Below the pieces are notes generated by a model. That model worked only from the letters and a program-made list of their open reading frames with translations, made no database searches and was not told the DNA's origin. A program made the position numbers and the translations under genes. Below are positions 1 to 64,000 of a stretch of 64,000 bases of DNA, piece after piece. The stretch's first letter is position 1. Each line of letters starts with the position of its first letter. The stretch is taken from NCBI GenBank assembly GCA_001899285.1, contig MKWA01000013.1, forward strand, positions 1 through 64,000, read 5' to 3'. The DNA is from Rhizobiales bacterium 64-17. Its GTDB lineage: Bacteria > Pseudomonadota > Alphaproteobacteria > Rhizobiales > Xanthobacteraceae.

Positions 1-245
1 CTTCCGGGGCGCGGACAGATGGAGTTGTCGATCCTTGCGGGATCGGACCCCACCGGTTCCTGCGGGCTTTGGCCCGCATTCGTCCTACCCCGTCCAGCCC
101 TTTGCTCTGGGCGGCCCCACTTAGTTGGGGCGGACGGCAAACCCAAGGCGTCCCGGACATGCGGGTGCGAACCGCAGCGCGGGCGCCGCGTCCTGCTCCA
201 CCATCAAGACGCCTCATGATGACGCCCCTCGTGAACAGGACAGAG
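1..245 (-). ncRNA. candidate structured RNA or leader at the left edge
   Basis: This gene-free stretch is packed with perfect hairpins: 29-34 with 40-45, 61-67 with 72-78, and a three-way-junction-like fold in which CCGTCC at 90-95 pairs with GGACGG at 132-137 and encloses hairpins 97-100/109-112 and 114-119/126-131. Read on the minus strand the loops are A-rich, and a sigma70-like promoter lies just upstream on that strand, so a leftward transcript is favoured. A minus-strand frame starting at about 217 stays open to the window edge, but its translation resembles nothing I know. I could not match it to tmRNA, RNase P, SRP RNA, 6S RNA or a named riboswitch. Confidence 0.35.
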
Positions 246-250
246 ATAGG

Positions 251-277
251 ATTATAGGCATATAGGAAGAAAGTCAA
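251..277 (-). promoter_or_regulatory. sigma70-like promoter reading leftward
   Basis: On the minus strand TTGACT (272-277) is followed after 15 bases by TATAAT (251-256). The boxes are near consensus but the spacing is shorter than the usual 16-18. It lies just past the stop codon of the kinase gene and would drive the structured stretch to its left. Confidence 0.4.
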
Positions 278-288
278 GAGTCGCGCGG

Positions 289-3200
289 CTACTCCGCGGC
301 GGCGATCCGTTGCACGCGCCATTGCGCGAGGAGTGCCCGCAGCGCGGCGGGGCGGAGCGGCTTGTTCAGCACCTGAATCCCGTGCGTGCGGGCTTCGTCG
401 CGCACCCGCGGGCTGCGATCGGCGGTGATCAGGATCGCCGGCAGATCCTCGCCCAGATGTTGGCGCACCCGTGCGATCGCGGCGATGCCGTTGCTGTGGT
501 CGAGGTGATAATCGACCAGCAAGCCGTTCGGGCGCAGCCCGCTTTGTTCGATGGTCACCAGCGCCGCTGCCGCGTCGCTGGCCTTGATCACGCGGCAGCC
601 CCAGCCGCCGAGCAGCGTCTCCATGCCGTCGAGGATCGCCGGTTCGTTGTCGATGCAGACGGCGATTGTCCCGGCCAACTGGCTGGTGTCCGCGTCCGGC
701 TGCACGGTGCTCGGCAGATGTGCCGGCGTCGCGTCCGACAGCGGCACCGTGATCGAGAAGCGCGTACCGCCGCCAACCCTGGAATCCATGTCGATGTCGT
801 GTTGCAGCACCCGCGCGATCCGCTCGACGATCGACAGGCCAAGACCGAGACCACGGGCGATGCGTGCGCCCTGATCGAGCCGGTGAAATTCGGCGAAGAT
901 GGTCTTGTGCTGGCTCTCGGGGATGCCGACGCCGGTATCGAACACGTCGATGCGCAACTGATCGCCGCGCAAGCGGCAGCCGACCAGCACACGACCTTTC
1001 GGCGTGTATTTGATCGCGTTGGAAATGAGGTTTTGCAGCAGTCGGCGCAGCATGCGGCGATCCGAGCGGATCACGTGATGCGAGGGCATGAACACCAGTT
1101 CCAGCCCCTTGCTGCTGGCGATCGGCGCGAATTCCACCTCGATCTGCCGCAGCAACTGATCGATCCGGAAACTCGCAGGCTCCGGCCGCAGCACGCCGGC
1201 ATCGAGCCGCGAGATGTCGAGCAGCGCGCCGAAGATTTCCTCGACCGCTTCCAGCGAGGCGTCGATGTTGCCGACCAACTGGCTGTCGGGTCCGGTGCTG
1301 CGGCGCTCCACGAGGCTCGTCACATAGAGCCGCGCCGCGTTGAGCGGCTGCAGGATGTCGTGGCTGGCGGCAGCGAGGAAGCGCGTCTTCGAGGTGTTGG
1401 CTTCCTCTGCGTCGCGCTTGGCGCGGGCCAGCGCCGCGTTCAGCCGCGTCAGTTCCTCGGTGCGTTCGCGCACGCGCCGCTCCAGCGTCTCGTTGGCTTT
1501 CTCCAGCGCCTCGGCCGCTTCGACGCTTGGCGTCATGTCGGTGAAGGTGGTGGCGATGGCGCCGTCCGGCATGCGGTTGGCGCGCACTTCGATGAACAAC
1601 CCGCGTTCGGCGAACCGCTCGATGAAGGCGTCACCCGCCTCGGTGTAGCGTTCGAGCAACGTGTGCACGCGCTTCTCGATCACGTCGGGCGCCGAAGTGT
1701 CACGCGCCGCGTTGTAGCGCAGGATTTCGTCGAGCCGCACGCCGGCACGGGTGAGGGCGGGTGGCAGATCGAGCACATCGCCGAACTGCCGGTTCCAGCA
1801 GATCAGTTGCAGGTCGCGGTCGAACACGGCGATGCCCTGGCGCACATGGTCGAGCGCGGTCTGCAGGATTTCGCGATTGTACTGGATCGCCGCGTTGGCA
1901 TCGTCGAGCAGCTTCAACGCTGCCTTGGTGGAGACGGTCGGCTTGCGCAGCAGCAGCGACAAAACGAGCCGCGACGAGGCGGTGCCGATCGCCGAGGCCA
2001 GCAGATGCTCGGCATAGCGCAGCAACTGCATGTCGGCATCGGCCTTCGGGTCGAGGCTGATGCGCCGCGCCGTGGCGAAATTCTCGAACGAGGCGCGGGT
2101 ACGCTCCTCGCCGAGATAGCGCGCCACGGTGGCGATCAGTTCGTCGACCGCGACGGTGGAGCGCCACAGCCGGAAGGTTGGCGCGATCGGTGCGAGTTCG
2201 CTCGGCACGAACAGGTTGGCCTGCAACTGTTCGATCGGCGCCGGACGCCGCCGCAGCGTGAAGCCGATGAAGGCGAGCACGTTGAGTGCGAGGCTCCACA
2301 TCACGCCATGCACCAGCGGCGGCAGATCGAGGCCGAACAGATGCTGCGGCCGCAGCGCGGCGATGTCCCAGGGGCCGGCGGTGAGGAGATCGGGGGCGAT
2401 CAGCCCGGCATCGGCGATGCTCGGCAGCAGCAGGGTATAGGCCCAGACGGCGAAGCCGACGCCCATGCCGGCGATCGCGCCGGCGGCGGTGGCACGGCGC
2501 CAGATCAGACCGCCAATGAACGCGGGCGCGAGCTGCGCCACCGCGGCGAACGACAACAGGCCGATCGCGGCGAGCTGGGCGTCGCCGGCCGAGCGATAAT
2601 AGAGATAGGCGAGCACCATGATGCAGAAGATCGCCAGCCGGCGCACCTTCAGCACGGTCGAACCGAGATTGTCCGGGCCTTCGGCCGCGCCGCGCCGGTT
2701 GAGCAGGAACGGCATCACGATGTCGTTCGACACCATGATCGACAGCGCGACCGTCTCGACGATCACCATCGCGGTCGCCGCCGAAAGGCCGCCGACGAAC
2801 GCCGCCAGCGCCAGCACATGCGAGTCGGCGGCGAGCGGCAAAGCGAGCACGAACATGTCGCTGTCGACGCGGCCGGCCGGGAACATGATCAGGCCGGCAA
2901 TGGCGATCGGGATCACGAACAGGTTGATCAGCACCAGATAAGCGGGGAACAGCCAGGCCGCGCGCCGCACCTCGTTGACATTGTTGTTCTCGACCACGGC
3001 CACATGAAACTGGCGCGGGATCAGCACGAAGGCGAAGAACGACAGCAGCGTCATCGCCGCCCAGGAATCGATATGCAGGTCGCGCGTCAGGATCGCGGCG
3101 ATGCGCGGAATGCGCATCGCCTCGGAGAACAGGGCGACCGGTCCGTCGAACATCCAGAACGTGACGAAGATGCCAACCGCGAGGAAGGCGATCAGTTTGA

Positions 3201-3843
3201 CGGTGGATTCCGTGGCGATCGCCAGCATCAATCCGTCCTGGTGCTCGGTGGCGTCCACATGACGCGTGCCGAACAGAACGGCGAAGGTCGCCATCGCCAT
3301 CGCGACGAACAAGGAAATGTCGCCGAACACCGGCGGGCTGCCGGGGTCGACATTGATCTGCGCGGTGACGGTCTGCAGCGAGGCGGACACCGCTTTGAGC
3401 TGCAGAGCGATATAGGGGATGCTGCCGATGATGGCGATCATCGCCACGCAGGCGGCGACGCGCTGGCTTTTGCCGTAGCGGGCGGCGATGAAGTCGGCGA
3501 TCGAGGTGATGTTCTGCGCCTTGGCGAGCCGGACCATCCGCATCAGCAGCGGCCAGAACAGGCCAATCATCAGGATCGGACCGATATAGATCGTCAGGAA
3601 GTCGAATCCGGTGCGCGAGGCAAGGCCGACCGAGCCGAAGAAGGTCCAGGACGTGCAGTAGATCGCCAGCGACAAAGGATAGATCAGCAGGCGCGCGCGG
3701 GTGTCGCGCACCGCGCGACGGCGGCGGTCGCCATAGCTCGCGATCAGGAACAGCAGCCCGATATAGCCGAGCGCGACCGCGATAAAGACCCAGCCTTGCA
3801 GCATGATTTCTCCCGGCAGGGCAACGGCATCCCGATCCGTCAC
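289..3843 (-). CDS. hybrid sensor histidine kinase with sodium/solute symporter N-domain
   Basis: An 1184-residue inner-membrane sensor kinase. Residues about 15-500 form a polytopic sodium:solute symporter (SSS/PutP-like) domain with about 13 hydrophobic segments. After a linker comes a PAS-like segment (about 665-780) and a coiled coil rich in Glu/Arg. The dimerisation domain carries the phospho-acceptor His in ASHDILQPLN. The ATPase domain shows an N box (LLQNLISNAIKYT), DTGVGIP and GLGLGLSIV. A C-terminal receiver (about 1060-1180) has the phospho-acceptor Asp in LLVDYHL. The architecture is that of CbrA-like or NahK-like kinases in which a transporter-type domain may sense a carbon source. 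No partner response regulator is adjacent. The signal is unknown. Confidence 0.9.
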   Translation of the reverse strand: MTDRDAVALPGEIMLQGWVFIAVALGYIGLLFLIASYGDRRRRAVRDTRARLLIYPLSLAIYCTSWTFFGSVGLASRTGFDFLTIYIGPILMIGLFWPLLMRMVRLAKAQNITSIADFIAARYGKSQRVAACVAMIAIIGSIPYIALQLKAVSASLQTVTAQINVDPGSPPVFGDISLFVAMAMATFAVLFGTRHVDATEHQDGLMLAIATESTVKLIAFLAVGIFVTFWMFDGPVALFSEAMRIPRIAAILTRDLHIDSWAAMTLLSFFAFVLIPRQFHVAVVENNNVNEVRRAAWLFPAYLVLINLFVIPIAIAGLIMFPAGRVDSDMFVLALPLAADSHVLALAAFVGGLSAATAMVIVETVALSIMVSNDIVMPFLLNRRGAAEGPDNLGSTVLKVRRLAIFCIMVLAYLYYRSAGDAQLAAIGLLSFAAVAQLAPAFIGGLIWRRATAAGAIAGMGVGFAVWAYTLLLPSIADAGLIAPDLLTAGPWDIAALRPQHLFGLDLPPLVHGVMWSLALNVLAFIGFTLRRRPAPIEQLQANLFVPSELAPIAPTFRLWRSTVAVDELIATVARYLGEERTRASFENFATARRISLDPKADADMQLLRYAEHLLASAIGTASSRLVLSLLLRKPTVSTKAALKLLDDANAAIQYNREILQTALDHVRQGIAVFDRDLQLICWNRQFGDVLDLPPALTRAGVRLDEILRYNAARDTSAPDVIEKRVHTLLERYTEAGDAFIERFAERGLFIEVRANRMPDGAIATTFTDMTPSVEAAEALEKANETLERRVRERTEELTRLNAALARAKRDAEEANTSKTRFLAAASHDILQPLNAARLYVTSLVERRSTGPDSQLVGNIDASLEAVEEIFGALLDISRLDAGVLRPEPASFRIDQLLRQIEVEFAPIASSKGLELVFMPSHHVIRSDRRMLRRLLQNLISNAIKYTPKGRVLVGCRLRGDQLRIDVFDTGVGIPESQHKTIFAEFHRLDQGARIARGLGLGLSIVERIARVLQHDIDMDSRVGGGTRFSITVPLSDATPAHLPSTVQPDADTSQLAGTIAVCIDNEPAILDGMETLLGGWGCRVIKASDAAAALVTIEQSGLRPNGLLVDYHLDHSNGIAAIARVRQHLGEDLPAILITADRSPRVRDEARTHGIQVLNKPLRPAALRALLAQWRVQRIAAAE

Positions 3844-3963
3844 CCTTGCGCCGTCTCTATGCGCCGTCCGGTGCGATCATAGCGCGCCGCCGGTGGTGGC
3901 GCATAGCAGGGCTGCGCGGCGCCACGCGCGAAAGCCCGTATAAAACAGATCGGGCGTGACCTT

Positions 3964-5148
3964 ATGGGCCGGGCGGCGTTTGACGCGCCGCGCCGGCTAC
4001 CGCATGGATCGCGCAGTCCCGCGAGATGTGGTCCCTCCTTGCCCTTATCGATATCCCGCCCGGTCCTGCGCAACGTTGCTGAAACCCTGCTGATCGGCGC
4101 AGTGGGCGGCACCACGCTCGGCTGGCTCGGCATGCCGGCGGGCTGGCTGATCGGCTCGATGCTCGCGGTCGCCATCGCCGCGCTGGCCGGCCGGCCGATG
4201 CTGATGCCGCGGCGGCTCGGCTACGGCATCTTCGTGCTGATTGGCATTTCCCTCGGTGCGGTGGTGACGCCCGATACGTTGAGCGGCATGGCGGCGTGGC
4301 CGCTCAGCATCGCCATGATGATGGTGGCGATCGTCGCCATCAGCGTCGCCAGCACCGCCTATCTGCAGATCGTGCACGGCTGGGGGCATACGGCGGGGAT
4401 GCTGGCGAGCGCGCCCGGCGCGCTGTCGCAGGTCATGGTGATGGCCGGCGAACTCGGCGTCGACATCCGCGCGGTGGCGATCGTGCAGACGATCCGGGTG
4501 CTGATCGTGTCGGCGAGCCTGCCGCTGGGGTTGAGCCTGCTCGGCCTGATCACGCCCGGCGCGCGGTCGATCGGCGGCGAGTTCAATCCCGATCTGTTTG
4601 GCGAACTGGCGATCCTGGTCGCTCTGTCGGCGATCACCGCGACGCTGTTTCACCGGTTCCGGATTCCGGGCGGGCTGTTGTTCGGCGCGATGCTGTGTTC
4701 CGGCATCCTGCACGGCAGCGGGCTGGTGCATGCGCTGATGCCGTGGTGGGTGGCGAATGCGGCGATGATCGCGCTCGGCTGCGTCACCGGCTCGCGGTTC
4801 GCCAACACCTCGGTGCGGCTGCTGCTGAATTTTCTATTGGCGGCGTTCGGCTCGCTGGTGGTCGCGCTGGTCGTCTCGGGCGTGTTCGTGGCGATCCTCG
4901 CGCTCGGCACCGATCTGCGCACGGCGGATGTGGCGATCGCCTTCGCGCCGGGCGCGGTCGATGTGATGATGGTGCTGGCGCTCGCGCTGCACCTCGACCC
5001 GGTCTATGTCGGCGCGCATCACCTGATGCGGATCGTCTTCATCTCGCTGGTGATCCCGTTCTCGTCGCGCTGGTCGGTGCGGCATTCGCGATTGCCGCCG
5101 GAGCCGGAGCCGCCGAAACCCCAGCGTCAGGTTCCTTTTGAAGATTGA
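3964..5148 (+). CDS. AbrB-family membrane protein (putative transporter)
   Basis: A polytopic membrane protein of up to 394 residues with about ten hydrophobic segments and the glycine-rich repeat GWLIGSMLAVAIAALAG typical of the Pfam AbrB (AidB regulator, duplicated) family. Despite the family name these are integral membrane proteins, not DNA-binding AbrB, and their substrate is unknown. The first 25 residues are Arg-rich and poorly hydrophobic, so an in-frame TTG at 4039 (LPLSISRPV) is an alternative start. It diverges from the kinase gene across 120 bases and converges on hemA. Confidence 0.75.
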   Translation: MGRAAFDAPRRLPHGSRSPARCGPSLPLSISRPVLRNVAETLLIGAVGGTTLGWLGMPAGWLIGSMLAVAIAALAGRPMLMPRRLGYGIFVLIGISLGAVVTPDTLSGMAAWPLSIAMMMVAIVAISVASTAYLQIVHGWGHTAGMLASAPGALSQVMVMAGELGVDIRAVAIVQTIRVLIVSASLPLGLSLLGLITPGARSIGGEFNPDLFGELAILVALSAITATLFHRFRIPGGLLFGAMLCSGILHGSGLVHALMPWWVANAAMIALGCVTGSRFANTSVRLLLNFLLAAFGSLVVALVVSGVFVAILALGTDLRTADVAIAFAPGAVDVMMVLALALHLDPVYVGAHHLMRIVFISLVIPFSSRWSVRHSRLPPEPEPPKPQRQVPFED

Positions 5149-5171
5149 GGCTGTGCGAGGATTGAAGCGGC

Positions 5172-6404
5172 TTATTCCGCCGCGAGCGCGAGCGGATTGC
5201 GCTTGGGCAGATCCAGTTCGTCCCAGACCTGCACCAGCGCTTCCGTCAGCCGATCGATCAGCGCGTCGTCGTGATACGGCGACGGCGTGATGCGCAGCCG
5301 TTCCATGCCGCGCGGCACGGTCGGGTAGTTGATCGGCTGGATATAGATGCCGTGATCGGCGAGCAGCATGTCGCTCGCCGCCTTGCACTTCTCCGGATCG
5401 CCGACGAACACCGGCACGATATGCGTGGTGCTCGGCATCACCGGCAGGCCGGCGGCATTGAGCACGGACTTCACCCGGCCGGCGCGATCCTGATGGCGGT
5501 CGCGCTCCCATTGGGACGTCTTGAGATGCTTGATCGCGGCGGTCGCGGCGGCGCAGATCGCCGGCGGCAGCGAGGTGGTGAAGATGAAGCCCGGCGCGTA
5601 GGAGCGCACGGCATCGACCAGCGCGCGGGAGCCGGTGATGTAGCCGCCGAGACAGCCGAACGCCTTGGCGAGCGTGCCCTCGATCACGTCGATGCGCTGC
5701 ATCGCGTTGTCGCGCTCGGCGATGCCGCCGCCGCGCGGACCGTACATGCCGACGGCGTGCACCTCGTCGATATAGGTCATCGCGCCGTAACGCTCGGCCA
5801 GATCGCAGATCTTGTGGATCGGCGCGACGTCGCCGTCCATCGAATAGAGGCTCTCGAACGCGATCAGCTTCGGCCGGCCGGCCGGCGCGGCGCGCAGCAG
5901 TTCTTCCAGATGGGCGAGATCGTTGTGGCGCCACACGACCTTGTCGCAGCCGGACTGGCGCACGCCCTCGATCATCGAATTGTGGTTGAGCGCGTCGGAC
6001 AGGATCAGGCAGTTCGGCAGCATCCGCGCGATGGTGGCAATGCCGGTCTGGTTCGACACATAGCCGGAGGTGAACAGCAGCGCGGCTTCCTTGCGGTGCA
6101 GGTCGGCAAGCTCGCGCTCCAGCTCGACCAGCGGATGATGCGTGCCGGCGATGTTGCGGGTGCCGCCGGCGCCGGTGCCCATGCGCGAGGCGGCTTCCAC
6201 CATCGCGCCGATCACCTTCGGGTGCTGACCCATGCCGAGATAGTCGTTGGAGCACCAGATCACGACGTCGCGCGGGCCTTCCGGGGAATGCCAGACCGCA
6301 TGTGGAAACCGGCCGGCGAGGCGCTCGAGATCGGCGAACACCCGGTAGCGGCGCTCGTCATGCAGTTTCGTCAGCGCCTGCTCGAAAAAGTCATTGTAGT
6401 TCAT
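5172..6404 (-). CDS. hemA: 5-aminolevulinate synthase
   Basis: A 410-residue PLP enzyme that condenses glycine and succinyl-CoA to 5-aminolevulinate, the first step of tetrapyrrole synthesis by the C4 (Shemin) route used by Alphaproteobacteria. Characteristic segments are [40 protein letters not shown] and the PLP-lysine region [14 protein letters not shown] place the start at the ATG giving MNYNDFF, the normal beginning of the family; 23 upstream codons are open but not family-like. A perfect palindrome matching a FixK-type box lies about 100 bases upstream and may give oxygen control. The gene converges on the AbrB-like gene with only 23 bases between stops. Confidence 0.96.
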
Positions 6405-6497
6405 GATCTTGCTTCTCGGCCGGATTCCGTGACGGCTTTTTAGAAGGGTTCCACACGGTTTGTCGAGGCGCAATACCCCGATGACAGCCTTGTGACT

Positions 6498-6511
6498 TTG
6501 CGCCGGCGCAA
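6498..6511. promoter_or_regulatory. FixK/Crp-Fnr-type box upstream of hemA
   Basis: TTGC-GCCGGC-GCAA matches the TTG(A/C)-N6-(T/G)CAA consensus of Bradyrhizobium FixK2 and is the core of a 16-bp perfect palindrome (6497-6512). It is centred 101 bases before the hemA ATG and 21 bases past the NUDIX stop, so it could be a hemA operator. Confidence 0.45.
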
Positions 6512-6525
6512 AAAGTGCCGGGAAA

Positions 6526-7113
6526 TCAGGTGTGACCGGCCGATTGCATCTTTGGTCGCAGGAAGGGGTCCGCCGCGATGAGGCCCTGCATTGCCGCCAG
6601 CAGCAGGGTGCCGAGATGGAGCTGGAGCGTGAAAGTTCCGTCCGCGATCATCGCCGCGAGTTCATCAGCCGAGACGACACGGACCTCGATCCCGGCTTCC
6701 GGCTGCGCCGCCGGATCGCGCGGGCCGGTCTCGACGAAAAACGACTGGATCCGGTTCGACAGCCGCGCGCTGCATGGGACACGGGCGCCGAGCGGATGAA
6801 TCTGCCGTGCCGGGAAGCCGGTTTCCTCCAGCAGTTCGCGGGCGCAGGCGGCCTGCGCATCTTCGCCGGCTTCCAGCATGCCGGCTGGCAATTCCCAGGT
6901 GTAGCCTTCGACGGCGGGGCGATATTGCCGCACCAGCGGAAACCCGCCGTCCGGCGTGCGCGCCAGGATCGCGATGTAATCGGTCTGCGCCACCGCGTGA
7001 TAGGTCTGCGCGGGTTCGCCGGGGCGGAACGCGACGTCGCGCGCGACGATTTCCATCCACGGCGAGAGGCGCGTCGTGCGGCGGGACAGGATGCGCGGAA
7101 ACGCGTCGCTCAT
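6526..7113 (-). CDS. NUDIX hydrolase
   Basis: A 195-residue hydrolase of nucleoside diphosphates linked to another group, probably ADP-ribose or a sugar nucleotide. The full NUDIX box runs from GMLEAGED to RELLEETGF with the metal-binding RELxEE core intact. The N-terminal beta sheet and the PRQYRP-like strand ([19 protein letters not shown]) resemble ADP-ribose pyrophosphatases. It follows the methyltransferase gene by 33 bases in the same leftward run, so it may act on the nucleotide sugars made there, or simply be a housekeeping gene placed there. Confidence 0.88.
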
Positions 7114-7146
7114 ATCGTGCGCCTTTGCGTTGCGCCTTTCGGCTGG

Positions 7147-8415
7147 TTACAGCAGCCGCGGCTCCGGCAGCGGCGAGATCAGTTTGCCACGATAGCCCTT
7201 GCTGCGCAGCTTCGGCGCCAGTTCGTCGGCGATGTGCCAGGAGAAGATGATCGCCGCGTCCGGCTGATCGTCGAACAGGCGCGCCTCGTCCACCACCGGA
7301 ATGTCGGTGCCGGGCATGCATTTGCCGATCTTCAGCGAGCCTGGAATCTCGCACACATAGTCGATCAGCCCGGAATCGAGCCCGACATAGTTGAACAGCG
7401 TCGAGGCGCGCGACGGCGCGCTGATGCCGACGATCCGCGCGTTCTGTTCCTTGAGGTCGCGCAGCATCGCCAGCAGGCGCAGCTTGGTCATCATCACGTC
7501 GTGGCGGAACCGCTCGAGCCGTTCCTGCATCGCTTTGCCGCGTGGTTCGGCCGCGAGCATACGCGCGACGCTGTCCTGAACTTTTTGCGTGCCCTTGCGC
7601 GCCGCGTAGACGCGGATGGAGCCGCCATGCGACGGGATCGGTCGGGCGTGGAACACCTCCAGCCCATGCATCTCCAGCAGATACTTCAGGCTCGCCAGCG
7701 AATAATAGCGCAGGTGCTCGTGATAGATCGTGTCGTATTGCAGTGTGTCGAGCAGCGGCACGAGATAATGCGACTCGGAAATGAACGCGCCGTCCGGCGC
7801 CAGCATTTCCAGAATGCCCTCGACGATCGCGTGCACGTCCTCGATATGTGCGAAGCAGTTGGCGGCGGTGATGACCTTGGCCGCGCCGTGCTTGGCTTTC
7901 ACCTCGCGTGCTGTCTCCTGTGAGAAGTAGCGTTTGATGGTCAGAATGCCACGGCTGTTGGCGATGTCACCCACATCGGTCGGCTCGATGCCGAGGATGC
8001 GATGGCCGCCGTTCTGGAAGTTCGAGATCAGCGTGCCGTCGTTGGAGCCGATATCGACGCAGAGATCGTCTTGCTTGAGGCCGAGCAGCGCCGACGATTC
8101 ACGATAGAGGTCGGCGAAGTTGTCGCGCAGAAGTTTGGTGGTGCCGCTGGTGTAGGGATATTCCGGCGGGAAGATAATGACCGGATCGACCGCGAGGCCG
8201 AGCTGCACCAGCTCGCATGTCGTGCAGTGGAGCAGGTCGGTCGGAAACCACGGCTGCTGCCGCGGCACCGCGCCGATCGCCACCATCTGGTTGACCGGCG
8301 GCATGTAGCCGAGCGACAGCACGCGATCGAGCGGCGCGTGGCCGCAAATCTGGCATTCCTCCACCGGAACGCTGGCGCCCGTGCCGGCGCCGCGTGCGAC
8401 TTTCTTCGGCCCCAC
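7147..8415 (-). CDS. SAM-dependent C-methyltransferase, NDP-sugar type
   Basis: A 422-residue protein with the three-part build of deoxysugar C-methyltransferases such as TylC3: an N-terminal zinc-binding domain (CQICG near residue 20 and HCTTC near residue 64), a central Rossmann fold with the SAM motif VDIGSNDGTLISNF, and a C-terminal domain starting around IVGISAPSRASTLFNYVG. It probably methylates a carbon of a nucleotide-activated keto sugar. It sits 21 bases downstream of a sugar epimerase/dehydratase gene, which supports a role in glycan or O-antigen sugar synthesis. The actual substrate cannot be read from the sequence. Confidence 0.85.
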   Translation of the reverse strand: MGPKKVARGAGTGASVPVEECQICGHAPLDRVLSLGYMPPVNQMVAIGAVPRQQPWFPTDLLHCTTCELVQLGLAVDPVIIFPPEYPYTSGTTKLLRDNFADLYRESSALLGLKQDDLCVDIGSNDGTLISNFQNGGHRILGIEPTDVGDIANSRGILTIKRYFSQETAREVKAKHGAAKVITAANCFAHIEDVHAIVEGILEMLAPDGAFISESHYLVPLLDTLQYDTIYHEHLRYYSLASLKYLLEMHGLEVFHARPIPSHGGSIRVYAARKGTQKVQDSVARMLAAEPRGKAMQERLERFRHDVMMTKLRLLAMLRDLKEQNARIVGISAPSRASTLFNYVGLDSGLIDYVCEIPGSLKIGKCMPGTDIPVVDEARLFDDQPDAAIIFSWHIADELAPKLRSKGYRGKLISPLPEPRLL

Positions 8416-8436
8416 CTTGGTCTCTCCTTGAAGCGA

Positions 8437-9420
8437 TCAGGCCCGCGCTGGCGCGAGGGCCGCATTGTTCCAGTACCAGTCCACCGTCGGCGGAAGGCCC
8501 TGCGCGAACGACACGCGCGGCTGATAGCCGAGTGCCGTGAGCTTGGAAATGTCGGGACAACGGCGCGCGGTGCTGCCCGGCTGCACCGGCCCGGTTTTCA
8601 GGTCGATCTCGCGCCCGGCATGGGCGCCGATGCGCCGGGCCACATCGGCGATCGACAATTCCTCGGTGGTGCCGACGTGATAAACATTGAGATGCTCGCC
8701 GCGCTCGCGCATCACCAGCACACCGGCGACGAGATCGTCCACATGGCAGAAGCTGCGGGTTTCCTGACCGCCGCCCTGAATCTCGAACGGCACACGGCCG
8801 TGCGGATGCGCGGCGACGGCTTTCTGCATGCGCAAGGCGAATTGCGGCAGCACATGCTCGAATCCCATGTCGGGACCGTAGACATTGTGCGGCCGGAAGA
8901 TCAGCACGCGCTCGAAGCCGGTGCGGCCGTAATTGATCGCCATCAGCTCGCTGATGATCTTGCCGCCGCCATAGGAGTAGCGCGGATTGCGCACGTCCGG
9001 AACGATCAGCGGCGCATCCTCCGCGGTCGGGATATGCGGTGGCGTCTGGTAGACCTCGGAACTGGAAGCAAGGATCAGTTTGCCGATGCCGTGCTGCCGG
9101 CAGGCGTCGAGCACATTGATCATGCCCTTGACGCCGACATCGAGCACCAACTCGGGCTTGCTGTAAAAGAATTCGGTGCCGTTGACGTAGGCGAGGTGGT
9201 GCACCTCGTCCATGCCACGCGCGGCGTCGCTCATCGCCTGCGGGTCGCGCACGTCGCCGCCGATGAACTCGATGTCGGTCTCGATGCCGGCGAGACGGCG
9301 CGGTCGCCCGCGCGAATTGTCGTCGAGCACGCGCACCTGATGGCCAGCCTTGACCAGCGCGCGGACCAGCGCCGCGCCGATGAAGCCGGAACCGCCGGTG
9401 ACAAGAATACGTGCGCTCAT
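8437..9420 (-). CDS. NAD-dependent sugar epimerase/dehydratase
   Basis: A 327-residue extended short-chain dehydrogenase. The N-terminus carries the NAD-binding motif GGSGFIGAALV; the catalytic triad is visible as SSS near residue 120 and YSYGGGK (Tyr and Lys) near residue 150. The family converts NDP-sugars such as UDP-glucose or dTDP-hexoses. Its ATG overlaps the stop of the upstream oxidoreductase gene (ATGA), which indicates translational coupling. With the methyltransferase and oxidoreductase it forms a small sugar-tailoring operon. Confidence 0.88.
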   Translation of the reverse strand: MSARILVTGGSGFIGAALVRALVKAGHQVRVLDDNSRGRPRRLAGIETDIEFIGGDVRDPQAMSDAARGMDEVHHLAYVNGTEFFYSKPELVLDVGVKGMINVLDACRQHGIGKLILASSSEVYQTPPHIPTAEDAPLIVPDVRNPRYSYGGGKIISELMAINYGRTGFERVLIFRPHNVYGPDMGFEHVLPQFALRMQKAVAAHPHGRVPFEIQGGGQETRSFCHVDDLVAGVLVMRERGEHLNVYHVGTTEELSIADVARRIGAHAGREIDLKTGPVQPGSTARRCPDISKLTALGYQPRVSFAQGLPPTVDWYWNNAALAPARA

Positions 9421-10508
9421 GCTGCGTCCAGAGTTTGTGCGCGGGTATCGACCCAGGCGCCGGTGTTGTGCGCGCGCCGCGCGGCGTCGATCAGCGTCTG
9501 CACCCGATAGCCTTCGTCGAAGGCGGTGCCTTCGCCGGCGCCGCTCTCGATCGCATCGACGAAGCGCGACACGAGCCGGGCGACCGGCGCGATGCGGCCG
9601 TCGCCGTGCACATCGGACGGATCGGAGGTCGGAATCTCGACCAGCGCCTCGGCCGGACGCCGCGCATGTTTGAGCGTGAAGCCGCGCATATAATCGCGGG
9701 TCGGATTGTGCAGGATCAGCGTGCCGTCCTCACCGTAGAGTTCGACCGCGTGTCCCGAGCCGAGGAACGAGGCGCAACTCATCGCCAGCGTGCCGTTCGC
9801 GCCATTGGCGAACTGCAGCGCAATGGCAGCGTCGGTTTCCATGTCACGTTCTTTGTCGCGTTCCTTGTCGCGTTCCTTGGCGCCGCCCTCGGCCGGGATG
9901 CCGGACATGCGGGTCGATAGCGCGTCGATCGGGCCGCACAGCCATTCGAGATAATGGAAGCTGTGGCTGATGAAGCTGCCGAGCACGCCGCCGCCATCGT
10001 TGCTTGCGGTTTTCCAGTTGCGCATCCGCAGCATCACCGCGCGGTTCTCCACCTGCCAGTTGACGGCGACATGGCGCAACGCGCCGAGCGCGCCGGAGGC
10101 GACGATCTCTTTGGCGCGCTTCCAGGCCGGCACTTCGAGGAACTCGAAGTCGATCATCGTCGGCTTCTTGCTGCGGCGGGCCTGCGTCAGCATGGCGCGC
10201 GCCTGCGCCACGTTGGCAGCCATCGGCTTGTCGATGAACACCGGCTTGCCGCGTTCAAGGGCGCGGATCGCGATCTGTGGTTGCAAGGCCGGCAGGGTGG
10301 CGATAGCGACCGCCTCGACATCGGGGTCGTCGACCAGAGCCTCCCACCCGCCATAGCCCTTCGCAACGCCGGCCTCGTTCGCCAGCGTCGCGGTACGGGT
10401 CGCATCCGTGCCGGCGAGCGCCACCACGTCGCAGCGCGCATCGGCGCGGAATGCGGGAAGGTGTACCAGTCGGCCGAAATTGGTGCCGACGATTCCGACG
10501 CGGACCAC
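9417..10508 (-). CDS. Gfo/Idh/MocA-family oxidoreductase
   Basis: A 363-residue NAD(P)-dependent dehydrogenase, probably acting on a sugar or inositol-like substrate. The Rossmann motif RVGIVGTNFG starts three residues after the chosen GTG start, which has a GAGG Shine-Dalgarno nine bases upstream; the frame is open for 124 further codons but these are not family-like. The usual EKP motif appears as FIDKP. An oddity is a low-complexity insertion KERDKERDKERD near residue 220, coded by three 12-base tandem copies (9843-9878). It is the first gene of the leftward sugar operon and diverges from the large membrane protein gene. Confidence 0.86.
   Translation of the reverse strand: MVRVGIVGTNFGRLVHLPAFRADARCDVVALAGTDATRTATLANEAGVAKGYGGWEALVDDPDVEAVAIATLPALQPQIAIRALERGKPVFIDKPMAANVAQARAMLTQARRSKKPTMIDFEFLEVPAWKRAKEIVASGALGALRHVAVNWQVENRAVMLRMRNWKTASNDGGGVLGSFISHSFHYLEWLCGPIDALSTRMSGIPAEGGAKERDKERDKERDMETDAAIALQFANGANGTLAMSCASFLGSGHAVELYGEDGTLILHNPTRDYMRGFTLKHARRPAEALVEIPTSDPSDVHGDGRIAPVARLVSRFVDAIESGAGEGTAFDEGYRVQTLIDAARRAHNTGAWVDTRAQTLDAA
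9843..9878. repeat. 12-base tandem repeat, three copies, inside a coding region
   Basis: Three adjacent 12-base units (two identical, one with two changes) encode KERD three times in the oxidoreductase. The unit length keeps the frame, so copy number could vary without breaking the gene. Confidence 0.85.
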
Positions 10509-10617
10509 GTTCCATCCTCGATGCTGTGCAAGGCTGCTCTGTACAGGGCCTGCGGCCGATGGATTTGGGCCAAATCGGCATGGTACGCAAGGGTCCAGGC
10601 GTCTCTTTGGCGGTTTG

Positions 10618-12735
10618 ATGAACGACGACACGATCATGGCAGGTTCACAGCGCGGGCAGGGATGGCGGCGGCTTGCCTTGGTGCTGCTGGCCGCGGCCGC
10701 TGTGGGACTGCCGATCAACACGCTGGGTGCCTTCGCCGTCCTGACGGTCGCCGTCGTTGTCGCGTTCAGCGGCGAGGTCGCGCGGCAGGGCGGGCGCTGG
10801 TGCGCCGCCGTGGCCATTCTGGTGCTGGCGATCGCCTTGCAGATGCTGCTGGCGCCGCCACGGATCGAGGAGGGACACAATGTGTTCCTGCCGAGCCCGG
10901 CGCTGGAAGCGGCGCTGCCGCCGGCGGTCTATCGCGAGATGCTGACGGCGTTCGAGGCGCGCCATCCCGCGTCATGCAATCCTGCTGCTGGCGGCTGCTG
11001 GCGCGGCGGGCTTCCCGATCGCGCTTATGCGTTCTCGGCGGACGGCATCTGGCACGACACCGACCTGTCGCGCAGCGCGACCTCGCTCTATCTCACCGAT
11101 CCGGTGCGCTTCCGCCTCGGCTTCATCAACGAGCAGGCCTACAACTGGTACGGCGATCAGGCCGGGCTCGAGCGCGCCGTGCGCGACCGCCGGTTCTGGA
11201 TGGGCTTCCAGCGCTGGCATCTGACGATGCCGTGGTTCGTGATGGCGCGGCTGCCGGCCGCCTATGCCGGCGGTCATGTCTGCTGGCGCGGCACGGTGTT
11301 GTGGGAAAACGAGGACGGCGGCTTCGACCGGCTGCCGCATGCGACCGATGCCTGCCGCGACATCACCGCCGGGCAGACCGGCCGGCGCGTGTTCGGTCTC
11401 GACGTCGCGCCGGAAAGCCTGACCTTGCGGGTGCAGCCGCCGCCGATGGTGCGGCTGCAGCGGCTCGCGGCGCCGCTGGTCGGCATGCTGGCGGTGATAG
11501 GCCTTGTCGTCGTGCTGGTGCGGGTGCGCTGGCGGCGGCTGGTCGCGCCGCTGCTGCTGCTTGGGCTTGCGTTGCTGGTGATCGCCATCGACGACGCCAG
11601 TTTCATCGGCGGTCTGCGGCCGTTCGACGGCGGCGACGACGGCCTGTTCTATGACGGGGTGGGGCGGAACATCCTGCGCTTCGCGCTCGCCGGCGACTGG
11701 TTCAATGCGCTCAAGGGCGGCGAGGCCGTGTTCTATTATGGCGGGCCGGGGCTGCGTTATTTCCGGGCGCTGGAGCATTTGATCTTCGGCGAAACCTATT
11801 TCGGCTATCTCACTCTGGTGCTGGTGCTGCCGTTCGTGGCGTGGGCTCTGTTCCGCCGTTTCCTCGACGACAAGGTGGCGGCGCTCGCGCTCGCTCTGGT
11901 GTTCGTCGCGATCCCGGTCGGCGTCGTGTTCGGCACCAGCTTCCTCAACTATGCGCAGTGGGCGTCGCGCGGCTTCGCCGATCCGGCGGCCTATATCTTC
12001 TTCATCATCGGCATCCTGCCGATCGTCGGTATGACCGAGTCTGGTCCGTCGTCGCGGCTGCTGCCGGCGCTCGGCGGTGGACTGGCGATGGCGCTGGCGA
12101 TCTTCATGAAGCCGATCGTCGCGCCGGCCTGCGCGGTTCTGCTCGCCGGCGCCGGGCTGATGGCGCTGTATCAACGACGCTGGCTGCGGTTGATCGGTCT
12201 GTGTGTCGGTTTCGCGCCGGTGTTTCTCATCACTCTGCACAACTGGGTCTACGGCGGCGTGCTCGTGCTGTTCAGCGCCAATGCGGCGCATCCGCTGGTG
12301 CTGACCATGCCGCCGTCCGCTTATGGCGCGGCGCTCGGCGAACTGCTGCACGGCGCGATCGGCAGCGAGACGATGCGCGGTGTCTGGCAAATTCTCGGCT
12401 GGCTGCGTGGGCCGTCAGAATCCTACTGGGCGGTCCCCGTCAGCCTGGCCGGTGTCCTCGTTGCGCTTCATGTCGCGCTGCGTGGACGGGGTTATGATTT
12501 TTGGCTGCGGCTCATCGCCGGGACGGCGCTGGCGCAACACGTCGTGGCGCTCTTTTATGTGTCGACGGCGCGCTATCACTTCCTGGCCTGGTTCCTGACA
12601 CTGGTGGTGGTGGCCGTCTGGTGGCAGCGCGAGGCGGCGCCGTGGCTGATGCGCCGCTATCCGCAAACCCGCCGTCCGTATCCGTTCGCCACGGCGCTGC
12701 ACCGGCTCCACACCATGTATGCTGGACACGCCTGA
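10618..12735 (+). CDS. large polytopic membrane protein, possibly GT-C glycosyltransferase-like
   Basis: A protein of about 705 residues with two hydrophobic segments near the N-terminus, a soluble domain of about 240 residues rich in Trp and Asp (residues about 85-300), then some ten membrane segments. A motif FDGGDDGLFYDGVGR follows the third segment; acidic residues in a loop after a membrane helix are typical of lipid-linked-sugar glycosyltransferases of the GT-C fold, but I do not recognise the family. The start ATG has no strong Shine-Dalgarno; an in-frame ATG 18 bases later is possible. It diverges from the sugar-tailoring operon, which fits a role in glycan export or transfer, but this is inference. 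Confidence 0.6.
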   Translation: MNDDTIMAGSQRGQGWRRLALVLLAAAAVGLPINTLGAFAVLTVAVVVAFSGEVARQGGRWCAAVAILVLAIALQMLLAPPRIEEGHNVFLPSPALEAALPPAVYREMLTAFEARHPASCNPAAGGCWRGGLPDRAYAFSADGIWHDTDLSRSATSLYLTDPVRFRLGFINEQAYNWYGDQAGLERAVRDRRFWMGFQRWHLTMPWFVMARLPAAYAGGHVCWRGTVLWENEDGGFDRLPHATDACRDITAGQTGRRVFGLDVAPESLTLRVQPPPMVRLQRLAAPLVGMLAVIGLVVVLVRVRWRRLVAPLLLLGLALLVIAIDDASFIGGLRPFDGGDDGLFYDGVGRNILRFALAGDWFNALKGGEAVFYYGGPGLRYFRALEHLIFGETYFGYLTLVLVLPFVAWALFRRFLDDKVAALALALVFVAIPVGVVFGTSFLNYAQWASRGFADPAAYIFFIIGILPIVGMTESGPSSRLLPALGGGLAMALAIFMKPIVAPACAVLLAGAGLMALYQRRWLRLIGLCVGFAPVFLITLHNWVYGGVLVLFSANAAHPLVLTMPPSAYGAALGELLHGAIGSETMRGVWQILGWLRGPSESYWAVPVSLAGVLVALHVALRGRGYDFWLRLIAGTALAQHVVALFYVSTARYHFLAWFLTLVVVAVWWQREAAPWLMRRYPQTRRPYPFATALHRLHTMYAGHA

Positions 12736-12816
12736 AGTCCGCGCTGCATCCGTCCGGCGTCTCGGGTCGTAGCTGTCACCGAGCGATCCCGCGGGGGCCA
12801 GCGATCGGGGCCAACC

Positions 12817-13224
12817 ATGAAAAAATATCTCATTGCCTATCTGGCCTCCGGCGCCGTGTTTCTGGCGCTCGATGCGCTCTGGCTCGGCGTCGTCGCGCGC
12901 AGCTTTTTCCGCGATCGGCTCGCCGAGGTGCTGGCGCCCGAGCCGAACATGGCGGTCGCGGCGGCGTTCTATCTGATCTTCGTGATCGGCGTGCTGATCT
13001 TCGCCGTCGAGCCGGCGTTCCGCAGCGGCTCGTGGGTCACCGCGACGCTCTATGGGGCGCTGTTCGGCTTCTTTGTCTATGCCACCTACGACCTCACCAA
13101 CCTCGCTTTGCTCAAGCAATGGCCGGTCTCGGTGGCGGCGCTCGACGTCGCCTGGGGAACCTTCGTCAACGCGGTCGCGGCGACGGCCGGGTTTCTGGCC
13201 GCGCGGGCCTTCGCCGGCGAATAA
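12817..13224 (+). CDS. DUF2177 membrane protein
   Basis: A 135-residue protein with four predicted membrane helices. The N-terminus (MKKYLIAYL, then FLALDALWLG) and the YDLTNLALLKQWP segment are hallmarks of DUF2177. Function is unknown. In other proteobacteria DUF2177 genes are often found beside cyclopropane-synthase and FAD-oxidoreductase genes, exactly as here, so it may belong to the membrane-lipid modification cluster downstream. Confidence 0.85.
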   Translation: MKKYLIAYLASGAVFLALDALWLGVVARSFFRDRLAEVLAPEPNMAVAAAFYLIFVIGVLIFAVEPAFRSGSWVTATLYGALFGFFVYATYDLTNLALLKQWPVSVAALDVAWGTFVNAVAATAGFLAARAFAGE

Positions 13225-13311
13225 GCGGGCGGCTTTCACAAAAAAGCGACGCGCGCGCCGCAACCGCCGCGCGGGTCGCCCCGTACCTCTCCCTAAACAT
13301 GGGGAACGAGC

Positions 13312-14628
13312 GTGCGGATCGCGATCATCGGCACTGGAATTGCGGGCAATGCGGCGGCCTATGCCCTCTCGGGGCGGGCGGATATCGCAGTCTACGAGCG
13401 GGAACTGCGTCCGGGCGGACACAGCCACACCGTCGAGGTGGATTATGACGGCGCGCGGATCGCGGTCGACACCGGATTCATCGTCTACAACGAACTGAAC
13501 TACCCCGACCTCACCGCGCTGTTCGCGCATCTGGGGGTCGAGACCCATCCCAGCACCATGGGTTTCTCGTTTTCGCGCGATGGCGGACGGACCGAATGGG
13601 CCGGCAAGGGGACGGGCTTCTGGCAAACCGCCGATGGTCTGTTCGCGCAGCGGCGCAATCTCTTGTCGCTGCCGCATCTGCGGATGCTCGCGGATATTCT
13701 GCGTTTCAACCGCGTTGCCCGCGCCGATCTCGCAGCGGGACAACTGCGCGGATTGTCGCTTGGCGATTATCTCGCGTCGCGCCGGATCGGGTCGCGGTTG
13801 ATCGAGCAATACATCGCCCCGATGGGCGCCGCGATCTGGTCGATGCCGGCGCGGGCGCTGCTGGATTTTCCGGCGGAAAACTTCGTCGCTTTCTTCAATA
13901 ATCATCGGCTGCTGCATCCCGACAGCGAGCGGCCGGTGTGGCGCACCGTGGTCGGCGGCAGCCGGGCTTATGTGGAGCGGCTGACGCAACCGTTTCGCCA
14001 GCGGATACGGTTCGGCTGTCCGGCGATGTCGGTCGCGCGCACGCCGCAGGGTGTGATCGTTACCGATGCGAGCGGCCATCGCGACCGCTTCGATCAGGTG
14101 GTGTTCGCCTGTCACAGCGACGAGGCGCTGGCGCTGCTCGCCGATGCGACGGCGGATGAGCGCGATATTCTCGGCGCCATCCGCTATCGCGGCAACGCGG
14201 TCTATCTGCATCGCGATGCGTCACTGATGCCGCGCGCGCGACGCGCCTGGGCGTCGTGGAACGTCTTGCACTGGACGCCGCAGGCGGATCGCCACAATGC
14301 GGCGCTCACCTACTGGATGAACGCGCTGCAGGGCATCGATGCCTCCCGCCCGCTGTTCGTCAGTCTCAATCCGCCGCGCCCGCCGGCACCGGATCTGACC
14401 TTCGCGCGTTGTGAGTGCGCGCATCCGCAATTCGACGCCGCCGCCTTCGCGGCACAACAACGACTGGATGATATTCAGGGCGTGCGGCGAAGCTGGTTTT
14501 GCGGCGCCTGGACCGGCTACGGTTTCCATGAGGATGGCCTGCGCTCCGGCCTGACGGTGGCCGAGGCGCTTGGCGGCGCGATACCGTGGCGGGCCACGCC
14601 ATCCGTGCTGGCGCAGGCGGCGGAGTGA
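13312..14628 (+). CDS. FAD-dependent amine-oxidase-like oxidoreductase
   Basis: A 438-residue flavoprotein. The dinucleotide-binding motif IAIIGTGIAGNAAAYAL begins at residue 3, followed by PGGHSHTVE and a C-terminal FAD segment (WFCGAWTGYGFHEDGLRSG). The start is GTG. This family regularly sits directly before DUF1365 and cyclopropane-fatty-acid synthase genes; related trios have been linked to methylated or furan fatty acids in Rhodobacter (from memory), so a lipid desaturation or oxidation step is plausible. Its TGA overlaps the ATG of the next gene. Confidence 0.82.
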   Translation: MRIAIIGTGIAGNAAAYALSGRADIAVYERELRPGGHSHTVEVDYDGARIAVDTGFIVYNELNYPDLTALFAHLGVETHPSTMGFSFSRDGGRTEWAGKGTGFWQTADGLFAQRRNLLSLPHLRMLADILRFNRVARADLAAGQLRGLSLGDYLASRRIGSRLIEQYIAPMGAAIWSMPARALLDFPAENFVAFFNNHRLLHPDSERPVWRTVVGGSRAYVERLTQPFRQRIRFGCPAMSVARTPQGVIVTDASGHRDRFDQVVFACHSDEALALLADATADERDILGAIRYRGNAVYLHRDASLMPRARRAWASWNVLHWTPQADRHNAALTYWMNALQGIDASRPLFVSLNPPRPPAPDLTFARCECAHPQFDAAAFAAQQRLDDIQGVRRSWFCGAWTGYGFHEDGLRSGLTVAEALGGAIPWRATPSVLAQAAE

Positions 14629-15443
14629 TGACGATGACGTCACGCCGTGACACCCGGACCGATGATGCGCCGGCGGCGCTTTACGCCGGCCGGGTGATGC
14701 ATGCTCGCCTGCGGCCCCGCGCGCACCGCTTTAGCTACCGGGTGATGAACCTGCTGATCGATCTCGACCGGTTGCCCGAGGCCGGACGCCTGTCGCGGCT
14801 GTTCGGTGTCAACCGCGCGGGTCTCGTCAGTTTCCAGGAACGCGATCATGGCGAGGGGGAGGGAACGCTGCGTGCCTTCGCCGATCGCCTGTTGCGGCAG
14901 CACGGCATCGCGCGGCCGGAGCAGATCCTGCTGTCGTGTTATCCGCGGATGCTCGGCTACGTGTTCAATCCGCTGTCGGTCTATTATTGCTATAACGGGG
15001 AGCGCCTGAGCGCATTGATCTACGAGGTGCGCAACACTTTTGGCGGCATCCGTCATTATGTTCGTCCGGTGCGGCCCGAGGAGAGGAGCGCCGCCGGCAT
15101 CCGGCAGACGCAGCGCAAGGACTTCTACGTCTCGCCGTTTATCGGCATGGAGGCACGCTATCATTTCCGCCTGGAGCCGCCGGGGGACAGCCTGAAACTG
15201 CGCATCCTCGAAACCGATGGGCGGGGCCCCCTGCTGGCCGCGGCGTTTGTCGGCCGGCGCCGCCCCCTGAGTTCCCCCGTCTTGCTTGGGGCGCTGATTT
15301 CGCTACCATTGATGACGCTAAAAGTGATCGGGGCGATTCATTTCGAGGCACTTCGGCTCTGGCTCAAGGGCGTCGCGCTGGTTCCGCGTCCGCAAGCGGC
15401 TGATCCGCAGGACGGGACAATGGAGCGGCGGTTGGGCCATTGA
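14628..15443 (+). CDS. DUF1365 family protein
   Basis: A 271-residue protein of DUF1365, recognised by the N-terminal YAGRVMHARLRPRAHRF, the central YPRMLGYVFNPLSVYYCY and a KDFYVSPF motif. Function is unestablished; it is consistently coded between an FAD oxidoreductase and a cyclopropane synthase. I start it at the ATG that overlaps the preceding stop (ATGA). Its TGA at 15441-15443 overlaps an in-frame TTG of the next gene, so the three genes form one translationally coupled operon. Confidence 0.85.
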   Translation: MTMTSRRDTRTDDAPAALYAGRVMHARLRPRAHRFSYRVMNLLIDLDRLPEAGRLSRLFGVNRAGLVSFQERDHGEGEGTLRAFADRLLRQHGIARPEQILLSCYPRMLGYVFNPLSVYYCYNGERLSALIYEVRNTFGGIRHYVRPVRPEERSAAGIRQTQRKDFYVSPFIGMEARYHFRLEPPGDSLKLRILETDGRGPLLAAAFVGRRRPLSSPVLLGALISLPLMTLKVIGAIHFEALRLWLKGVALVPRPQAADPQDGTMERRLGH

Positions 15444-15472
15444 GGCTGCGCGGACATGAATTTGCGCCAGCA

Positions 15473-15496
15473 GCAATGAGTGCCGCAATGAGTGCC
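15473..15496. repeat. perfect 12-base tandem duplication at the start of the cyclopropane synthase gene
   Basis: Two identical copies of GCAATGAGTGCC lie side by side, each carrying an in-frame ATG, so the duplication adds four residues (MSAA) and a second possible start. Confidence 0.9.
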
Positions 15497-16714
15497 AGCG
15501 TCGTTGTTACAGCCGAGAATGCTCCCGCTGTCCTTGCCGATTTGCCGCGCTGGCCGCGGCTCGCTTTGTCGGTCGTCGCGCGATTGAAGCGCGGCAGTCT
15601 GCGGCTCGATCTTCCGGATGGACGCAAGCTGGTGTTTCAGGGCGCCGAGGCGGGGCCGAGCGCGGAGATGACCGTGCGGTCGTACCGGTTTGCGCGGCGC
15701 ATGATGGCCGGTGGCGATCTCGGGATCGCCGAGTCCTATCTGCGCGGGGAGTGGGACACGCCCGACCTGACCCAGTTCTTCTATCTGTTCTGCGTCAACA
15801 CCGACATGATGGGCAACGTGCTGGCCCGCAATCCGGTGGTGCGGTTCTGGCAGTGGATGCGGTTCCGCATGCAGAGCAACAGCCGCCGTCAGGCGCGCCG
15901 CAACATCCATGCTCATTACGATCTCGGCAATGCGTTCTATTCGGCGTGGCTCGATCCGACCATGACCTATTCGTCGGCGCTGTTCGAGGACGGCGTCAAC
16001 GATCTGTCGGCGGCGCAGACACGCAAGTATGAAGCGCTGGCGAAAGCGATTGATCTGCGGCCGGGCCATCATGTGCTGGAGATCGGCTGCGGCTGGGGTG
16101 GGTTCAGCGAATATGCGGCGCGGCACGGCGCGCGGGTGACCGCGCTGACCATCAGCCGCGAGCAATTCGACTACGCGACCCGCCGCATCGCCGATGCCGG
16201 CTTGAGCGATCGCGTCACCATCAAGCTGCAGGACTATCGCGACGAGACCGGCGTGTTCGATCGCATCGCCTCGATCGAGATGATCGAGGCGGTCGGCGAG
16301 AAATACTGGCCGACCTATTTCGCGCAACTGCGCGACCGGCTGAAGCCGGGCGGCATCGCCGGCATTCAGGGCATCACCATTCAGGACGCGTTCTTCGACA
16401 ATTATCGCCGCGAGATCGATTTCATCCGCGGCTACATTTTCCCCGGTGGCATGCTTCCGACCGCCAGCACGCTGAAGGCCATGGGCGAGACATTCGGTCT
16501 GCCGATGGTCGGCGAGCGGATTTTCGGTCTCGATTATGCCCGCACCCTGATGGAGTGGCGCGAGCGGTTTTTCGCGGCGTGGCCGGCGATCAAGCCACTG
16601 GGCTTCGACGAGCGGTTCCGCCGGCTGTGGCACTATTATCTGGCCTACTGCGAGGCCGGTTTCCGTTCCGGCAATATCGACGTGCGGCAGATGGTGTTTG
16701 CCAAGCCGGCGTGA
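15476..16714 (+). CDS. cfa: cyclopropane-fatty-acyl-phospholipid synthase
   Basis: A 412-residue SAM-dependent enzyme that methylenates (or methylates) double bonds of membrane phospholipid acyl chains. The SAM motif HVLEIGCGWGGFSEYAA, the HYDLGNAFY segment and TYSSALFED are characteristic, as is the C-terminal EAGFRSGNIDVRQM. Start is ambiguous: TTG at 15440 (overlapping the DUF1365 stop), ATG at 15476 or ATG at 15488. The last codons and stop lie in a 14-base tandem duplication. In this FAD oxidoreductase/DUF1365 context it may be a fatty-acid C-methyltransferase (UfaM/BfaA-like) rather than a classical Cfa. Confidence 0.9.
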   Translation: MSAAMSASVVVTAENAPAVLADLPRWPRLALSVVARLKRGSLRLDLPDGRKLVFQGAEAGPSAEMTVRSYRFARRMMAGGDLGIAESYLRGEWDTPDLTQFFYLFCVNTDMMGNVLARNPVVRFWQWMRFRMQSNSRRQARRNIHAHYDLGNAFYSAWLDPTMTYSSALFEDGVNDLSAAQTRKYEALAKAIDLRPGHHVLEIGCGWGGFSEYAARHGARVTALTISREQFDYATRRIADAGLSDRVTIKLQDYRDETGVFDRIASIEMIEAVGEKYWPTYFAQLRDRLKPGGIAGIQGITIQDAFFDNYRREIDFIRGYIFPGGMLPTASTLKAMGETFGLPMVGERIFGLDYARTLMEWRERFFAAWPAIKPLGFDERFRRLWHYYLAYCEAGFRSGNIDVRQMVFAKPA

Positions 16715-16728
16715 GCAAGCCGGCGTGA
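16701..16728. repeat. 14-base tandem duplication spanning the cfa stop codon
   Basis: Copies CCAAGCCGGCGTGA (16701-16714) and GCAAGCCGGCGTGA (16715-16728) differ at one base. The first holds the true stop, the second a backup TGA. A three-copy version of the same arrangement occurs at the end of the formate dehydrogenase gamma gene. Confidence 0.9.
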
Positions 16729-16868
16729 CCAACGGAACAATGCTTGCGCGCGTGCGGCGTTCGCACAATAAAAAATGACACAATAAAATTGGTAAGGCAG
16801 GAAACGTTCGCCGCCCGCTGTGAGTTGGCTTTCCGAATGTCCACCTCGGGAGTTCGGATGGCGCCGGC

Positions 16869-17597
16869 ATGCACGTGGTTCTTCGCCAAAAACTGCAGGC
16901 CCATTCGGCGCTGGACGCGGACGATGCGGCCGCGCTGAACCGGTTGCCGTATCACGACCGGCATCTGGCGAACGGGGAAGACGCGATCTGTCAGGGGGAG
17001 CGCCCCGATTCCGCGATTCTGGTGCTGGAGGGAATGGTGGCCCGCTATCAGACCCTCGCGGACGGCCGCCGCCAGTTCATTTCATTCCATATCACCGGCG
17101 AATTGCCCGACGCGCAGGCACTGTTCTTGACCGAAATGGATCATTCGATCTGCGCTCTCGGGCCGGCTGTCATCGCGATGATCCCGCATGAGGCATTGCT
17201 GACGCTGTTCATGCGCCGGCCGGGGGTCGGGCTTGCGATCTGGCGCGAGACGCTGATCGATGCCGCGATTTTCCGCAGCACCATCGTCAACAACAGCGCA
17301 CGGGCGCCGCTGGCGCGGGCCGCGCATTTTTTCTGCGAGCAATATTATCGCGCGCGCTCCCGGTTCAGCCGCCGCGGCGAGGTCGGCACCTGTTCCCTGC
17401 CGCTCAGTCAGGCGCAGCTCGGCGACACGCTTGGCATGTCCATCGTCACCGTGAACCGGACCGTGCAGCAGTTGCGCCGCACCGGCACCATGGATTGGAA
17501 CGACGGCGTTCTGCAGGTGAAGAACTGGGCCAAGCTGGCGGTGCTCGGCGAATTCGATCCGGCCTATCTGCATGCGCGCGCGCCAAGACGACTTTGA
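16869..17597 (+). CDS. Crp/Fnr-family transcriptional regulator
   Basis: A 242-residue regulator with an N-terminal cyclic-nucleotide-binding-type beta roll (about 15-130, ending in ISFHITGELPDAQAL) and a C-terminal winged helix with recognition segment LGMSIVTVNRTVQQLRRTG. No Cys cluster of the Fnr iron-sulfur type is present, so the ligand is not predictable. The 150 bases upstream are AT-rich with a repeated ACAATAAAA. It may control the neighbouring lipid operon, or act elsewhere such as on the FixK-type box at hemA; neither is shown by the sequence. Confidence 0.88.
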   Translation: MHVVLRQKLQAHSALDADDAAALNRLPYHDRHLANGEDAICQGERPDSAILVLEGMVARYQTLADGRRQFISFHITGELPDAQALFLTEMDHSICALGPAVIAMIPHEALLTLFMRRPGVGLAIWRETLIDAAIFRSTIVNNSARAPLARAAHFFCEQYYRARSRFSRRGEVGTCSLPLSQAQLGDTLGMSIVTVNRTVQQLRRTGTMDWNDGVLQVKNWAKLAVLGEFDPAYLHARAPRRL

Positions 17598-17711
17598 AGT
17601 GGGTGATCTGTCGGACGTGTGATCGGCGATTTGCGTTGGCCGCCCAGGTGCGCGAAACAGGAAGCGGCCGGTCCGGGACCGGCCGTTGCTGTATCGGTGG
17701 CGCGGTTGACG

Positions 17712-18995
17712 ATGGAAAATCCTGTTGTGGTGGCTGGTGGCGGGATCGGCGGGCTGGCGACGGCGCTGACGCTGCACCAGATCGGCGTGCCCTGCGTGGT
17801 GTTCGAGGCGGTGCGGGAGATGCGGCCGCTCGGCGTCGGCATCAATATGCAGCCCAACGCCGTCCGCGAACTCTACGACCTCGGCATCACCGCCGCCGAT
17901 CTCGATCGGGTCGGTCTGCCGGCCAAGGAATGGGCGCTGGTCGGGCTCAACGGCAACGACATCTATTCCGAGCCGCGCGGTCTGCTGGCCGGCTATCACT
18001 GGCCGCAATACGCCGTGCATCGCGGCCGGTTTCACATGCTGCTGCATGACAAGGTGGTGGAGCGGCTCGGACCGCAGGCGGTGCAACTTGGCAGTCGCGT
18101 CACCGGCTATCGCAAGGCCGGAAACGGCGTCACCGTGCTGGTCGAACACGCCGACGGCCGCAAATCCGAAGTCGCGGGGTCGCTGCTGATCGGCGCCGAC
18201 GGCATCCATTCGGCGGTGCGTGCGCAGATGCACCCGAACCAGCCGCCGATCCATTGGGGCGGTGCGATCATGTGGCGCGGCACCACCTGGGGCAAACCGA
18301 TCCGGGGTGGCGCGTCGTTCGTCGGCCTCGGCACGCATCGCCACCGGATGGTGTTCTATCCGATCTCGCAGCCCGATCCGAAAACCGGCCTCTCGATGAT
18401 CAACTGGATCGCCGAGGTGACCATGGACAACAGCGATGGCTGGAAGCAGAGCGGATGGTTCCGCGAGGTAAGGATCGAGGAGTTCGTCCATCACTTCGAC
18501 AACTGGATCTGGGACTGGCTCGACGTGCCGGCGCTGATCCGCGGCGCCGACAGCGGGTTTGAAAACCCGATGATCGACCGCGATCCGATCCCGACCTGGC
18601 AGGACGGCCCGGTGCTGCTCGTCGGCGACGCAGCGCATGCGATGTATCCGACCGGCTCGAATGGCGGCAGTCAGGCGATCGTCGATGCCCGCGTGCTCGG
18701 CGCGTGCATGGTCGAGCACGGTGCGACGTCGGAGGCGCTGGCTACCTTCGACGCGAAGCTGTGCGGGCCGATCTCGCAGGTGATCCTGCGCAATCGCGGC
18801 GCGGGGCCGTTCGGTCTGTTGAATCTCGTCGACGAACGGTGCGGTGGCACGTTCGACAATATCGACGACGTGATCCCGCCGGACGAGCGCACGCAGTTCA
18901 TGGCCGGCTACAAGGCGGCGGCCGGCTTCGCCATCGATCAGCTCAACAAGGCGCCGCCGACCATCGCGCCCGGCGCGCGTGTCGCGGCGAGATAA
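17712..18995 (+). CDS. FAD-dependent monooxygenase (PhzS/salicylate-hydroxylase type)
   Basis: A 427-residue group A flavoprotein hydroxylase. Motifs in order: GGGIGGLATALTLHQIG (FAD ADP moiety, residue about 9), LLIGADGIHSAVR (the DG motif) and GDAAHAMYPTGSNGGSQAI (FAD ribityl). It should hydroxylate an aromatic or heteroaromatic compound with NAD(P)H and O2. I begin at the ATG giving MENPVVVAGGG, since 31 upstream open codons are not family-like. It stands alone between a regulator and a convergent deaminase gene, so the substrate is unknown. Confidence 0.85.
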   Translation: MENPVVVAGGGIGGLATALTLHQIGVPCVVFEAVREMRPLGVGINMQPNAVRELYDLGITAADLDRVGLPAKEWALVGLNGNDIYSEPRGLLAGYHWPQYAVHRGRFHMLLHDKVVERLGPQAVQLGSRVTGYRKAGNGVTVLVEHADGRKSEVAGSLLIGADGIHSAVRAQMHPNQPPIHWGGAIMWRGTTWGKPIRGGASFVGLGTHRHRMVFYPISQPDPKTGLSMINWIAEVTMDNSDGWKQSGWFREVRIEEFVHHFDNWIWDWLDVPALIRGADSGFENPMIDRDPIPTWQDGPVLLVGDAAHAMYPTGSNGGSQAIVDARVLGACMVEHGATSEALATFDAKLCGPISQVILRNRGAGPFGLLNLVDERCGGTFDNIDDVIPPDERTQFMAGYKAAAGFAIDQLNKAPPTIAPGARVAAR

Positions 18996-19013
18996 CAACG
19001 CGCGCCGTGGCGG

Positions 19014-19469
19014 CTATTGCTGCAGCTCCAGCCATTCGGTGTAGAGCCCGCTTTCGCCGGCGGGCTTGAGCGGGCGCAGCGGCAGCGATTGCTGCTGCGG
19101 CGGCTTTGTCATCTGCTGGTAGATGGCGGTGGTGCCGAGCCCGAACACCTGTCCGTCCTCGAGCGAGTAGCAGAAGAATCCGGATTTCACGCCGCACATA
19201 TGCATGGCGGCGAGACACATCGGGCAGGGATGGCCGCTCGCGTACATCACGCTGCCGTCGAGCCGCGGCGCGCCGAGATGCTGGCTCGCCTGCCGGATGG
19301 CCTGAAGCTCGGCGTGTCCGGTCGGATCATTGGTCAGATGGATGTCGTTGACGGCGCGGGCGATCACCTCGCCGTCGCGCACGATCACCGCGGCGAACGG
19401 CCGGCCGCCATCGCGGATATTGGCGCGGGCGAGATCGACGGCTTCGCGCATGAAATCTTCGTCGGACAT
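19014..19469 (-). CDS. nucleoside/guanine deaminase-family protein
   Basis: A 151-residue zinc deaminase of the cytidine/guanine deaminase superfamily. The zinc and catalytic residues are seen in GHAELQAI (His, catalytic Glu) and HPCPMCLAAM (two Cys). The start chosen is MSDEDFMREA, as in homologues. It may deaminate guanine, cytosine or a related base. It is coded 47 bases downstream of the TusA-like gene on the same strand. Confidence 0.85.
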   Translation of the reverse strand: MSDEDFMREAVDLARANIRDGGRPFAAVIVRDGEVIARAVNDIHLTNDPTGHAELQAIRQASQHLGAPRLDGSVMYASGHPCPMCLAAMHMCGVKSGFFCYSLEDGQVFGLGTTAIYQQMTKPPQQQSLPLRPLKPAGESGLYTEWLELQQ

Positions 19470-19516
19470 GCTCTGGCTCCTGCGATGGATGAATTGTGCC
19501 GCGCGTCGGCGGGCGA

Positions 19517-19786
19517 TCAGCGCCGCTTCTCGATGCGGAAAATAAACAGCGTGTCGCGCTTTTCTTGAGCGGCAAGCGCGTGGCCGGTCTGGTTGACGAA
19601 ATGTGGCACGTCGATCGCGGCGAGGGGATCGGTGCATTCGAGCACAAGAACGCCGCCGACCGGAATATCGCGCAGCGCCTTCTTGGCGCGCAGCACCACA
19701 TGCGGGCAGCGCACGCCGCGCAGGTCGAGACGGGTTTCGCTCAGCTCGGGATTGACTGGATCGCCCATAATGCCGCCGTCGATCAT
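19517..19786 (-). CDS. TusA/SirA-family sulfur carrier
   Basis: An 89-residue TusA-like protein. TusA proteins carry persulfide sulfur on the Cys of a CPxP motif; here the motif is LRGVRCPHVVLRAKKAL, so the active Cys and first Pro are kept but the second Pro is Val. The C-terminus is VNQTGHALAAQEKRDTLFIF, typical of the family. It lies about 2 kb from the selenocysteine formate dehydrogenase and could supply sulfur to the molybdenum cofactor or join the DsrE-like protein further right, but this link rests only on position. Confidence 0.82.
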   Translation of the reverse strand: MIDGGIMGDPVNPELSETRLDLRGVRCPHVVLRAKKALRDIPVGGVLVLECTDPLAAIDVPHFVNQTGHALAAQEKRDTLFIFRIEKRR

Positions 19787-19868
19787 GGCGACATCAATGC
19801 CGGGCCGTGCGAGCCTTGTCGAGCGTTTGATCGGGGAGGGAGCGCGGCAAAGCCGCGCCCCGTGCGCC

Positions 19869-20969
19869 CTAGGCGGTGATGGATTTTGCCGTCAGCGTGT
19901 ATTTGACGCTGGCGGGATCGAGGCTGTCGAGCAGCAGCCCGGCGTTTTCCGCTTGCGGATACATCAGGAAGCCGAGCTTCGGGTGCTTGCCGCCCGGCAG
20001 CGCGAGGTCATGGGCAAAGTTGTAGGCGAGCCAGTTGCCTTCCCACGAACCGAACAGGGCTTTGCGTGCGGCGATCACCTTCGGATCGTCGAGCGCGAGT
20101 TTGGTCGGCGGTTCCTCCAGCACGACCTTGCGCACGTCGGCGGGATCGACCGGAATCCAGCCGAAACCGGTGAGGTAGACTTCCGCGCGGCAATGTTGCG
20201 CCTTGGTGACGTCGGCGGAGCCGGCGCCGAGGCTCTTGTAGCCGAACTGCGAGGGGGCGACGCGCAGGCCGTAAACGTCGCGCGCCGGCAGGCCGGCGGC
20301 GCGCGCGAGGCCGACATACAGCGCGTTGAGGTCGGCGCATTTGCCGCTCAGGTTTTTGGTTTTCAGCATCGCGACGATATCGCCGGTGCCGCAGCCGCGC
20401 GTCGCAGCGTTACGGAAGGTGTTCTCGACGACCCATTCGTAGATCGCGCGCGCCTTCTCCACGTCGGTCTTCTTGCCGGCGACAATGCCGTTCGAGGTTT
20501 CCTTGACGATGCCGTTGACCGGAATAAGCTCGGTGCCTTCGAGGTAGAGCTTGCGCTGGGCCCCGCTCAATGCCGGGGCTTGTCCCGGTTTGCTCAGATC
20601 CACGGCGCGGTCGCGCGTGGTGATGCGACTGGTCACTTCGACGACCGGTTTGTCTTCACCGTCTTTCCAGACCACATGCAGCATGTCGGCGCCGTATTTG
20701 GGATCGCGCACGCGCGTCGCCGTTGCGGCATTGGTGGTCCAGGTGCTGTCACCGGAGCGGAACCAGTCCGCTTCGTTCACCGACGGCAGCGGAATCCACG
20801 CCTGCGGCTGTCCGATTGCGTTGATGACATCGACGCGCGTGACCAGATCGTAGCTGCGCCACGGACCTGGCTTTGGCGCAAACACCGGTTGCTGCGCAAA
20901 GCCAATGGTCGGCGCCAAGGCTGCGAGCGGCAGCGCGGCGGTGCCTTTCAAAAAATTACGACGATCCAT
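19869..20969 (-). CDS. exported transglutaminase-like cysteine protein with Tat signal
   Basis: A 366-residue protein starting with the Tat-type signal MDRRNFLKGTAALPLAALAP and a likely cleavage after GFAQ. A transglutaminase-like fold follows: catalytic Cys in GKCADLNALYVGLARAAGLPAR and His in QHCRAEVYLTGFGWIPVDPAD. The role may be a periplasmic protease, amidase or cross-linker. A GAGGATTAAG Shine-Dalgarno precedes the ATG and lies on the end of the upstream TlpA-like gene, so the two are co-transcribed. Confidence 0.8.
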   Translation of the reverse strand: MDRRNFLKGTAALPLAALAPTIGFAQQPVFAPKPGPWRSYDLVTRVDVINAIGQPQAWIPLPSVNEADWFRSGDSTWTTNAATATRVRDPKYGADMLHVVWKDGEDKPVVEVTSRITTRDRAVDLSKPGQAPALSGAQRKLYLEGTELIPVNGIVKETSNGIVAGKKTDVEKARAIYEWVVENTFRNAATRGCGTGDIVAMLKTKNLSGKCADLNALYVGLARAAGLPARDVYGLRVAPSQFGYKSLGAGSADVTKAQHCRAEVYLTGFGWIPVDPADVRKVVLEEPPTKLALDDPKVIAARKALFGSWEGNWLAYNFAHDLALPGGKHPKLGFLMYPQAENAGLLLDSLDPASVKYTLTAKSITA

Positions 20970-20970
20970 C

Positions 20971-21711
20971 TTAATCCTCCCCGAGTGATGCGTGTTGTGT
21001 GGTCGATATGCATATGCCTGCAGCGGATGCTGGTTTGGTGCGCTCTGATTTTTTGATGGACTGATAGAGTTTCTCGATGGAGGCGCGAATGTCGGTGCGC
21101 GTCCAATCGATCGCGTCTTCAATGATGAATCGCGGTGTGAGATTCGAATCGAGAACGATCGTTGTCGGCAGGCTGATGACGTTCCACGCCTTTGTCACCG
21201 CGCGATCGCGATCGAGCAGCACGGGAAATTGCACGCCGAGCTTCGCGACAAAAGTACGCACCCTCACGTCGACTTCAGCGACGTCGATCGCAACGACGGT
21301 GATGGGCAGACCGCGCGACTCGTCTGTTAACTTTTGCAGCGAGGTGAATTCCTCGACGCACGGCGCGCACCATGTCGCGAAGAAGTGCAGCAGCACGACG
21401 TGACCGCGGAAGCTCTCCAGCGTGCGTTGTTCGCCACCGACATCGTCGAGCGTGAACGTGGCGCTCGTCGTGCCGGTCCATGGGCGAAGCTGCGCCGTCG
21501 GCGCAAGTTGCGATGATTCAGCCCCGTTTGCGGGATATGCCTGCCAAATCGAGGCAATAAACAGGAACTGGAGCAGGGAAATGATAGAGCGCGTTTTTAT
21601 TGCGTTGCAATAATAACGACCGGCGCTGCATTGCAACAGCCCGGTGACAATCGTGCGAACACTGTCAGAAGCGTCTGGGCCCCGACACGCGGGAGCGGTG
21701 ATTTGCACCAC
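20971..21711 (-). CDS. TlpA-like thioredoxin-fold exported protein
   Basis: Up to 246 residues; an internal hydrophobic stretch (SIISLLQFLFIASIWQAYPANGA) is a signal or anchor, followed by a thioredoxin fold with active site FFATWCAPCVEEF and cis-Pro region VISLPTTIVLD. It probably handles periplasmic disulfides or cytochrome maturation. The true start is unclear because the first 40 residues before the hydrophobic stretch are atypical; a non-ATG start closer to it is likely. Its stop is one base before the start codon of the transglutaminase-like gene. It diverges from the formate dehydrogenase operon. Confidence 0.75.
   Translation of the reverse strand: MVQITAPACRGPDASDSVRTIVTGLLQCSAGRYYCNAIKTRSIISLLQFLFIASIWQAYPANGAESSQLAPTAQLRPWTGTTSATFTLDDVGGEQRTLESFRGHVVLLHFFATWCAPCVEEFTSLQKLTDESRGLPITVVAIDVAEVDVRVRTFVAKLGVQFPVLLDRDRAVTKAWNVISLPTTIVLDSNLTPRFIIEDAIDWTRTDIRASIEKLYQSIKKSERTKPASAAGICISTTQHASLGED
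21604..21637. repeat. 8-bp inverted repeat in the divergent tlpA-like/formate dehydrogenase region
   Basis: GTTGCAAT (21604-21611) and ATTGCAAC (21630-21637) form perfect arms 18 bases apart. It falls in the uncertain 5' part of the TlpA-like frame, so if that gene starts later this could be an operator. Confidence 0.5.
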
Positions 21712-21864
21712 GCGCGCATCGTCACCGTTTGCGACGACTCGTCAAGACACATCTGCGTCAGCGGATAACGATGCGCGGATTCGGTATGCAATTTCTGCCC
21801 ACCAACACGCTGTTCTTAGACGATTGGACGTACCGCGTGCGGCGCACCTAACGGGCGCAGTTCC

Positions 21865-21893
21865 TTGACACAACTATAGCGTCCACTTAGCTT
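21865..21893 (+). promoter_or_regulatory. putative promoter of the formate dehydrogenase operon
   Basis: TTGACA (21865-21870) with TAGCTT (21888-21893) after 17 bases; the -35 is consensus, the -10 weak. It is followed by a perfect CGAACT/AGTTCG inverted repeat (21903-21918) and a short GC hairpin before the start codon. Confidence 0.4.
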
Positions 21894-21902
21894 TTCATTG
21901 GA

Positions 21903-21918
21903 CGAACTCTAAAGTTCG
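21903..21918. promoter_or_regulatory. inverted repeat between promoter and fdnG-like start, possible operator
   Basis: CGAACT-CTAA-AGTTCG is a perfect 6-bp inverted repeat about 40 bases before the ATG and just after the putative -10, well placed for a repressor or a leader hairpin. Confidence 0.35.
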
Positions 21919-21956
21919 GACGTCCCCCGTGGGGGGCATGCTCAGGAACGCCCCAA

Positions 21957-24900
21957 ATGAATATGGAGCTCTCGCGGCGCTCATTTATGATCGGCGCCGG
22001 CGCGGGTTTGGCGGGGACGACAATCGGCGCGCTTGGATTTGGTGAAATCGAAGCCGCGCACGCTTTGTCGATCCGGCCGTTCAAACTTGCGCAAACCAAG
22101 GAGGCACGGAGTTCGTGCCCGTACTGTGCCGTGTGTTGCGGCATGATGATCTTCTCGGCGGAAAGCAAAGCCGAGAAGGGCAAGATGGAAGTCACCCATA
22201 TCGAGGGTGACGTCGACCACCCGGTCAATCGCGGAACGTTGTGCCCGAAGGGCGCCGGCGCGATCGACTACATCCGCGCCAAGACGCGCGTGAAGTATCC
22301 GATGTATCGCAAGCCCGGCGCCGACAAGTTCGAGCGCGTGAGCTGGGACTTCGCGATGGATCGCATCGCCAAGTTGATGAAGGACGATCGCGACGCGAAC
22401 TTCGTCGAGAAGAATCGCGACGGCGTCACCGTCAACCGCTGGCCGACGATGGCATTCCTCTCCGGCAGTTCGGTGACGAACGAAACCGGCTGGGTGACCT
22501 ACAAGGTCTCCCGCGGTCTCGGAATGCTGCAGATCGAGAATCAAGCGCGGATATGACACGGACCGACGGTGTCCAGTTTGGGCCCAACATTCGGTCGCGG
22601 TGCAATGACGAACTCCTGGACCGACATCAAAAACGCTGATGTCGTCTGGATCATGGGCGGTAACGCCGCCGAAGCGCATCCGTGCGGCTTCAAGTGGGTC
22701 ACCGAGGCGAAAGCCGAGCGTGGCGCCAAGCTGATGGTGGTCGATCCGCGGTTCAACCGCTCGGCAGCCATGGCGGACCACTATGCGCCGATCCGCGCGG
22801 GCTCCGATATCGCGTTCTTGTCGGGCGTGGTGAACTACCTGCTCAGCAACGACAAGATCCATAAGGAGTATGTGCGCAACTACACGAACGCTGCGTTCGT
22901 TGTGCAGGAGGGCTACGGCTTCGACGAAGGCCTGTTCACCGGCTACAACGAATCGAAGCGGACCTACGACCGCAGCACCTGGGATTACGAGTTCTCGGCC
23001 GACGGCTTTGCCGTGCGGGACATGACGCTCGAACATCCGCGCTGCGTCTACCAGCTCATGAAGAAGCACTTCGAGCGTTACACGCCCGAGCTGGTGGAAC
23101 GTGTCAGCGGCACCCCGAAGGACAAGTTCCTGAAGGTGGCCGAATGGGTCGCCTCGACGGCCAATGGCGAGCGCGCCATGACGATCATGTACGCGCTCGG
23201 CTGGACGCAGCACTCCCACGGTGCGCAGAACATCCGGACGGCGGCGATGATCCAGCTGCTGTGCGGCAACATCGGTATCCCCGGCGGCGGCGTGAACGCA
23301 TTGCGCGGTCACTCCAACGTGCAGGGCATCACCGATGTCGGCACGCTCACGGCGGCGATCCCGGGTTATCTGGCATTGCCGGCGGAATCCGAGCCGACGC
23401 TCGAGTCGCATCTGGGCAAGCGGACGTTCAAGCCGCTGCTGCCGAACCAGACCAGCTACTGGCAGAACTACAGGAAGTTCTATGTCAGCTTCCTGAAGTC
23501 CTATTTCGGCGCCAAGGCGACTCCCGAAAACGAATTCGGCTATCAATGGATGCCGAAGCTCGACACGCCCTATGATGCGTTGCGCATGTTCGACGTGATG
23601 CATCAGGGCAAGACGACTGGCCTGTTGTGCCAGGGCTTCAATCCGCTGATGTCGATTGCCTACTCCGGCAAGACCGTCGCGGCGTTGTCGAAGCTCAAGT
23701 TCCTCGTCAGCATGGATCCGATCGAAACGGACACGGCGCGGTTCTGGGAAAATCACGGCGAGTACAACAACGTTGATACCGCCAAGATCCAGACCGAAGT
23801 GTTCATGCTTCCGGTCACGACCTTCGCCGAAGAGGACGGCAGCTTCACCAACTCCAGCCGTTGCATCCAGTGGAAATGGCAGGCAGCCGACGCGTATTTC
23901 GAGGCCCGTAAGGACATCGAAATCCTGTCGGATCTGTTTACCCGCATCCGCAAGCTCTACGAGAAGGACGGCGGCAAGGGTAAGGACCCGCTGCTGGCGG
24001 TCGACTGGAGCTACAAGGATCCGATGCACCCGAGCGCCGACGAGCTGCTCAAGGAGCTCAACGGCAAGGCGCTGGTGGATCTGAAGGATGCCGACGGCAA
24101 GGTGGTTCGCGCTGCCGGTCAGCAACTCGCCAGTTTCGGCGAAATGCGCGACGACGGCTCGACCGACGGCTCGATGTGGATCTACACCGGCGTCTACGGA
24201 CCGACGGGCAATCTCGCCCAGCGCCGTGAAAACACCGACCCCTCGGGTCTCGGTGTGTTCCCGACCTGGGGCTTCGCCTGGCCGGCCAACCGGCGCATCC
24301 AGTACAACCGTGCGTCCGCGGACCCGCAAGGCAAGCCGTGGAGCGACAAGAAGAAGTACATGTACTGGGATGGCCAGCGCTGGACCGGCCCGGACGTGCC
24401 CGACTACGTGCCGACCATTCCGCCGGAGCGGGCGACTGGCCCGTTCATCATGAACCAGGAAGGCGTGTCGCGCCTTTGGGTTCGCGGCTTGATGGCTGAC
24501 GGTCCGTTCCCGGCGCACTACGAGTCGTTCGAGTCGCCGCTTGCGGCCAACCCGATCTTCCCGAAGATCCGGGGCAATCCGGTGGCGCGGGTGTTCAACA
24601 ACGACATGGAAATCTTTGGCAGCGCCAAGGACTTCCCGATCGTTGCGACCACCTATCGTCTGGTGGAGCACTTCCACTACTGGACCAAGAGCGTCCACGC
24701 GAACGCGGTCATCCAGCCCGAGTTCTTCGTGGAAATTTCCGAGGAACTGGCCAAGGAAAAGGGGATCAAACCCGGACAGCTCGTCCGTGTCTGGTCGAAC
24801 CGCGGTCAGGTCAAGGGCAAGGCGGTCGTCACCAAGCGGATGATCCCGCTCAAGGTCGACGGAAAGATCGTCCACCAGGTCGGTCTGCCGCTCAACTTCG

Positions 24901-25034
24901 GCTTCATCGGCGAAACCAAGAAAGCCTCGCCGATCAATTCGTTGACGCCGCCGGTCGGTGACGCCAACTCGCAGACGCCGGAGTTCAAGTCGTTCCTCGT
25001 CAATATCGAACCCGTTCCGGGTCCGGTGGCTTAA
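21957..25034 (+). CDS. fdnG: formate dehydrogenase-N alpha subunit, selenoprotein (Sec200)
   Basis: A 1025-residue molybdenum (bis-MGD) catalytic subunit that oxidises formate in the periplasm. The Tat signal is LSRRSFMIGAGAGLAG; a [4Fe-4S] site follows as CPYCAVCCGM. The frame appears broken by TGA at 22554-22556, but both halves continue one protein: the sequence around it reads ENQARI-U-HGPTV in all but small changes, the selenocysteine site of E. coli FdnG (Sec196, 1015 residues). A SECIS-like hairpin follows the TGA, and selA, selB, selC and selD are all nearby, so the TGA is selenocysteine and not a stop or pseudogene. Automatic callers will give two ORFs (21957-22556 and 22569-25034). 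A CAGGAA Shine-Dalgarno precedes the ATG. Confidence 0.95.
22554..22600 (+). promoter_or_regulatory. selenocysteine UGA with bacterial SECIS hairpin
   Basis: The UGA (22554-22556) is followed by a lower stem GACCGA (22561-22566) with TCGGTC (22591-22596) and an apical hairpin GTCC-AGUUU-GGGC (22571-22583). The loop carries AGU, with A and G at positions 22 and 23 counted from the U of UGA, close to the spacing of the loop AGGUCU in the E. coli fdn/fdh SECIS. This is the site SelB would bind. Confidence 0.82.
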
Positions 25035-25049
25035 GGGGAGGGCAACAGC

Positions 25050-25988
25050 ATGTTTCAGCCAATTGCAAACCCCACCACCAAGCCGGTCGCGCCGAAGTTT
25101 GGCGATAAGGATCTGATCCGCCGGTCCGCTTCCAACATCACGCCTGCCGCGCAGCGGCAGCCGGAGGTGGCGAAGCTGATCGACGTGTCGAAGTGCATCG
25201 GTTGCAAGGCATGCCAGGTGGCGTGCCTTGAATGGAATAACCTCGTCGAGGAAGTCGGTATCAACGTCGGTGTCTATGACAATCCGCACGATCTGACGCC
25301 GAACACCTGGACGCTGATGCGTTATTCCGAATACCAGAATCCGGAGTCTGGCAATCTCGAGTGGCTGATCCGCAAGGACGGCTGCATGCATTGCGAGGAT
25401 CCGGGCTGTCTGAAAGCCTGCCCCGCACCGGGCGCGATCGTGCAGTACTCGAACGGAATCGTCGATTTCGTTCACGATAACTGCATCGGTTGCGGCTATT
25501 GCGTGAAGGGCTGCCCGTTCAACATCCCGCGCATCTCGAAGGTCGATAACAAGGCCTACAAGTGCTCGCTCTGCGTCGACCGCGTCGCGGTTGGCCAGGG
25601 TCCGGCGTGCCAGAAAGCCTGCCCGACGCAGGCGATCGTGTTCGGCACCAAGGACGAGATGAAGAAGTGGGCCGACTTCCGGATCAAGGATCTCAAGTCG
25701 CGCGGGTTCAAGAACGCGGGACTTTATGATCCGCCGGGCGTCAGCGGCACGCACGTCATGTACGTGTTGCAGCACGCGGACAAGCCGCAGATCTACGCCA
25801 ACCTTGCCAACAATCCGTCGATCAGTCCGGTCGTCGAGATCTGGAAGGGTGTGACGAAGTATGCGGGTCTGGCCGCCATGGGCGCTTTCGTCGCCATCGG
25901 CTTCCTCCATCACATCATCGCGGGACCGAACCGTGTCTCCGCGGAGGATGAGAAGAACGCCGAGAAACTGACGGAGGGCAAGGCATGA
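25050..25988 (+). CDS. fdnH: formate dehydrogenase-N iron-sulfur beta subunit
   Basis: A 312-residue electron-transfer subunit with four [4Fe-4S] clusters; visible Cys groups are [37 protein letters not shown] and KCSLCVDR with ACQKAC. A single C-terminal membrane helix ([22 protein letters not shown]) anchors it. It carries electrons from the alpha subunit to the cytochrome b gamma subunit. It starts 15 bases after fdnG with a strong GGGGAGGG Shine-Dalgarno and overlaps the next gene by four bases. Confidence 0.95.
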
Positions 25989-26659
25989 CAACCGCTTACG
26001 ATGTCGAGCGGGGCGATCAGGTTCATCCCGGAAATCCAGTCACCGTCGACCGGTACACTACCGGCGCGCGGATCAATCACTGGATTACCGCGACCTGTCT
26101 GATCCTGTTGGCCCTGTCCGGCCTCGCGCTGTTCCACCCGAGCCTGTTCTTCCTGACCGGGCTGTTCGGCGACGGACAGAACACGCGCGCGATCCATCCG
26201 TGGATCGGCGTGGTCCTGTTCTTCAGCTTCGCCGGACTGTTCATCCGCTTCTGGAAGGCCAATCTCTGGCGGCGCGAGGACGGCACCTGGATGGCACGTC
26301 TGCACGACGTGCTGACCGGGAACGAGGAGAAGTTGCCCGAGGTCGGCAAGTACAATGCCGGTCAGAAGGTGGTGTTCTGGTCGATGTCGATCCTGATCAT
26401 CACCCTGATCGTCAGCGGCTTCGTGATCTGGGACCAGTACTTCTCCGAGTACTCCACCATTCCGCAGAAGCGCGTGGCCGTTCTGGTTCACGCGCTGGCG
26501 GCGGTCGCGATCATCTGCGTCTGGATCGTCCACGTTTACGCGGCGATCTGGGTGCGGGGCACCATCGGTGCCATGACCCGCGGCAAGGTCACCGGCGGCT
26601 GGGCCTGGCGCCACCATCGCAAGTGGTTGCGCGAGCTGGTCGGCGGCAAAAAGGCTTGA
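25985..26659 (+). CDS. fdnI: formate dehydrogenase-N cytochrome b556 gamma subunit
   Basis: A 224-residue membrane subunit with four helices. Heme-ligand His candidates sit in [18 protein letters not shown] and VLVHALAAV with IVHVYAA; the [10 protein letters not shown] loop is family-typical. It passes electrons to the quinone pool. The stop codon lies in the first of three 14-base tandem copies, followed by a perfect 12-bp hairpin. Confidence 0.93.
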
Positions 26660-26688
26660 CCAGCAAGGCTTGACCAAAAAGACTTGAG
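26647..26688. repeat. three 14-base tandem copies across the fdnI stop codon
   Basis: Units CAAAAAGGCTTGAC, CAGCAAGGCTTGAC and CAAAAAGACTTGAG follow one another; each carries a TGA, the first being the real stop. The divergence between copies suggests an old duplication. Confidence 0.9.
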
Positions 26689-26702
26689 TTGTTCGTAGCA
26701 AC

Positions 26703-26730
26703 GACACCGGCGCAGCGATGCGCCGGTGTC
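26703..26730 (+). terminator. strong intercistronic hairpin after fdnI
   Basis: GACACCGGCGCA and TGCGCCGGTGTC form a perfect 12-bp stem with a GCGA (GNRA) loop. No T-run follows, so it may be a transcript-stabilising or partial-termination element between the structural genes and fdhE/sel genes, not a full terminator. Confidence 0.5.
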
Positions 26731-26775
26731 CAGTGCGGTCCGACACGTAGCCCGTGCGGTTCGTGAGGCAGGAAG

Positions 26776-27693
26776 ATGTCACCGGTCGATACGACGGAAC
26801 CCGATCCCTCCGCTATTGCCAATATCCCGAAGCCGCCCTTTGTCAGGCTTCCCCATCCTTCCCGGATGTTTGCGACCCGGGCCGAGCGGTTCCGAACCCT
26901 CGCCGAAGGTCATGATCTGAAACCCTATCTGCTGTTCCTGGCGGACCTGTGCGCCGCGCAGGCGGCGATCCAGGACGGCCTGCCGAAACTGGCCCCGCTC
27001 GACGCAGCGGTGCTGGCGCGCGCCAGGGAACACAAGATGCCGCCGCTCGATCGCGGCCATTTCACCGCCGATCCGGCATTCGAGGCGCCCTTTTCGCGGC
27101 TGATCGCGGCGGCCGAGCAGATGACGATGCCGGCGGTGGCGCAGGCCGCGCTGCTGCGGGTCAAGGCTGCCGATGCGGCCGCGCGCGAGGGCATGGTGCA
27201 GAACGTGCTGGCCGAGGCGATTCCGGTCGAGGCGCTGGCCGAGCATGTGTTCGTTGCCGCAGCCCTGCAGGTGCACTTCGCCCGGTTGGCAGAGCGGCTG
27301 CCCGGCAGGGAGATGGAATCGGTCGGCGACGGTGTTTGCCCCTCGTGTGGTGGTGCGCCGGCCTCGACGTTGTTGGTTTCGTGGCCGCCGCCGGCGGGCG
27401 CGCGCTACTGCTCCTGCTCGCTGTGCGGGACGATGTGGAACCATCTGCGGTCGAAATGCACGCTGTGCGGCTCGACCAGCAAGATCGCGTTCCAGGAGAT
27501 CGAAGGCACCGGCGGCACCATCAAGGCGGAAACCTGCGAGGACTGCCACGGTTATATGAAGATGATGAACCAGCAGAACGACCGCTTCCTCGATCCGATC
27601 GCGGACGACGTGGCGACGCTCGGCCTCGATCTGCTGGTGCGCGAGCTTGGTTTCCGTCGCGGTGGCATCAATCCGTTCCTGATCGGCTACTGA
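26776..27693 (+). CDS. fdhE: formate dehydrogenase accessory protein FdhE
   Basis: A 305-residue cytoplasmic maturation factor for formate dehydrogenase. It carries the rubredoxin-like Cys pairs of the family: CPSCGG, CSLCGTMW, CTLCGS and CEDCHGY (four CxxC). The GGAAG Shine-Dalgarno precedes the ATG. FdhE binds the Tat-targeted catalytic subunit and helps it fold. The sulfurtransferase FdhD, which is also required, is not in this window. Confidence 0.92.
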   Translation: MSPVDTTEPDPSAIANIPKPPFVRLPHPSRMFATRAERFRTLAEGHDLKPYLLFLADLCAAQAAIQDGLPKLAPLDAAVLARAREHKMPPLDRGHFTADPAFEAPFSRLIAAAEQMTMPAVAQAALLRVKAADAAAREGMVQNVLAEAIPVEALAEHVFVAAALQVHFARLAERLPGREMESVGDGVCPSCGGAPASTLLVSWPPPAGARYCSCSLCGTMWNHLRSKCTLCGSTSKIAFQEIEGTGGTIKAETCEDCHGYMKMMNQQNDRFLDPIADDVATLGLDLLVRELGFRRGGINPFLIGY

Positions 27694-27703
27694 GGGGGCG
27701 ATC

Positions 27704-29113
27704 GTGCGCGATCCGGACACCAGCCTCAGGCGAATTCCGTCCGTTGACGAGGTGCTGAAGACGGCGCCGGCGCTTGCCGCGATCGAGCGGTTCGGCAGGC
27801 CGGCGGTCGTCGCCGCGATCCGCGCGCGGATCGATCACATCCGCCAGATGCTTGCGTCCGGCGGTGCGTTGAGCAGGACCGTCGACGAGATCGCGGTTGC
27901 CGCTGCCGAGCGATTGGCCGCCGACGCCGCGCTCAAGGCGCGGCCGGTGTTCAATCTCACCGGCACGGTGCTGCACACCAATCTCGGCCGCGCCTTGCTG
28001 GCGGATGCCGCCGTCGCCGCCGCGACCGATGCGATGCGCGAGGCGCTCGCTTTGGAGTTCAATCTCGATGACGGCAAGCGCGGCGAGCGCGACAGTCTCG
28101 TCCGTGGGTTGCTGTGCGAACTGACCGGCGCGGAAGACGCCACGGTGGTCAACAACAACGCCGCCGCCGTGCTGCTGGTGCTCAACACGCTTGCCGGCGG
28201 CCGCGACGCCATCGTCTCGCGCGGCGAACTGATCGAGATTGGTGGCGCGTTCCGCATGCCGGAGATCATGGCGCGTGCCGGGGCCAATCTGGTCGAGGTC
28301 GGCACCACCAACCGCACCCATGAGAAGGATTATCGCGGCGCGTTCGGGCCGCAGACCGGGCTGATCCTCAAGGTGCATACCTCGAACTACCGGATCGAGG
28401 GCTTCACCAAGGAAGTGGGGGCGAAGGCCCTGGCGGAGATCGCGCGCGAAGCCAATGTGCCGCTGGTCAACGACCTCGGCTCCGGTACGCTGATCGATCT
28501 GACGCGCTTCGGCCTCGCGCATGAGCCGACCGTCGCGGAAGCGGTGGCCGAAGGCGCGGACCTCGTTACATTCTCCGGCGACAAGCTGCTCGGCGGTCCG
28601 CAGGCCGGCTTCATCGTCGGCCGCCGCGACCTGATTGCCGCGCTCAACAAGAATCCGATGAAGCGCGCGCTGCGCATGGACAAGATCCGGCTCGCGGCGC
28701 TGGAAGCGACCTTGCGGCTCTACCGTGATCCCGACCGGCTGGCGCAGCGCCTGCCGACGGTGCGGCTGATCGCGCGCGGCAAGGATGACATCGCCGCGCT
28801 GGCGGCGCGTCTCGTGTCTGCGGTGAGCCAAGCGGTCGGCAAGGACTACACGGTGTCCGTGACCGATTGCGCCAGCCAGATCGGCTCCGGCGCGCTGCCG
28901 CAGCAGACGATCCCGAGCGCGGGGCTTGCTATTCGCTCGACACAGGGTGGTGGCGGCGCGTTGACGGCGCTCGCGACGGCGTTGCGGGCGTTGCCGATGC
29001 CGGTGATCGGCCGCATCGAGGATCAGGCGCTGGTGCTCGATCTGCGTTGTCTCGAGGATGAGGCACGGTTCGCCGGCAATCTCGCCACGCTCACGCTTGC
29101 GGAGCCGCGCTGA
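27704..29113 (+). CDS. selA: L-seryl-tRNA(Sec) selenium transferase
   Basis: A 469-residue PLP enzyme that converts Ser-tRNA(Sec) to Sec-tRNA(Sec) with selenophosphate. Family segments include INLTGTVLHTNLGRALL-like residues (NLTGTVLHTNLGRALL), VNNNAAAVLLVLNTLAGG, NDLGSGTLIDL and the PLP-lysine site FSGDKLLGGPQAG. The start is GTG ten bases after fdhE. Its TGA overlaps the ATG of the Sel1-repeat gene, so the set is translated as a coupled operon. Confidence 0.95.
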   Translation: MRDPDTSLRRIPSVDEVLKTAPALAAIERFGRPAVVAAIRARIDHIRQMLASGGALSRTVDEIAVAAAERLAADAALKARPVFNLTGTVLHTNLGRALLADAAVAAATDAMREALALEFNLDDGKRGERDSLVRGLLCELTGAEDATVVNNNAAAVLLVLNTLAGGRDAIVSRGELIEIGGAFRMPEIMARAGANLVEVGTTNRTHEKDYRGAFGPQTGLILKVHTSNYRIEGFTKEVGAKALAEIAREANVPLVNDLGSGTLIDLTRFGLAHEPTVAEAVAEGADLVTFSGDKLLGGPQAGFIVGRRDLIAALNKNPMKRALRMDKIRLAALEATLRLYRDPDRLAQRLPTVRLIARGKDDIAALAARLVSAVSQAVGKDYTVSVTDCASQIGSGALPQQTIPSAGLAIRSTQGGGGALTALATALRALPMPVIGRIEDQALVLDLRCLEDEARFAGNLATLTLAEPR

Positions 29114-29907
29114 TGGGCTGGCTCGACCGCATCGTCTCGCTCAAGCACGCGCCGGAGAAATCGGCCGGCGAGATGATGGCGGTCGCCTATGAGGCGGCGC
29201 AGAACAACGACTACGAGACCGCGCTCTCGATCTGGGGGCCGCTGGCGCATCAGGGTGTCGCGCGGGCGCAGAACAATGTGGGCGCGTGCTTCTCGGAAGG
29301 CATCGGCGTCGAGCGCGATCCGGTGCTCGCGCTGAAATGGCTGACCTTGTCCGCCGACGCCGGCGATCCGATCGGGCAGCGCAATCTCGCCGCTGCCTAC
29401 TTCAAGGGCGAAGGCGTCGAGCCCGATCCGGTGCGCGCGGCGGAATTGTACCGCGCCGCCGCTGAAGCGGGCGATGCGACCGCGCAGGACATGCTGTCGT
29501 GGATGTTGCTCGAAGGCGAGATGATCCCCGGCGACGTCGCCGAGGCGAGGCGCTGGGCGGAAGCCGCCGCGGAGCAGGGCATTGCGCCGGCGATGACACG
29601 GCTCGGCATGATCTACCACAACGCACTCGGCGTGGAGCGCGATGCCGCGCTCGCGGCGCGCTGGTGGGACAAGGCGGCGGCGCGCGGTGATGCCGATGCG
29701 CAGGCGATGCTTGGTGCTGCCTATCATCTCGGTGCTGGCGTGCCGCGCGATGCGGTGGCGGCGCTGATGTGGCTTCTGCGCGCGCGTGACGGCGGCAGCG
29801 CGCTGGCGCAACCTTTCGTCGAGCCGGTGAAAGCCGGGCTTGTAGACGCTGAAATCGCTCGTGCGCAGCAACTGGCGAGTGCGCCGCTGGCGGAGCCGGT
29901 GTCATGA
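29113..29907 (+). CDS. Sel1-like repeat protein between selA and selB
   Basis: A 264-residue helical-repeat protein made of about six Sel1-like repeats (e.g. [22 protein letters not shown], split here: [16 protein letters not shown] then [22 protein letters not shown] then AGVPRD). No signal peptide, so probably cytoplasmic. Its start overlaps the selA stop and its stop overlaps the selB start, which implies a role linked to selenocysteine insertion, perhaps as an adaptor, but no function is known. The name Sel1 refers to a eukaryotic protein and is not itself evidence for selenium. Confidence 0.8.
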
Positions 29908-32003
29908 TCGTCGGCACCGCGGGGCATATCGACCACGGCAAGACCTCGCTAGTGCGGGCGCTGACCGGCGTCGACACCGACCGTCTCAAGGATGAGAAGG
30001 CGCGCGGCATCTCCATCGACCTCGGCTTTGCCTATCTGCCGTCGCCCGATGGCGGCGTGCTTGGCTTTGTCGATGTGCCGGGCCACGAGCGCTTCGTGCA
30101 CAACATGCTCGCCGGCGCGAGTGGCATTGATTTCGTGCTGCTGGTGATCGCCGCCGACGACGGCGTGATGCCGCAGACCATGGAACATCTGGCGATCGTC
30201 GATCTGCTCGGGATCAGCCATGGCCTCGTCGCCATCACCAAGGCCGATCTGGTTGATGCCGATCGTCTGGCGGCGGTGAAGACCGAGATCGCCAATGTGC
30301 TGGCGCCCACGGCGTTGCGCGACGCCGACATGATCGCGGTGTCGAGCCAGACCGGGCAGGGCATCGATGAACTGCGCCAGCGGTTGTTTGCCGAATCCCA
30401 AAGGCTTGGCAGCCGCTCCGACAAGGGGCGTTTCCGGCTCGCGGTGGATCGCTCGTTCACCCTGCAAGGTGCTGGCACGGTGGTCACCGGCACGGTGTTG
30501 TCGGGGCAGGTTCACGCCGAGGATCAGGTGCGGATCAGCCCCTCGGGCCTGACGGCGCGGGTGCGATCCATCCATGCGCAGAACCGGCCGGCGCAGATGG
30601 GGCGCGCCGGCGACCGCTGCGCGCTCAATCTCGCTGGCGACGGCATCACCAAGGACGCCATCGCGCGCGGTCAGGTCGTGCTCGATCCCGACTTGCACGC
30701 GCCGGCGGACCGCATCGATGTGACGCTGCGCGTGCTCGCATCGGAGCCGCGGCCGATCACCCAGTGGATGCCGGTGCGTCTGCACCATGCCGCCGCCGAA
30801 GTCGGCGCGCGGGTGGTGCTGCTCGGCGATGGTCCCATCGCGCCGGGCACCGAGGCATTCGTGCAACTCGTGCTGGAGCAGCCGATCGCGGCTGCGGCTG
30901 GCGACCGTTTCGTTCTGCGCGACACCAGCGCGCAACGCACCATCGGCGGCGGCATGCTGCTCGATCTGCGCGCGCCGGCGCGCAAGCGCCGCACGCCGGA
31001 GCGGCTGGCGCAGCTCGAGGCCTATGCCATCGCCGATCCGGTCAAGGCGTTATCGGTATTGCTAGACCGGCCGCCGGGTTATGTCGATTTCACCGCCTTC
31101 TGCCGCGATCGCGCGCTGTCGGCGACGGAATGCGATGCCATCGCCACGGACACCAGCCTGTTTCGGCTGACGACACCGAAGACGGAGCTGGCATTGTCGC
31201 CGGCCAACTGGTTGCGGCTCAAGCGCAGCATGCTGGCGACGCTGACGCAATTCCATGCTGACAATCCAAATCTGCCCGGCATGGGGCTGGAGCGGCTGCG
31301 GCTGCAACTTGAGCCGCGCTTGCCGGCGCCGGCTTTCGGCGCACTGCTGCAAGGTTTGGCTCGCACCAAAGATGTGTCGCTCGACGGCGCCTGGATTCGT
31401 CTACCGAGTCACGAGGTCCGGCTGACGCCGCAGGACGAGCGGCTGTGGGCCAAGATCGCGCCGCTGATCGAGGGGACCGAGCGGTTCCGGCCGCCGCGCG
31501 TGCGCGACATCGCCGATTTGATCCACGAGCCGGAAGGCGAGATCCGGCGGCTGTTGAAGTTGCTCGGCCGCATGGGCCGTGTCGATGAAGTGGCGCATGA
31601 TCACTTCTTCCTGCGCAACACCGTCGCCGAGATGGTGGAGATCGCGACGAAGCTGGCCGGCGAAGCGCCGGATGGACAATTCAACGCCGCGCTGTTCCGG
31701 GATCAGATGAATAACGGCCGCAAGGTCGCGATCCAGATCCTCGAGTTTTTCGACCGGCACGGCGTCACGATGCGGCGCGGCGATCTGCGGCGCATCAACA
31801 AACACCGACTTGACCTGTTCCGCCGTTCGTCGGATTCAGGAGGGGCGCAGACTGCGTCCGATACCGTTTCAGGAAGAGCATCGTCCCCGGTGGGGCGTCC
31901 GGACTTCAAATCCGGGAAGGGCCGCGAGCCGGTCCTTGGTGGGTTCGACTCCCATTCTCTTCCGCCAAATTCCGGACACCGTCACCGCAGGAGCGCGCGA
32001 TGA
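29904..32003 (+). CDS. selB: selenocysteine-specific elongation factor SelB, frame continuing through selC
   Basis: A GTPase that carries Sec-tRNA(Sec) to UGA codons next to a SECIS. GTPase motifs: [26 protein letters not shown] and VSSQTGQG. Domains II-III follow, then four winged helices (about 360-640) that bind the SECIS; the last ends in [18 protein letters not shown]. The frame gives 699 residues, longer than usual, because no stop occurs before 32001-32003; codons 657-688 are the tRNA-Sec gene itself. So either SelB carries a 40-odd-residue tail made from tRNA sequence, or the mRNA is cut at selC by tRNA processing and the protein end is lost or rescued. It overlaps the next gene by ATGA. 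Confidence 0.93.
31872..31967 (+). tRNA. selC: tRNA-Sec (anticodon TCA)
   Basis: A 96-base tRNA with encoded CCA, very similar to E. coli selC. The acceptor stem GGAAGAG (31872-31878) pairs with CTCTTCC (31957-31963); the eighth pair expected of tRNA-Sec would be a C-U mismatch. The anticodon stem CCGGA/TCCGG encloses CTTCAAA with anticodon TCA at 31906-31908. A long extra arm (GAAGGGCCGCGAGCCGGTCC region) and T-loop TTCGACT follow. It lies wholly inside the open frame of selB. Confidence 0.95.
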
Positions 32004-32491
32004 GCCTCACCACATATCTTGATGGGTTGGAGCAGGCCGCGCACGCCGCCAGCACGGCCGAGGAAGTCTATCGCCGCGAGATCGCGCAGCGGGTCCGCGC
32101 GCTGGAGCAAGAGCGCGCTTTTGCCTTCCGCCGGCTGAACCTGATGCGGACCGTTACGGCGGCGGTGACGGGTCATGAGGAAGAAGCCGAGGCGCTGCAG
32201 GCCGGTAACGTCGCTTTCATGCGTGAACTCGAGTGGACCGGCGCGACCGAAGCGCAGCGACAGGCGCTGGAGCAGTTCCAGCCGGTGGTCCTGGCCGCGT
32301 GGACTCTCAGCCGCGTCACCGAGGGCGAGGGTGACAAAGCTGCCGACACGGCCGCCGATAAGGCGGCCAAGATGGCGGCGTTGCAGCGCGCCTTGACCGT
32401 GTTCGAGCAATGGTTTGCTGCCTCGCGCAATGGGCCGTTCCTCAGCGTGATGGAACGCGAAGTGGTGGAATTGCCGCTTGTCGAAATCTAA
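32000..32491 (+). CDS. unrecognised helical protein downstream of selC
   Basis: A 163-residue, probably all-helical and soluble protein; residues 20-60 are charged and heptad-like (coiled-coil candidate), and residues about 115-125 hold an Ala/Asp/Lys run. No Cys and no known motif. Its ATG overlaps the selB stop and its end overlaps the next frame, so it belongs to the selenium operon. Function unknown. Confidence 0.7.
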   Translation: MSLTTYLDGLEQAAHAASTAEEVYRREIAQRVRALEQERAFAFRRLNLMRTVTAAVTGHEEEAEALQAGNVAFMRELEWTGATEAQRQALEQFQPVVLAAWTLSRVTEGEGDKAADTAADKAAKMAALQRALTVFEQWFAASRNGPFLSVMEREVVELPLVEI

Positions 32492-32927
32492 GTCGAAATC
32501 GAAGCCGAGGTTCAAACCGGGAGCGAAGCCGAAATCGGTAGAGCCGGCACGGGACGCTTTTTTATTCGATGACTGGATCGTCGATGAATATCGGCGGACC
32601 GAAGGGTTCACAGCTCTCGTGGTGCTGCTGTCGATCGGTAATTTTGAAGTGTTGCCGCTGCGCTCCACCTTCATGCATGTGATCGGCGACGAACTGACCT
32701 GGCTCAATCTCACCGAGCTGCTGCGCAGCGCCGGTGTCGCGTGGGATGGCGTGTTGATCATGCCCGTCAGCGATACGGAAGGCGGTCCGGTGGAGGATAT
32801 TGTTGCGCGAACCGAGTTACGGGCGCTGGAAAAACGCGTGATCGAAGATCGTACGGTCATCAACGAAGGCCATTTTTTCGACAAGTGGGGCCGACGGATG
32901 AAGATCGAGGAAGCGCAACCGCAATGA
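32478..32927 (+). CDS. unrecognised small protein with basic N-terminus
   Basis: A 149-residue protein starting at a TTG within the end of the previous gene (14-base overlap). The first 20 residues are Lys/Ser/Pro-rich (SKSKSKSKPRFKPGAKPKS), followed by a folded alpha/beta domain with DAFLFDDWIVDEYRR and WDGVLIMPVSDTEGGPVED. No catalytic motif or Cys is evident. It overlaps the lipoate-ligase-like gene by ATGA. The start is the only in-frame option covering the conserved-looking part. Function unknown. Confidence 0.62.
   Translation: MSKSKSKSKPRFKPGAKPKSVEPARDAFLFDDWIVDEYRRTEGFTALVVLLSIGNFEVLPLRSTFMHVIGDELTWLNLTELLRSAGVAWDGVLIMPVSDTEGGPVEDIVARTELRALEKRVIEDRTVINEGHFFDKWGRRMKIEEAQPQ
32480..32503. 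repeat. 12-base tandem duplication spanning a stop codon
   Basis: GTCGAAATCTAA and GTCGAAATCGAA are adjacent and differ at one base; the first contains the TAA of the upstream gene while both encode SKS(K/R)-type residues in the overlapping downstream frame. Confidence 0.85.
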
Positions 32928-33697
32928 CCCGCACCTTGCGGGTGATCGATACGGGGCTTAAGCCCGCCCATTGGAACATCGCCGTGACGGCGGCGCTGAT
33001 CGAGCAGCATGTTGACGGACGGATTGCCGACACGCTGCGTTTCCATCGTTATCGCCCGGCGGTCCTGATCGGACGGAACCAGCGGTTCGCCGAGGCTTGC
33101 GATGTGCGGGCATGCCGGCGGCATGGGGTCGATGTGGCACGGCGCATCACCGGCGGCGGCGCGGTTTACATGACGCCGGGCGTGCTGGCGTTCGATCTTG
33201 TCATCGGCCGGCGCGTGGCCGGCGATCAGGAACACGCCGCGTCCACCATCTGCCAGGCGCTGGCGCGGGGCTTGTCACGCCTCGATGCGACGGGCCGGCT
33301 GGTGGCGCGCTATCGTGCGCCCAACGATATCGTCATCGCCGGCCGCAAGGTGGTGGGTGCCAGCGGCTATTACGACGGTACGACGCTGGCCTATCAGGGC
33401 GCGATCATGATCGACATGGATTTCGCGATGATGGCCGAGGTGCTGGTGTTGCCGGCGCCACTCGATGGGCAGTTGACGTGTCTGCGTGAGCAGGCCGGCC
33501 CGGCGGCGGACCGCAACGCGTTGACGGGTTTCGTGACCGGCGAACTGACGCAGGTTTTCGGCTATGCTGCGGCTCCGGATGATCTGGACGAAGCGACAAT
33601 GCAGATTGCCGAGCGGATGCTCGTGGACGGAATGGGCGACGCCGAAGATCACCCGCCCGGCCGTGCCTCGCATCCGATGCAGGAACAAGCGTCGTGA
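32924..33697 (+). CDS. lipoate-protein ligase-like protein (BPL/LplA/LipB fold)
   Basis: A 257-residue protein of the lipoate ligase fold. Key motifs are RRITGGGAVYMTPGVLAFDL (residues 73-92; the RRxxGGGAVYH-type nucleotide/lipoate loop) and NDIVIAGRKVVGASGYYDG with the expected catalytic Lys142, followed by YQGAIMIDMD. It lacks the long C-terminal LplA domain, as in small ligases (sLpl) of sulfur-oxidation clusters. It should attach lipoate or octanoate to a carrier, and the obvious carrier is the GcvH-like protein two genes downstream. It overlaps both neighbours by four bases. Confidence 0.82.
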   Translation: MTRTLRVIDTGLKPAHWNIAVTAALIEQHVDGRIADTLRFHRYRPAVLIGRNQRFAEACDVRACRRHGVDVARRITGGGAVYMTPGVLAFDLVIGRRVAGDQEHAASTICQALARGLSRLDATGRLVARYRAPNDIVIAGRKVVGASGYYDGTTLAYQGAIMIDMDFAMMAEVLVLPAPLDGQLTCLREQAGPAADRNALTGFVTGELTQVFGYAAAPDDLDEATMQIAERMLVDGMGDAEDHPPGRASHPMQEQAS

Positions 33698-34071
33698 CCA
33701 AGCGTCTGCTGATCGTTCTGGTGAACACCGACCCGCGCAACGGCGAGGAGATGGGCGCGCCGTTCTATCACGCGGCGGTCGCCGCAGCGATGGATTACGA
33801 GGTCGATGTGGTTTGTGCCGCGACGGCCGGCAAGCTGATGATCAAGGGCGTCGCCGAAAAGTTGCACGTCAAGGCAGGTCATCCGCGAACGGTCTATGAC
33901 TGGATCAAGGAAGCGCACGATCACGGTGCGAAATTCTGGGCGTGCCCGGCCAATCTCGATCTGTTCGAGGTGAACGAAAGCGATCTGATCCCCGAATGCG
34001 CCGGTCTGATGGGCGCCGCCACCATGATCCAGAACATCATGGACGGCGAATATCGCGTGCTGACCTATTGA
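33694..34071 (+). CDS. DsrE-like protein
   Basis: A 125-residue DsrE/DsrF/YchN-fold protein. It begins KRLLIVLVNTDPRNGEEMGAPFYHAAVAAAM and has Cys41, Cys84 (in FWACPANLDLF) and Cys102 (in PECAGLMGAA); Cys84 is where DsrE-type sulfurtransferases hold persulfide. DsrE proteins pass sulfane sulfur from TusA to downstream carriers. In this selenium locus it might handle sulfur or selenium. It is tightly coupled to the ligase-like gene. Confidence 0.82.
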   Translation: MTKRLLIVLVNTDPRNGEEMGAPFYHAAVAAAMDYEVDVVCAATAGKLMIKGVAEKLHVKAGHPRTVYDWIKEAHDHGAKFWACPANLDLFEVNESDLIPECAGLMGAATMIQNIMDGEYRVLTY

Positions 34072-34083
34072 GATGTGACAGCG

Positions 34084-34548
34084 ATGACGACGGTCCGCGG
34101 CTGCGATTTCCCCGATGCTCTGTTCTACGACGTGCCGACCCATACCTGGTATCAGCCAGCGGATGAGGGGCTTGTCCGGTTCGGCATCAGTCGCGTCGGT
34201 CTTGCGCTGGCGCGCGAGGTGCTGGTGTTCACGCCGAAGCGTGTCGGTTCCGAATGCGAGAAAGGCCGTTCGGTCGCGACCATGGAAAGCGCGAAGTGGG
34301 TCGGCTCCGTGCGCATCGCCTTCGACGGCACGGTCGTTGCGATCAACGAGGCGCTGATCGCGCGGCCGACGATCATCAACGAGGACTGCTATGGCGCCGG
34401 ATGGATGCTGCTGGTGCGTCCGGCGTCCGCGTCATGGCGCGACGCCTTGATCCCCGGCGCGTCGCTCGCCGATGCTTACGAAGCCTGGATGGAGCGCGAG
34501 GCGTTTCCCGGCTGCGGTCCCGACGGACAGATGGCGGCTTTTTTCTAG
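34084..34548 (+). CDS. GcvH-like lipoyl carrier protein
   Basis: A 154-residue protein with the fold of glycine-cleavage H protein: [30 protein letters not shown], then the lipoylation loop [17 protein letters not shown] with Lys71 in the lipoyl-lysine position, and [27 protein letters not shown], matching the VNE...NEDPYGxGWL pattern. No gcvT or gcvP is near, so it is not an ordinary glycine-cleavage component; it resembles the lipoate-binding proteins (LbpA) of sHdr sulfur oxidation, but no hdr genes are present. A GTG nine bases upstream is an alternative start. Its TAG shares a CTAG with the stop of selD. Confidence 0.8.
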
Positions 34549-35594
34549 CTGACCACGCGCACGCCGGGCGCACCGGTTTCCGCATGCCCGACGATCTGCG
34601 CCGCCGGATATCCGGCATCGACGATCGATTTCAGCACCGCTTGCGCATCCTTCGCCGCGCACGACACCAGCAAGCCGCCGGAGGTCTGCGGATCGGCCAG
34701 AAGGTCGCGTTGCCAGTCCGGCATGCCGGCCGGCAGCGACACGGCGTTGCCGTAGCTCGCCCAGTTGCGCTTCGACGCGCCGGTGATGAAACCCGCCTGC
34801 GCCAGCCGGCTCGCGTGGGAGAACAGCGGCACGTCCGAGGCATTGATCACGGCGGTGAGATTCGAGCCGCGCGCCAGTTCGAGGACGTGGCCGAGCAGGC
34901 CGAAGCCGGTCACGTCGGTGATTGCGTGCACGGCAGGATTGGCCGACAGCTCGCCGCCGATGCGGTTCAGCAGCGTCGTCGAAGCCACCATCTCGGCATA
35001 GCCGGCGCCGTCGAGTTCGCCCTTCTTGATGGCGGCGGAATAGATGCCGACGCCGAGCGCCTTGGTCAGGATTAGCGCGTCGCCTGGTTTCGCGTCGGCG
35101 TTGCGGCGCACCTGTTCGGGCCGGCAGAGGCCGATGGCAACGAGGCCATAGATCGGCTCGGGCGCGTCGATCGAATGTCCGCCCGCGACCGGAATGCCGG
35201 CGGCCGCGCAAACCGATGCGCCGCCCTTGAGAATCTCGCGCACCACATCGGTCGGAATCTTGTCGAGCGGCATGCCGAGGATCGCTAGCGCCATGATCGG
35301 CTTGGCGCCCATGGCGTAGACGTCGGAGATCGCATTGGTCGCGGCGATGCGGCCGAAGTCATAAGGATCGTCCACCACCGGCATGAAGAAATCGGTGGTG
35401 GCGACGATGCAGGTGTTGTCGTCGACCTGCCAGACGGCGGCGTCGTCGCCGGTCTCGGTGCCGACCAGCAACTGTTTGAACGGCGATGCGATTGGCTGAT
35501 CGGCCAGCAGTTCCTGCAGCACGGCGGGCGCGAGCTTGCAGCCGCAACCACCGCCATGGGCGAGGCTGGTCAGCTTGACGATCGGGGCGTTCAT
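34545..35594 (-). CDS. selD: selenide, water dikinase
   Basis: A 349-residue ATP-dependent enzyme that makes selenophosphate from selenide, the selenium donor for SelA. Active-site Cys17 and Lys20 lie in GGGCGCK as in E. coli SelD, so this is a Cys-type and not a selenoprotein form. Other family segments: [31 protein letters not shown] and [12 protein letters not shown]. Start is [10 protein letters not shown] with GGAGAA upstream. It faces the selABC group and ends on the same CTAG as the GcvH-like gene, so the two transcripts converge with overlapping stops. Confidence 0.95.
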
Positions 35595-35777
35595 GGCCGG
35601 TTCTCCATACCCAATTGCATCGATGTCACGCCGCGCCGCGGCAGGCTCGCCAGCAATCCGCGCGCCGCGCGAAGCAGAGAAAACCATTGGGATCAGACTA
35701 TTCCTGAAAGCCCGATGGAGGCAAACGGCGAGAGGGGACGCAGGCGTGCCAGCGCGCGCCTGCGTCAACGTGCTCGG

Positions 35778-37106
35778 TCAGACCGTCAGGAAGTCGTCAT
35801 ACATCCGCTTGGCCCAACGAAAATCCTCCTCCAGCAGATCGGGGGAGCGGATATCGATGTCCATTTGCGTCTGCTTGATCTGGCCGTCCGGCAGGAATTC
35901 ATAGTCGAATTGCACCGAGATCGCCTCACGCGGATCGCCGTTGACCAGCATGTAGCAGAGGTTGTCAGGCAGCAGCGCCTTGACTTCCTTGCCGGCGATC
36001 CGCTGGCCGATATAGGTCGCGACGATCTTGCCGACGAAGTTCGCCACATGACCGCTCTTCGGATAGTGACCGAACAACTTGGACACCGGCCCCATCGAGT
36101 CGCCGACGATGTAGACGTTCTCGTCGGCCCTCGCATGGAACATGGTGTTGTGCATGTCAGACCAGGTGGTCGGCTTGCCGTCCGGCGTCTTGCCGATCAG
36201 ATCGGCCTGCCAGACGAGGTCGCCGGCCTGATGCGGCGGCATCAGGATCGCGTCATCGAACTTGAAGTCGCCGGCGGCGGTCTTGATCACCTGATTGAAC
36301 GGATCGACCTCGCTGATCCGCGCATTCGGGACATGCTGGATGATGTCCGGATATAGCTCATCGAACGCGGCCTTGAAGCCGCCGCCGATCGGCATGATCC
36401 GCGGCTTCGGATCGAGGATGACGATTTTCGCGGGGATTTTGTTCTTCTTGAAATGCCACGCCATGATGCAGGCGCGCTCGTAAGGCGAGGGCGGGCAGCG
36501 ATGCGGCGGCGGCGGCAGGGTCATCACCATGGTGCCGCCCTTGAAGTTGTGCACCTTCTGTTTCAGCGCCATCGCTTCCGCGCTCGGGATATAGGCCGAG
36601 GGGAAGCGCGTGCGCGTATAGTCCGCGGCCTTCTGGTCGTTGCCGAACCAGGCGTCGTAAGCGTTGCGAATGCCATCCGACAGGATCAGATAATCGTAGG
36701 AGATCGCGCCTTTCGATGTGCGCACGAGCTTCTTGTCGCGCTCGATCTGCGTCACTTCGGTCTGCACGATGGTGTAGCCGTATTTTCGCGCCGGTCCGAG
36801 TAGATCGTGCATCAGATAGGCGCTGTCGACGACGTCGATCAGCCATTTGTTGCTGATCGGACACGACCAGAAGAACGGGTTTCGTTCGAGCACGACGACT
36901 TCGGCGTTCGGCGCCTGCTCGCGCAGATGCCGCGCGGCCGACAGGCCGCCCCAGCCGCCGCCCGCGATCACCACGCGCGGCCCTTTACCCTTCGGCATCA
37001 ACTCCGTATTGGCATTGATGAGCGTTGGCGCAGCCAACGTCGGTGCGGCAGCGGCGACGGAGATCGCACCGGCCGACGCACCCAGAAATCCGCGACGATT
37101 GAACAT
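35778..37106 (-). CDS. flavocytochrome c sulfide dehydrogenase-like flavoprotein (FccB/SoxF type)
   Basis: A 442-residue exported FAD protein. A Tat signal (FNRRGFLGASAGAISVAAAAP) precedes the FAD motif VVIAGGGWGGLSAARHLRE. Cys residues occur in FWSCPISNKW, HRCPPSPYERA and NLCYMLVNGD; the latter two match the redox disulfide of FccB-type sulfide dehydrogenases. No cytochrome partner gene (fccA) is adjacent. It lies 183 bases upstream of selD on the same strand, so oxidising sulfide or a similar reduced chalcogen in the periplasm beside selenium genes is an attractive but unproven idea. CAGGAGGG Shine-Dalgarno. Confidence 0.82.
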   Translation of the reverse strand: MFNRRGFLGASAGAISVAAAAPTLAAPTLINANTELMPKGKGPRVVIAGGGWGGLSAARHLREQAPNAEVVVLERNPFFWSCPISNKWLIDVVDSAYLMHDLLGPARKYGYTIVQTEVTQIERDKKLVRTSKGAISYDYLILSDGIRNAYDAWFGNDQKAADYTRTRFPSAYIPSAEAMALKQKVHNFKGGTMVMTLPPPPHRCPPSPYERACIMAWHFKKNKIPAKIVILDPKPRIMPIGGGFKAAFDELYPDIIQHVPNARISEVDPFNQVIKTAAGDFKFDDAILMPPHQAGDLVWQADLIGKTPDGKPTTWSDMHNTMFHARADENVYIVGDSMGPVSKLFGHYPKSGHVANFVGKIVATYIGQRIAGKEVKALLPDNLCYMLVNGDPREAISVQFDYEFLPDGQIKQTQMDIDIRSPDLLEEDFRWAKRMYDDFLTV

Positions 37107-37356
37107 CGCATCCCTCCTGGACTGATTTTCGGATTGGTCGACCGACCGGCTGCGCCTCGCCGATTGAATCAAAGCGGACGCAATGATGGAACTTTAGGAA
37201 GGGTGTTCGCGGATTGTCAATGCGACGCCGGGCAGCGCATGCGGGACGTACGATGACAATCGAGATTGGCTATCGATCGATTTGCACGACCGCAGGATGC
37301 CTGCACTGCTCTGAGCATCAGGTCCCCGACAACGATGGCTGCGTCCGACCTTGACG

Positions 37357-38862
37357 TTAAGGCTGCCTGCGCAGCAGCCGCCGATCGAAGTCCAACGGAT
37401 AGCGATCGGCCTTCTCATAGGCTGAGAGGATGTCGGCTAGAAAACGGTCATTCCTGATCCGAATCTGTTTGGTGTCGGGAAGAAGCCGCTTTCGCGCAAT
37501 TTCCGCTTCGGTCTTGAGCATGGTTTCCGACATCGTCAGCAGCTTGCCGCCGGAGACGACGATCGTTCCGTCGACCATCACCGTGTGTACGCCCTTGCCG
37601 GATTCGCTGTACACAAGCTGCCGAACGGCGCTGTTGAGCGGGCGATAGCTGGCATCGTCGAGATCGATCATCACGAGATCGGCGCGATAGCCGGGCCGGA
37701 GAAGGCCGAGTTCGTTCGACAATCCCAAGGCACGCGCGCCGCCGACGGTGGCGGCCTTGAATGCCTCCCGCGCCGCGCCGGTGTCGCCGGCATTCGAATA
37801 CAGTCCCCAGAACAGGGCGAACATCTTCATCGACTGGAAGATGTTTTGCGCGTCGTTACCGCTGCAGTTGTCGCAGCCGAGGCCGATATTGGTTCCCGCA
37901 TCGGCGTAGTCGACGATGGGTGCAAAGCCGTTGAGCAGCTTCATATTGCTGACCGGATTGCACGCGAGATTGGCTCGTGCCGCGCCGAGACGCTTGATTT
38001 CCGGGGTGCCGATCCAAACGCCATGGGCAATGGTCAGCCGCTCGTTCAACAGCCCCATCGCGTCGATGTGGGTTACGAGAGACCCTTCCGGATATTCCAT
38101 CCGAGCGAGAACGGCCTGCGATCTCGCCTCGTAAGCGTGGGTAAAGACCTGAAGCCGATGTTGTCGCGAGAGGTCCGCAGTCCAGCGCAGCAAAGCGTCC
38201 GAGCAGCGCTGCGGCGCAGAAGGGCCGAGCGCCCAGTGCAGGCGGTCGTGACGGGAGGTGACGCGCTCACCGATCAACGCTTGCAGTGCCGTGGTGTCGG
38301 TCGCGTCCGGCAGTTGCGCTTTGACCGGCTCCGGAAGATCGCGCCAGAACGCGACGCAGTCGACAGCGGCGCGGTCAGCGTATTGCAAGGCCAGAACAAC
38401 ACGGATGCCGCTTTCGCTGTAAGCGCGCTGGATGCTGTCGAGTTGATCGCGATCCGCGTCGACAATCGAGACCATGTCCTGCACTGTGGTCATGCCGTTG
38501 AGGAGGCATTCGGCAGCACCAAGTCGGGTCCGCAATCCGATATCTTCGTCGGGAGGGCGTTGATAATTGTGCGGGGCGCTATAGAGCTGCCATGCATCGA
38601 GCGGAAGCTGCTCGAACAGGCCGCGCAGCATCACGTCATGCGAATGATAGTGCGCGTTGATCAGGCCGGGGATGATCAGCTTGCCGCGGGCGTCGATAGT
38701 CGTGATGGCGGTGCTGCGGCGCGCCGACTGGGCGTCGTTGCCCGCGGCGACAATTCGTCCGCTTTCGATCAAAAGATCTGACGGCTCCGGCTGGTCGATA
38801 TCGCCGTCGAGATCGAGCACGCGCCCGCCGGTGATGAGGATCGGTTGACGCGGGTCGGACAT
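37357..38862 (-). CDS. amidohydrolase (cytosine deaminase/chlorohydrolase superfamily)
   Basis: A 501-residue metal-dependent hydrolase. Metal ligands are all visible: HYHSH near residue 67 (HxH), THAYEA, IAHGVW and the catalytic Asp in GCDNCSGND. The family removes amino, chloro or thiomethyl groups or opens rings (AtzA, TrzN, SAH deaminase, enamidase). Here it is the last gene of a run with PyrK- and PyrD-like proteins, so ring opening of a reduced N-heterocycle is one possibility. A perfect 12-bp hairpin lies before it. Confidence 0.82.
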   Translation of the reverse strand: MSDPRQPILITGGRVLDLDGDIDQPEPSDLLIESGRIVAAGNDAQSARRSTAITTIDARGKLIIPGLINAHYHSHDVMLRGLFEQLPLDAWQLYSAPHNYQRPPDEDIGLRTRLGAAECLLNGMTTVQDMVSIVDADRDQLDSIQRAYSESGIRVVLALQYADRAAVDCVAFWRDLPEPVKAQLPDATDTTALQALIGERVTSRHDRLHWALGPSAPQRCSDALLRWTADLSRQHRLQVFTHAYEARSQAVLARMEYPEGSLVTHIDAMGLLNERLTIAHGVWIGTPEIKRLGAARANLACNPVSNMKLLNGFAPIVDYADAGTNIGLGCDNCSGNDAQNIFQSMKMFALFWGLYSNAGDTGAAREAFKAATVGGARALGLSNELGLLRPGYRADLVMIDLDDASYRPLNSAVRQLVYSESGKGVHTVMVDGTIVVSGGKLLTMSETMLKTEAEIARKRLLPDTKQIRIRNDRFLADILSAYEKADRYPLDFDRRLLRRQP

Positions 38863-38888
38863 TCTCGTTTCCGGTCAGGCAGGGAGGA

Positions 38889-38916
38889 GCGATCCGCCTC
38901 GGGCGAGGCGGATCGC
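38889..38916 (-). terminator. intercistronic hairpin between pyrD-like and amidohydrolase genes
   Basis: GCGATCCGCCTC (38889-38900) and GAGGCGGATCGC (38905-38916) form a perfect 12-bp stem with a four-base loop and no T-run, similar in build to the one after fdnI. Confidence 0.45.
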
Positions 38917-38921
38917 GGTGG

Positions 38922-39878
38922 TTATGCGACAACGCGCTCGGGGACGACAAGCGCCGGCCGGTCCTCGTGTGCCGAGCCGACCAGCTCGTTCACGTCCGCG
39001 ATGCCGTTTTCCTCGAGGAACCGGGTGAGCTCGCCGAGCGCGCGCGGGAGCGCCATCGGGTCGACATAGTTGATGGTGCCGAAGCCGACCGCGCGCGCAC
39101 CGGCCGCCATGAACTCGATCACGTCGCGGAAATCCGTGACGCCGCCCATGCCGAAAATCGGAATCTGCACGGCGCGATAGACCTCCCAGACCATATAGAC
39201 CGCGAGCGGCTTGATCGCGGCGCCCGACAGTGCGCCGATCTTGTTGCCGATCATCGGTTTGCGCGTCACATGATCGATGCACATGGCTCGCGGCGCATTG
39301 ATCATCGAAATTGCGTCAGCGCCAGCAGCTTCGACCGACTTCGCCACCTTGAGCAGCGAGGTGTAGTCCGGCGCGAGTTTGGCGATGACCGGCAGCCTGG
39401 TCTTGCTGCGCACATGCCTGACCAGCTTGTACGCCGAGTCCGGATCGTAACCGAAGTCGAGGCCGCCCTGCTTGAGGTTGGGACACGACAGATTAAGCTC
39501 GATGCCGGCGAACACGTTGAGCGAATCGCAGCGCTCGACGATTTCCACATATTCGTCTTCGGTTCGTCCGATCACGCTCTGGATGATCGGCAGCTTCAGC
39601 GTCTTCAGGATCGGCACGTCATGGGCGACGAAATGCTCCCATGTGTTGCACGGAATGCCGACCGAGCTGTGCAGGCCGGCCGTTGTTTCAAGCACGCGCG
39701 GCCCCGGATTGCCGGGCCATTTGTAATTGCGCACGGTCTTCGGCACCAGCACACCCATCGTTTCGACGGGGAAGAACTGGCTGAAGTTTCCATGATGACC
39801 GTATGTGCCGGACCCGACCGTCAGCGGGTTTTTCATCTCGATTCCGGCGATCGTCACGCGAAGATTAGGCGCGGGCAT
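38922..39878 (-). CDS. class 1B dihydroorotate dehydrogenase-like catalytic subunit
   Basis: A 318-residue FMN TIM-barrel protein. It shows the PyrD class 1 signature: VGSGTYG, NLSCPN, LAPDYTSLLKVAKS, INAPRAMCIDHVTRKP and GALSGAAIKPLAV. A GGGAGG Shine-Dalgarno precedes the ATG. It overlaps the PyrK-like gene by 14 bases. Alphaproteobacteria normally make pyrimidines with a quinone-linked class 2 PyrD, so this NAD-linked pair in a catabolic cluster probably reduces or oxidises a related heterocycle. An alternative is dihydropyrimidine-dehydrogenase-like activity. Confidence 0.8.
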   Translation of the reverse strand: MPAPNLRVTIAGIEMKNPLTVGSGTYGHHGNFSQFFPVETMGVLVPKTVRNYKWPGNPGPRVLETTAGLHSSVGIPCNTWEHFVAHDVPILKTLKLPIIQSVIGRTEDEYVEIVERCDSLNVFAGIELNLSCPNLKQGGLDFGYDPDSAYKLVRHVRSKTRLPVIAKLAPDYTSLLKVAKSVEAAGADAISMINAPRAMCIDHVTRKPMIGNKIGALSGAAIKPLAVYMVWEVYRAVQIPIFGMGGVTDFRDVIEFMAAGARAVGFGTINYVDPMALPRALGELTRFLEENGIADVNELVGSAHEDRPALVVPERVVA

Positions 39879-40662
39879 GGACGACCTCCCAGGTGTCGAA
39901 AACGGGACCGTAGTGACAGACCTCGCGGAAGGCGGTCTCCTTGCCTTCGCGGTCAAGATTCACGTCAATGACGCAGCCGTGGCAGTCGCCGAAGCCGCAC
40001 GCCATGTGCTGCTCCATCGCGATTTCAGCCGGCACGCCGCGCCGTTCGGCGAGCGCATGCACCGCGCGCGCCAGGCGGTTTGAACCGCAGACGTAGAACG
40101 CATCGAACGGATGCCGCTTGTCGAGACCGATGAGATGGTCGGTCACCTGTGCGACGCTCGGCTCATCGTCGGTGTGGGTGATCACCGTACAGCCGCGTTC
40201 GCTGAAAATGTCGAGCCCGACGAGATTGGGCGTCGTGCGCGCGCTGAGCAGCGCATGGATGGCGATGCCGCGATCGGCCGCCGCGTCGACCAGGGTCGGC
40301 AGTGCGGCGATGCCGATGCCACGACCGATCACCGCGATATGTTTCGCCTGCGCGGGAAGTTTGAAGCCGCGACCGAGCGGTCCGATCACGTCGCAAACGC
40401 CGCCTTCCGGCAAGGCCGAGGTCATCAGCCGGGTGCCGTCGCCGATCACCTTGTAGGCGACCTGCAGACGGCGGCGGTCCGGGCTGACCCGATACACGCT
40501 GAATGGCCGGCGCAGATAAGGCGTGAGCCCGGGGATACGGATATTGACGAACTGACCTGGCGCGAGAGGGCCGGCGATGGTCGGCGCTTCGACCTCGATC
40601 AGCCAGTAATCGCCCGTAAGCGGGCGATTCCACACGACAGGAGCATTGACCTGTTGGAGCAA
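39865..40662 (-). CDS. PyrK-like electron transfer subunit (FAD, [2Fe-2S])
   Basis: A 265-residue ferredoxin-reductase-type protein. FAD-binding RRPFSVYR, NAD-binding VIGRGIGIAALP, and a C-terminal [2Fe-2S] site (MACGFGDCHGC plus EVCHYGPVF), exactly the PyrK pattern. The TTG start is chosen because GGAGGA lies seven bases upstream; the frame is open for 19 more codons through an operator-like site. It would pass NADH electrons to the PyrD-like partner. Confidence 0.82.
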   Translation of the reverse strand: MLQQVNAPVVWNRPLTGDYWLIEVEAPTIAGPLAPGQFVNIRIPGLTPYLRRPFSVYRVSPDRRRLQVAYKVIGDGTRLMTSALPEGGVCDVIGPLGRGFKLPAQAKHIAVIGRGIGIAALPTLVDAAADRGIAIHALLSARTTPNLVGLDIFSERGCTVITHTDDEPSVAQVTDHLIGLDKRHPFDAFYVCGSNRLARAVHALAERRGVPAEIAMEQHMACGFGDCHGCVIDVNLDREGKETAFREVCHYGPVFDTWEVVHARA

Positions 40663-40691
40663 GGCGGCTCCTCCACTGCGATGACGAGAGA

Positions 40692-40713
40692 AATTGGATA
40701 CAAAAATACGATT
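40692..40713. promoter_or_regulatory. putative GntR operator upstream of pyrK-like gene
   Basis: AATTGGATACAA, then A, AATAC, G, ATT: 20 of 22 positions match a second site at 43739-43760. The core TTGGATACAA is one base from the palindrome TTGTATACAA typical of FadR-type GntR operators. Confidence 0.6.
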
Positions 40714-40719
40714 GCCCAA

Positions 40720-41742
40720 TCAAGTCCCATTTGCAGGGGTCAGCTCGCCGGCGACAGGGACGGCGACGGCCGCAGCGACGTCGTCCGCGGGACACCGCTG
40801 GCACGACAGCGTGTGCAGTTTGGCCAGAGCGGCTTCCGGTGTGAGATCCCGGCCATTCAGCACCCCGCAATCGGCGAGTTGGCGTCCTGTTTCATAGAGT
40901 GCCGGGTTCAATGTGCCGTGTGGGCACTGAGAAATGCCGAGAAGGGGGATGCGATCCGCGCTGATTGCCGTCAGGGCGTGCCGGATCGCGGGATTGGCCG
41001 TGGGACCGGTTCCGGCACCGTGGAGCCCGAGCACGAGACCGGCCCGATGGTGATCGGCGGCCGCGCGCAACAGCGAGGCGTCGATGCCCGGAAACAGCGT
41101 GACGATGGCCGCACGATCGGTGACGATCGCCGGTGGTGGATCGCACCGCGGCGTGGTCGGCGCAAGCAAGGTTGAGGTGTCGATGTCCACAGAACCGTTG
41201 ACGTGGGCGAGGCGCGGCCAGTGCGGCGATCGGAATCCATCGCCGGGCTGCGTGCTCCATTTGCGGGCGCGATTACCGCGCAGGAGCACACCGTCAAAGA
41301 AAATACAGACCTCGCGCACCGGCGTCGTCGCGCAGGCGAACGCGCCTTGCAGATTGCGCTCGCCGTCGCTCGTCGGCATCGCGAACGGGATTTGCGCGCC
41401 GGTCAGGATCACCGCCTTATTGAGTCCGGCAAGCAGAAACGACAACGCGCTCGCGGTATAAGCCAGCGTGTCGGTCCCGTGCAGGATCACGGCGGCGTCG
41501 AAATGATCGCGCTCCGCCCATAGCAGATCCGCAAGCCGATGCCATGTGTGCGGGCTGGCATTGGCGCTGTCGATCAGCGGATCGAGCGTGATGAGGCGAT
41601 GGCGTGCGCCGGTGCCGTGATGTTTGACGATCAGCCTGCCAATGTCGTCGGCAAATCGCGCGCTCGGCACGAAGCCATTCGCGCTCGGCACCATGCCGAT
41701 GGTGCCGCCTGCATAGATGATCAGGATCCGGCGATGACTCAT
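40720..41742 (-). CDS. type I L-asparaginase
   Basis: A 340-residue amidohydrolase of the asparaginase/glutaminase family. Both catalytic threonine motifs are present: IYAGGTIGMV near residue 10 and LHGTDTLAYTASALSF near residue 90, and the Lys-bearing LTGAQIP and SDGERNL. No signal peptide, so cytoplasmic like AnsA. It ends next to the operator site and follows the GntR gene by 53 bases. In this cluster it may hydrolyse an amide released from the unknown substrate. Confidence 0.88.
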   Translation of the reverse strand: MSHRRILIIYAGGTIGMVPSANGFVPSARFADDIGRLIVKHHGTGARHRLITLDPLIDSANASPHTWHRLADLLWAERDHFDAAVILHGTDTLAYTASALSFLLAGLNKAVILTGAQIPFAMPTSDGERNLQGAFACATTPVREVCIFFDGVLLRGNRARKWSTQPGDGFRSPHWPRLAHVNGSVDIDTSTLLAPTTPRCDPPPAIVTDRAAIVTLFPGIDASLLRAAADHHRAGLVLGLHGAGTGPTANPAIRHALTAISADRIPLLGISQCPHGTLNPALYETGRQLADCGVLNGRDLTPEAALAKLHTLSCQRCPADDVAAAVAVPVAGELTPANGT

Positions 41743-41795
41743 GGAACAGGATCAGATGGCCGCGGTCCGCTGCGGCGTGCGCGATCGGCAACCGA

Positions 41796-42479
41796 TCAGG
41801 TCAGATTGGCGATCTTTTCGACATTGGCGAGTGCGTGAGCGCGAACCGTCTGCTCGACGACATCCGGATTGCCAGACGCAACCGCGTCGATGATCTTTTG
41901 ATGTTCGTGGCCAGGAATTTCCAGTTCCTGCTGCTCCGCGTGGTGCCGGCGGAAATAAGGCCGCAGCATCATGCGGATGCGCTCGGTCTGGCGCATCAGC
42001 AGCGGACGGCGGCTCAATGACGTCAGATAATTGTGAAAATCGTCGTGCCGCGTGATCCAGTTCGGCAGATCGTTGACGGCGCGATCCATCCGCTCGCGCA
42101 GATGAACGAACTCCTCCATCTCGGCGTCGCCGATATGCGCCAGCGCGAGCCGCGCGCCCAGTGCTTCCAGAACGGCGCGCATCTCGATGAGCTGGATAAC
42201 GTCGTCGTGCGAATATTCGGCAACGGTCGCGCCGCGATTGGCATAGATGGTGACGGCGCCGTCGCCTTCGAGCCGCCGCAACGCATCGCGCACCGGCATG
42301 CGCGAAATACCCAGCGCCTCGGCGACCGATTCACTGGGGACGCGCATCCCCGGCGCGAGTTCACCGGAGAGGATTCCCTGGAGGATATAGTTATAGGCCT
42401 GTTCGACCGGCGACAGGGTCTTGTTCTCAAGAACCCAAGCGGTAGCACGAGCCGGTGCCGCTCTCTTTGCCTGCGTCAT
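41796..42479 (-). CDS. GntR-family regulator, FadR/FCD type
   Basis: A 227-residue repressor. The N-terminal winged helix spans LAPGMRVPSESVAEALGISRMPVRDALRRLEGDGAVTIY in two parts (LAPGMRVPSESVAEALG and ISRMPVRDALRRLEGDGAV). The C-terminal FCD effector domain has the metal-type residues DDFHNYLTSLS and HEHQKIIDAV. It sits in the middle of the catabolic cluster, and two matching operator-like sites lie before the pyrK-like operon and between the M20 and MFS genes, so it is the likely local regulator. Confidence 0.9.
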   Translation of the reverse strand: MTQAKRAAPARATAWVLENKTLSPVEQAYNYILQGILSGELAPGMRVPSESVAEALGISRMPVRDALRRLEGDGAVTIYANRGATVAEYSHDDVIQLIEMRAVLEALGARLALAHIGDAEMEEFVHLRERMDRAVNDLPNWITRHDDFHNYLTSLSRRPLLMRQTERIRMMLRPYFRRHHAEQQELEIPGHEHQKIIDAVASGNPDVVEQTVRAHALANVEKIANLT

Positions 42480-42513
42480 GGTTTCCGTGGCCCGTTACCG
42501 TCGCTCATGGGTA

Positions 42514-43674
42514 TCAGCGTGTGGGACACACACATTGACGAATCAACTGATAGTAGACGTTGGCCATGGCGACGAGGTCGGAAATCAGGGCCTGCTCCTC
42601 GCTCGAATGGAATTGGTCGACTTCGCCCGGCCCCAACATAATGGCTTCTATCCCCCGGCGCGAGAAATAGCCCGCATCCAGTGCGAAGTTACAGTGGAAA
42701 GTCTTCGGCTCTCCCAGACCCGCTGCGGCAAATGCGGCGCGCAACTGACTGAAGAAGACGCCGTCCAGTGACAGCTCATTGGGGTACATAACAGGCCCCC
42801 GCTCGAAGCTGAGTGACCATGGCTTGCCGAGCGTCAGCGGCTTGGTAATCGCCTCGTAGGCCGCCTCCGGCGTCTCGCCGGGGAGGAGACGCCGGTCGAA
42901 CCTGATGCGGACCCGGTCGGGAACGGTATGCGTCGCCTTCGGCGAACTGTCGATCGCGGTCGGCGTCAGCGTGGCGGGGCCGAAAGCCGGGTGATCGGGC
43001 ACACCGAGGTCCAAGGTTTCGAGCTTTTGCAGGATGCGCTGCGCGCCGGTGATGGCATTGACGCCGTGCCAGGGCGTCGAACTGTGTGACGCCTTGCCTT
43101 CGACGATGACATCGAAGTCGACTCGGCCTTTGTTGCCGATGGCGACGCTGCTGTCGGTCCCGATGCAGACGACCACCGCGCTGGGCGTTTCGTCGAGAGA
43201 CGCCATCACACTCTCAACGGCGTCGTGGCGTCCGGTTTCGCCGGCGGTGGTCAAGGCGACAATGAGCCGACCCTCGAGCTTTCCATCCTTGAGAGTTTGA
43301 CCGATGGCCCCGAACAAGGCTGCCAGCGCGGTCTTCTGCTCGGCGACGCCGCGCCCGCGCACGGCTTTGCCACGCGGCGTGTCGACGATCGACGGTGAAA
43401 ACGGATCGGTCATCGCCGCGCCGGGATGCGTCATCGCATAGGCAACGAACAGAAGGCAGCGCCCGGTGTTCTTCGGGCCGGCTTCGAGAATGAGATTGCC
43501 CATGCCGTCATAGCGATAGGTCGCTTTCATCGCGTCGAGCATGGGTGCCGCGCAGTCGCGGATGAAAGACTTCACCGCCGGATCGCTCTCATGCAGATCG
43601 GATTGCTGGCTCGGATAAGCGATGAAAGTCTTCAGCCAGTCGACCAGGTGTTGTTCTGACAAATAGTCGGTCAC
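42514..43674 (-). CDS. M20-family hydrolase with altered metal site
   Basis: A 386-residue protein of the acetylornithine deacetylase/DapE family by its overall pattern: DPFSPSIVD, GRGVAEQKTALAA, HSSTPWHGVNAI and the end FALDAGYFSRRGIEAIMLGPG with QFHSSEE. But the first metal motif (normally GHxD) reads AYAM at residues 78-81, the bridging Asp is Glu in GRGVAEQK, and the catalytic DEE region reads AGET. Several zinc ligands and the general base are thus missing; it may be a pseudoenzyme or work differently. GTG start; a TTG 45 bases upstream is possible. Confidence 0.75.
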   Translation of the reverse strand: MTDYLSEQHLVDWLKTFIAYPSQQSDLHESDPAVKSFIRDCAAPMLDAMKATYRYDGMGNLILEAGPKNTGRCLLFVAYAMTHPGAAMTDPFSPSIVDTPRGKAVRGRGVAEQKTALAALFGAIGQTLKDGKLEGRLIVALTTAGETGRHDAVESVMASLDETPSAVVVCIGTDSSVAIGNKGRVDFDVIVEGKASHSSTPWHGVNAITGAQRILQKLETLDLGVPDHPAFGPATLTPTAIDSSPKATHTVPDRVRIRFDRRLLPGETPEAAYEAITKPLTLGKPWSLSFERGPVMYPNELSLDGVFFSQLRAAFAAAGLGEPKTFHCNFALDAGYFSRRGIEAIMLGPGEVDQFHSSEEQALISDLVAMANVYYQLIRQCVCPTR

Positions 43675-43738
43675 GAGTTCCCACCGAATTGCTGCACTGC
43701 GAGGCAGCGTCTTGGACAAAGTTTAGGCTTGCGCGGAT

Positions 43739-43760
43739 AATTGGATACAATAATACTATT
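43739..43760. promoter_or_regulatory. putative GntR operator in the M20/MFS divergent region
   Basis: AATTGGATACAA, then T, AATAC, T, ATT; near-identical to 40692-40713. It is also flanked by an inverted repeat GGATAAT (43735-43741) and ATTATCC (43758-43764). It lies between two divergent genes of the cluster and can control both. Confidence 0.62.
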
Positions 43761-43853
43761 ATCCGTTGCAAGGGAAGGGCAGGTTTTCGGAGACGTCCCT
43801 TCGAAAACAAAAACCGAAACGAGCCCGAGGGGCCGACGGATAGGGGAAGCGTT

Positions 43854-45134
43854 ATGAGCAGTTCGACTGATACGGGCCGCGCGGTAGACGCTGCGGACAA
43901 TCACTCCATCTTCGATTTCTATCGAACGATGAACACCAAGGGCCGGCGCACATTCTGGGCGTGCACCGCCGGCTGGACCCTCGACGGCATGGATTTCATG
44001 CTGTTTCCGCTTGTCATCGGCACGCTGGTCGCGGTGTTTCACAGCGATCTGAAGACGATGGGCGGCATCGTTTCGCTCACGGTTCTTTGCAGCGCCGCCG
44101 GTGGCTGGCTCGCCGGCTTCCTCGCCGATCGCATCGGCCGCGTGCGCACGATGCAGATCACGATTCTGCTGTTCTCGGTGGGCAGCCTGCTGTCGGCGTT
44201 CGCGCAGGACGTGACGCAACTCACCATTTTCCGCGCGATCCTGGGCATCGGCTTTGGCGGTGAAGCGGCTGTCGCGGCTGTTGCGCTGTCCGAAGTGGTC
44301 GCGGCCAAGCATCGTGGTCGCGCGATCGGCTTCTATCAGTCGAGCTACGCTGTCGGCTGGGGGCTCGCGATCATCGTCCAGGCGATAACATTCATCTATT
44401 TCCCGCCTGAGACGGCGTGGCGTGTGATGTTCGGCATCGGTGCGCTTCCGGCGCTGCTGATCTTCTTCATTCGCCGCAATGTCGAGGAATCGGCCATCTC
44501 GGTCGCAGCCCGCCAGAACAAGGAAGGCTCGTCGTTCTTCGAGATCTTTTCCGCGTCGAATATTCGTGCGCTGATCACCGGTTCGCTGCTGACCATCGGC
44601 GCGCAGGGCGGTTTCTACGCGCTTATGACCTGGGTGCCGCAGTTCCTGCGCGCTGAACGCAAGATTTCGATTCTCGCGTCGACGCCTTATCTGCTCGCGC
44701 TGATCACGGGATGCTGGGTCGGCTATGCGACCGGTGGCTGGCTGTCGGACCGGTTTGGCCGGCGGCCGGTGTTCCTGCTGTTCTCCGCTTGTGCGGCGGC
44801 CGCGGTTTACATCTACACTCATCTGCATCTGTCCGATGCCGAAGTGTTGCTGCTCGGCTTCCCGCTCGGCTTCTTCGCCGTCGGTTATTACTCGGCGCTG
44901 ATGGCCTGCCTGAATGAAATCTTCCCGACCCGCGTGCGCGGTGCCGGAGTGGGCTTCACCTACAATGCAGGCCGTGCAGTCGGTGGTTTGTTCCCGTATC
45001 TCGTGGGTGTTGTGACGGCGATAACCACACTGTCGAACGCGATCAGCATCTTCGCGCTCACTTCCTACGGCATCGTATTTCTCACGGCACTCTTACTGCT
45101 GCGCGAAACCAAGGGCGTTTCGCTTCAGTCCTGA
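43854..45134 (+). CDS. MFS transporter, aromatic acid/H+ symporter-like
   Basis: A 426-residue transporter with 12 membrane segments. The DGMDFMLFPLVIGTL segment in helix 1, the loop motif GFLADRIGRVRTM and GGWLSDRFGRRPV (repeat in the second half) are those of the sugar/aromatic-acid MFS families. Start ATG has AGGGGAAG upstream. It begins a rightward run with the molybdenum hydroxylase and ABC genes and probably brings in the substrate of the cluster. Confidence 0.9.
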   Translation: MSSSTDTGRAVDAADNHSIFDFYRTMNTKGRRTFWACTAGWTLDGMDFMLFPLVIGTLVAVFHSDLKTMGGIVSLTVLCSAAGGWLAGFLADRIGRVRTMQITILLFSVGSLLSAFAQDVTQLTIFRAILGIGFGGEAAVAAVALSEVVAAKHRGRAIGFYQSSYAVGWGLAIIVQAITFIYFPPETAWRVMFGIGALPALLIFFIRRNVEESAISVAARQNKEGSSFFEIFSASNIRALITGSLLTIGAQGGFYALMTWVPQFLRAERKISILASTPYLLALITGCWVGYATGGWLSDRFGRRPVFLLFSACAAAAVYIYTHLHLSDAEVLLLGFPLGFFAVGYYSALMACLNEIFPTRVRGAGVGFTYNAGRAVGGLFPYLVGVVTAITTLSNAISIFALTSYGIVFLTALLLLRETKGVSLQS

Positions 45135-45227
45135 CGTGATCCCCCACTGAAGCTGCGCCTTCAAACGGCGGACCGGAGAAGTTGCTTCGGTCCGCCGTGG
45201 TTCCTGTGAGGAAAATAGTAGTCGCCG

Positions 45228-47627
45228 ATGCGATCCGCTCCTGTCAGCAATCAGCCGAATATCGGTCAGCCCAGTATCGGACAACCGATGCCGCGTGCAT
45301 CGACCAGGCGGCTGGTGGCGGGACGCGGGCGGTATGTCGATGATATTCCCGCCAAGGGTGAGGTTTACGCGGCGTTCCTGCGCAGCCCGCATGCTCACGC
45401 TGCTTTCGAGGTCGTGAATATCAGCGCCGCCGCCGCGATTCCCGGTGTCGTGCGGGTGCTGACGGCAGAGGATATCGATCCAGTCTGTCCACCGTGGAAA
45501 TGCGTCCTGCGCAATGCGCCGGATCTACAGTCGCCGGAACAGCGGCCGCTAGCGCGCCGGCAGGCCGTTTTCCAGGGCGAGCCGATCGCGCTCGTTGTGG
45601 CGCAATCCCGCGCTATCGCCGAGGATGCGCTGGAACTGATCGAGGTCGAATGGTCGGAGCGACCGGCGGCGATTTCGCTGGAAGCGGCCGCCATGCCGGA
45701 TGCTGTGCCGGCGCATGAAAATCTGAAATCAAATATCTGCTGGCGCTTCGAGCATCGCTCCGGCGATCCCGACAAGGCATTTGCCGACGCCGAACATGTC
45801 GTTCAGCGCCGCCTCGTCTTCGCGCGCAAGACCGGCGTGCCGCTGGAGCCGCGTGGGATTCTCGCGAGCTATGATCCTTCGACCAACGCTCTGACCGTCC
45901 ATGTTTCGCATCAGATGCCGCATCAGTTTCAGCTACATCTGGCTGAATTGCTCGGCATGTCGCCGCTGGACGTGCGTGTCATCTGTTCCGACATCGGCGG
46001 TGCGTTCGGGATCAAAATGCACGTCTATCCCGAGGAAGTCGCGGTGTGCGCCGCGAGCCGTATCCTTGGTCGGCCGGTGAAGTTCATCGCGGATCGCGTG
46101 GAAAGTCTGAGTTCCGACGTTCACGCGCGCGAACATATCGTCGAAGCACGCATGGCAGTGAACACCTCCGGTATGATTACGGCCATCGATGTCGACGACA
46201 TCCAGGGGCTTGGCGCCTATTCCGTCTATCCGCGGTCGAGCACCGCGGAAGCCATGAGCGCGCTGCGCGCTGTCGGCGGTCCATATCGGTTCGACAATTA
46301 TCATGCGCTGCTGCGGTCCGTGCTGCAGAACAAGGTAATGACCGGGCAGTACCGTTCCGTTGGCCATCCGGTGGCTGCGGCGATCACCGAGGCGCTGGTC
46401 GAAGACGCGGCGGCGGTGCGCGGCGAGGACTCGATCGTGTTCCGCCAGCGCAATTTCCTGCCGACCGAGGCCATGCCGTGGGTCAGTCCCATGGGCGCCC
46501 GAATGATCGATCTGTCGCACCATGCCTGCCTTGAGCGGATGCTGACGCTCGTCGATTACCCGCGCTTGCGACAGGAGATAGATACGTGGCGGCAGGAGGG
46601 CCGTATCGTCGGCCTCGGGCTCGCCAGCTTCGTTGAATTCACCGCGACCGGCGCCGAAGCCTACGGCCGCGCCCATGTGCCGGTGTCGTCGCTCGATGGC
46701 GTCATGCTGACCATGGAACCGACCGGAGAGGTGAGAGCGCAGTGCTCGGCATCGGAGATCGGCCAGGGCATTCAGCAGGGGCTGGCGCAGATCATTGCTG
46801 ATGCGGTAGGTGTCCGTGCCGACAAAGTGCGTGTGGCGCTTGGCGATACCGCGGCGTCGCCCCATGGCGGCGGCGCGTGGTCGTCGCGCGGTGCTGCGAT
46901 CACCGGCGAAACGGCCTGGACCGCAGGCCGGAAGCTGCGGAATGAATTGCTGAATGTCGCCGCAGCGATGCTGCAAACGACTGCGGCGTCGCTCGACCTT
47001 CGCGATGGTCGTATCCTCGCTGCTGATACGGGCGCCGAGCGCATTGCGATCGGTGACGTTGCGCGAACCGCGATTTTCCATCCTTATGATTTGCCGACTG
47101 GCACCAATGCGCAGATGTCGGTCTCGCACACCTGGGGCCGTGACGCTGATCCGTTCCTGCCGACCAATGGCGTGCAGGCGTCGCTGGTCGAGATCGATCC
47201 GATCAGCGGTCTGGTGCGCCCGCTGCGGCACTGGGTGGTGGAAGATTGCGGCCGCATCATCAATCCGCTGCTGGTGGACGAACAGATTCGCGGCGGCGTG
47301 GTCCAGGGCATCGGTGAAGCTCTTTATGAGATCTGCCGCTACACGGAGGACGGGCAATACGGCAGCGGCACGCTGGCGGACTATCTGCTGCCGATGGCGG
47401 CTGACATGCCGGACATTGTCGTCGCGCATGTGGAGACGCCGTATTCCGGATCGCAACTCGGCGCCAAAGGTGCTGGCGAAGCCGGCACCTGTGGCGCCCC
47501 GGCTGCAGTGCTGAACGCCGTCAACGACGCGTTGCGGCCTTTCAGCGGCCGGATCGATGCGATGCCGATATCTCCGGTCGATGTTTTGCGCGCGCTGGGC
47601 AAACTCCCGGCAAAGGCGGGCGCATGA
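45228..47627 (+). CDS. molybdenum hydroxylase large subunit (xanthine dehydrogenase/CoxL family)
   Basis: A 799-residue molybdopterin-binding catalytic subunit. Family features: RRLVAGRGRYVDDI, RSPHAHAAF, DIGGAFGIKMHVYPEE, and the catalytic Glu in GAKGAGEAGTCGAP. Such enzymes hydroxylate N-heterocycles or aldehydes with water as the oxygen source. Residues 10-20 contain an imperfect duplication (NIGQPSIGQP). It overlaps the FAD subunit by four bases. In this cluster it may hydroxylate the ring before reduction by the PyrD/PyrK-like pair. Confidence 0.9.
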   Translation: MRSAPVSNQPNIGQPSIGQPMPRASTRRLVAGRGRYVDDIPAKGEVYAAFLRSPHAHAAFEVVNISAAAAIPGVVRVLTAEDIDPVCPPWKCVLRNAPDLQSPEQRPLARRQAVFQGEPIALVVAQSRAIAEDALELIEVEWSERPAAISLEAAAMPDAVPAHENLKSNICWRFEHRSGDPDKAFADAEHVVQRRLVFARKTGVPLEPRGILASYDPSTNALTVHVSHQMPHQFQLHLAELLGMSPLDVRVICSDIGGAFGIKMHVYPEEVAVCAASRILGRPVKFIADRVESLSSDVHAREHIVEARMAVNTSGMITAIDVDDIQGLGAYSVYPRSSTAEAMSALRAVGGPYRFDNYHALLRSVLQNKVMTGQYRSVGHPVAAAITEALVEDAAAVRGEDSIVFRQRNFLPTEAMPWVSPMGARMIDLSHHACLERMLTLVDYPRLRQEIDTWRQEGRIVGLGLASFVEFTATGAEAYGRAHVPVSSLDGVMLTMEPTGEVRAQCSASEIGQGIQQGLAQIIADAVGVRADKVRVALGDTAASPHGGGAWSSRGAAITGETAWTAGRKLRNELLNVAAAMLQTTAASLDLRDGRILAADTGAERIAIGDVARTAIFHPYDLPTGTNAQMSVSHTWGRDADPFLPTNGVQASLVEIDPISGLVRPLRHWVVEDCGRIINPLLVDEQIRGGVVQGIGEALYEICRYTEDGQYGSGTLADYLLPMAADMPDIVVAHVETPYSGSQLGAKGAGEAGTCGAPAAVLNAVNDALRPFSGRIDAMPISPVDVLRALGKLPAKAGA

Positions 47628-48505
47628 AGCCGCCTCGGTTTGACTATCTCCGGCCGCAAACGCTGGCCGAAGCCGTGGAATTGCTCGATCGGCATGGTGG
47701 CGACGCCGCCATCCTGGCGGGTGGGCAAAGCCTGATGCCGATGTTGAACTTGCGTGTGGCGCAGCCTGCGGTGCTGATCGACATCAACGCGGTGCCGGAA
47801 CTGGACAGGATTGGCCGGAGCGGCGACCGGTTGTCGATCGGCGGCCGCGCGCGCCATAACGACGTCTTTCGCTCTGCCGAGGTGGCACAGGCCGCGCCGT
47901 TGTTGACGGTCGCGCTGGAGCATGTCGCCCATGAAGCGATCCGCAATCGCGGCACGCTCGGCGGCAGCCTGGCGCTTGCCGATCCGGCCGCGGAGCTTCC
48001 CGCCTGCATGGTGTGCCTCGACGCCGAGATTGTCACGGCGTCGGTGAAGGGTGAGCGCCGCATCCCGGCGGGCGCATTCTTTCAAGGGCTTTATACCACG
48101 ACGCTCGAACCGAACGAAATTCTGGCGCGGGTCGATGTGCCGGCGGCTGGCACAGATTGGCGCTTCGGCTTCGACGAAGTCGCACGGCGGCGTGGCGATT
48201 TCGCCATGGCCGGTGTCGCGGTTGCCGTGCGCGAGGAATCCAAAGCCGTCGCTGAATGCCGGATCAGCCTTCTGGGTGTCGAAATGTCGCCACGGCGTAT
48301 GGAGGCCGTTGAGATGTGTTTGCTTGATGCGCCGCTCGGCACGGCCGCCAACATTGTGGCGGCTCAATCAGCTTTGCGCGACACGCTTGAGCCGATCGAG
48401 GGCAGCGAGATTCCGCCAGAATATCGCATCCAGATAGCCCACGAACTGTTGGCTCGCGTCATTCGCGCTATGGCCGCGCCCGTTAGCGGGAAGAGGACGC
48501 ATTGA
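47624..48505 (+). CDS. molybdenum hydroxylase FAD subunit (CoxM type)
   Basis: A 293-residue FAD-binding subunit with the PCMH-type motifs AILAGGQSLMPMLNLR and RNRGTLGGSLALADPAAELP. It takes electrons from the iron-sulfur subunit. Coupled to both neighbours by short overlaps. Confidence 0.93.
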   Translation: MKPPRFDYLRPQTLAEAVELLDRHGGDAAILAGGQSLMPMLNLRVAQPAVLIDINAVPELDRIGRSGDRLSIGGRARHNDVFRSAEVAQAAPLLTVALEHVAHEAIRNRGTLGGSLALADPAAELPACMVCLDAEIVTASVKGERRIPAGAFFQGLYTTTLEPNEILARVDVPAAGTDWRFGFDEVARRRGDFAMAGVAVAVREESKAVAECRISLLGVEMSPRRMEAVEMCLLDAPLGTAANIVAAQSALRDTLEPIEGSEIPPEYRIQIAHELLARVIRAMAAPVSGKRTH

Positions 48506-49005
48506 TGATGGCTTCTGACGAGCCGATGGCGGAAATTTCCTGCACGGTCAATGGCCAGCCGGTGCGCGCGCATGTGCCGCTGCGTCAGTCGCTGGTCGAT
48601 TTCGTGCGGCACGGACTGGGCCTGACCGGTAGCCATGTCGGTTGCGAACATGGTGTGTGCGGTGCCTGTCATGCGGTGGTCGATGGTCGCGTGGTACGGG
48701 GCTGTCTGATGCTGGCGGTTCAGGTGGATGGCCGGACGGTCACGACTATCGAGACCGATCAGCCGACCGCGCAAATGCGTGCTTTACAGGACACCTTTTT
48801 CGAACGCGCTGCGTTGCAGTGCGGCTTCTGCACCCCCGGCATGATTCTGCAAGCCTCCGAGTTGCTGACACGAACCGCCGCGCCGACACGCGCGGAGATC
48901 CGTGACGCGCTGTCCGGAAATTATTGTCGCTGCACCGGCTATCACGCGATCGTCGATGCTGTCGAAACCGCCGCGGCGCGATTGCGCGACAAGGCGGCGG
49001 CATGA
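48505..49005 (+). CDS. molybdenum hydroxylase [2Fe-2S] subunit (CoxS type)
   Basis: A 166-residue iron-sulfur subunit with two [2Fe-2S] clusters: CEHGVCGACHAVVDG...GC in the plant-ferredoxin domain and QCGFCTPGM with NYCRCTGY in the helical domain. ATG at 48505 overlaps the previous stop; 48508 is an alternative. It completes the three-subunit enzyme. Confidence 0.94.
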   Translation: MMASDEPMAEISCTVNGQPVRAHVPLRQSLVDFVRHGLGLTGSHVGCEHGVCGACHAVVDGRVVRGCLMLAVQVDGRTVTTIETDQPTAQMRALQDTFFERAALQCGFCTPGMILQASELLTRTAAPTRAEIRDALSGNYCRCTGYHAIVDAVETAAARLRDKAAA

Positions 49006-49073
49006 CGCCGGTCGAAGATTGTTGAACCAGAGACTTCGCTGCGAAACCGAGGCACCATCAAGGAGACATCAAG

Positions 49074-50102
49074 ATGACCTTCAGCCGACGTTCTGCAATT
49101 CTGCTGGCAACCCTTGGCATGGGGGTGACGATCATGTCGCAAGCGGCTCATGCCGTCGATCGTGTCCGTTTTATCATCGACTGGTCGTTCCAGGGCCAGC
49201 ACGCGATGTTTACGATGCCGGTTGATGACGGCACTTACAGCAAGCTCGGTTTGCAGGTGACTGTGGACCGCGGCGCGGGCTCCGGCGACACCGTCGCCAA
49301 AGTGGCGAGCGGAGCCTACGACATGGGCATTGCCGATTTCTACTCGATGGTGCGGTTCAACGCCGAAAACCCCGATCACAAGCTGATCGCGGTGATGATG
49401 GTGGACGATAAATCCGCGCTTGCCGTGGAGATGAAGGCGACAAGTCCGATCAAGACGCCACAGGATCTCAACGGCAAGACGCTCGCCGCCCCGGTCGGCG
49501 ATGCCACCCGTCAGCTCTTCCCGCTGTTCGCGGCCGCCAACAAGATCGACGAGAAGTCAATCAAATGGATCAACGTTTCGCCGGAGTTGCGCGAGCCACT
49601 CCTGATTCGCGGCGAAGCCGATGCGATCACCGGGCATTTGACGACGGTGATGCTGAATTTCCGTAATATCAATGTGAAGCCCTCCGATATCCGAGTGATG
49701 CCGTATATCGACTTCGGCGTGAATCTGCTGGGTCATGCCATCGTCGTGAAGCCTGATTTCGCGGCCAAAAACCCGGAGCTGGTTCGTAATTTCATTCGCG
49801 GGTCCGTCCATGGCTTCAATGCGATGATCAAGGATCCAGATGCGGCGGTCGCCTCTATCAAGAAGCGCGATCCGCTCATCAATGCTGATCTTGAAAAAGA
49901 TCGCATCAAGATGTCGCTCGATTATCGCATGGTCAGTGAAAACGTTCGCAAGAATGGCATCAGCAACGTCGATCCGCAGCGGATCGATGCTTCGCTCAGG
50001 GATGTCGCCAAGCCGTTCGGCATCAAGACAGTGCCAGTGGCCGCTGAGGTCTATACCGACAAGTATCTGCCGCCACGCAGTGACATGCAGCTTGCGAAGT
50101 AG
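49074..50102 (+). CDS. ABC transporter substrate-binding protein (NMT1/TauA/SsuA type)
   Basis: A 342-residue periplasmic binding protein with signal peptide (RRSAILLATLGMGVTIMSQAAHA, split: RRSAILLATLGMG and VTIMSQAAHA). It continues DRVRFIIDWSFQGQHAMF, the pattern of NMT1/THI5-like proteins that bind pyrimidine precursors, sulfonates or aromatic acids. GGAGACATCAAG precedes the ATG. It starts the importer that follows the molybdenum hydroxylase genes. Confidence 0.88.
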   Translation: MTFSRRSAILLATLGMGVTIMSQAAHAVDRVRFIIDWSFQGQHAMFTMPVDDGTYSKLGLQVTVDRGAGSGDTVAKVASGAYDMGIADFYSMVRFNAENPDHKLIAVMMVDDKSALAVEMKATSPIKTPQDLNGKTLAAPVGDATRQLFPLFAAANKIDEKSIKWINVSPELREPLLIRGEADAITGHLTTVMLNFRNINVKPSDIRVMPYIDFGVNLLGHAIVVKPDFAAKNPELVRNFIRGSVHGFNAMIKDPDAAVASIKKRDPLINADLEKDRIKMSLDYRMVSENVRKNGISNVDPQRIDASLRDVAKPFGIKTVPVAAEVYTDKYLPPRSDMQLAK

Positions 50103-50124
50103 CGGATCACGCGCCAAGCAGGTC

Positions 50125-50970
50125 ATGACCGGCGAGAGTGCAGCAATGCATGTAACCGCACGAACCGAAAAACCCGCCGATGCACGCTTCGTGCATGTAC
50201 ACGGCGCCAGCCTTGACTACGGCGAGGACGGCGAAGGCTTCCTCGCCCTCAAGGATATGTCGCTCGATATCGGCCGCGGCGAGTTTGCCGCGGTCGTTGG
50301 ACCGTCAGGGTGCGGCAAATCTACCTTGATGAAGTTGATCTCGGGTCTCACACCGCGCAGCGCCGGTGAGGTCGAGGTTAATGGGGCGGATGTGACACGC
50401 CCGCTCAAGATTGTCGGCATGGCGTTTCAGAATCCGGCGTTGCTGCCGTGGCGGACGGTGCTCGAAAACGTATTGCTGCCGATCCAGGTGGTACGCCCGC
50501 ATCGCTCCGACTATCGCGTCAACAAGGCACCATTTATCGAGCGCGCCCGAGCGCTGCTGGCGAAAGTCGGGTTGGCCGGCGTCGAGGAGCGTTATGGCTG
50601 GCAGTTATCCGGCGGCATGCAGCAGCGTGTCTCGCTCTGCCGAGCTTTGATTCATGAGCCGGAAATCCTGCTGCTCGACGAGCCGTTCGGCGCGCTCGAT
50701 GCGTTCACGCGCGAGGAATTGTGGGGTGTCTTGCAAGACCTGTGGTGCGAGCGCGGCTTCACGGTGCTGCTTGTGACCCACGACCTGCCGGAGGCGGTAT
50801 TCCTGGCGGATCGGGTGCATGTGATTTCCAATCGTCCGGGCCGGGTCATCTACACGACAGACATCGACCTGCCGCGGCCGCGAACGCAGGAGGTCTGTTT
50901 CACGCCGCGCTTCGTGGAGTATGTGCACGAATTGCGGTCCCATATCAGCCAGGCGAGGCAGGTGATATGA
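50125..50970 (+). CDS. ABC transporter ATP-binding protein
   Basis: A 281-residue ATPase: Walker A GPSGCGKSTL, Q-loop FQNPALLPWRTVLENV, signature LSGGMQQRVSLCRAL, Walker B ILLLDEPFGALD and switch VTHDLPEAV. Of the nitrate/sulfonate (TauB/SsuB) class. ATG 50125 or 50146 may be the start. It overlaps the permease by ATGA. Confidence 0.93.
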   Translation: MTGESAAMHVTARTEKPADARFVHVHGASLDYGEDGEGFLALKDMSLDIGRGEFAAVVGPSGCGKSTLMKLISGLTPRSAGEVEVNGADVTRPLKIVGMAFQNPALLPWRTVLENVLLPIQVVRPHRSDYRVNKAPFIERARALLAKVGLAGVEERYGWQLSGGMQQRVSLCRALIHEPEILLLDEPFGALDAFTREELWGVLQDLWCERGFTVLLVTHDLPEAVFLADRVHVISNRPGRVIYTTDIDLPRPRTQEVCFTPRFVEYVHELRSHISQARQVI

Positions 50971-51746
50971 GCCGCAAAAGAACCTTGCGTCGCGCGCTCT
51001 ACACGCTGAGTCCATGGCTCGCGACGATCGGTTTCTTCGTGATCTGGGAAGTGGGGTGTCGTGTGCTCAACGTGCCGCCATTCATTTTACCGACGCCGAG
51101 TGCTGCGGTCGCCGCCCTGATCCAGTATTCCGACGGAATCTGGCTGAATGCCAGCCACACGATGATCACCACGCTGGCCGGATTTGCGCTCGCTGTCGCA
51201 TTCGGCATCGCGCTCGGTGTTGTCGTCGGCGCATCGCCGCTGCTCTATCGCGCACTAAACCCGCTATTGATCGGTTTCAATTCCATTCCGAAGGTGGCGA
51301 TGGTGCCGATCCTGGTGCTATGGTTCGGGATCGGGACGGTCCCTGCGATCCTCACGGCTTTTCTGGTCGCGTTCTTTCCGATCACGGTGAATGTTGCGAC
51401 CGGAATCGCGACGATGGAGCCCGAGTTGCGTGACGTGTTGCGTTCGCTCGGTGCCAGCAAAGCGGATATCTTGCTGCGTGTGGGGTTGCCGCGCTCGATG
51501 CCTTATTTCTTCGCTTCGTTGAAGATCGCCATCACGCTGGCATTTGTCGGCGCGGTCATTTCCGAAACGGTCGCGTCGAATGTCGGGATCGGATATCTGA
51601 TGATGTCGGCGAGCGCAACGTTCCGCGTGCCACTGGTGTTTGCAGCGCTGCTGGTGATCGCGGCCATGGGCATCCTCATGTATGCGGTCGCAGCCTATTT
51701 CGAGCGCCATTTCACCGGCTGGGCGACGCGCAGCGAGACTGGTTGA
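50967..51746 (+). CDS. ABC transporter permease (TauC/SsuC type)
   Basis: A 259-residue inner-membrane permease with six helices and the EAA-type loop (ELRDVLRSLGASKADILLRVGLPRSMPYFF, in two parts: ELRDVLRSLGASKADI and LLRVGLPRSMPYFF). Forms the channel with the preceding ATPase and binding protein. Confidence 0.93.
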   Translation: MSRKRTLRRALYTLSPWLATIGFFVIWEVGCRVLNVPPFILPTPSAAVAALIQYSDGIWLNASHTMITTLAGFALAVAFGIALGVVVGASPLLYRALNPLLIGFNSIPKVAMVPILVLWFGIGTVPAILTAFLVAFFPITVNVATGIATMEPELRDVLRSLGASKADILLRVGLPRSMPYFFASLKIAITLAFVGAVISETVASNVGIGYLMMSASATFRVPLVFAALLVIAAMGILMYAVAAYFERHFTGWATRSETG

Positions 51747-51893
51747 GTAGCAACGCGTTGAATTATCGTGGCTAACGACAGGTTGATCTAACGGAACGTC
51801 GCGCCGGCTGGCCGCGGATCGTCGGGCTGGGGTCACTTCAACGGGCGATACACGACCTGTCGAAAACGGCCAGATAAGCCGAGGTAACAAGAT

Positions 51894-52787
51894 TTATTGT
51901 CGTTCCTGGATCTTCACTTTGCTTACCACCTCAATAAATGCGCGAACCGCTGGTGAAGTGTTTGATTTCCGCCATGCCATGGCGAACTCAACATATGCGG
52001 TGCGTTCCCGTAACGGTCGGAATTCAACTTCGGTCAGACGGAATTTCTGTGCGACGGACGGCACGATTGCCACGCCAACTCCAGCGGCCACCAGCCCAAT
52101 TTGTGATTCCAAGGGTGATATGTCCTGCACAATGTTGGGCATGAATCCGGCATGCGTACATAAATCAATCACCTTGTTGTAAAAGCCGAAATTTCGCGAT
52201 CGCGGAAATACCAAAAAATCCGATCCAGACAGTTCGTTGACCGATATAGTTTTCTGGCGCGTTAGAGGGTGCCCGGACGGCAAGGCCACGGTCAACTTGT
52301 CCCGTAACAAGACCCTTGTCGCAATCGCATCGTTGTCGACGGGCAGAATAATGAAACCAATGTCGATGCGCTGATCCAGCAAGGCATCGAGTTGTGACGT
52401 GACCGGCACGTTCCGAAGGGATAGCTCCACATCGGGGAAATTTCGCCGAAAATGTCGCAGAAGCGCTGGTGTAAACGTATAGACCGCAGACCCGCCAAAT
52501 CCGAGGGCTAACGTGCCGACCTGTCCTTTGGCAGCGCGTTGAGTTGTTTTGATCGCACCTTCCAGGCGCGGCAGTATCTCTCGAAGTTCCTGATGTAGCG
52601 CGGTGCCCGCTTCCGTGATCGTCACGCCATGTTTGTTGCGGTTGAACAAGGTCGTGCCGATCTCCGCCTCAAGATTGGCGATTTGTCGACTGAGCGGCGG
52701 CTGGGATATTCCCACGCGTTTTGCCGCGCGCACGAAACTCAACTCTTCTGCGACCGCCATGAAGTAGCGAAGCTGGCGCAATTCCAT
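51894..52787 (-). CDS. LysR-family transcriptional regulator
   Basis: A 297-residue regulator with the LysR N-terminal helix-turn-helix (MELRQLRYFMAVAEELSF, ISQPPLSRQIANLEAEIGTTLF) and a co-inducer-binding domain. It diverges from the fumarylacetoacetate-hydrolase-type gene; the spacer and a second promoter 0.9 kb on share a bipartite motif that may be its target. The effector is probably gentisate or a ring-cleavage product. Confidence 0.92.
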   Translation of the reverse strand: MELRQLRYFMAVAEELSFVRAAKRVGISQPPLSRQIANLEAEIGTTLFNRNKHGVTITEAGTALHQELREILPRLEGAIKTTQRAAKGQVGTLALGFGGSAVYTFTPALLRHFRRNFPDVELSLRNVPVTSQLDALLDQRIDIGFIILPVDNDAIATRVLLRDKLTVALPSGHPLTRQKTISVNELSGSDFLVFPRSRNFGFYNKVIDLCTHAGFMPNIVQDISPLESQIGLVAAGVGVAIVPSVAQKFRLTEVEFRPLRERTAYVEFAMAWRKSNTSPAVRAFIEVVSKVKIQERQ

Positions 52788-52801
52788 ATCATTACCGTTT
52801 G

Positions 52802-52834
52802 GGTATTACCGAGGTGCTTAATATATATTGGACG
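52802..52834 (+). promoter_or_regulatory. shared bipartite promoter/operator motif, copy 1
   Basis: GGTATT (52802-52807), 14 bases, then TATATATTGGACG (52822-52834), in the LysR/hydrolase divergent spacer. An identical pair with identical spacing occurs at 53744-53776. Confidence 0.6.
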
Positions 52835-52881
52835 ATATTTCGTGCCGCCGCTACTGCTCGCGAAAATAGAGGGCTGTTGCG

Positions 52882-53733
52882 ATGCGTTTAGCGCGGTTTG
52901 ACGATGATCGTTTGGGGCTTGTGCGTAACGGCGATCTGCTGGATGTTTCTGAAGCGCTTGAGATCTTGCCACGGCATCGCTGGCCGTTGCCTTACGGCGA
53001 CCCATTGATCACTCATTTGGGGGCTGTGCTGGAGCGCGTTCGGGCCATCGCTCCTCGCGCTCAGATTCATAAAATCGACTCAGTAAAGCTGCTCAGCCCG
53101 GTCGCTAACGCGAGCAAAATCATTGCCGCGCCGGTCAATTATCTCAAGCATGTAGCTGAGGCGCGGGCAGACGCTGGCATTCATTTCGGTGCGGATATCA
53201 AGACCATCGATCACTATGGATTGTTCCTGAAATCGAACACTTCGGTGATTGGCGCCGGCGAACCGATTATCGTTCCAAATATCGGTCGTCGGGTTGACCA
53301 TGAGATCGAGGTTGCCGTCGTCATCGGTAAAAATTGCAAGGATGTGTCCGAAGCGGAGGCGTTGTCGGTGGTGTGTGGTTACGCCATGGCGCTCGACATG
53401 TCTGTGCGCGGGCTGGAAGACCGAAGCTGGCGCAAATCATACGACAGTTTCAGCGTGATTGGGCCGTGGTTGGTCACGGCCGACGAAATTGCCGATAGTG
53501 CAGCATTGAATTTCGAGATCAGTGTCAATGGCGAGCGACGCCAACATTCCAATACCCGGAAATTGATTTTTTCCATTCCGAAACTGATTGCCTATGCCTC
53601 GACAGCCTACCGGCTTTATCCAGGTGACATCATCATGACGGGCACGCCGGAGGGCGTGGGGCCGGTCACCTCGGGCGATCGTTTGACATGCCGTGTCGAT
53701 GGCATCGGGACCATGAATGTTCGGGTGGCATGA
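52882..53733 (+). CDS. fumarylacetoacetate hydrolase-family protein (maleyl/fumarylpyruvate hydrolase)
   Basis: A 283-residue metal-dependent hydrolase. The C-terminal FAH domain shows IIAAPVNYLKHVAE, the metal ligands in VDHEIEVAVVIG, MALDMSVRG, and the closing IIMTGTPEGVGPV. Next to a gentisate dioxygenase it most likely cleaves maleylpyruvate or fumarylpyruvate. No maleylpyruvate isomerase gene is seen in this window. Confidence 0.88.
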   Translation: MRLARFDDDRLGLVRNGDLLDVSEALEILPRHRWPLPYGDPLITHLGAVLERVRAIAPRAQIHKIDSVKLLSPVANASKIIAAPVNYLKHVAEARADAGIHFGADIKTIDHYGLFLKSNTSVIGAGEPIIVPNIGRRVDHEIEVAVVIGKNCKDVSEAEALSVVCGYAMALDMSVRGLEDRSWRKSYDSFSVIGPWLVTADEIADSAALNFEISVNGERRQHSNTRKLIFSIPKLIAYASTAYRLYPGDIIMTGTPEGVGPVTSGDRLTCRVDGIGTMNVRVA

Positions 53734-53750
53734 ATACCCAAAAGGTATTC
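53732..53750. repeat. GAATACC/GGTATTC inverted repeat after the hydrolase gene
   Basis: GAATACC and GGTATTC are separated by five bases and start within the stop codon of the hydrolase gene. The right arm is also the first half of the bipartite motif, and a further GATACC follows, giving several LysR-type half-sites. Confidence 0.5.
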
Positions 53751-53776
53751 ATCTGATACCAACTATATATTGGACG
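53744..53776 (+). promoter_or_regulatory. shared bipartite promoter/operator motif, copy 2
   Basis: GGTATT (53744-53749), 14 bases, then TATATATTGGACG (53764-53776), 57 bases before the TctC start. The spacing equals that of copy 1; here the first half also makes GGTAT-N7-ATACC, a LysR-like dyad. Confidence 0.62.
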
Positions 53777-53832
53777 TCTCACGGTTGCCGTCGTTAGTTG
53801 GCGCGATAAAAATCAAAATGAAGGGTGGAGAC

Positions 53833-54885
53833 ATGCTCAATCGTCAGAGGCCGGAATTCGCTGCTCGCACCGTGCAGCCGACTAGAAAAGGCCGAATTGG
53901 CGGACGGGTGCTCAACTTTGTTCTTGCCTTGATGACAATGGCGGCCGGCTTGCTCAATGGTGATCTTGCCGCGCGTGCGGATTATCCCGATCGCCCAATC
54001 CGCATCATGGTGCCTTTCCCACCGAGCGGCACGTCCGACATTCTGGCGCGCATTCTCGCCCAGAAACTCCAGGAAAAGTGGGGTAGCTCGGTCGTTGTCG
54101 AGAATCGGCCGGGAGCAGCCGGAAATGTCGGCATGGACATGGTCGCGAAAGCGACGCCCGATGGCTATACGCTGGTGATGACGAACAACGTCGTCGCGAT
54201 CAATGTCAGCCTGTATCCGAAGATTTTCGACATCGAGAAGGATTTTGCGCCGCTCGGTTTGATCGGATCGACGCCGATGGTGCTGGCAGTATCCAAAGAC
54301 ATGCCGGTGCAGTCCCTGGGTGATCTCACAGCGCTTGCCAAGTCAAAGCCGGGGAAGATCAATTATGGTTCGTGCGGGAAGGGGACACCGCAAGAATTGG
54401 CGCTGGATCTCTATCAGACCACGGTCAACGCGGATTTCTTCACCGTGTCCTATCGTGGGTGCGCGCCGGCGGTGAACGATCTGCTGGGTGGACAGGTGCA
54501 AACCGTCGTGACGACCACGGCACAGATGGCACCCCAGATCGCTGCCGGGAATGTGCGCGGTCTGGCTGTCACGAGCAAAAAGCGAAGTGTCCTCGTGCCC
54601 GATGTTCCTACCTTTCGGGAATCCGGGTTGACCGAATACGACCTCGAAATCTGGCTCGGTCTGATGGCGCCTGCGGGTACGCCGGAGCCGATCCTGGCGA
54701 AAATTCATTCCGCCGTGACGAAAATTCTCGAAGAGCCGGCAATGAAAGAAAAGCTGCTGCGTAGCGGCGTCGAGCCTTTGCTGACATCCCGCGCCGAACA
54801 CGCAAAAATCTTGCACGACGACATTCTGAAATACGCAGCACTCATCAAGAAACTTCAGGCGAAAGCGTCTGCTTCCGCGAAATAG
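53833..54885 (+). CDS. TctC/Bug-family solute-binding protein
   Basis: A 350-residue periplasmic binding protein of the tripartite tricarboxylate transporter (Bug) family: DYPDRPIRIMVPFPPSGTSDILAR and VVENRPGAAGNVGMD are diagnostic. The signal lies in about residues 20-50. GGTGGAG precedes the ATG. No TctA or TctB genes are adjacent, which is common for Bug proteins. It may bind gentisate or a related acid. Confidence 0.9.
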   Translation: MLNRQRPEFAARTVQPTRKGRIGGRVLNFVLALMTMAAGLLNGDLAARADYPDRPIRIMVPFPPSGTSDILARILAQKLQEKWGSSVVVENRPGAAGNVGMDMVAKATPDGYTLVMTNNVVAINVSLYPKIFDIEKDFAPLGLIGSTPMVLAVSKDMPVQSLGDLTALAKSKPGKINYGSCGKGTPQELALDLYQTTVNADFFTVSYRGCAPAVNDLLGGQVQTVVTTTAQMAPQIAAGNVRGLAVTSKKRSVLVPDVPTFRESGLTEYDLEIWLGLMAPAGTPEPILAKIHSAVTKILEEPAMKEKLLRSGVEPLLTSRAEHAKILHDDILKYAALIKKLQAKASASAK

Positions 54886-54908
54886 TCCATATTGCAACGG
54901 AGACGGCT

Positions 54909-56081
54909 ATGAACCAGCACGCGACAATCCCGGGACAGGGGCATAACTCCGCCGAGCGCCTCGCCCGTCTGCACGAGACGACATCACGCCTGAACTTGTT
55001 CGAATTCTGGGGCATTGATCCAAACGACGAACATCAGGCGACGAACCGGCTTCGGGCCGATCGAATTCCGGCGATTCCATACATCTGGAAATACAAGGAT
55101 ATGTACCCCGTGTTGCTGGAGGCAGCCGAGGTCATTCCGATGGAAATGTCGGAGCGTCGCTCGATTATCATGGTCAACCCGGCGTTGCGGCCGATCGTGG
55201 CAACCGTGTCGACATTGTTCGCGGCCTATCGCATCAATACGCCGCACGAAATGATGCCGCCACATCGCCATTCGCCAAATGCGATCCGCTTCGGCCTCAC
55301 CGGCGACACCAACTTCACCGGCGTGCACGGCGAAAATATCACCTTTGGTCCGGGCGATCTGGTTCTGACGCCGCATGATACCTGGCACAATCACGGTAAC
55401 GGGCCTGACGAGGCGTCCGTCAATCTCAGCGTTCTTGATATGCCGCTGGTCAATATCCTGAACGCGACTTACTTCGAGTTCGACTATCGCGAGATGGAGA
55501 ACGGAAAGCTCGTCGAAAAGAAGATCCAAAGCGCCAATGTGCCGGACGATTACTCGCAACGCTATTATGGAACCGGCGGACTGACGCCACGATTCATCAA
55601 CCATCATCGGGGCGCGGGAACCAGTTCGCCGATGTTCGTGTATCGCTGGGAGGACACTGATAAGCTTTTACGTCGCGTGCGCGATCACGAAGGGTCGCCT
55701 TACGAAGGTATCCTGGTCGAATATACCAATCCGACCACCGGTGGCCCTGTCTACAAGACGATGACATTCTTCACGCAGCTGCTGCGCCCCGGCGAAAAGC
55801 TCCTGCCGGTGCGGCAGAACGCCAGCCAGATTTGCACGGTTTTCAAGGGGAGCGGTTCTTCGATCATTGGTGGAAAAACCTTCCAATGGGAGCCGTTCGA
55901 TACTTTCTGTATCCCGGGCGGAGACTGGTACGAACATGCGAACACTTCGACTGAGGATGCCATCATTCTGGTGAGCAGCGATGAGCCGACGCTGCGAGCG
56001 CTGGGCTTTTCACTCAAGCACGGCAAGAATCGTGACGGTGAGACTGTCGTTCTCGAAAGCTCGACCCAGCGGGAGGCTTGA
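54909..56081 (+). CDS. gentisate 1,2-dioxygenase-like bicupin
   Basis: A 390-residue ring-cleaving dioxygenase. The N-terminal cupin holds the iron ligands in PPHRHSPNAIRF and TPHDTWHNHG; the C-terminal cupin has lost the first His pair (VRQNASQICTVFKG) but keeps GGDWYEHANTS, as usual for the family. It opens gentisate, 1-hydroxy-2-naphthoate or a substituted salicylate to a pyruvate ester-type product that the FAH-type hydrolase would cleave. Confidence 0.9.
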   Translation: MNQHATIPGQGHNSAERLARLHETTSRLNLFEFWGIDPNDEHQATNRLRADRIPAIPYIWKYKDMYPVLLEAAEVIPMEMSERRSIIMVNPALRPIVATVSTLFAAYRINTPHEMMPPHRHSPNAIRFGLTGDTNFTGVHGENITFGPGDLVLTPHDTWHNHGNGPDEASVNLSVLDMPLVNILNATYFEFDYREMENGKLVEKKIQSANVPDDYSQRYYGTGGLTPRFINHHRGAGTSSPMFVYRWEDTDKLLRRVRDHEGSPYEGILVEYTNPTTGGPVYKTMTFFTQLLRPGEKLLPVRQNASQICTVFKGSGSSIIGGKTFQWEPFDTFCIPGGDWYEHANTSTEDAIILVSSDEPTLRALGFSLKHGKNRDGETVVLESSTQREA

Positions 56082-56085
56082 AGAC

Positions 56086-56781
56086 GTGAGTGAAATTTCC
56101 GTTGCCGCAGCGGACGGCAAGACCTTCCAAGTCTATCTTGCGGGCGACGCACCATCGCGCCGCCCGGCCATCATCCTCTTCAGCCCGATCTTTGGCATTG
56201 ATGCGAATGTGCGGGAGATCGCCGATCGTTGGGCCGATCGTGGGTATCTTGTCGCTGTCCCCGATTATTTCTTTCGGGTTTTACCGGGTATTCTTGATCG
56301 CTCGGAAAGTGGCCGCAAGCAGGCTATGGACCGCTGGAAGCAGCTCGATGTTGGCAAGACAATCGAGGATATGCGTGCGCTGAAGGAAACGTTGCTGTCA
56401 AACCCGCATTGCAATGGAAAGCTGGGATCGCTCGGCTATTGCGCGGGAGGTGAGCTTGCATTTTTAGCGGCAACGCGGCTTGGCGCAGAAGCTGTCGCGG
56501 GTTTTCATGCCACGCGAATCAATCAGCATCTCAGCGAAGCGGAGCGTATCGTCGGTCGTGTAACGTTACATTTCGGCAGTAATGACAATCTTGTTCCACT
56601 GTCGCAGGTCGATGCCATCAAGGCAGCGGTCGGGTCGAATACGAAAGTCGACATCGCTGTATACGATGGCGCGGGACACGGTTTCAGCTTTCAAGGTCAG
56701 CCCTCCTACCACGCGGAAGCGGAGAGCCGTTCGGACGAACGAGCGCAAGCCGTTCTCGGCACGCTCAAGACGGCAGCGTAG
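56086..56781 (+). CDS. dienelactone hydrolase-family protein
   Basis: A 231-residue alpha/beta hydrolase. The nucleophile is Cys in GSLGYCAGGELAFL as in dienelactone hydrolases; Asp in FGSNDNLVP and His in GAGHGFSFQ complete the triad. GTG start with GGGAGG nine bases upstream, five bases after the dioxygenase stop, so part of the same operon. Its substrate here is unknown. Confidence 0.88.
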   Translation: MSEISVAAADGKTFQVYLAGDAPSRRPAIILFSPIFGIDANVREIADRWADRGYLVAVPDYFFRVLPGILDRSESGRKQAMDRWKQLDVGKTIEDMRALKETLLSNPHCNGKLGSLGYCAGGELAFLAATRLGAEAVAGFHATRINQHLSEAERIVGRVTLHFGSNDNLVPLSQVDAIKAAVGSNTKVDIAVYDGAGHGFSFQGQPSYHAEAESRSDERAQAVLGTLKTAA

Positions 56782-56792
56782 CTGGTTGCCCT

Positions 56793-57452
56793 ATGTCGGC
56801 GCTCCATCACTATATCCATTCCTTCGTGCCGGCTTCTGGCGCGAAGGAGGGGACGCCTCCCTTGCTGTTGCTTCCGCGCACGGGCGGCACCGAGGCAACC
56901 ATGATCGATATGGGTCGCCGTCTGCTGCCAGGCGCGGCTCTCCTATCATTGCGCGGAAACGTTCTCGAAGACGGGAAGCCCCGCTTTTTCGCACGGGTTG
57001 CGCGAGGAGAATTCGATATCGAGGACTTTCGGACGCGAACAATGCAACTGGCGGCGTTCGTCGGCGCCGCCATGCAAGCCTATGATATTCCCGCGCCTAT
57101 TGCGGTCGGTCATTCCAATGGCGCGAACATTGCCTGGTCGCTGATCATGTATAACAGCGCCGTTTTGGCGGGCGCCATTCTCTATCGGCCGTTGATGCCG
57201 ATTGATCCGGGCTGGAAAGGGCGTGCTGATGGCTTGCCAGTCCTGATCTCCGCCGGAAATGCCGATATCATCGCGCCTGTCGCAAAAGCGGAAGAACTTG
57301 CCGCGTTTCTTGCGGATCGTGGCGCCGATGTGACTCTTAACGTGGCGACAGCACAGCACGATCTGGTGGCTGAAGACCATGATCTGGCGCGGACTTGGCT
57401 TGCTTGCAAACTATTCTATCGAGGCAATCTCACCGGCCGGCGCGCGTTCTAA
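56793..57452 (+). CDS. phospholipase/carboxylesterase-like alpha/beta hydrolase
   Basis: A 219-residue hydrolase with nucleophile Ser in VGHSNGANIAWSL, Asp in SAGNADIIAP and His in TAQHDLVAEDHD. The pattern fits the MhqD/YfhH-like phospholipase/carboxylesterase family, often found with ring-cleavage genes. It follows the dienelactone hydrolase gene by 11 bases. Confidence 0.85.
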   Translation: MSALHHYIHSFVPASGAKEGTPPLLLLPRTGGTEATMIDMGRRLLPGAALLSLRGNVLEDGKPRFFARVARGEFDIEDFRTRTMQLAAFVGAAMQAYDIPAPIAVGHSNGANIAWSLIMYNSAVLAGAILYRPLMPIDPGWKGRADGLPVLISAGNADIIAPVAKAEELAAFLADRGADVTLNVATAQHDLVAEDHDLARTWLACKLFYRGNLTGRRAF

Positions 57453-57573
57453 AGCGATCATCATTTTATTTGACGAGGCGATGGCTCTCGTGCGCGCCGG
57501 ATGTTCAGGCGATGCCATGGCCGGCTAACCACGCAGTGCGCCGCCTGCATGATTCAGATACCCAGATAGGAAA

Positions 57574-58353
57574 TCAGAACGACAGGGTGAGGGGTGAAAA
57601 CCCCTGGATCTCGACCAAAAACGTGCTGTCTTTTGTTACCGTGACCATCGGTCCAAGCGCTCCCGACAGAACCAGATCGCCGGCCTGCAACGGACGTTCA
57701 ACGGTGATCATTTTGCGCGCGAGCCATTGTAGAGCGTAAAGCGGATGATCAAGGCATGCGACACCGGCGCCAACGGAGAGAACGCCGGACGCAGTGTTGC
57801 TGATGACCATCCCGCACAGGCGTAGATCGAGTTGATCCAGAGCCTTGGGGTCGTGACCAAGCACATATCCGGCGGCCGAGGCATTGTCGGCAATGGTATC
57901 AACGATCTGAATGTCCCAGTTTGCAATGGCGCTATCAACGATCTCAATCGCGGGAAGCGCATAGGCCACCGACCGAATCAGATCGGTGATGCTCGCATCG
58001 GGATCGGTAATCTCGCGTTCGAGGATGAAAGCAATTTCACCCTCGATCCGTGGCTGAATCAGCGTATCTGCCGGAATCTTTGTGCCGCTCCTGTATTCGG
58101 TATCGCGCCACAACATGCCGAAATCAGGTTCGTCGACACCCATCTGCCTCTGTACGGATTTGGCGGTCAGGCCGATTTTACGGCCGGAGAGTACACGTCC
58201 GTTCTTTAGATGACGGAGGGTGTTGATGTTCTGCACCGCATAGGCATCGGTTGCCGAGCGTATATCGAACGTCTCGCGAATGGGCTTGATCGGACACCGC
58301 TGATCCCGGGCGTTGAAAATAGCGTCGGCTGCGGCTTCGATAGTTGTCGGCAT
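57574..58353 (-). CDS. mhpD: 2-keto-4-pentenoate hydratase
   Basis: A 259-residue hydratase that adds water to 2-hydroxypenta-2,4-dienoate. Motifs: SGRKIGLTAKSVQRQMGVDEPDFG and RIEGEIAFILER with AIEIVDSAIANW (metal-binding Glu residues). ATG start with AAGGA eight bases upstream. It diverges from the ABC binding-protein gene and forms the lower half of the mhp pathway. Confidence 0.9.
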   Translation of the reverse strand: MPTTIEAAADAIFNARDQRCPIKPIRETFDIRSATDAYAVQNINTLRHLKNGRVLSGRKIGLTAKSVQRQMGVDEPDFGMLWRDTEYRSGTKIPADTLIQPRIEGEIAFILEREITDPDASITDLIRSVAYALPAIEIVDSAIANWDIQIVDTIADNASAAGYVLGHDPKALDQLDLRLCGMVISNTASGVLSVGAGVACLDHPLYALQWLARKMITVERPLQAGDLVLSGALGPMVTVTKDSTFLVEIQGFSPLTLSF

Positions 58354-58546
58354 GCGCGCTGTCCTTTGCATGGATTGGCGCGACGAAATCTCGATTTCTG
58401 ATGCCGGTTCAAGCCCGGACACGAAGGCTGTGCACGGTGCGTACACTCCGGACAAGGCTGTCGACCGGCGTCAACCTTTGTCAAATGATTGCGCTGAGGA
58501 GCGCCAGAACGAGCGTCTCCCGTTCAAAAAGCATCAGGGGGAAGTC

Positions 58547-59758
58547 GTGATCAGGTTGACTAAACTTGCTCTTGCATTGTTGCTGACGATCGGTGGATCG
58601 GGCCTCGCTGTGGCGCAAAACGCCGGTGTGAAGCTCGGGGTGCTGACAGACATGACTGGCCCGGCATCGACGAACACCGGGCTCGGCTCTGTTACCGCCG
58701 CAAAAATGGCGGTTGAGGATTTTGGCGGCTCTGTTCTCGGAAAGCCGATCGAGGTGGTGCAGGGCGACTTCCTGATGAAGGTCGATACGGGGACGTTGCT
58801 GGCACGCCGTTGGCTCGACCAGGACAATGTCGACGCTATAGTCGATGTGCCGTCGTCGCCGTTGGCGCTCGCGATCCAGGATATCGTCAAGCAGAAGAAA
58901 CGGATTTTTCTGATCAGCGGCGGTACGTCATCCGACCTGACCGGGAAAGCCTGCACGCCCTATACCGTCCATTGGCACATCGATTCCTACGCCATGGGCA
59001 ACGTGGTCGGTCAGGAAACTGTGCGCCGAGGTGGCGACAAGTGGTTCTTCCTCACGACCGACACTGCGTTCGGTCACTCGCTGGAGCGCGATACGGCCTC
59101 TGCGGTCGAGCGTGCCGGCGGCAAGGTTCTGGGCAGCATTCGCTTTCCGATCAACAGTCAGGATTTTTCATCGCAGTTGCTGCGTGCATCGTCGTCGGGT
59201 GCCAACGTGATTGCGCTGGTCAGCACGTCGACCGATACGTCGAATGCGCTGAAACAGGCCCAGGAGTTCGGCCTGACCGCACCGGGGAAAAATATCCGGT
59301 TCGTGGCGCCGCTCGGCAATATCCATGACTTTCGTGGTGCGGGCCTCAGCGGCAGCAAAGGCATTATCACCGTTGATGGCTTCTATTGGGATCAGAACGA
59401 TCAGACGCGGCAGTGGTCAAAAAAGTTTTTTGACCGCATGAAAGTGATGCCATCCGCGGTGCATGCGGCAACATATTCGGCCGTGCTGCATTATCTCCGT
59501 GCGGTGAAAAAGGCGGGGACCAAGGATGCCGACGCCGTCATCAAGGTGATGAAGTCGACTGCTGTTGACGACTTCTTTGCGCCGGGCGGGACGGTCCGCA
59601 GCGACGGGCGGCTGATTAGTAATCGGCTGCTGCTGCAGGTCAAATCGCCGCAAGAATCAAAGGGCGACTGGGATATCTACAAAATCATCCGCGAAATCCC
59701 AGGGAATGAGATTTTCCGCCCGCTCAAAGATGGCGGTTGCCCGTTTGTGTCGAATTGA
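58547..59758 (+). CDS. branched-chain-type ABC substrate-binding protein
   Basis: A 403-residue periplasmic binding protein (LivK/HmgE type) with signal TKLALALLLTIGGSGLAVAQ and start of the fold VKLGVLTDMTGPASTNTG. GTG start with GGGGGAA upstream. Such proteins often take up phenylpropanoids or benzoates; permease and ATPase genes are not in the window. Confidence 0.9.
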   Translation: MIRLTKLALALLLTIGGSGLAVAQNAGVKLGVLTDMTGPASTNTGLGSVTAAKMAVEDFGGSVLGKPIEVVQGDFLMKVDTGTLLARRWLDQDNVDAIVDVPSSPLALAIQDIVKQKKRIFLISGGTSSDLTGKACTPYTVHWHIDSYAMGNVVGQETVRRGGDKWFFLTTDTAFGHSLERDTASAVERAGGKVLGSIRFPINSQDFSSQLLRASSSGANVIALVSTSTDTSNALKQAQEFGLTAPGKNIRFVAPLGNIHDFRGAGLSGSKGIITVDGFYWDQNDQTRQWSKKFFDRMKVMPSAVHAATYSAVLHYLRAVKKAGTKDADAVIKVMKSTAVDDFFAPGGTVRSDGRLISNRLLLQVKSPQESKGDWDIYKIIREIPGNEIFRPLKDGGCPFVSN

Positions 59759-59791
59759 TGCGGATTGCCTGATTTCGGCTGTCGAACGAAA

Positions 59792-59836
59792 GGCGCTGTC
59801 TGCTGCGAGATAAACCACTCGGCCGCAGACAGTGCC
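59792..59836. repeat. 12-base inverted repeat upstream of the iclR gene
   Basis: GGCGCTGTCTGC (59792-59803) pairs with GCAGACAGTGCC (59825-59836), 11 of 12 bases, loop 21. It may be a weak terminator for the binding-protein gene or an autoregulatory operator. Confidence 0.5.
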
Positions 59837-59861
59837 GCTCAGGCCGGCTATCCTTGCACCG

Positions 59862-60656
59862 ATGGCAAAGCGATCGCGATATCGGCACGTCCGCGCCCTG
59901 TCTCGGGGGTTGAACGTTCTCGCCGAACTCAACCGTGTCGGTCGCGCGCGGCCGGGCGAGATCGCGGCCGAGGTCGGGATCGACCGGACGACGGTCTATC
60001 GTCTGCTCGATACGCTTGAGCACGAAGGCTATGTCACGCGCGCGTCGGACGAATATTACAGTCTCACCTTCGGTGTGCGCCGTTTGAGTGAAGGCTATAC
60101 GGCGCTCGATCAGGTGACGCGTGTTGTCGCCCAGGAGCTGGGCCGGCTGTTGCCGAAAGTGCTGTGGCCGACCGATTTTGCCACGTTTGAGCAGGGAACG
60201 ATGGTGATCCGGGAAACGACACACAAGTTCAGTCATTTCTCCGTGCATCGCTCAATGATAGGTCAAAGCCGTCCCGTGCTCCGTTCGGCAATGGGTCGCG
60301 CGGTTCTCGCCGGTGCGTCGGAGGCGGAGCGCGATGTCATGCTGAGCATCATCGCAAAGTCGGGTTATCCGGACGCGGCGGAAGCACAGGACGCGCGCTA
60401 CGTCCGGTCATTGCTGAAGGAGACGCGTGACCGGGGTTACGCATCGGCGGTCGGGTTGATCGAGTCGCACATCGGCGCGATTGCCATTCCGATCCGCTCG
60501 CCGCAGGGCGTAGCTGGCTCCATCAATCTTGTGTTCTTCAAGAGTGCCATGACGCCGGCTGAAGCAGCGAAGCGTTATCTCGCTTCCATGCGGGAGAGCG
60601 TGAGCGCCATTGAAGCGGAATTATCCCGGCTGGCTGTTGCCAAGCCGCTGTATTGA
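59862..60656 (+). CDS. IclR-family transcriptional regulator (MhpR-like)
   Basis: A 264-residue regulator with an N-terminal winged helix (ALSRGLNVLAELN, VGIDRTTVYRLLDTLEHEGYV) and a C-terminal GAF-like ligand domain. The long form starting at a GTG 30 bases upstream would begin inside the inverted repeat, so the ATG is preferred. Like MhpR of E. coli it sits among the mhp genes and probably activates them. Its TGA overlaps an open frame leading to the next gene. Confidence 0.88.
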   Translation: MAKRSRYRHVRALSRGLNVLAELNRVGRARPGEIAAEVGIDRTTVYRLLDTLEHEGYVTRASDEYYSLTFGVRRLSEGYTALDQVTRVVAQELGRLLPKVLWPTDFATFEQGTMVIRETTHKFSHFSVHRSMIGQSRPVLRSAMGRAVLAGASEAERDVMLSIIAKSGYPDAAEAQDARYVRSLLKETRDRGYASAVGLIESHIGAIAIPIRSPQGVAGSINLVFFKSAMTPAEAAKRYLASMRESVSAIEAELSRLAVAKPLY

Positions 60657-60745
60657 AGCGGCACGTGCGCGCAGTGCACAGCAACAAGTCATGCGTTGCT
60701 GGCGTCTCCTGTGGCCCTTCAAATCCAGGCACAGGAGATTTCACC

Positions 60746-61606
60746 GTGACGTATTCCAGCATGTGGATCGATTTGCTCGGCGTGCCGTTTGCCCAGCGCT
60801 GGGTTGATGCCGGCGGTATCCGCACACGCTACCTGGAGACAGGATCGGCCTCGCAACCGGCGCTGATTTTCCTGCACGGGACCGGCGGCCATGCGGAAGC
60901 CTATTGCCGGAACATTGGACCGCACGGGCGGCACTTTCATACTTTTTCCGTGGATATGATCGGTCATGGCTTTACCGATAAGCCGGACATTCCGCTGGAA
61001 ATTCCGCGCTATGTCGATCACCTCGTCCGCTTCATGGACGCGATGAAGATTGATCGCGCGCACGTATCCGGGGAATCGCTCGGCGGTTGGGTCGCTGCGC
61101 GATTTGCGTTGATGCACCCAGATCGGCTGGACCGACTGGTGCTGAACACCACGGGAGGGTCTGTCGCTCGTCCTGAAGTCATGGCTCGCATCAAGGAATT
61201 GTCTCAGCGGGCGGCTGATAACCCGACCTGGGATTTCATCAAGTCGCGTCTCGAATGGCTGATGGCCGATCCGGCGCGCGTGACCGAGGATCTGATCGCG
61301 ACCCGCCAGGCGGTCTATTCATCGGACGGATTTAACGTGGCCATGCGCAATGCGCTGGTGCTCCAGGAGATGGATATCCGTAAGCGTAATCTGTTGTCCG
61401 ATGATGACTGGCGCCGCATTGTCGCGCCGACGTTCGTGCTCTGGACGACGCATGATCCGACCAATCCGGTTGCCGAGGGGCAGCGCATTGCTGATTTGAT
61501 TCCGGGCAGCAAGTTCGTGGTGATGGAGCATTGTGGCCACTGGCCGCAATTCGAAGATGCCAAGACTTTCAATGCGCTACATATCGACTTTTTGCAGGGA
61601 CGCTAG
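60746..61606 (+). CDS. mhpC: 2-hydroxy-6-ketonona-2,4-dienedioate-type C-C hydrolase
   Basis: A 286-residue alpha/beta hydrolase: oxyanion region FLHGTGGHAEAY, nucleophile Ser in VSGESLGGWVA, Asp in WTTHDPTNP and His in EHCGHWPQFE. It cuts the meta-cleavage product made by MhpB. GTG start with CAGGAG ten bases upstream; the earlier open codons are not family-like. It converges on mhpA. Confidence 0.85.
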   Translation: MTYSSMWIDLLGVPFAQRWVDAGGIRTRYLETGSASQPALIFLHGTGGHAEAYCRNIGPHGRHFHTFSVDMIGHGFTDKPDIPLEIPRYVDHLVRFMDAMKIDRAHVSGESLGGWVAARFALMHPDRLDRLVLNTTGGSVARPEVMARIKELSQRAADNPTWDFIKSRLEWLMADPARVTEDLIATRQAVYSSDGFNVAMRNALVLQEMDIRKRNLLSDDDWRRIVAPTFVLWTTHDPTNPVAEGQRIADLIPGSKFVVMEHCGHWPQFEDAKTFNALHIDFLQGR

Positions 61607-61635
61607 CTGCCGGGTATCTCTCAGGCCCCGTGACG

Positions 61636-63309
61636 CTACCGACCTTGGATGCTTGCCCCCATCGCCGTTTGCAGCGAGGCAGTGATCTCGTCGATCGCTT
61701 GCGGTGTCGACGCAGCTGCGGCAACGAAGCGATCAGGACGCAGAACGATCAATGACGTTCTATGATCCCCGAACCATTGTTTAATCGCGCCGGTGTCGCC
61801 CAGAATGAGTAGATCATCGGACTTCACGGTCTGTTCGGCTGACAGTTGAACGGCCGGCAAGACGGCGACAAACCGCGCCCCGATGTTTTGCCAGAATGCG
61901 CGGACAGTGTCGCTCATATGGAGGCGAGGATCGGTCGCCCAGGCGACGATGGCAAACCAGGGCCCGATCGCGTCGTCGAATTTCCGGATTTCGCGTCTGT
62001 CCAGAGCAACGTCCGGCTGAATGAAAAGACGGCCGACTGGCGAAGGGGCCGTGCCACGCGACGTCGCCAGTGGTACCACCACGCCACGCGTGTAGCGCGG
62101 CATCGGCTTGAACCGCATCTGCAGGATGTAGTTCTTCACTGGTGGGATCGCATTGAGCAACAAGGTCAGGCCGTCGCGAAGCATCGCCAGCCAGCGTTGC
62201 GTCGGTGAAAAAATCTTTCCGGCCGTCACGGAGATTGAAATCATCGCCGCGGCGTGATCCCGGCGCTCGAGATCGTAGCTGTCCAGAAGTGTGTCGGATG
62301 TCATGCCTTTGACGACCATCGCCAGCTTCCAGGCGATGTTTGTCGCATCCCGAATGCCGCTGTTGTAGCCCTGGCCCTGCCATACCGGCATCAGATGTGC
62401 GGCGTCGCCGGCGAGAAGCACGCGCCCTTGCCGAAAACGCTCCGCCAGACGCGCGTGATGGGTATAAACGCGGCTGCGGATGATGTCGGCTTTCTCCGGA
62501 TGCGGCATGACGATCTGCAGCAGATTTTGGATCCCGTCGCGTGAGCAGAGCTGCTCTTCTGTTTCCTCGCCGAACACCATGAATTCGACGCGGCGGATTC
62601 CGTGTGGCAGCGCAATCGACACATAAGGTCGGGTGGGAATGCAATAGAGATAAGCATCGGGGATACCGATCGGGTCGTTGCGAATGTCGACCACGACCCA
62701 GCGGGTCGATTCCGTTTTTCCAGAGAAGGGAATATTGAGGATCTTGCGGACGGTGCTTTTGCCACCGTCTGCCCCGACGACGAAGCTGGCGTGAACTTCT
62801 TCGGTCGCTCCGGCACCATCTTGGATCCGCAACGACACGCCGTCGCCGATTTCGGTCAGTTCGGACAGTGACCGACCGAACAGCACATGAACATCTTGAT
62901 AGCGTGACAACCCCTTCAGCAATTCGAGATCGACCAGGGGCTGGATAAAGGCGTTCCGTCGCGGCCAGCCGAATTCACGTGTTCGTGGCTCGACGGAGGC
63001 AAAGCATCGGCCGCGAGCCGTCAGGAAACGGACCCACTGATCGGGTGTTGTGTGCGGGCGAACATTGTCGGCGAGGCCGATGGCCTGGAACGCGCGCAGG
63101 CATTCGTCATCCATGCCTACGCCGCGCGGATAATCAATCAACTCGGCGCCGCGCTCGATGACGAGAACGGAAACGCCATACATCCCGAGAAAGTTGGCGA
63201 TGGTCAAGCCGACCGGCCCGGCACCGATCACCGCAACGTCGACGCGCCTGGGCATCGCTGGCTGTGTGGGATCGTTGGGGGAGGCAGATTCCGAATTCAC
63301 GGGTGGCAC
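61636..63309 (-). CDS. mhpA: 3-(3-hydroxyphenyl)propionate hydroxylase
   Basis: A 557-residue FAD monooxygenase that hydroxylates 3-(3-hydroxyphenyl)propionate (or the cinnamate) at position 2. FAD motif VAVIGAGPVGLTIANFLGMYG, DG motif FVVGADGGKSTVRK, and GDAAHLMPVWQGQGYNSGIRDATN are all present. GTG at 63309 is used; an ATG at 63255 giving MPRRVDVAVIG is an alternative. It diverges from mhpB. Confidence 0.9.
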   Translation of the reverse strand: MPPVNSESASPNDPTQPAMPRRVDVAVIGAGPVGLTIANFLGMYGVSVLVIERGAELIDYPRGVGMDDECLRAFQAIGLADNVRPHTTPDQWVRFLTARGRCFASVEPRTREFGWPRRNAFIQPLVDLELLKGLSRYQDVHVLFGRSLSELTEIGDGVSLRIQDGAGATEEVHASFVVGADGGKSTVRKILNIPFSGKTESTRWVVVDIRNDPIGIPDAYLYCIPTRPYVSIALPHGIRRVEFMVFGEETEEQLCSRDGIQNLLQIVMPHPEKADIIRSRVYTHHARLAERFRQGRVLLAGDAAHLMPVWQGQGYNSGIRDATNIAWKLAMVVKGMTSDTLLDSYDLERRDHAAAMISISVTAGKIFSPTQRWLAMLRDGLTLLLNAIPPVKNYILQMRFKPMPRYTRGVVVPLATSRGTAPSPVGRLFIQPDVALDRREIRKFDDAIGPWFAIVAWATDPRLHMSDTVRAFWQNIGARFVAVLPAVQLSAEQTVKSDDLLILGDTGAIKQWFGDHRTSLIVLRPDRFVAAAASTPQAIDEITASLQTAMGASIQGR

Positions 63310-63428
63310 GTTGTCAGCTCATGCAGGGGGCGAGAACGTCCGCGAGGGTGCACCGTATACGCCGGCAGGCCCTAGCCGCTTCTGGTCGGTGTTCACGAGA
63401 TGCACACCGCGGCGGGCCGGCTTGCGCG

Positions 63429-63453
63429 GTGAGTGATGCTGGCATCCACTCAC
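63429..63453. promoter_or_regulatory. inverted repeat in the mhpA/mhpB divergent region
   Basis: GTGAGTG (63429-63435) and CACTCAC (63447-63453) form a perfect 7-bp dyad with 11 bases between, midway between the two divergent genes, a suitable place for the IclR-type regulator. Confidence 0.45.
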
Positions 63454-63491
63454 GGCATCCGGACAACTCCCGCCACGCAGGATGATGACCC

Positions 63492-64000
63492 ATGCCGCTG
63501 AAAGCAATCTGCATGTCGCATTCTCCCTTCATCGGCAGGGTCAGTGCCGGGGAGGCCGTGGAACGCGATGTCCGGAACGCGATTGGGCAACTCGCGGAAG
63601 AGGTAACGGCATTCGCGCCTGAACTCGTGATTATGCTCGCGCCGGATCACTTCAACGGCTTTTTCTACGATATCATGCCGGCCTTCTGCGTCGGTGTGCG
63701 TGCCCAGGCTATCGGTGATTACGGTACGCCATCGGGTGCGTTGCGAACGGATGAAGGAAAAGCCATCGCTCTGGTCGAAGCGATGAGTGATCGAGGTTTC
63801 GATCTGTCCGTTTCTTATCGCATGCAGGTTGATCACGCTTTTGCCCAGCCGCTCGCGGCGTTGACCGGGTCACTTGATCGTTATCCTGTGGTTCCGGTTT
63901 TCATCAACGCGGCTGCACCACCGCGTCCAAGCATGATGCGTGTTCGCCAATTCGGCGCGGCGCTGGGTACTTTCGCCATGAGCACCGGACAGCGTGTTTT
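63492..64000 (+). CDS. mhpB: 3-(2,3-dihydroxyphenyl)propionate 1,2-dioxygenase, truncated by window edge
   Basis: The first 169 codons of an extradiol dioxygenase (family length about 314). The start MPLKAICMSHSPFIG and the segments LAPDHFNGFFYDIMPAF and SYRMQVDHAFAQPL match E. coli MhpB closely and include active-site His residues. It opens the catechol ring produced by MhpA. The rest, and probably mhpE/mhpF, lie to the right of the window. Confidence 0.92.
   Translation, partial: MPLKAICMSHSPFIGRVSAGEAVERDVRNAIGQLAEEVTAFAPELVIMLAPDHFNGFFYDIMPAFCVGVRAQAIGDYGTPSGALRTDEGKAIALVEAMSDRGFDLSVSYRMQVDHAFAQPLAALTGSLDRYPVVPVFINAAAPPRPSMMRVRQFGAALGTFAMSTGQRV

Follow-up and report, generated by a model that had tools for sequence, protein, structure and literature searches.

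A short lipoate-ligase-like protein (Lpl), a DsrE-type protein and a lipoyl carrier of the LbpA kind are encoded within the selenocysteine-formate dehydrogenase (Sec-FDH) operon of Rhizobiales bacterium 64-17 (the window, i.e. the whole analyzed stretch of 64,000 nucleotides of contig MKWA01000013.1). We propose, with evenly divided confidence, that TusA, DsrE and the LbpA-like protein form a relay which gives selenium to SelD and is dedicated to Sec-formate dehydrogenase. The more specific idea that lipoic acid is the selenium carrier, in that TusA and DsrE would load a lipoylated LbpA-like protein which would then supply SelD with selenium, is put forward tentatively, at slightly below even chances. 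How toxic and scarce selenium reaches SelD without being mistaken for sulfur has long been an open question, and these operons name a concrete candidate chain, with conserved residues, for this supply.

The relevant features of the window, in which the fdh and sel gene names were checked by family scans, are the following:

19517-19786, minus strand: tusA of the FDH-linked kind (LDLRGVRCP...); Pfam TusA 66.4 bits (cut-off 28.6), NCBIfam TusA 44.4 bits (under its cut-off of 78)
21957-25034, plus strand: fdhA, with an in-frame TGA (Sec) at 22554-22556; TIGR01553 1136 bits for the part after the TGA
25050-26659, plus strand: fdhB (25050-25988) and fdhC (25985-26659); TIGR01582 and TIGR01583, both above cut-off
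26776-27693, plus strand: fdhE, formate dehydrogenase accessory protein; TIGR01562 286 bits (cut-off 188)
27704-29113, plus strand: selA; TIGR00474 592 bits (cut-off 268)
29113-29907, plus strand: Sel1-repeat protein (family scan)
29904-32003, plus strand: selB, whose frame reads through selC; TIGR00475 424 bits (cut-off 242)
31872-31967, plus strand: selC, tRNA-Sec, nested within the selB frame
32000-32491, plus strand: ORF1, 163 aa, no known family above cut-off, its start overlapping the end of the selB frame
32478-32927, plus strand: ORF2, 149 aa, no known family
32924-33697, plus strand: lpl, short lipoate-ligase-like protein of 257 aa, catalytic domain only, Lys142; Pfam LplA-B_cat 108 bits (cut-off 27)
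33694-34071, plus strand: dsrE, DsrE-type sulfur carrier of 125 aa, Cys84 in WACPAN; DrsE_2 40.7 bits (cut-off 25), DsrE 31.1 bits (cut-off 22.7)
34084-34548, plus strand: lbpA-like, predicted GcvH-fold lipoyl carrier, Lys71; GCV_H 84.6 bits (cut-off 22.2; scan on 34075-34548)
34545-35768, minus strand: selD, selenophosphate synthetase; NCBIfam PRK00943.1 497.6 bits (cut-off 299)

The gene order is fdhABC-fdhE-selA-Sel1-selB(selC)-ORF1-ORF2-lpl-dsrE-lbpA, with selD convergent and tusA divergent beyond fdhA. An earlier note on this DNA had placed a lipoate-ligase-like, a DsrE-like and a GcvH-like gene between selC and selD; all three are found there, with Pfam matches above cut-off, but the block is larger than this trio, as ORF1 and ORF2 had been missed. 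The proposed translational coupling of lpl is seen as 4-base overlaps with the neighbors on both sides (ORF2/lpl and lpl/dsrE), and selB and ORF1 overlap by the same length. For the carrier the ATG at 34084 is preferred, this being where the aligned relatives begin, and the lipoyl position is then Lys71. Pfam gave a single hit among 19 relatives of ORF2, on an unrelated viral family (E 0.0026), and no solved structure was found. For a SECIS hairpin in fdhA the folding did not surpass that of shuffled sequences (z −0.31 and −1.06), a result that speaks neither for nor against such a hairpin.

Matches to lpl (1e-10) occur in 12 of 149 genomes of the family and, at the same threshold, in none of the six other listed genomes of the window's genus. 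Eight of the 11 other family genomes with lpl contain the block in the same order (L013-L020; L017 has no Sel1 match, and L015 and L017 have no selD in the stretch), while the matches in L021-L023 are ligases outside the block, with no other part present, and were rejected as members. A DsrE profile scan of an 84,980-species collection yielded 51 loci with DsrE proteins 62-84% identical, all from alphaproteobacteria or from organisms given only as Proteobacteria/Pseudomonadota. Named strains with the operon include Pseudolabrys sp. Root1462 (L067), Rhodoplanes serenus (L046) and Bradyrhizobium sp. Ec3.3 (L039). Many of these loci are cut by contig ends, and the counts per 51 loci are 49 for the carrier, 37 for SelB, 35 for FdhE, 34 each for FdhA, ORF1 and ORF2, 32 for the Sel1-repeat protein, 29 for Lpl (the match being missing from the fetched stretch in the other 22) and 15 for SelD. 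As the order is the same in eight of the 11 family genomes and is repeated in many of the 51 loci, the block is not a chance arrangement. With starts chosen by us and gaps outside −60 to 300 excluded, the gap is −19 to +43 bases between Lpl and DsrE (26 pairs), −4 between ORF2 and Lpl in 12 of 16 pairs, and −29 to +158 between DsrE and the carrier (44 pairs). The FCSD-like gene beside selD is not counted in the unit, because it had no match in the 51 loci.

In a sample of the phylum the DsrE profile matched 11 of 398 genomes, four of them outside the class. One of these, G796 (L168), carries the order fdhABCE-selA-selB-carrier-DsrE with a Sec FdhA, and its carrier and DsrE (36-38% identity) keep the lysine and the cysteine; L171 is a locus of the sHdr type (the sulfur-oxidizing Hdr-like system), and L169 and L170 contain DsrE without other parts. 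Spread by plasmids was rejected: DsrE matched no plasmid record, and the plasmid matches of the carrier, several of whose listed rows are annotated as GcvH, were all below 60% identity.

The gene-neighborhood survey proposed in the earlier note bore out a link with selenium genes; the outcome named there as refuting, a trio mostly without such genes, was not seen in the genomes searched. Of 50 genomes with trio-type DsrE (those of 49 loci and, for L025, G111, with L044 left out), 47 have SelB above cut-off, compared with 54 of 385 genomes of a class sample (Fisher p 5e-32, with five trio genomes removed from the background and non-independent genomes treated as independent). The three genomes without such a match are G547 (L040), G551 (L045) and G556 (L050), the last with dsrE-lbpA and no detected SelB. 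In G551, the contig of the locus itself carries a piece of SelB. The TGA of FdhA is kept in 12 of 12 alignable loci of one set, in L078, L082 and L088, in nine of nine more loci and in L168; L052 (27% identity, another enzyme with Cys) and L077 (21%, another enzyme) were excluded from this count.

The class sample allowed the link to be narrowed. FdhE is present in 16 of the 385 genomes, and 14 of these have SelB above cut-off; the two others are G499, where selA adjoins the FDH genes on a cut contig, and G404 (L173), which has Cys in FdhA, no sel or trio match within 18 kb, and is the one Cys-FDH locus seen. Among the SelB-positive genomes, the FDH-type trio occurs in four of 14 with FdhE (G000, G204, G326 and G422) and in none of 40 without it (p 0.003). 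In G204 the set is split between a contig with DsrE and Lpl (L079) and the FDH locus, with ORF1, ORF2 and a carrier (L100), and G379 was not counted, its carrier and DsrE lying away from FDH. Because of this distribution, the trio is, in the class sample, an add-on to the Sec-FDH locus and not to selenocysteine use in general. Six of the 40 SelB-positive genomes without FdhE have an sHdr-type DsrE instead (G333, G344, G427, G429, G505 and G507). DsrE of the trio profile is absent from nine of the 14 genomes with both SelB and FdhE, and ORF1 or ORF2 is present in some genomes of this kind (L090, L092, L097 and L098).

The carrier is predicted from its sequence to be a protein of GcvH-like fold with a lipoyl lysine, which aligns with that of solved GcvH and is present in all 62 carriers of L024-L088 (three loci have none); none of the carriers found lacks it, in agreement with the expectation of the earlier note. 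The carrier therein called GcvH-like does match the GCV_H family and has the lipoyl Lys71, but in a tree whose LbpA rows come from alphaproteobacteria only, it groups with LbpA and is split (100/100) from four true GcvH proteins. Within this tree the sHdr rows form one clade among the FDH-type rows, which need three changes. Identification as a glycine-cleavage H protein was rejected on this placement, on scores of 53.9 bits against a cut-off of 115.85 (equivalog) and 86.4 against 117 (subfamily), and because the genome's own GcvH lies elsewhere. The carrier probably bears a lipoic-acid arm, of a kind described from sulfur oxidation.

The ligase lysine is invariant as well (38 of 38 relatives from L024-L088, 27 of these loci having no Lpl match). 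The small lipoate ligase described earlier does have the catalytic domain and Lys142; it had gone unnoticed that an accessory LplB domain is not matched in the window protein (E 0.1), and the long relative in L060 has an LplB match of 42.6 bits, under the cut-off of 65. LipS1 matches were found in 10 of 57 trio genomes (1e-15), all under the family cut-off. In nine of them lipS1 adjoins selB or the trio (L053, L060, L062, L066, L069, L073, and L176, L177 and L178, i.e. G545, G569 and G578), and the remaining match is in G379. In G578, lipS1 and the Lpl-DsrE-carrier run (L072) are on different contigs. The L060 synthases score 197 of 230 bits for LipS1 and 183 of 270 bits for LipS2. LipS1 accompanies eight of 13 long Lpl (at least 330 aa), one of 16 short ones, the class to which the window Lpl belongs, and none of 22 loci without Lpl; the sole short-Lpl locus with LipS1 (L063) is truncated at a contig end.

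The DsrE cysteine is kept in 65 of 65 loci, within WACPAN or its variants in FDH loci and within CCSPN in sHdr loci, except for L077 (SCSPN). In a DsrE tree with few columns and two very long rows, the 56 FDH-type rows together with L083 and L168 form one clade (99/86), and all sHdr rows fall outside it. The TusA-like gene noticed beyond the formate dehydrogenase proved to be a recurrent partner. It adjoins fdhA in 12 of 17 trio genomes compared with none of six Sec-FDH loci without the trio (p 0.005), and the window protein is 66-84% identical to the copies beside fdhA in 12 other trio genomes and 32-40% identical to TusA of sHdr loci. The 17 genomes comprise a set with eight of 10 positive (L111, where the locus was missed, being excluded) and one with four of seven (L122 and L124-L129; L123 repeats G558 and was left out); the six trio-less loci are L090 (4 kb flank) and L114, L115, L117, L118 and L119 (at least 9 kb), L116 and L120 having been dropped for want of FdhA or flank.

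In 12 genomes selD is co-directional and follows either the carrier or DsrE gene (L025, L029, L042, L052, L057, L062 and L066) or, directly, tusA (L103, L108, L126, L127 and L128). The SelD frame has 731-791 codons in five of the seven loci of the former kind, and that of L066, set in a run of the order carrier-selD-lipS1-lipS2-lpl-dsrE, encodes an oxidoreductase-SelD fusion. A weaker linkage is given by convergent selD, as in the window and seven of the 15 loci in which SelD was matched (L024, L027, L028, L030, L032, L033 and L035). An earlier selD label in L037 was not repeated by direct search.

On the proposed route, TusA and DsrE would transfer a sulfane-bound atom to the arm of the LbpA-like protein, where the dihydrolipoyl group on Lys71 would accept it; the atom would most likely be selenium, held as a perselenide on DsrE Cys84. 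The dithiol arm would then release the atom as selenide to SelD, which would make selenophosphate for SelA. Lpl, and LipS1/LipS2 in some relatives, would build the lipoyl arm; in loci that lack them or have them in reduced form, this task may fall to the housekeeping enzymes of lipoylation. If true, this would be a dedicated selenium chaperone chain, and protein-bound lipoate would have a further use besides those in sulfur oxidation and central carbon metabolism. The operons also give LbpA, Lpl and LipS1/LipS2 a setting other than sulfur oxidation.

The selenium relay is supported by the presence of the LbpA gene in 49 of 51 loci, the enrichment of SelB (47/50 against 54/385), the grouping of the carrier with LbpA, the invariant lysine (62/62) and cysteine (65/65), and the lack of an sHdrB match in 57 trio genomes. 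It is further supported by lipS1 beside selB or the trio in nine genomes, co-directional selD in 12, the G796 locus outside the class and the Cys-FDH locus L173 without a trio match, with precedents in the accessible text on YedF/FdhU (PMC5322559) and on TusA/TusD of Methanococcus maripaludis (PMC11097638). Several observations count against it: nine of 14 genomes with SelB and FdhE lack such a DsrE, so SelD functions in its absence; none of the 40 SelB-positive genomes without FdhE has the FDH-type trio, contrary to what one would expect of a general selenium donor; selD is convergent, and so not co-transcribed, in the window and seven of 15 loci; Lpl is unmatched in 22 of 51 loci; and G556 has dsrE-lbpA without SelB. 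The cargo is a further point against it, since, to our knowledge, the homologues with known chemistry move sulfur.

This chemistry favors sulfur as the cargo, with TusA, DsrE and LbpA feeding FdhD (or FdhE) and thereby sulfurating the molybdenum cofactor of formate dehydrogenase, an explanation that we regard as unlikely, though worth keeping in view. The restriction of the trio in the class sample to FdhE-type FDH genomes agrees with it, and an acceptor exists: FdhD is present in all 25 genomes tested (24 above cut-off), which are part of the 57 trio genomes searched for LipS1 and sHdrB, and therefore the trio does not replace FdhD. In G558 an fdhD is separated from the trio by about 11 kb, which also tells against the selenium relay; in the window genome, however, both fdhD copies are on other contigs, and the gene that is linked to the set, co-directionally in 12 genomes, is selD. 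Moreover, the trio is unmatched in L173, the one Cys-FDH locus that has FdhE, and Sec-FDH genomes without the trio exist. This patchy presence would fit an auxiliary role, in which the set strips or reduces sulfane sulfur or oxidized selenium near SelD/SelA, or senses the chalcogen state, without delivering anything. A dihydrolipoyl arm is a good reductant, but the dedicated lipoyl synthase set of some genomes and the TusA partner resemble a transfer chain, and no regulator domain was seen among the window proteins scanned; we consider such a role improbable.

The earlier note had recognized the kinship of Lpl, DsrE and carrier to parts of the sHdr sulfur-oxidation system, which the families and the LbpA tree bear out. 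This kinship, together with an Lpl that is short or unmatched in many loci, could mean that the genes are passengers from an sHdr cluster, functionless in the FDH locus. The identity of DsrE across 51 loci (62-84%), the invariant catalytic residues and the conserved order with small gaps or overlaps make this very hard to believe. The absence of hdr genes remarked on earlier also held beyond the window: an HdrB-like protein, by which alone the sHdr complex was sought, was found in none of the 57 trio genomes, many of them incomplete assemblies (1e-30; the control G333 gave 82% identity), and the trio was accordingly rejected as a remnant of an sHdr locus.

Within the coverage of our literature search, which most subscription papers lie outside, no paper was found whose title or abstract deals with an association of the trio with selenocysteine, nor one containing both "lipoate-binding protein" and "selenocysteine". 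FdhT and YedE are two names for one protein. YedF/FdhU is described, in the accessible text, as a SirA-DsrE protein tied to SelD and selenium-dependent formate dehydrogenase (PMC5322559); together with YedE/FdhT it resembles the present set in linking SirA(TusA)- and DsrE-type domains to these partners. Here, in contrast, the domains are separate proteins joined by a lipoyl carrier and a ligase, and DsrE (WACPAN) is without the CGXC of YedF. In M. maripaludis, depletion of selenium raises the TusA/TusD transcripts by 4.5-4.6 log2-fold; the same passage has a discussion in terms of tRNA thiolation and records a decrease for a DsrE-like transcript from a different operon (PMC11097638). The alphaproteobacterial fdoGHI-selABC clusters of Mukai have, in the accessible text, selC nested in selB and ORF1/ORF2 after selB (PMC8124441). 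The window shares the operon kind, the nested selC and the two ORFs, which we identify by position with those of that paper; its main text makes no mention of lipo, glycine cleavage, DsrE, TusA, ligase or sulfur.

Nine of the 15 class-sample DsrE matches lie in sHdr loci (L075, L076, L077, L080, L081 and L084-L087), where HdrC-like and HdrB-like genes follow DsrE, from which LbpA is approx. 6-7.5 kb away; several of these loci also have Lpl, LipS1 or LipS2 on the other side. As far as the accessible text goes, the sHdr module of Hyphomicrobium denitrificans shares with the present set the LbpA, sLpl(AB), LipS1-LipS2, DsrE and TusA families (PMC6067878, PMC10332631); DsrE3A-TusA thiosulfate transfer is the subject of PMC4175335. 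Common to both are the lipoyl lysine, a ligase, TusA and DsrE partners and, in nine FDH-type genomes, LipS1 beside selB or the trio. The window Lpl agrees with sLpl(AB) in the catalytic domain and lysine but not in the C-terminal LplB domain, and the carrier agrees with LbpA in predicted fold, lysine and tree position but is not encoded with an sHdr complex. The FDH-type set differs from the module in having no detected sHdrB in 57 of 57 genomes, a mostly WACPAN instead of CCSPN motif, a different kind of TusA and an Lpl that is often short or unmatched, and it is sited in Sec-FDH operons.

Apart from the trio genes, two regions of the window hold further coding sequences, which were assigned by a family scan of the window proteins:

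19869-21711, minus strand: transglutaminase-like and thioredoxin-like (AhpC/TSA, TlpA-like) genes
35778-37172, minus strand: flavocytochrome-c sulfide-dehydrogenase-like protein

The transglutaminase-like and thioredoxin-like genes are located between tusA and fdhA, and genes of the same two kinds are again the neighbours of fdhA in many trio-containing genomes. The transglutaminase-like gene is also present in L118, a Sec-formate dehydrogenase (FDH) locus that lacks the trio.

The flavocytochrome-c sulfide-dehydrogenase-like gene shares a strand with selD, which it precedes by 10 bases, and its product had no match across the 51 related loci found with the DsrE profile. In L062, a class-V aminotransferase gene (11468-12655) is placed between selD and fdhA; its Pfam family is that of cysteine desulfurases and selenocysteine lyases. 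In L066, a pyridine-nucleotide oxidoreductase is fused to SelD (4499-6694), and the frame of this fusion overlaps the end of the carrier gene.

The selB frame of the window (29904-32003) encloses the entire selC gene (31872-31967), an arrangement found also in 43 of the 53 loci having both genes (certain genomes being counted twice among these loci) and already described by Mukai (PMC8124441).

Genome G913 (L165, L174, L175) carries LbpA-DsrE, TusA, LipS1, LipS2 and Lpl all together, and sHdrB, sHdrC and FDH were without a match in these loci (about 47 kb); this set is perhaps one more use of the LbpA-DsrE-TusA-LipS1-LipS2-Lpl module. In L083, a locus of the SelB-positive genome G379, the carrier and DsrE genes flank one other gene, apart from the FDH locus, and this carrier forms a basal branch of the clade containing the carriers of the sHdr sulfur-oxidation pathway.
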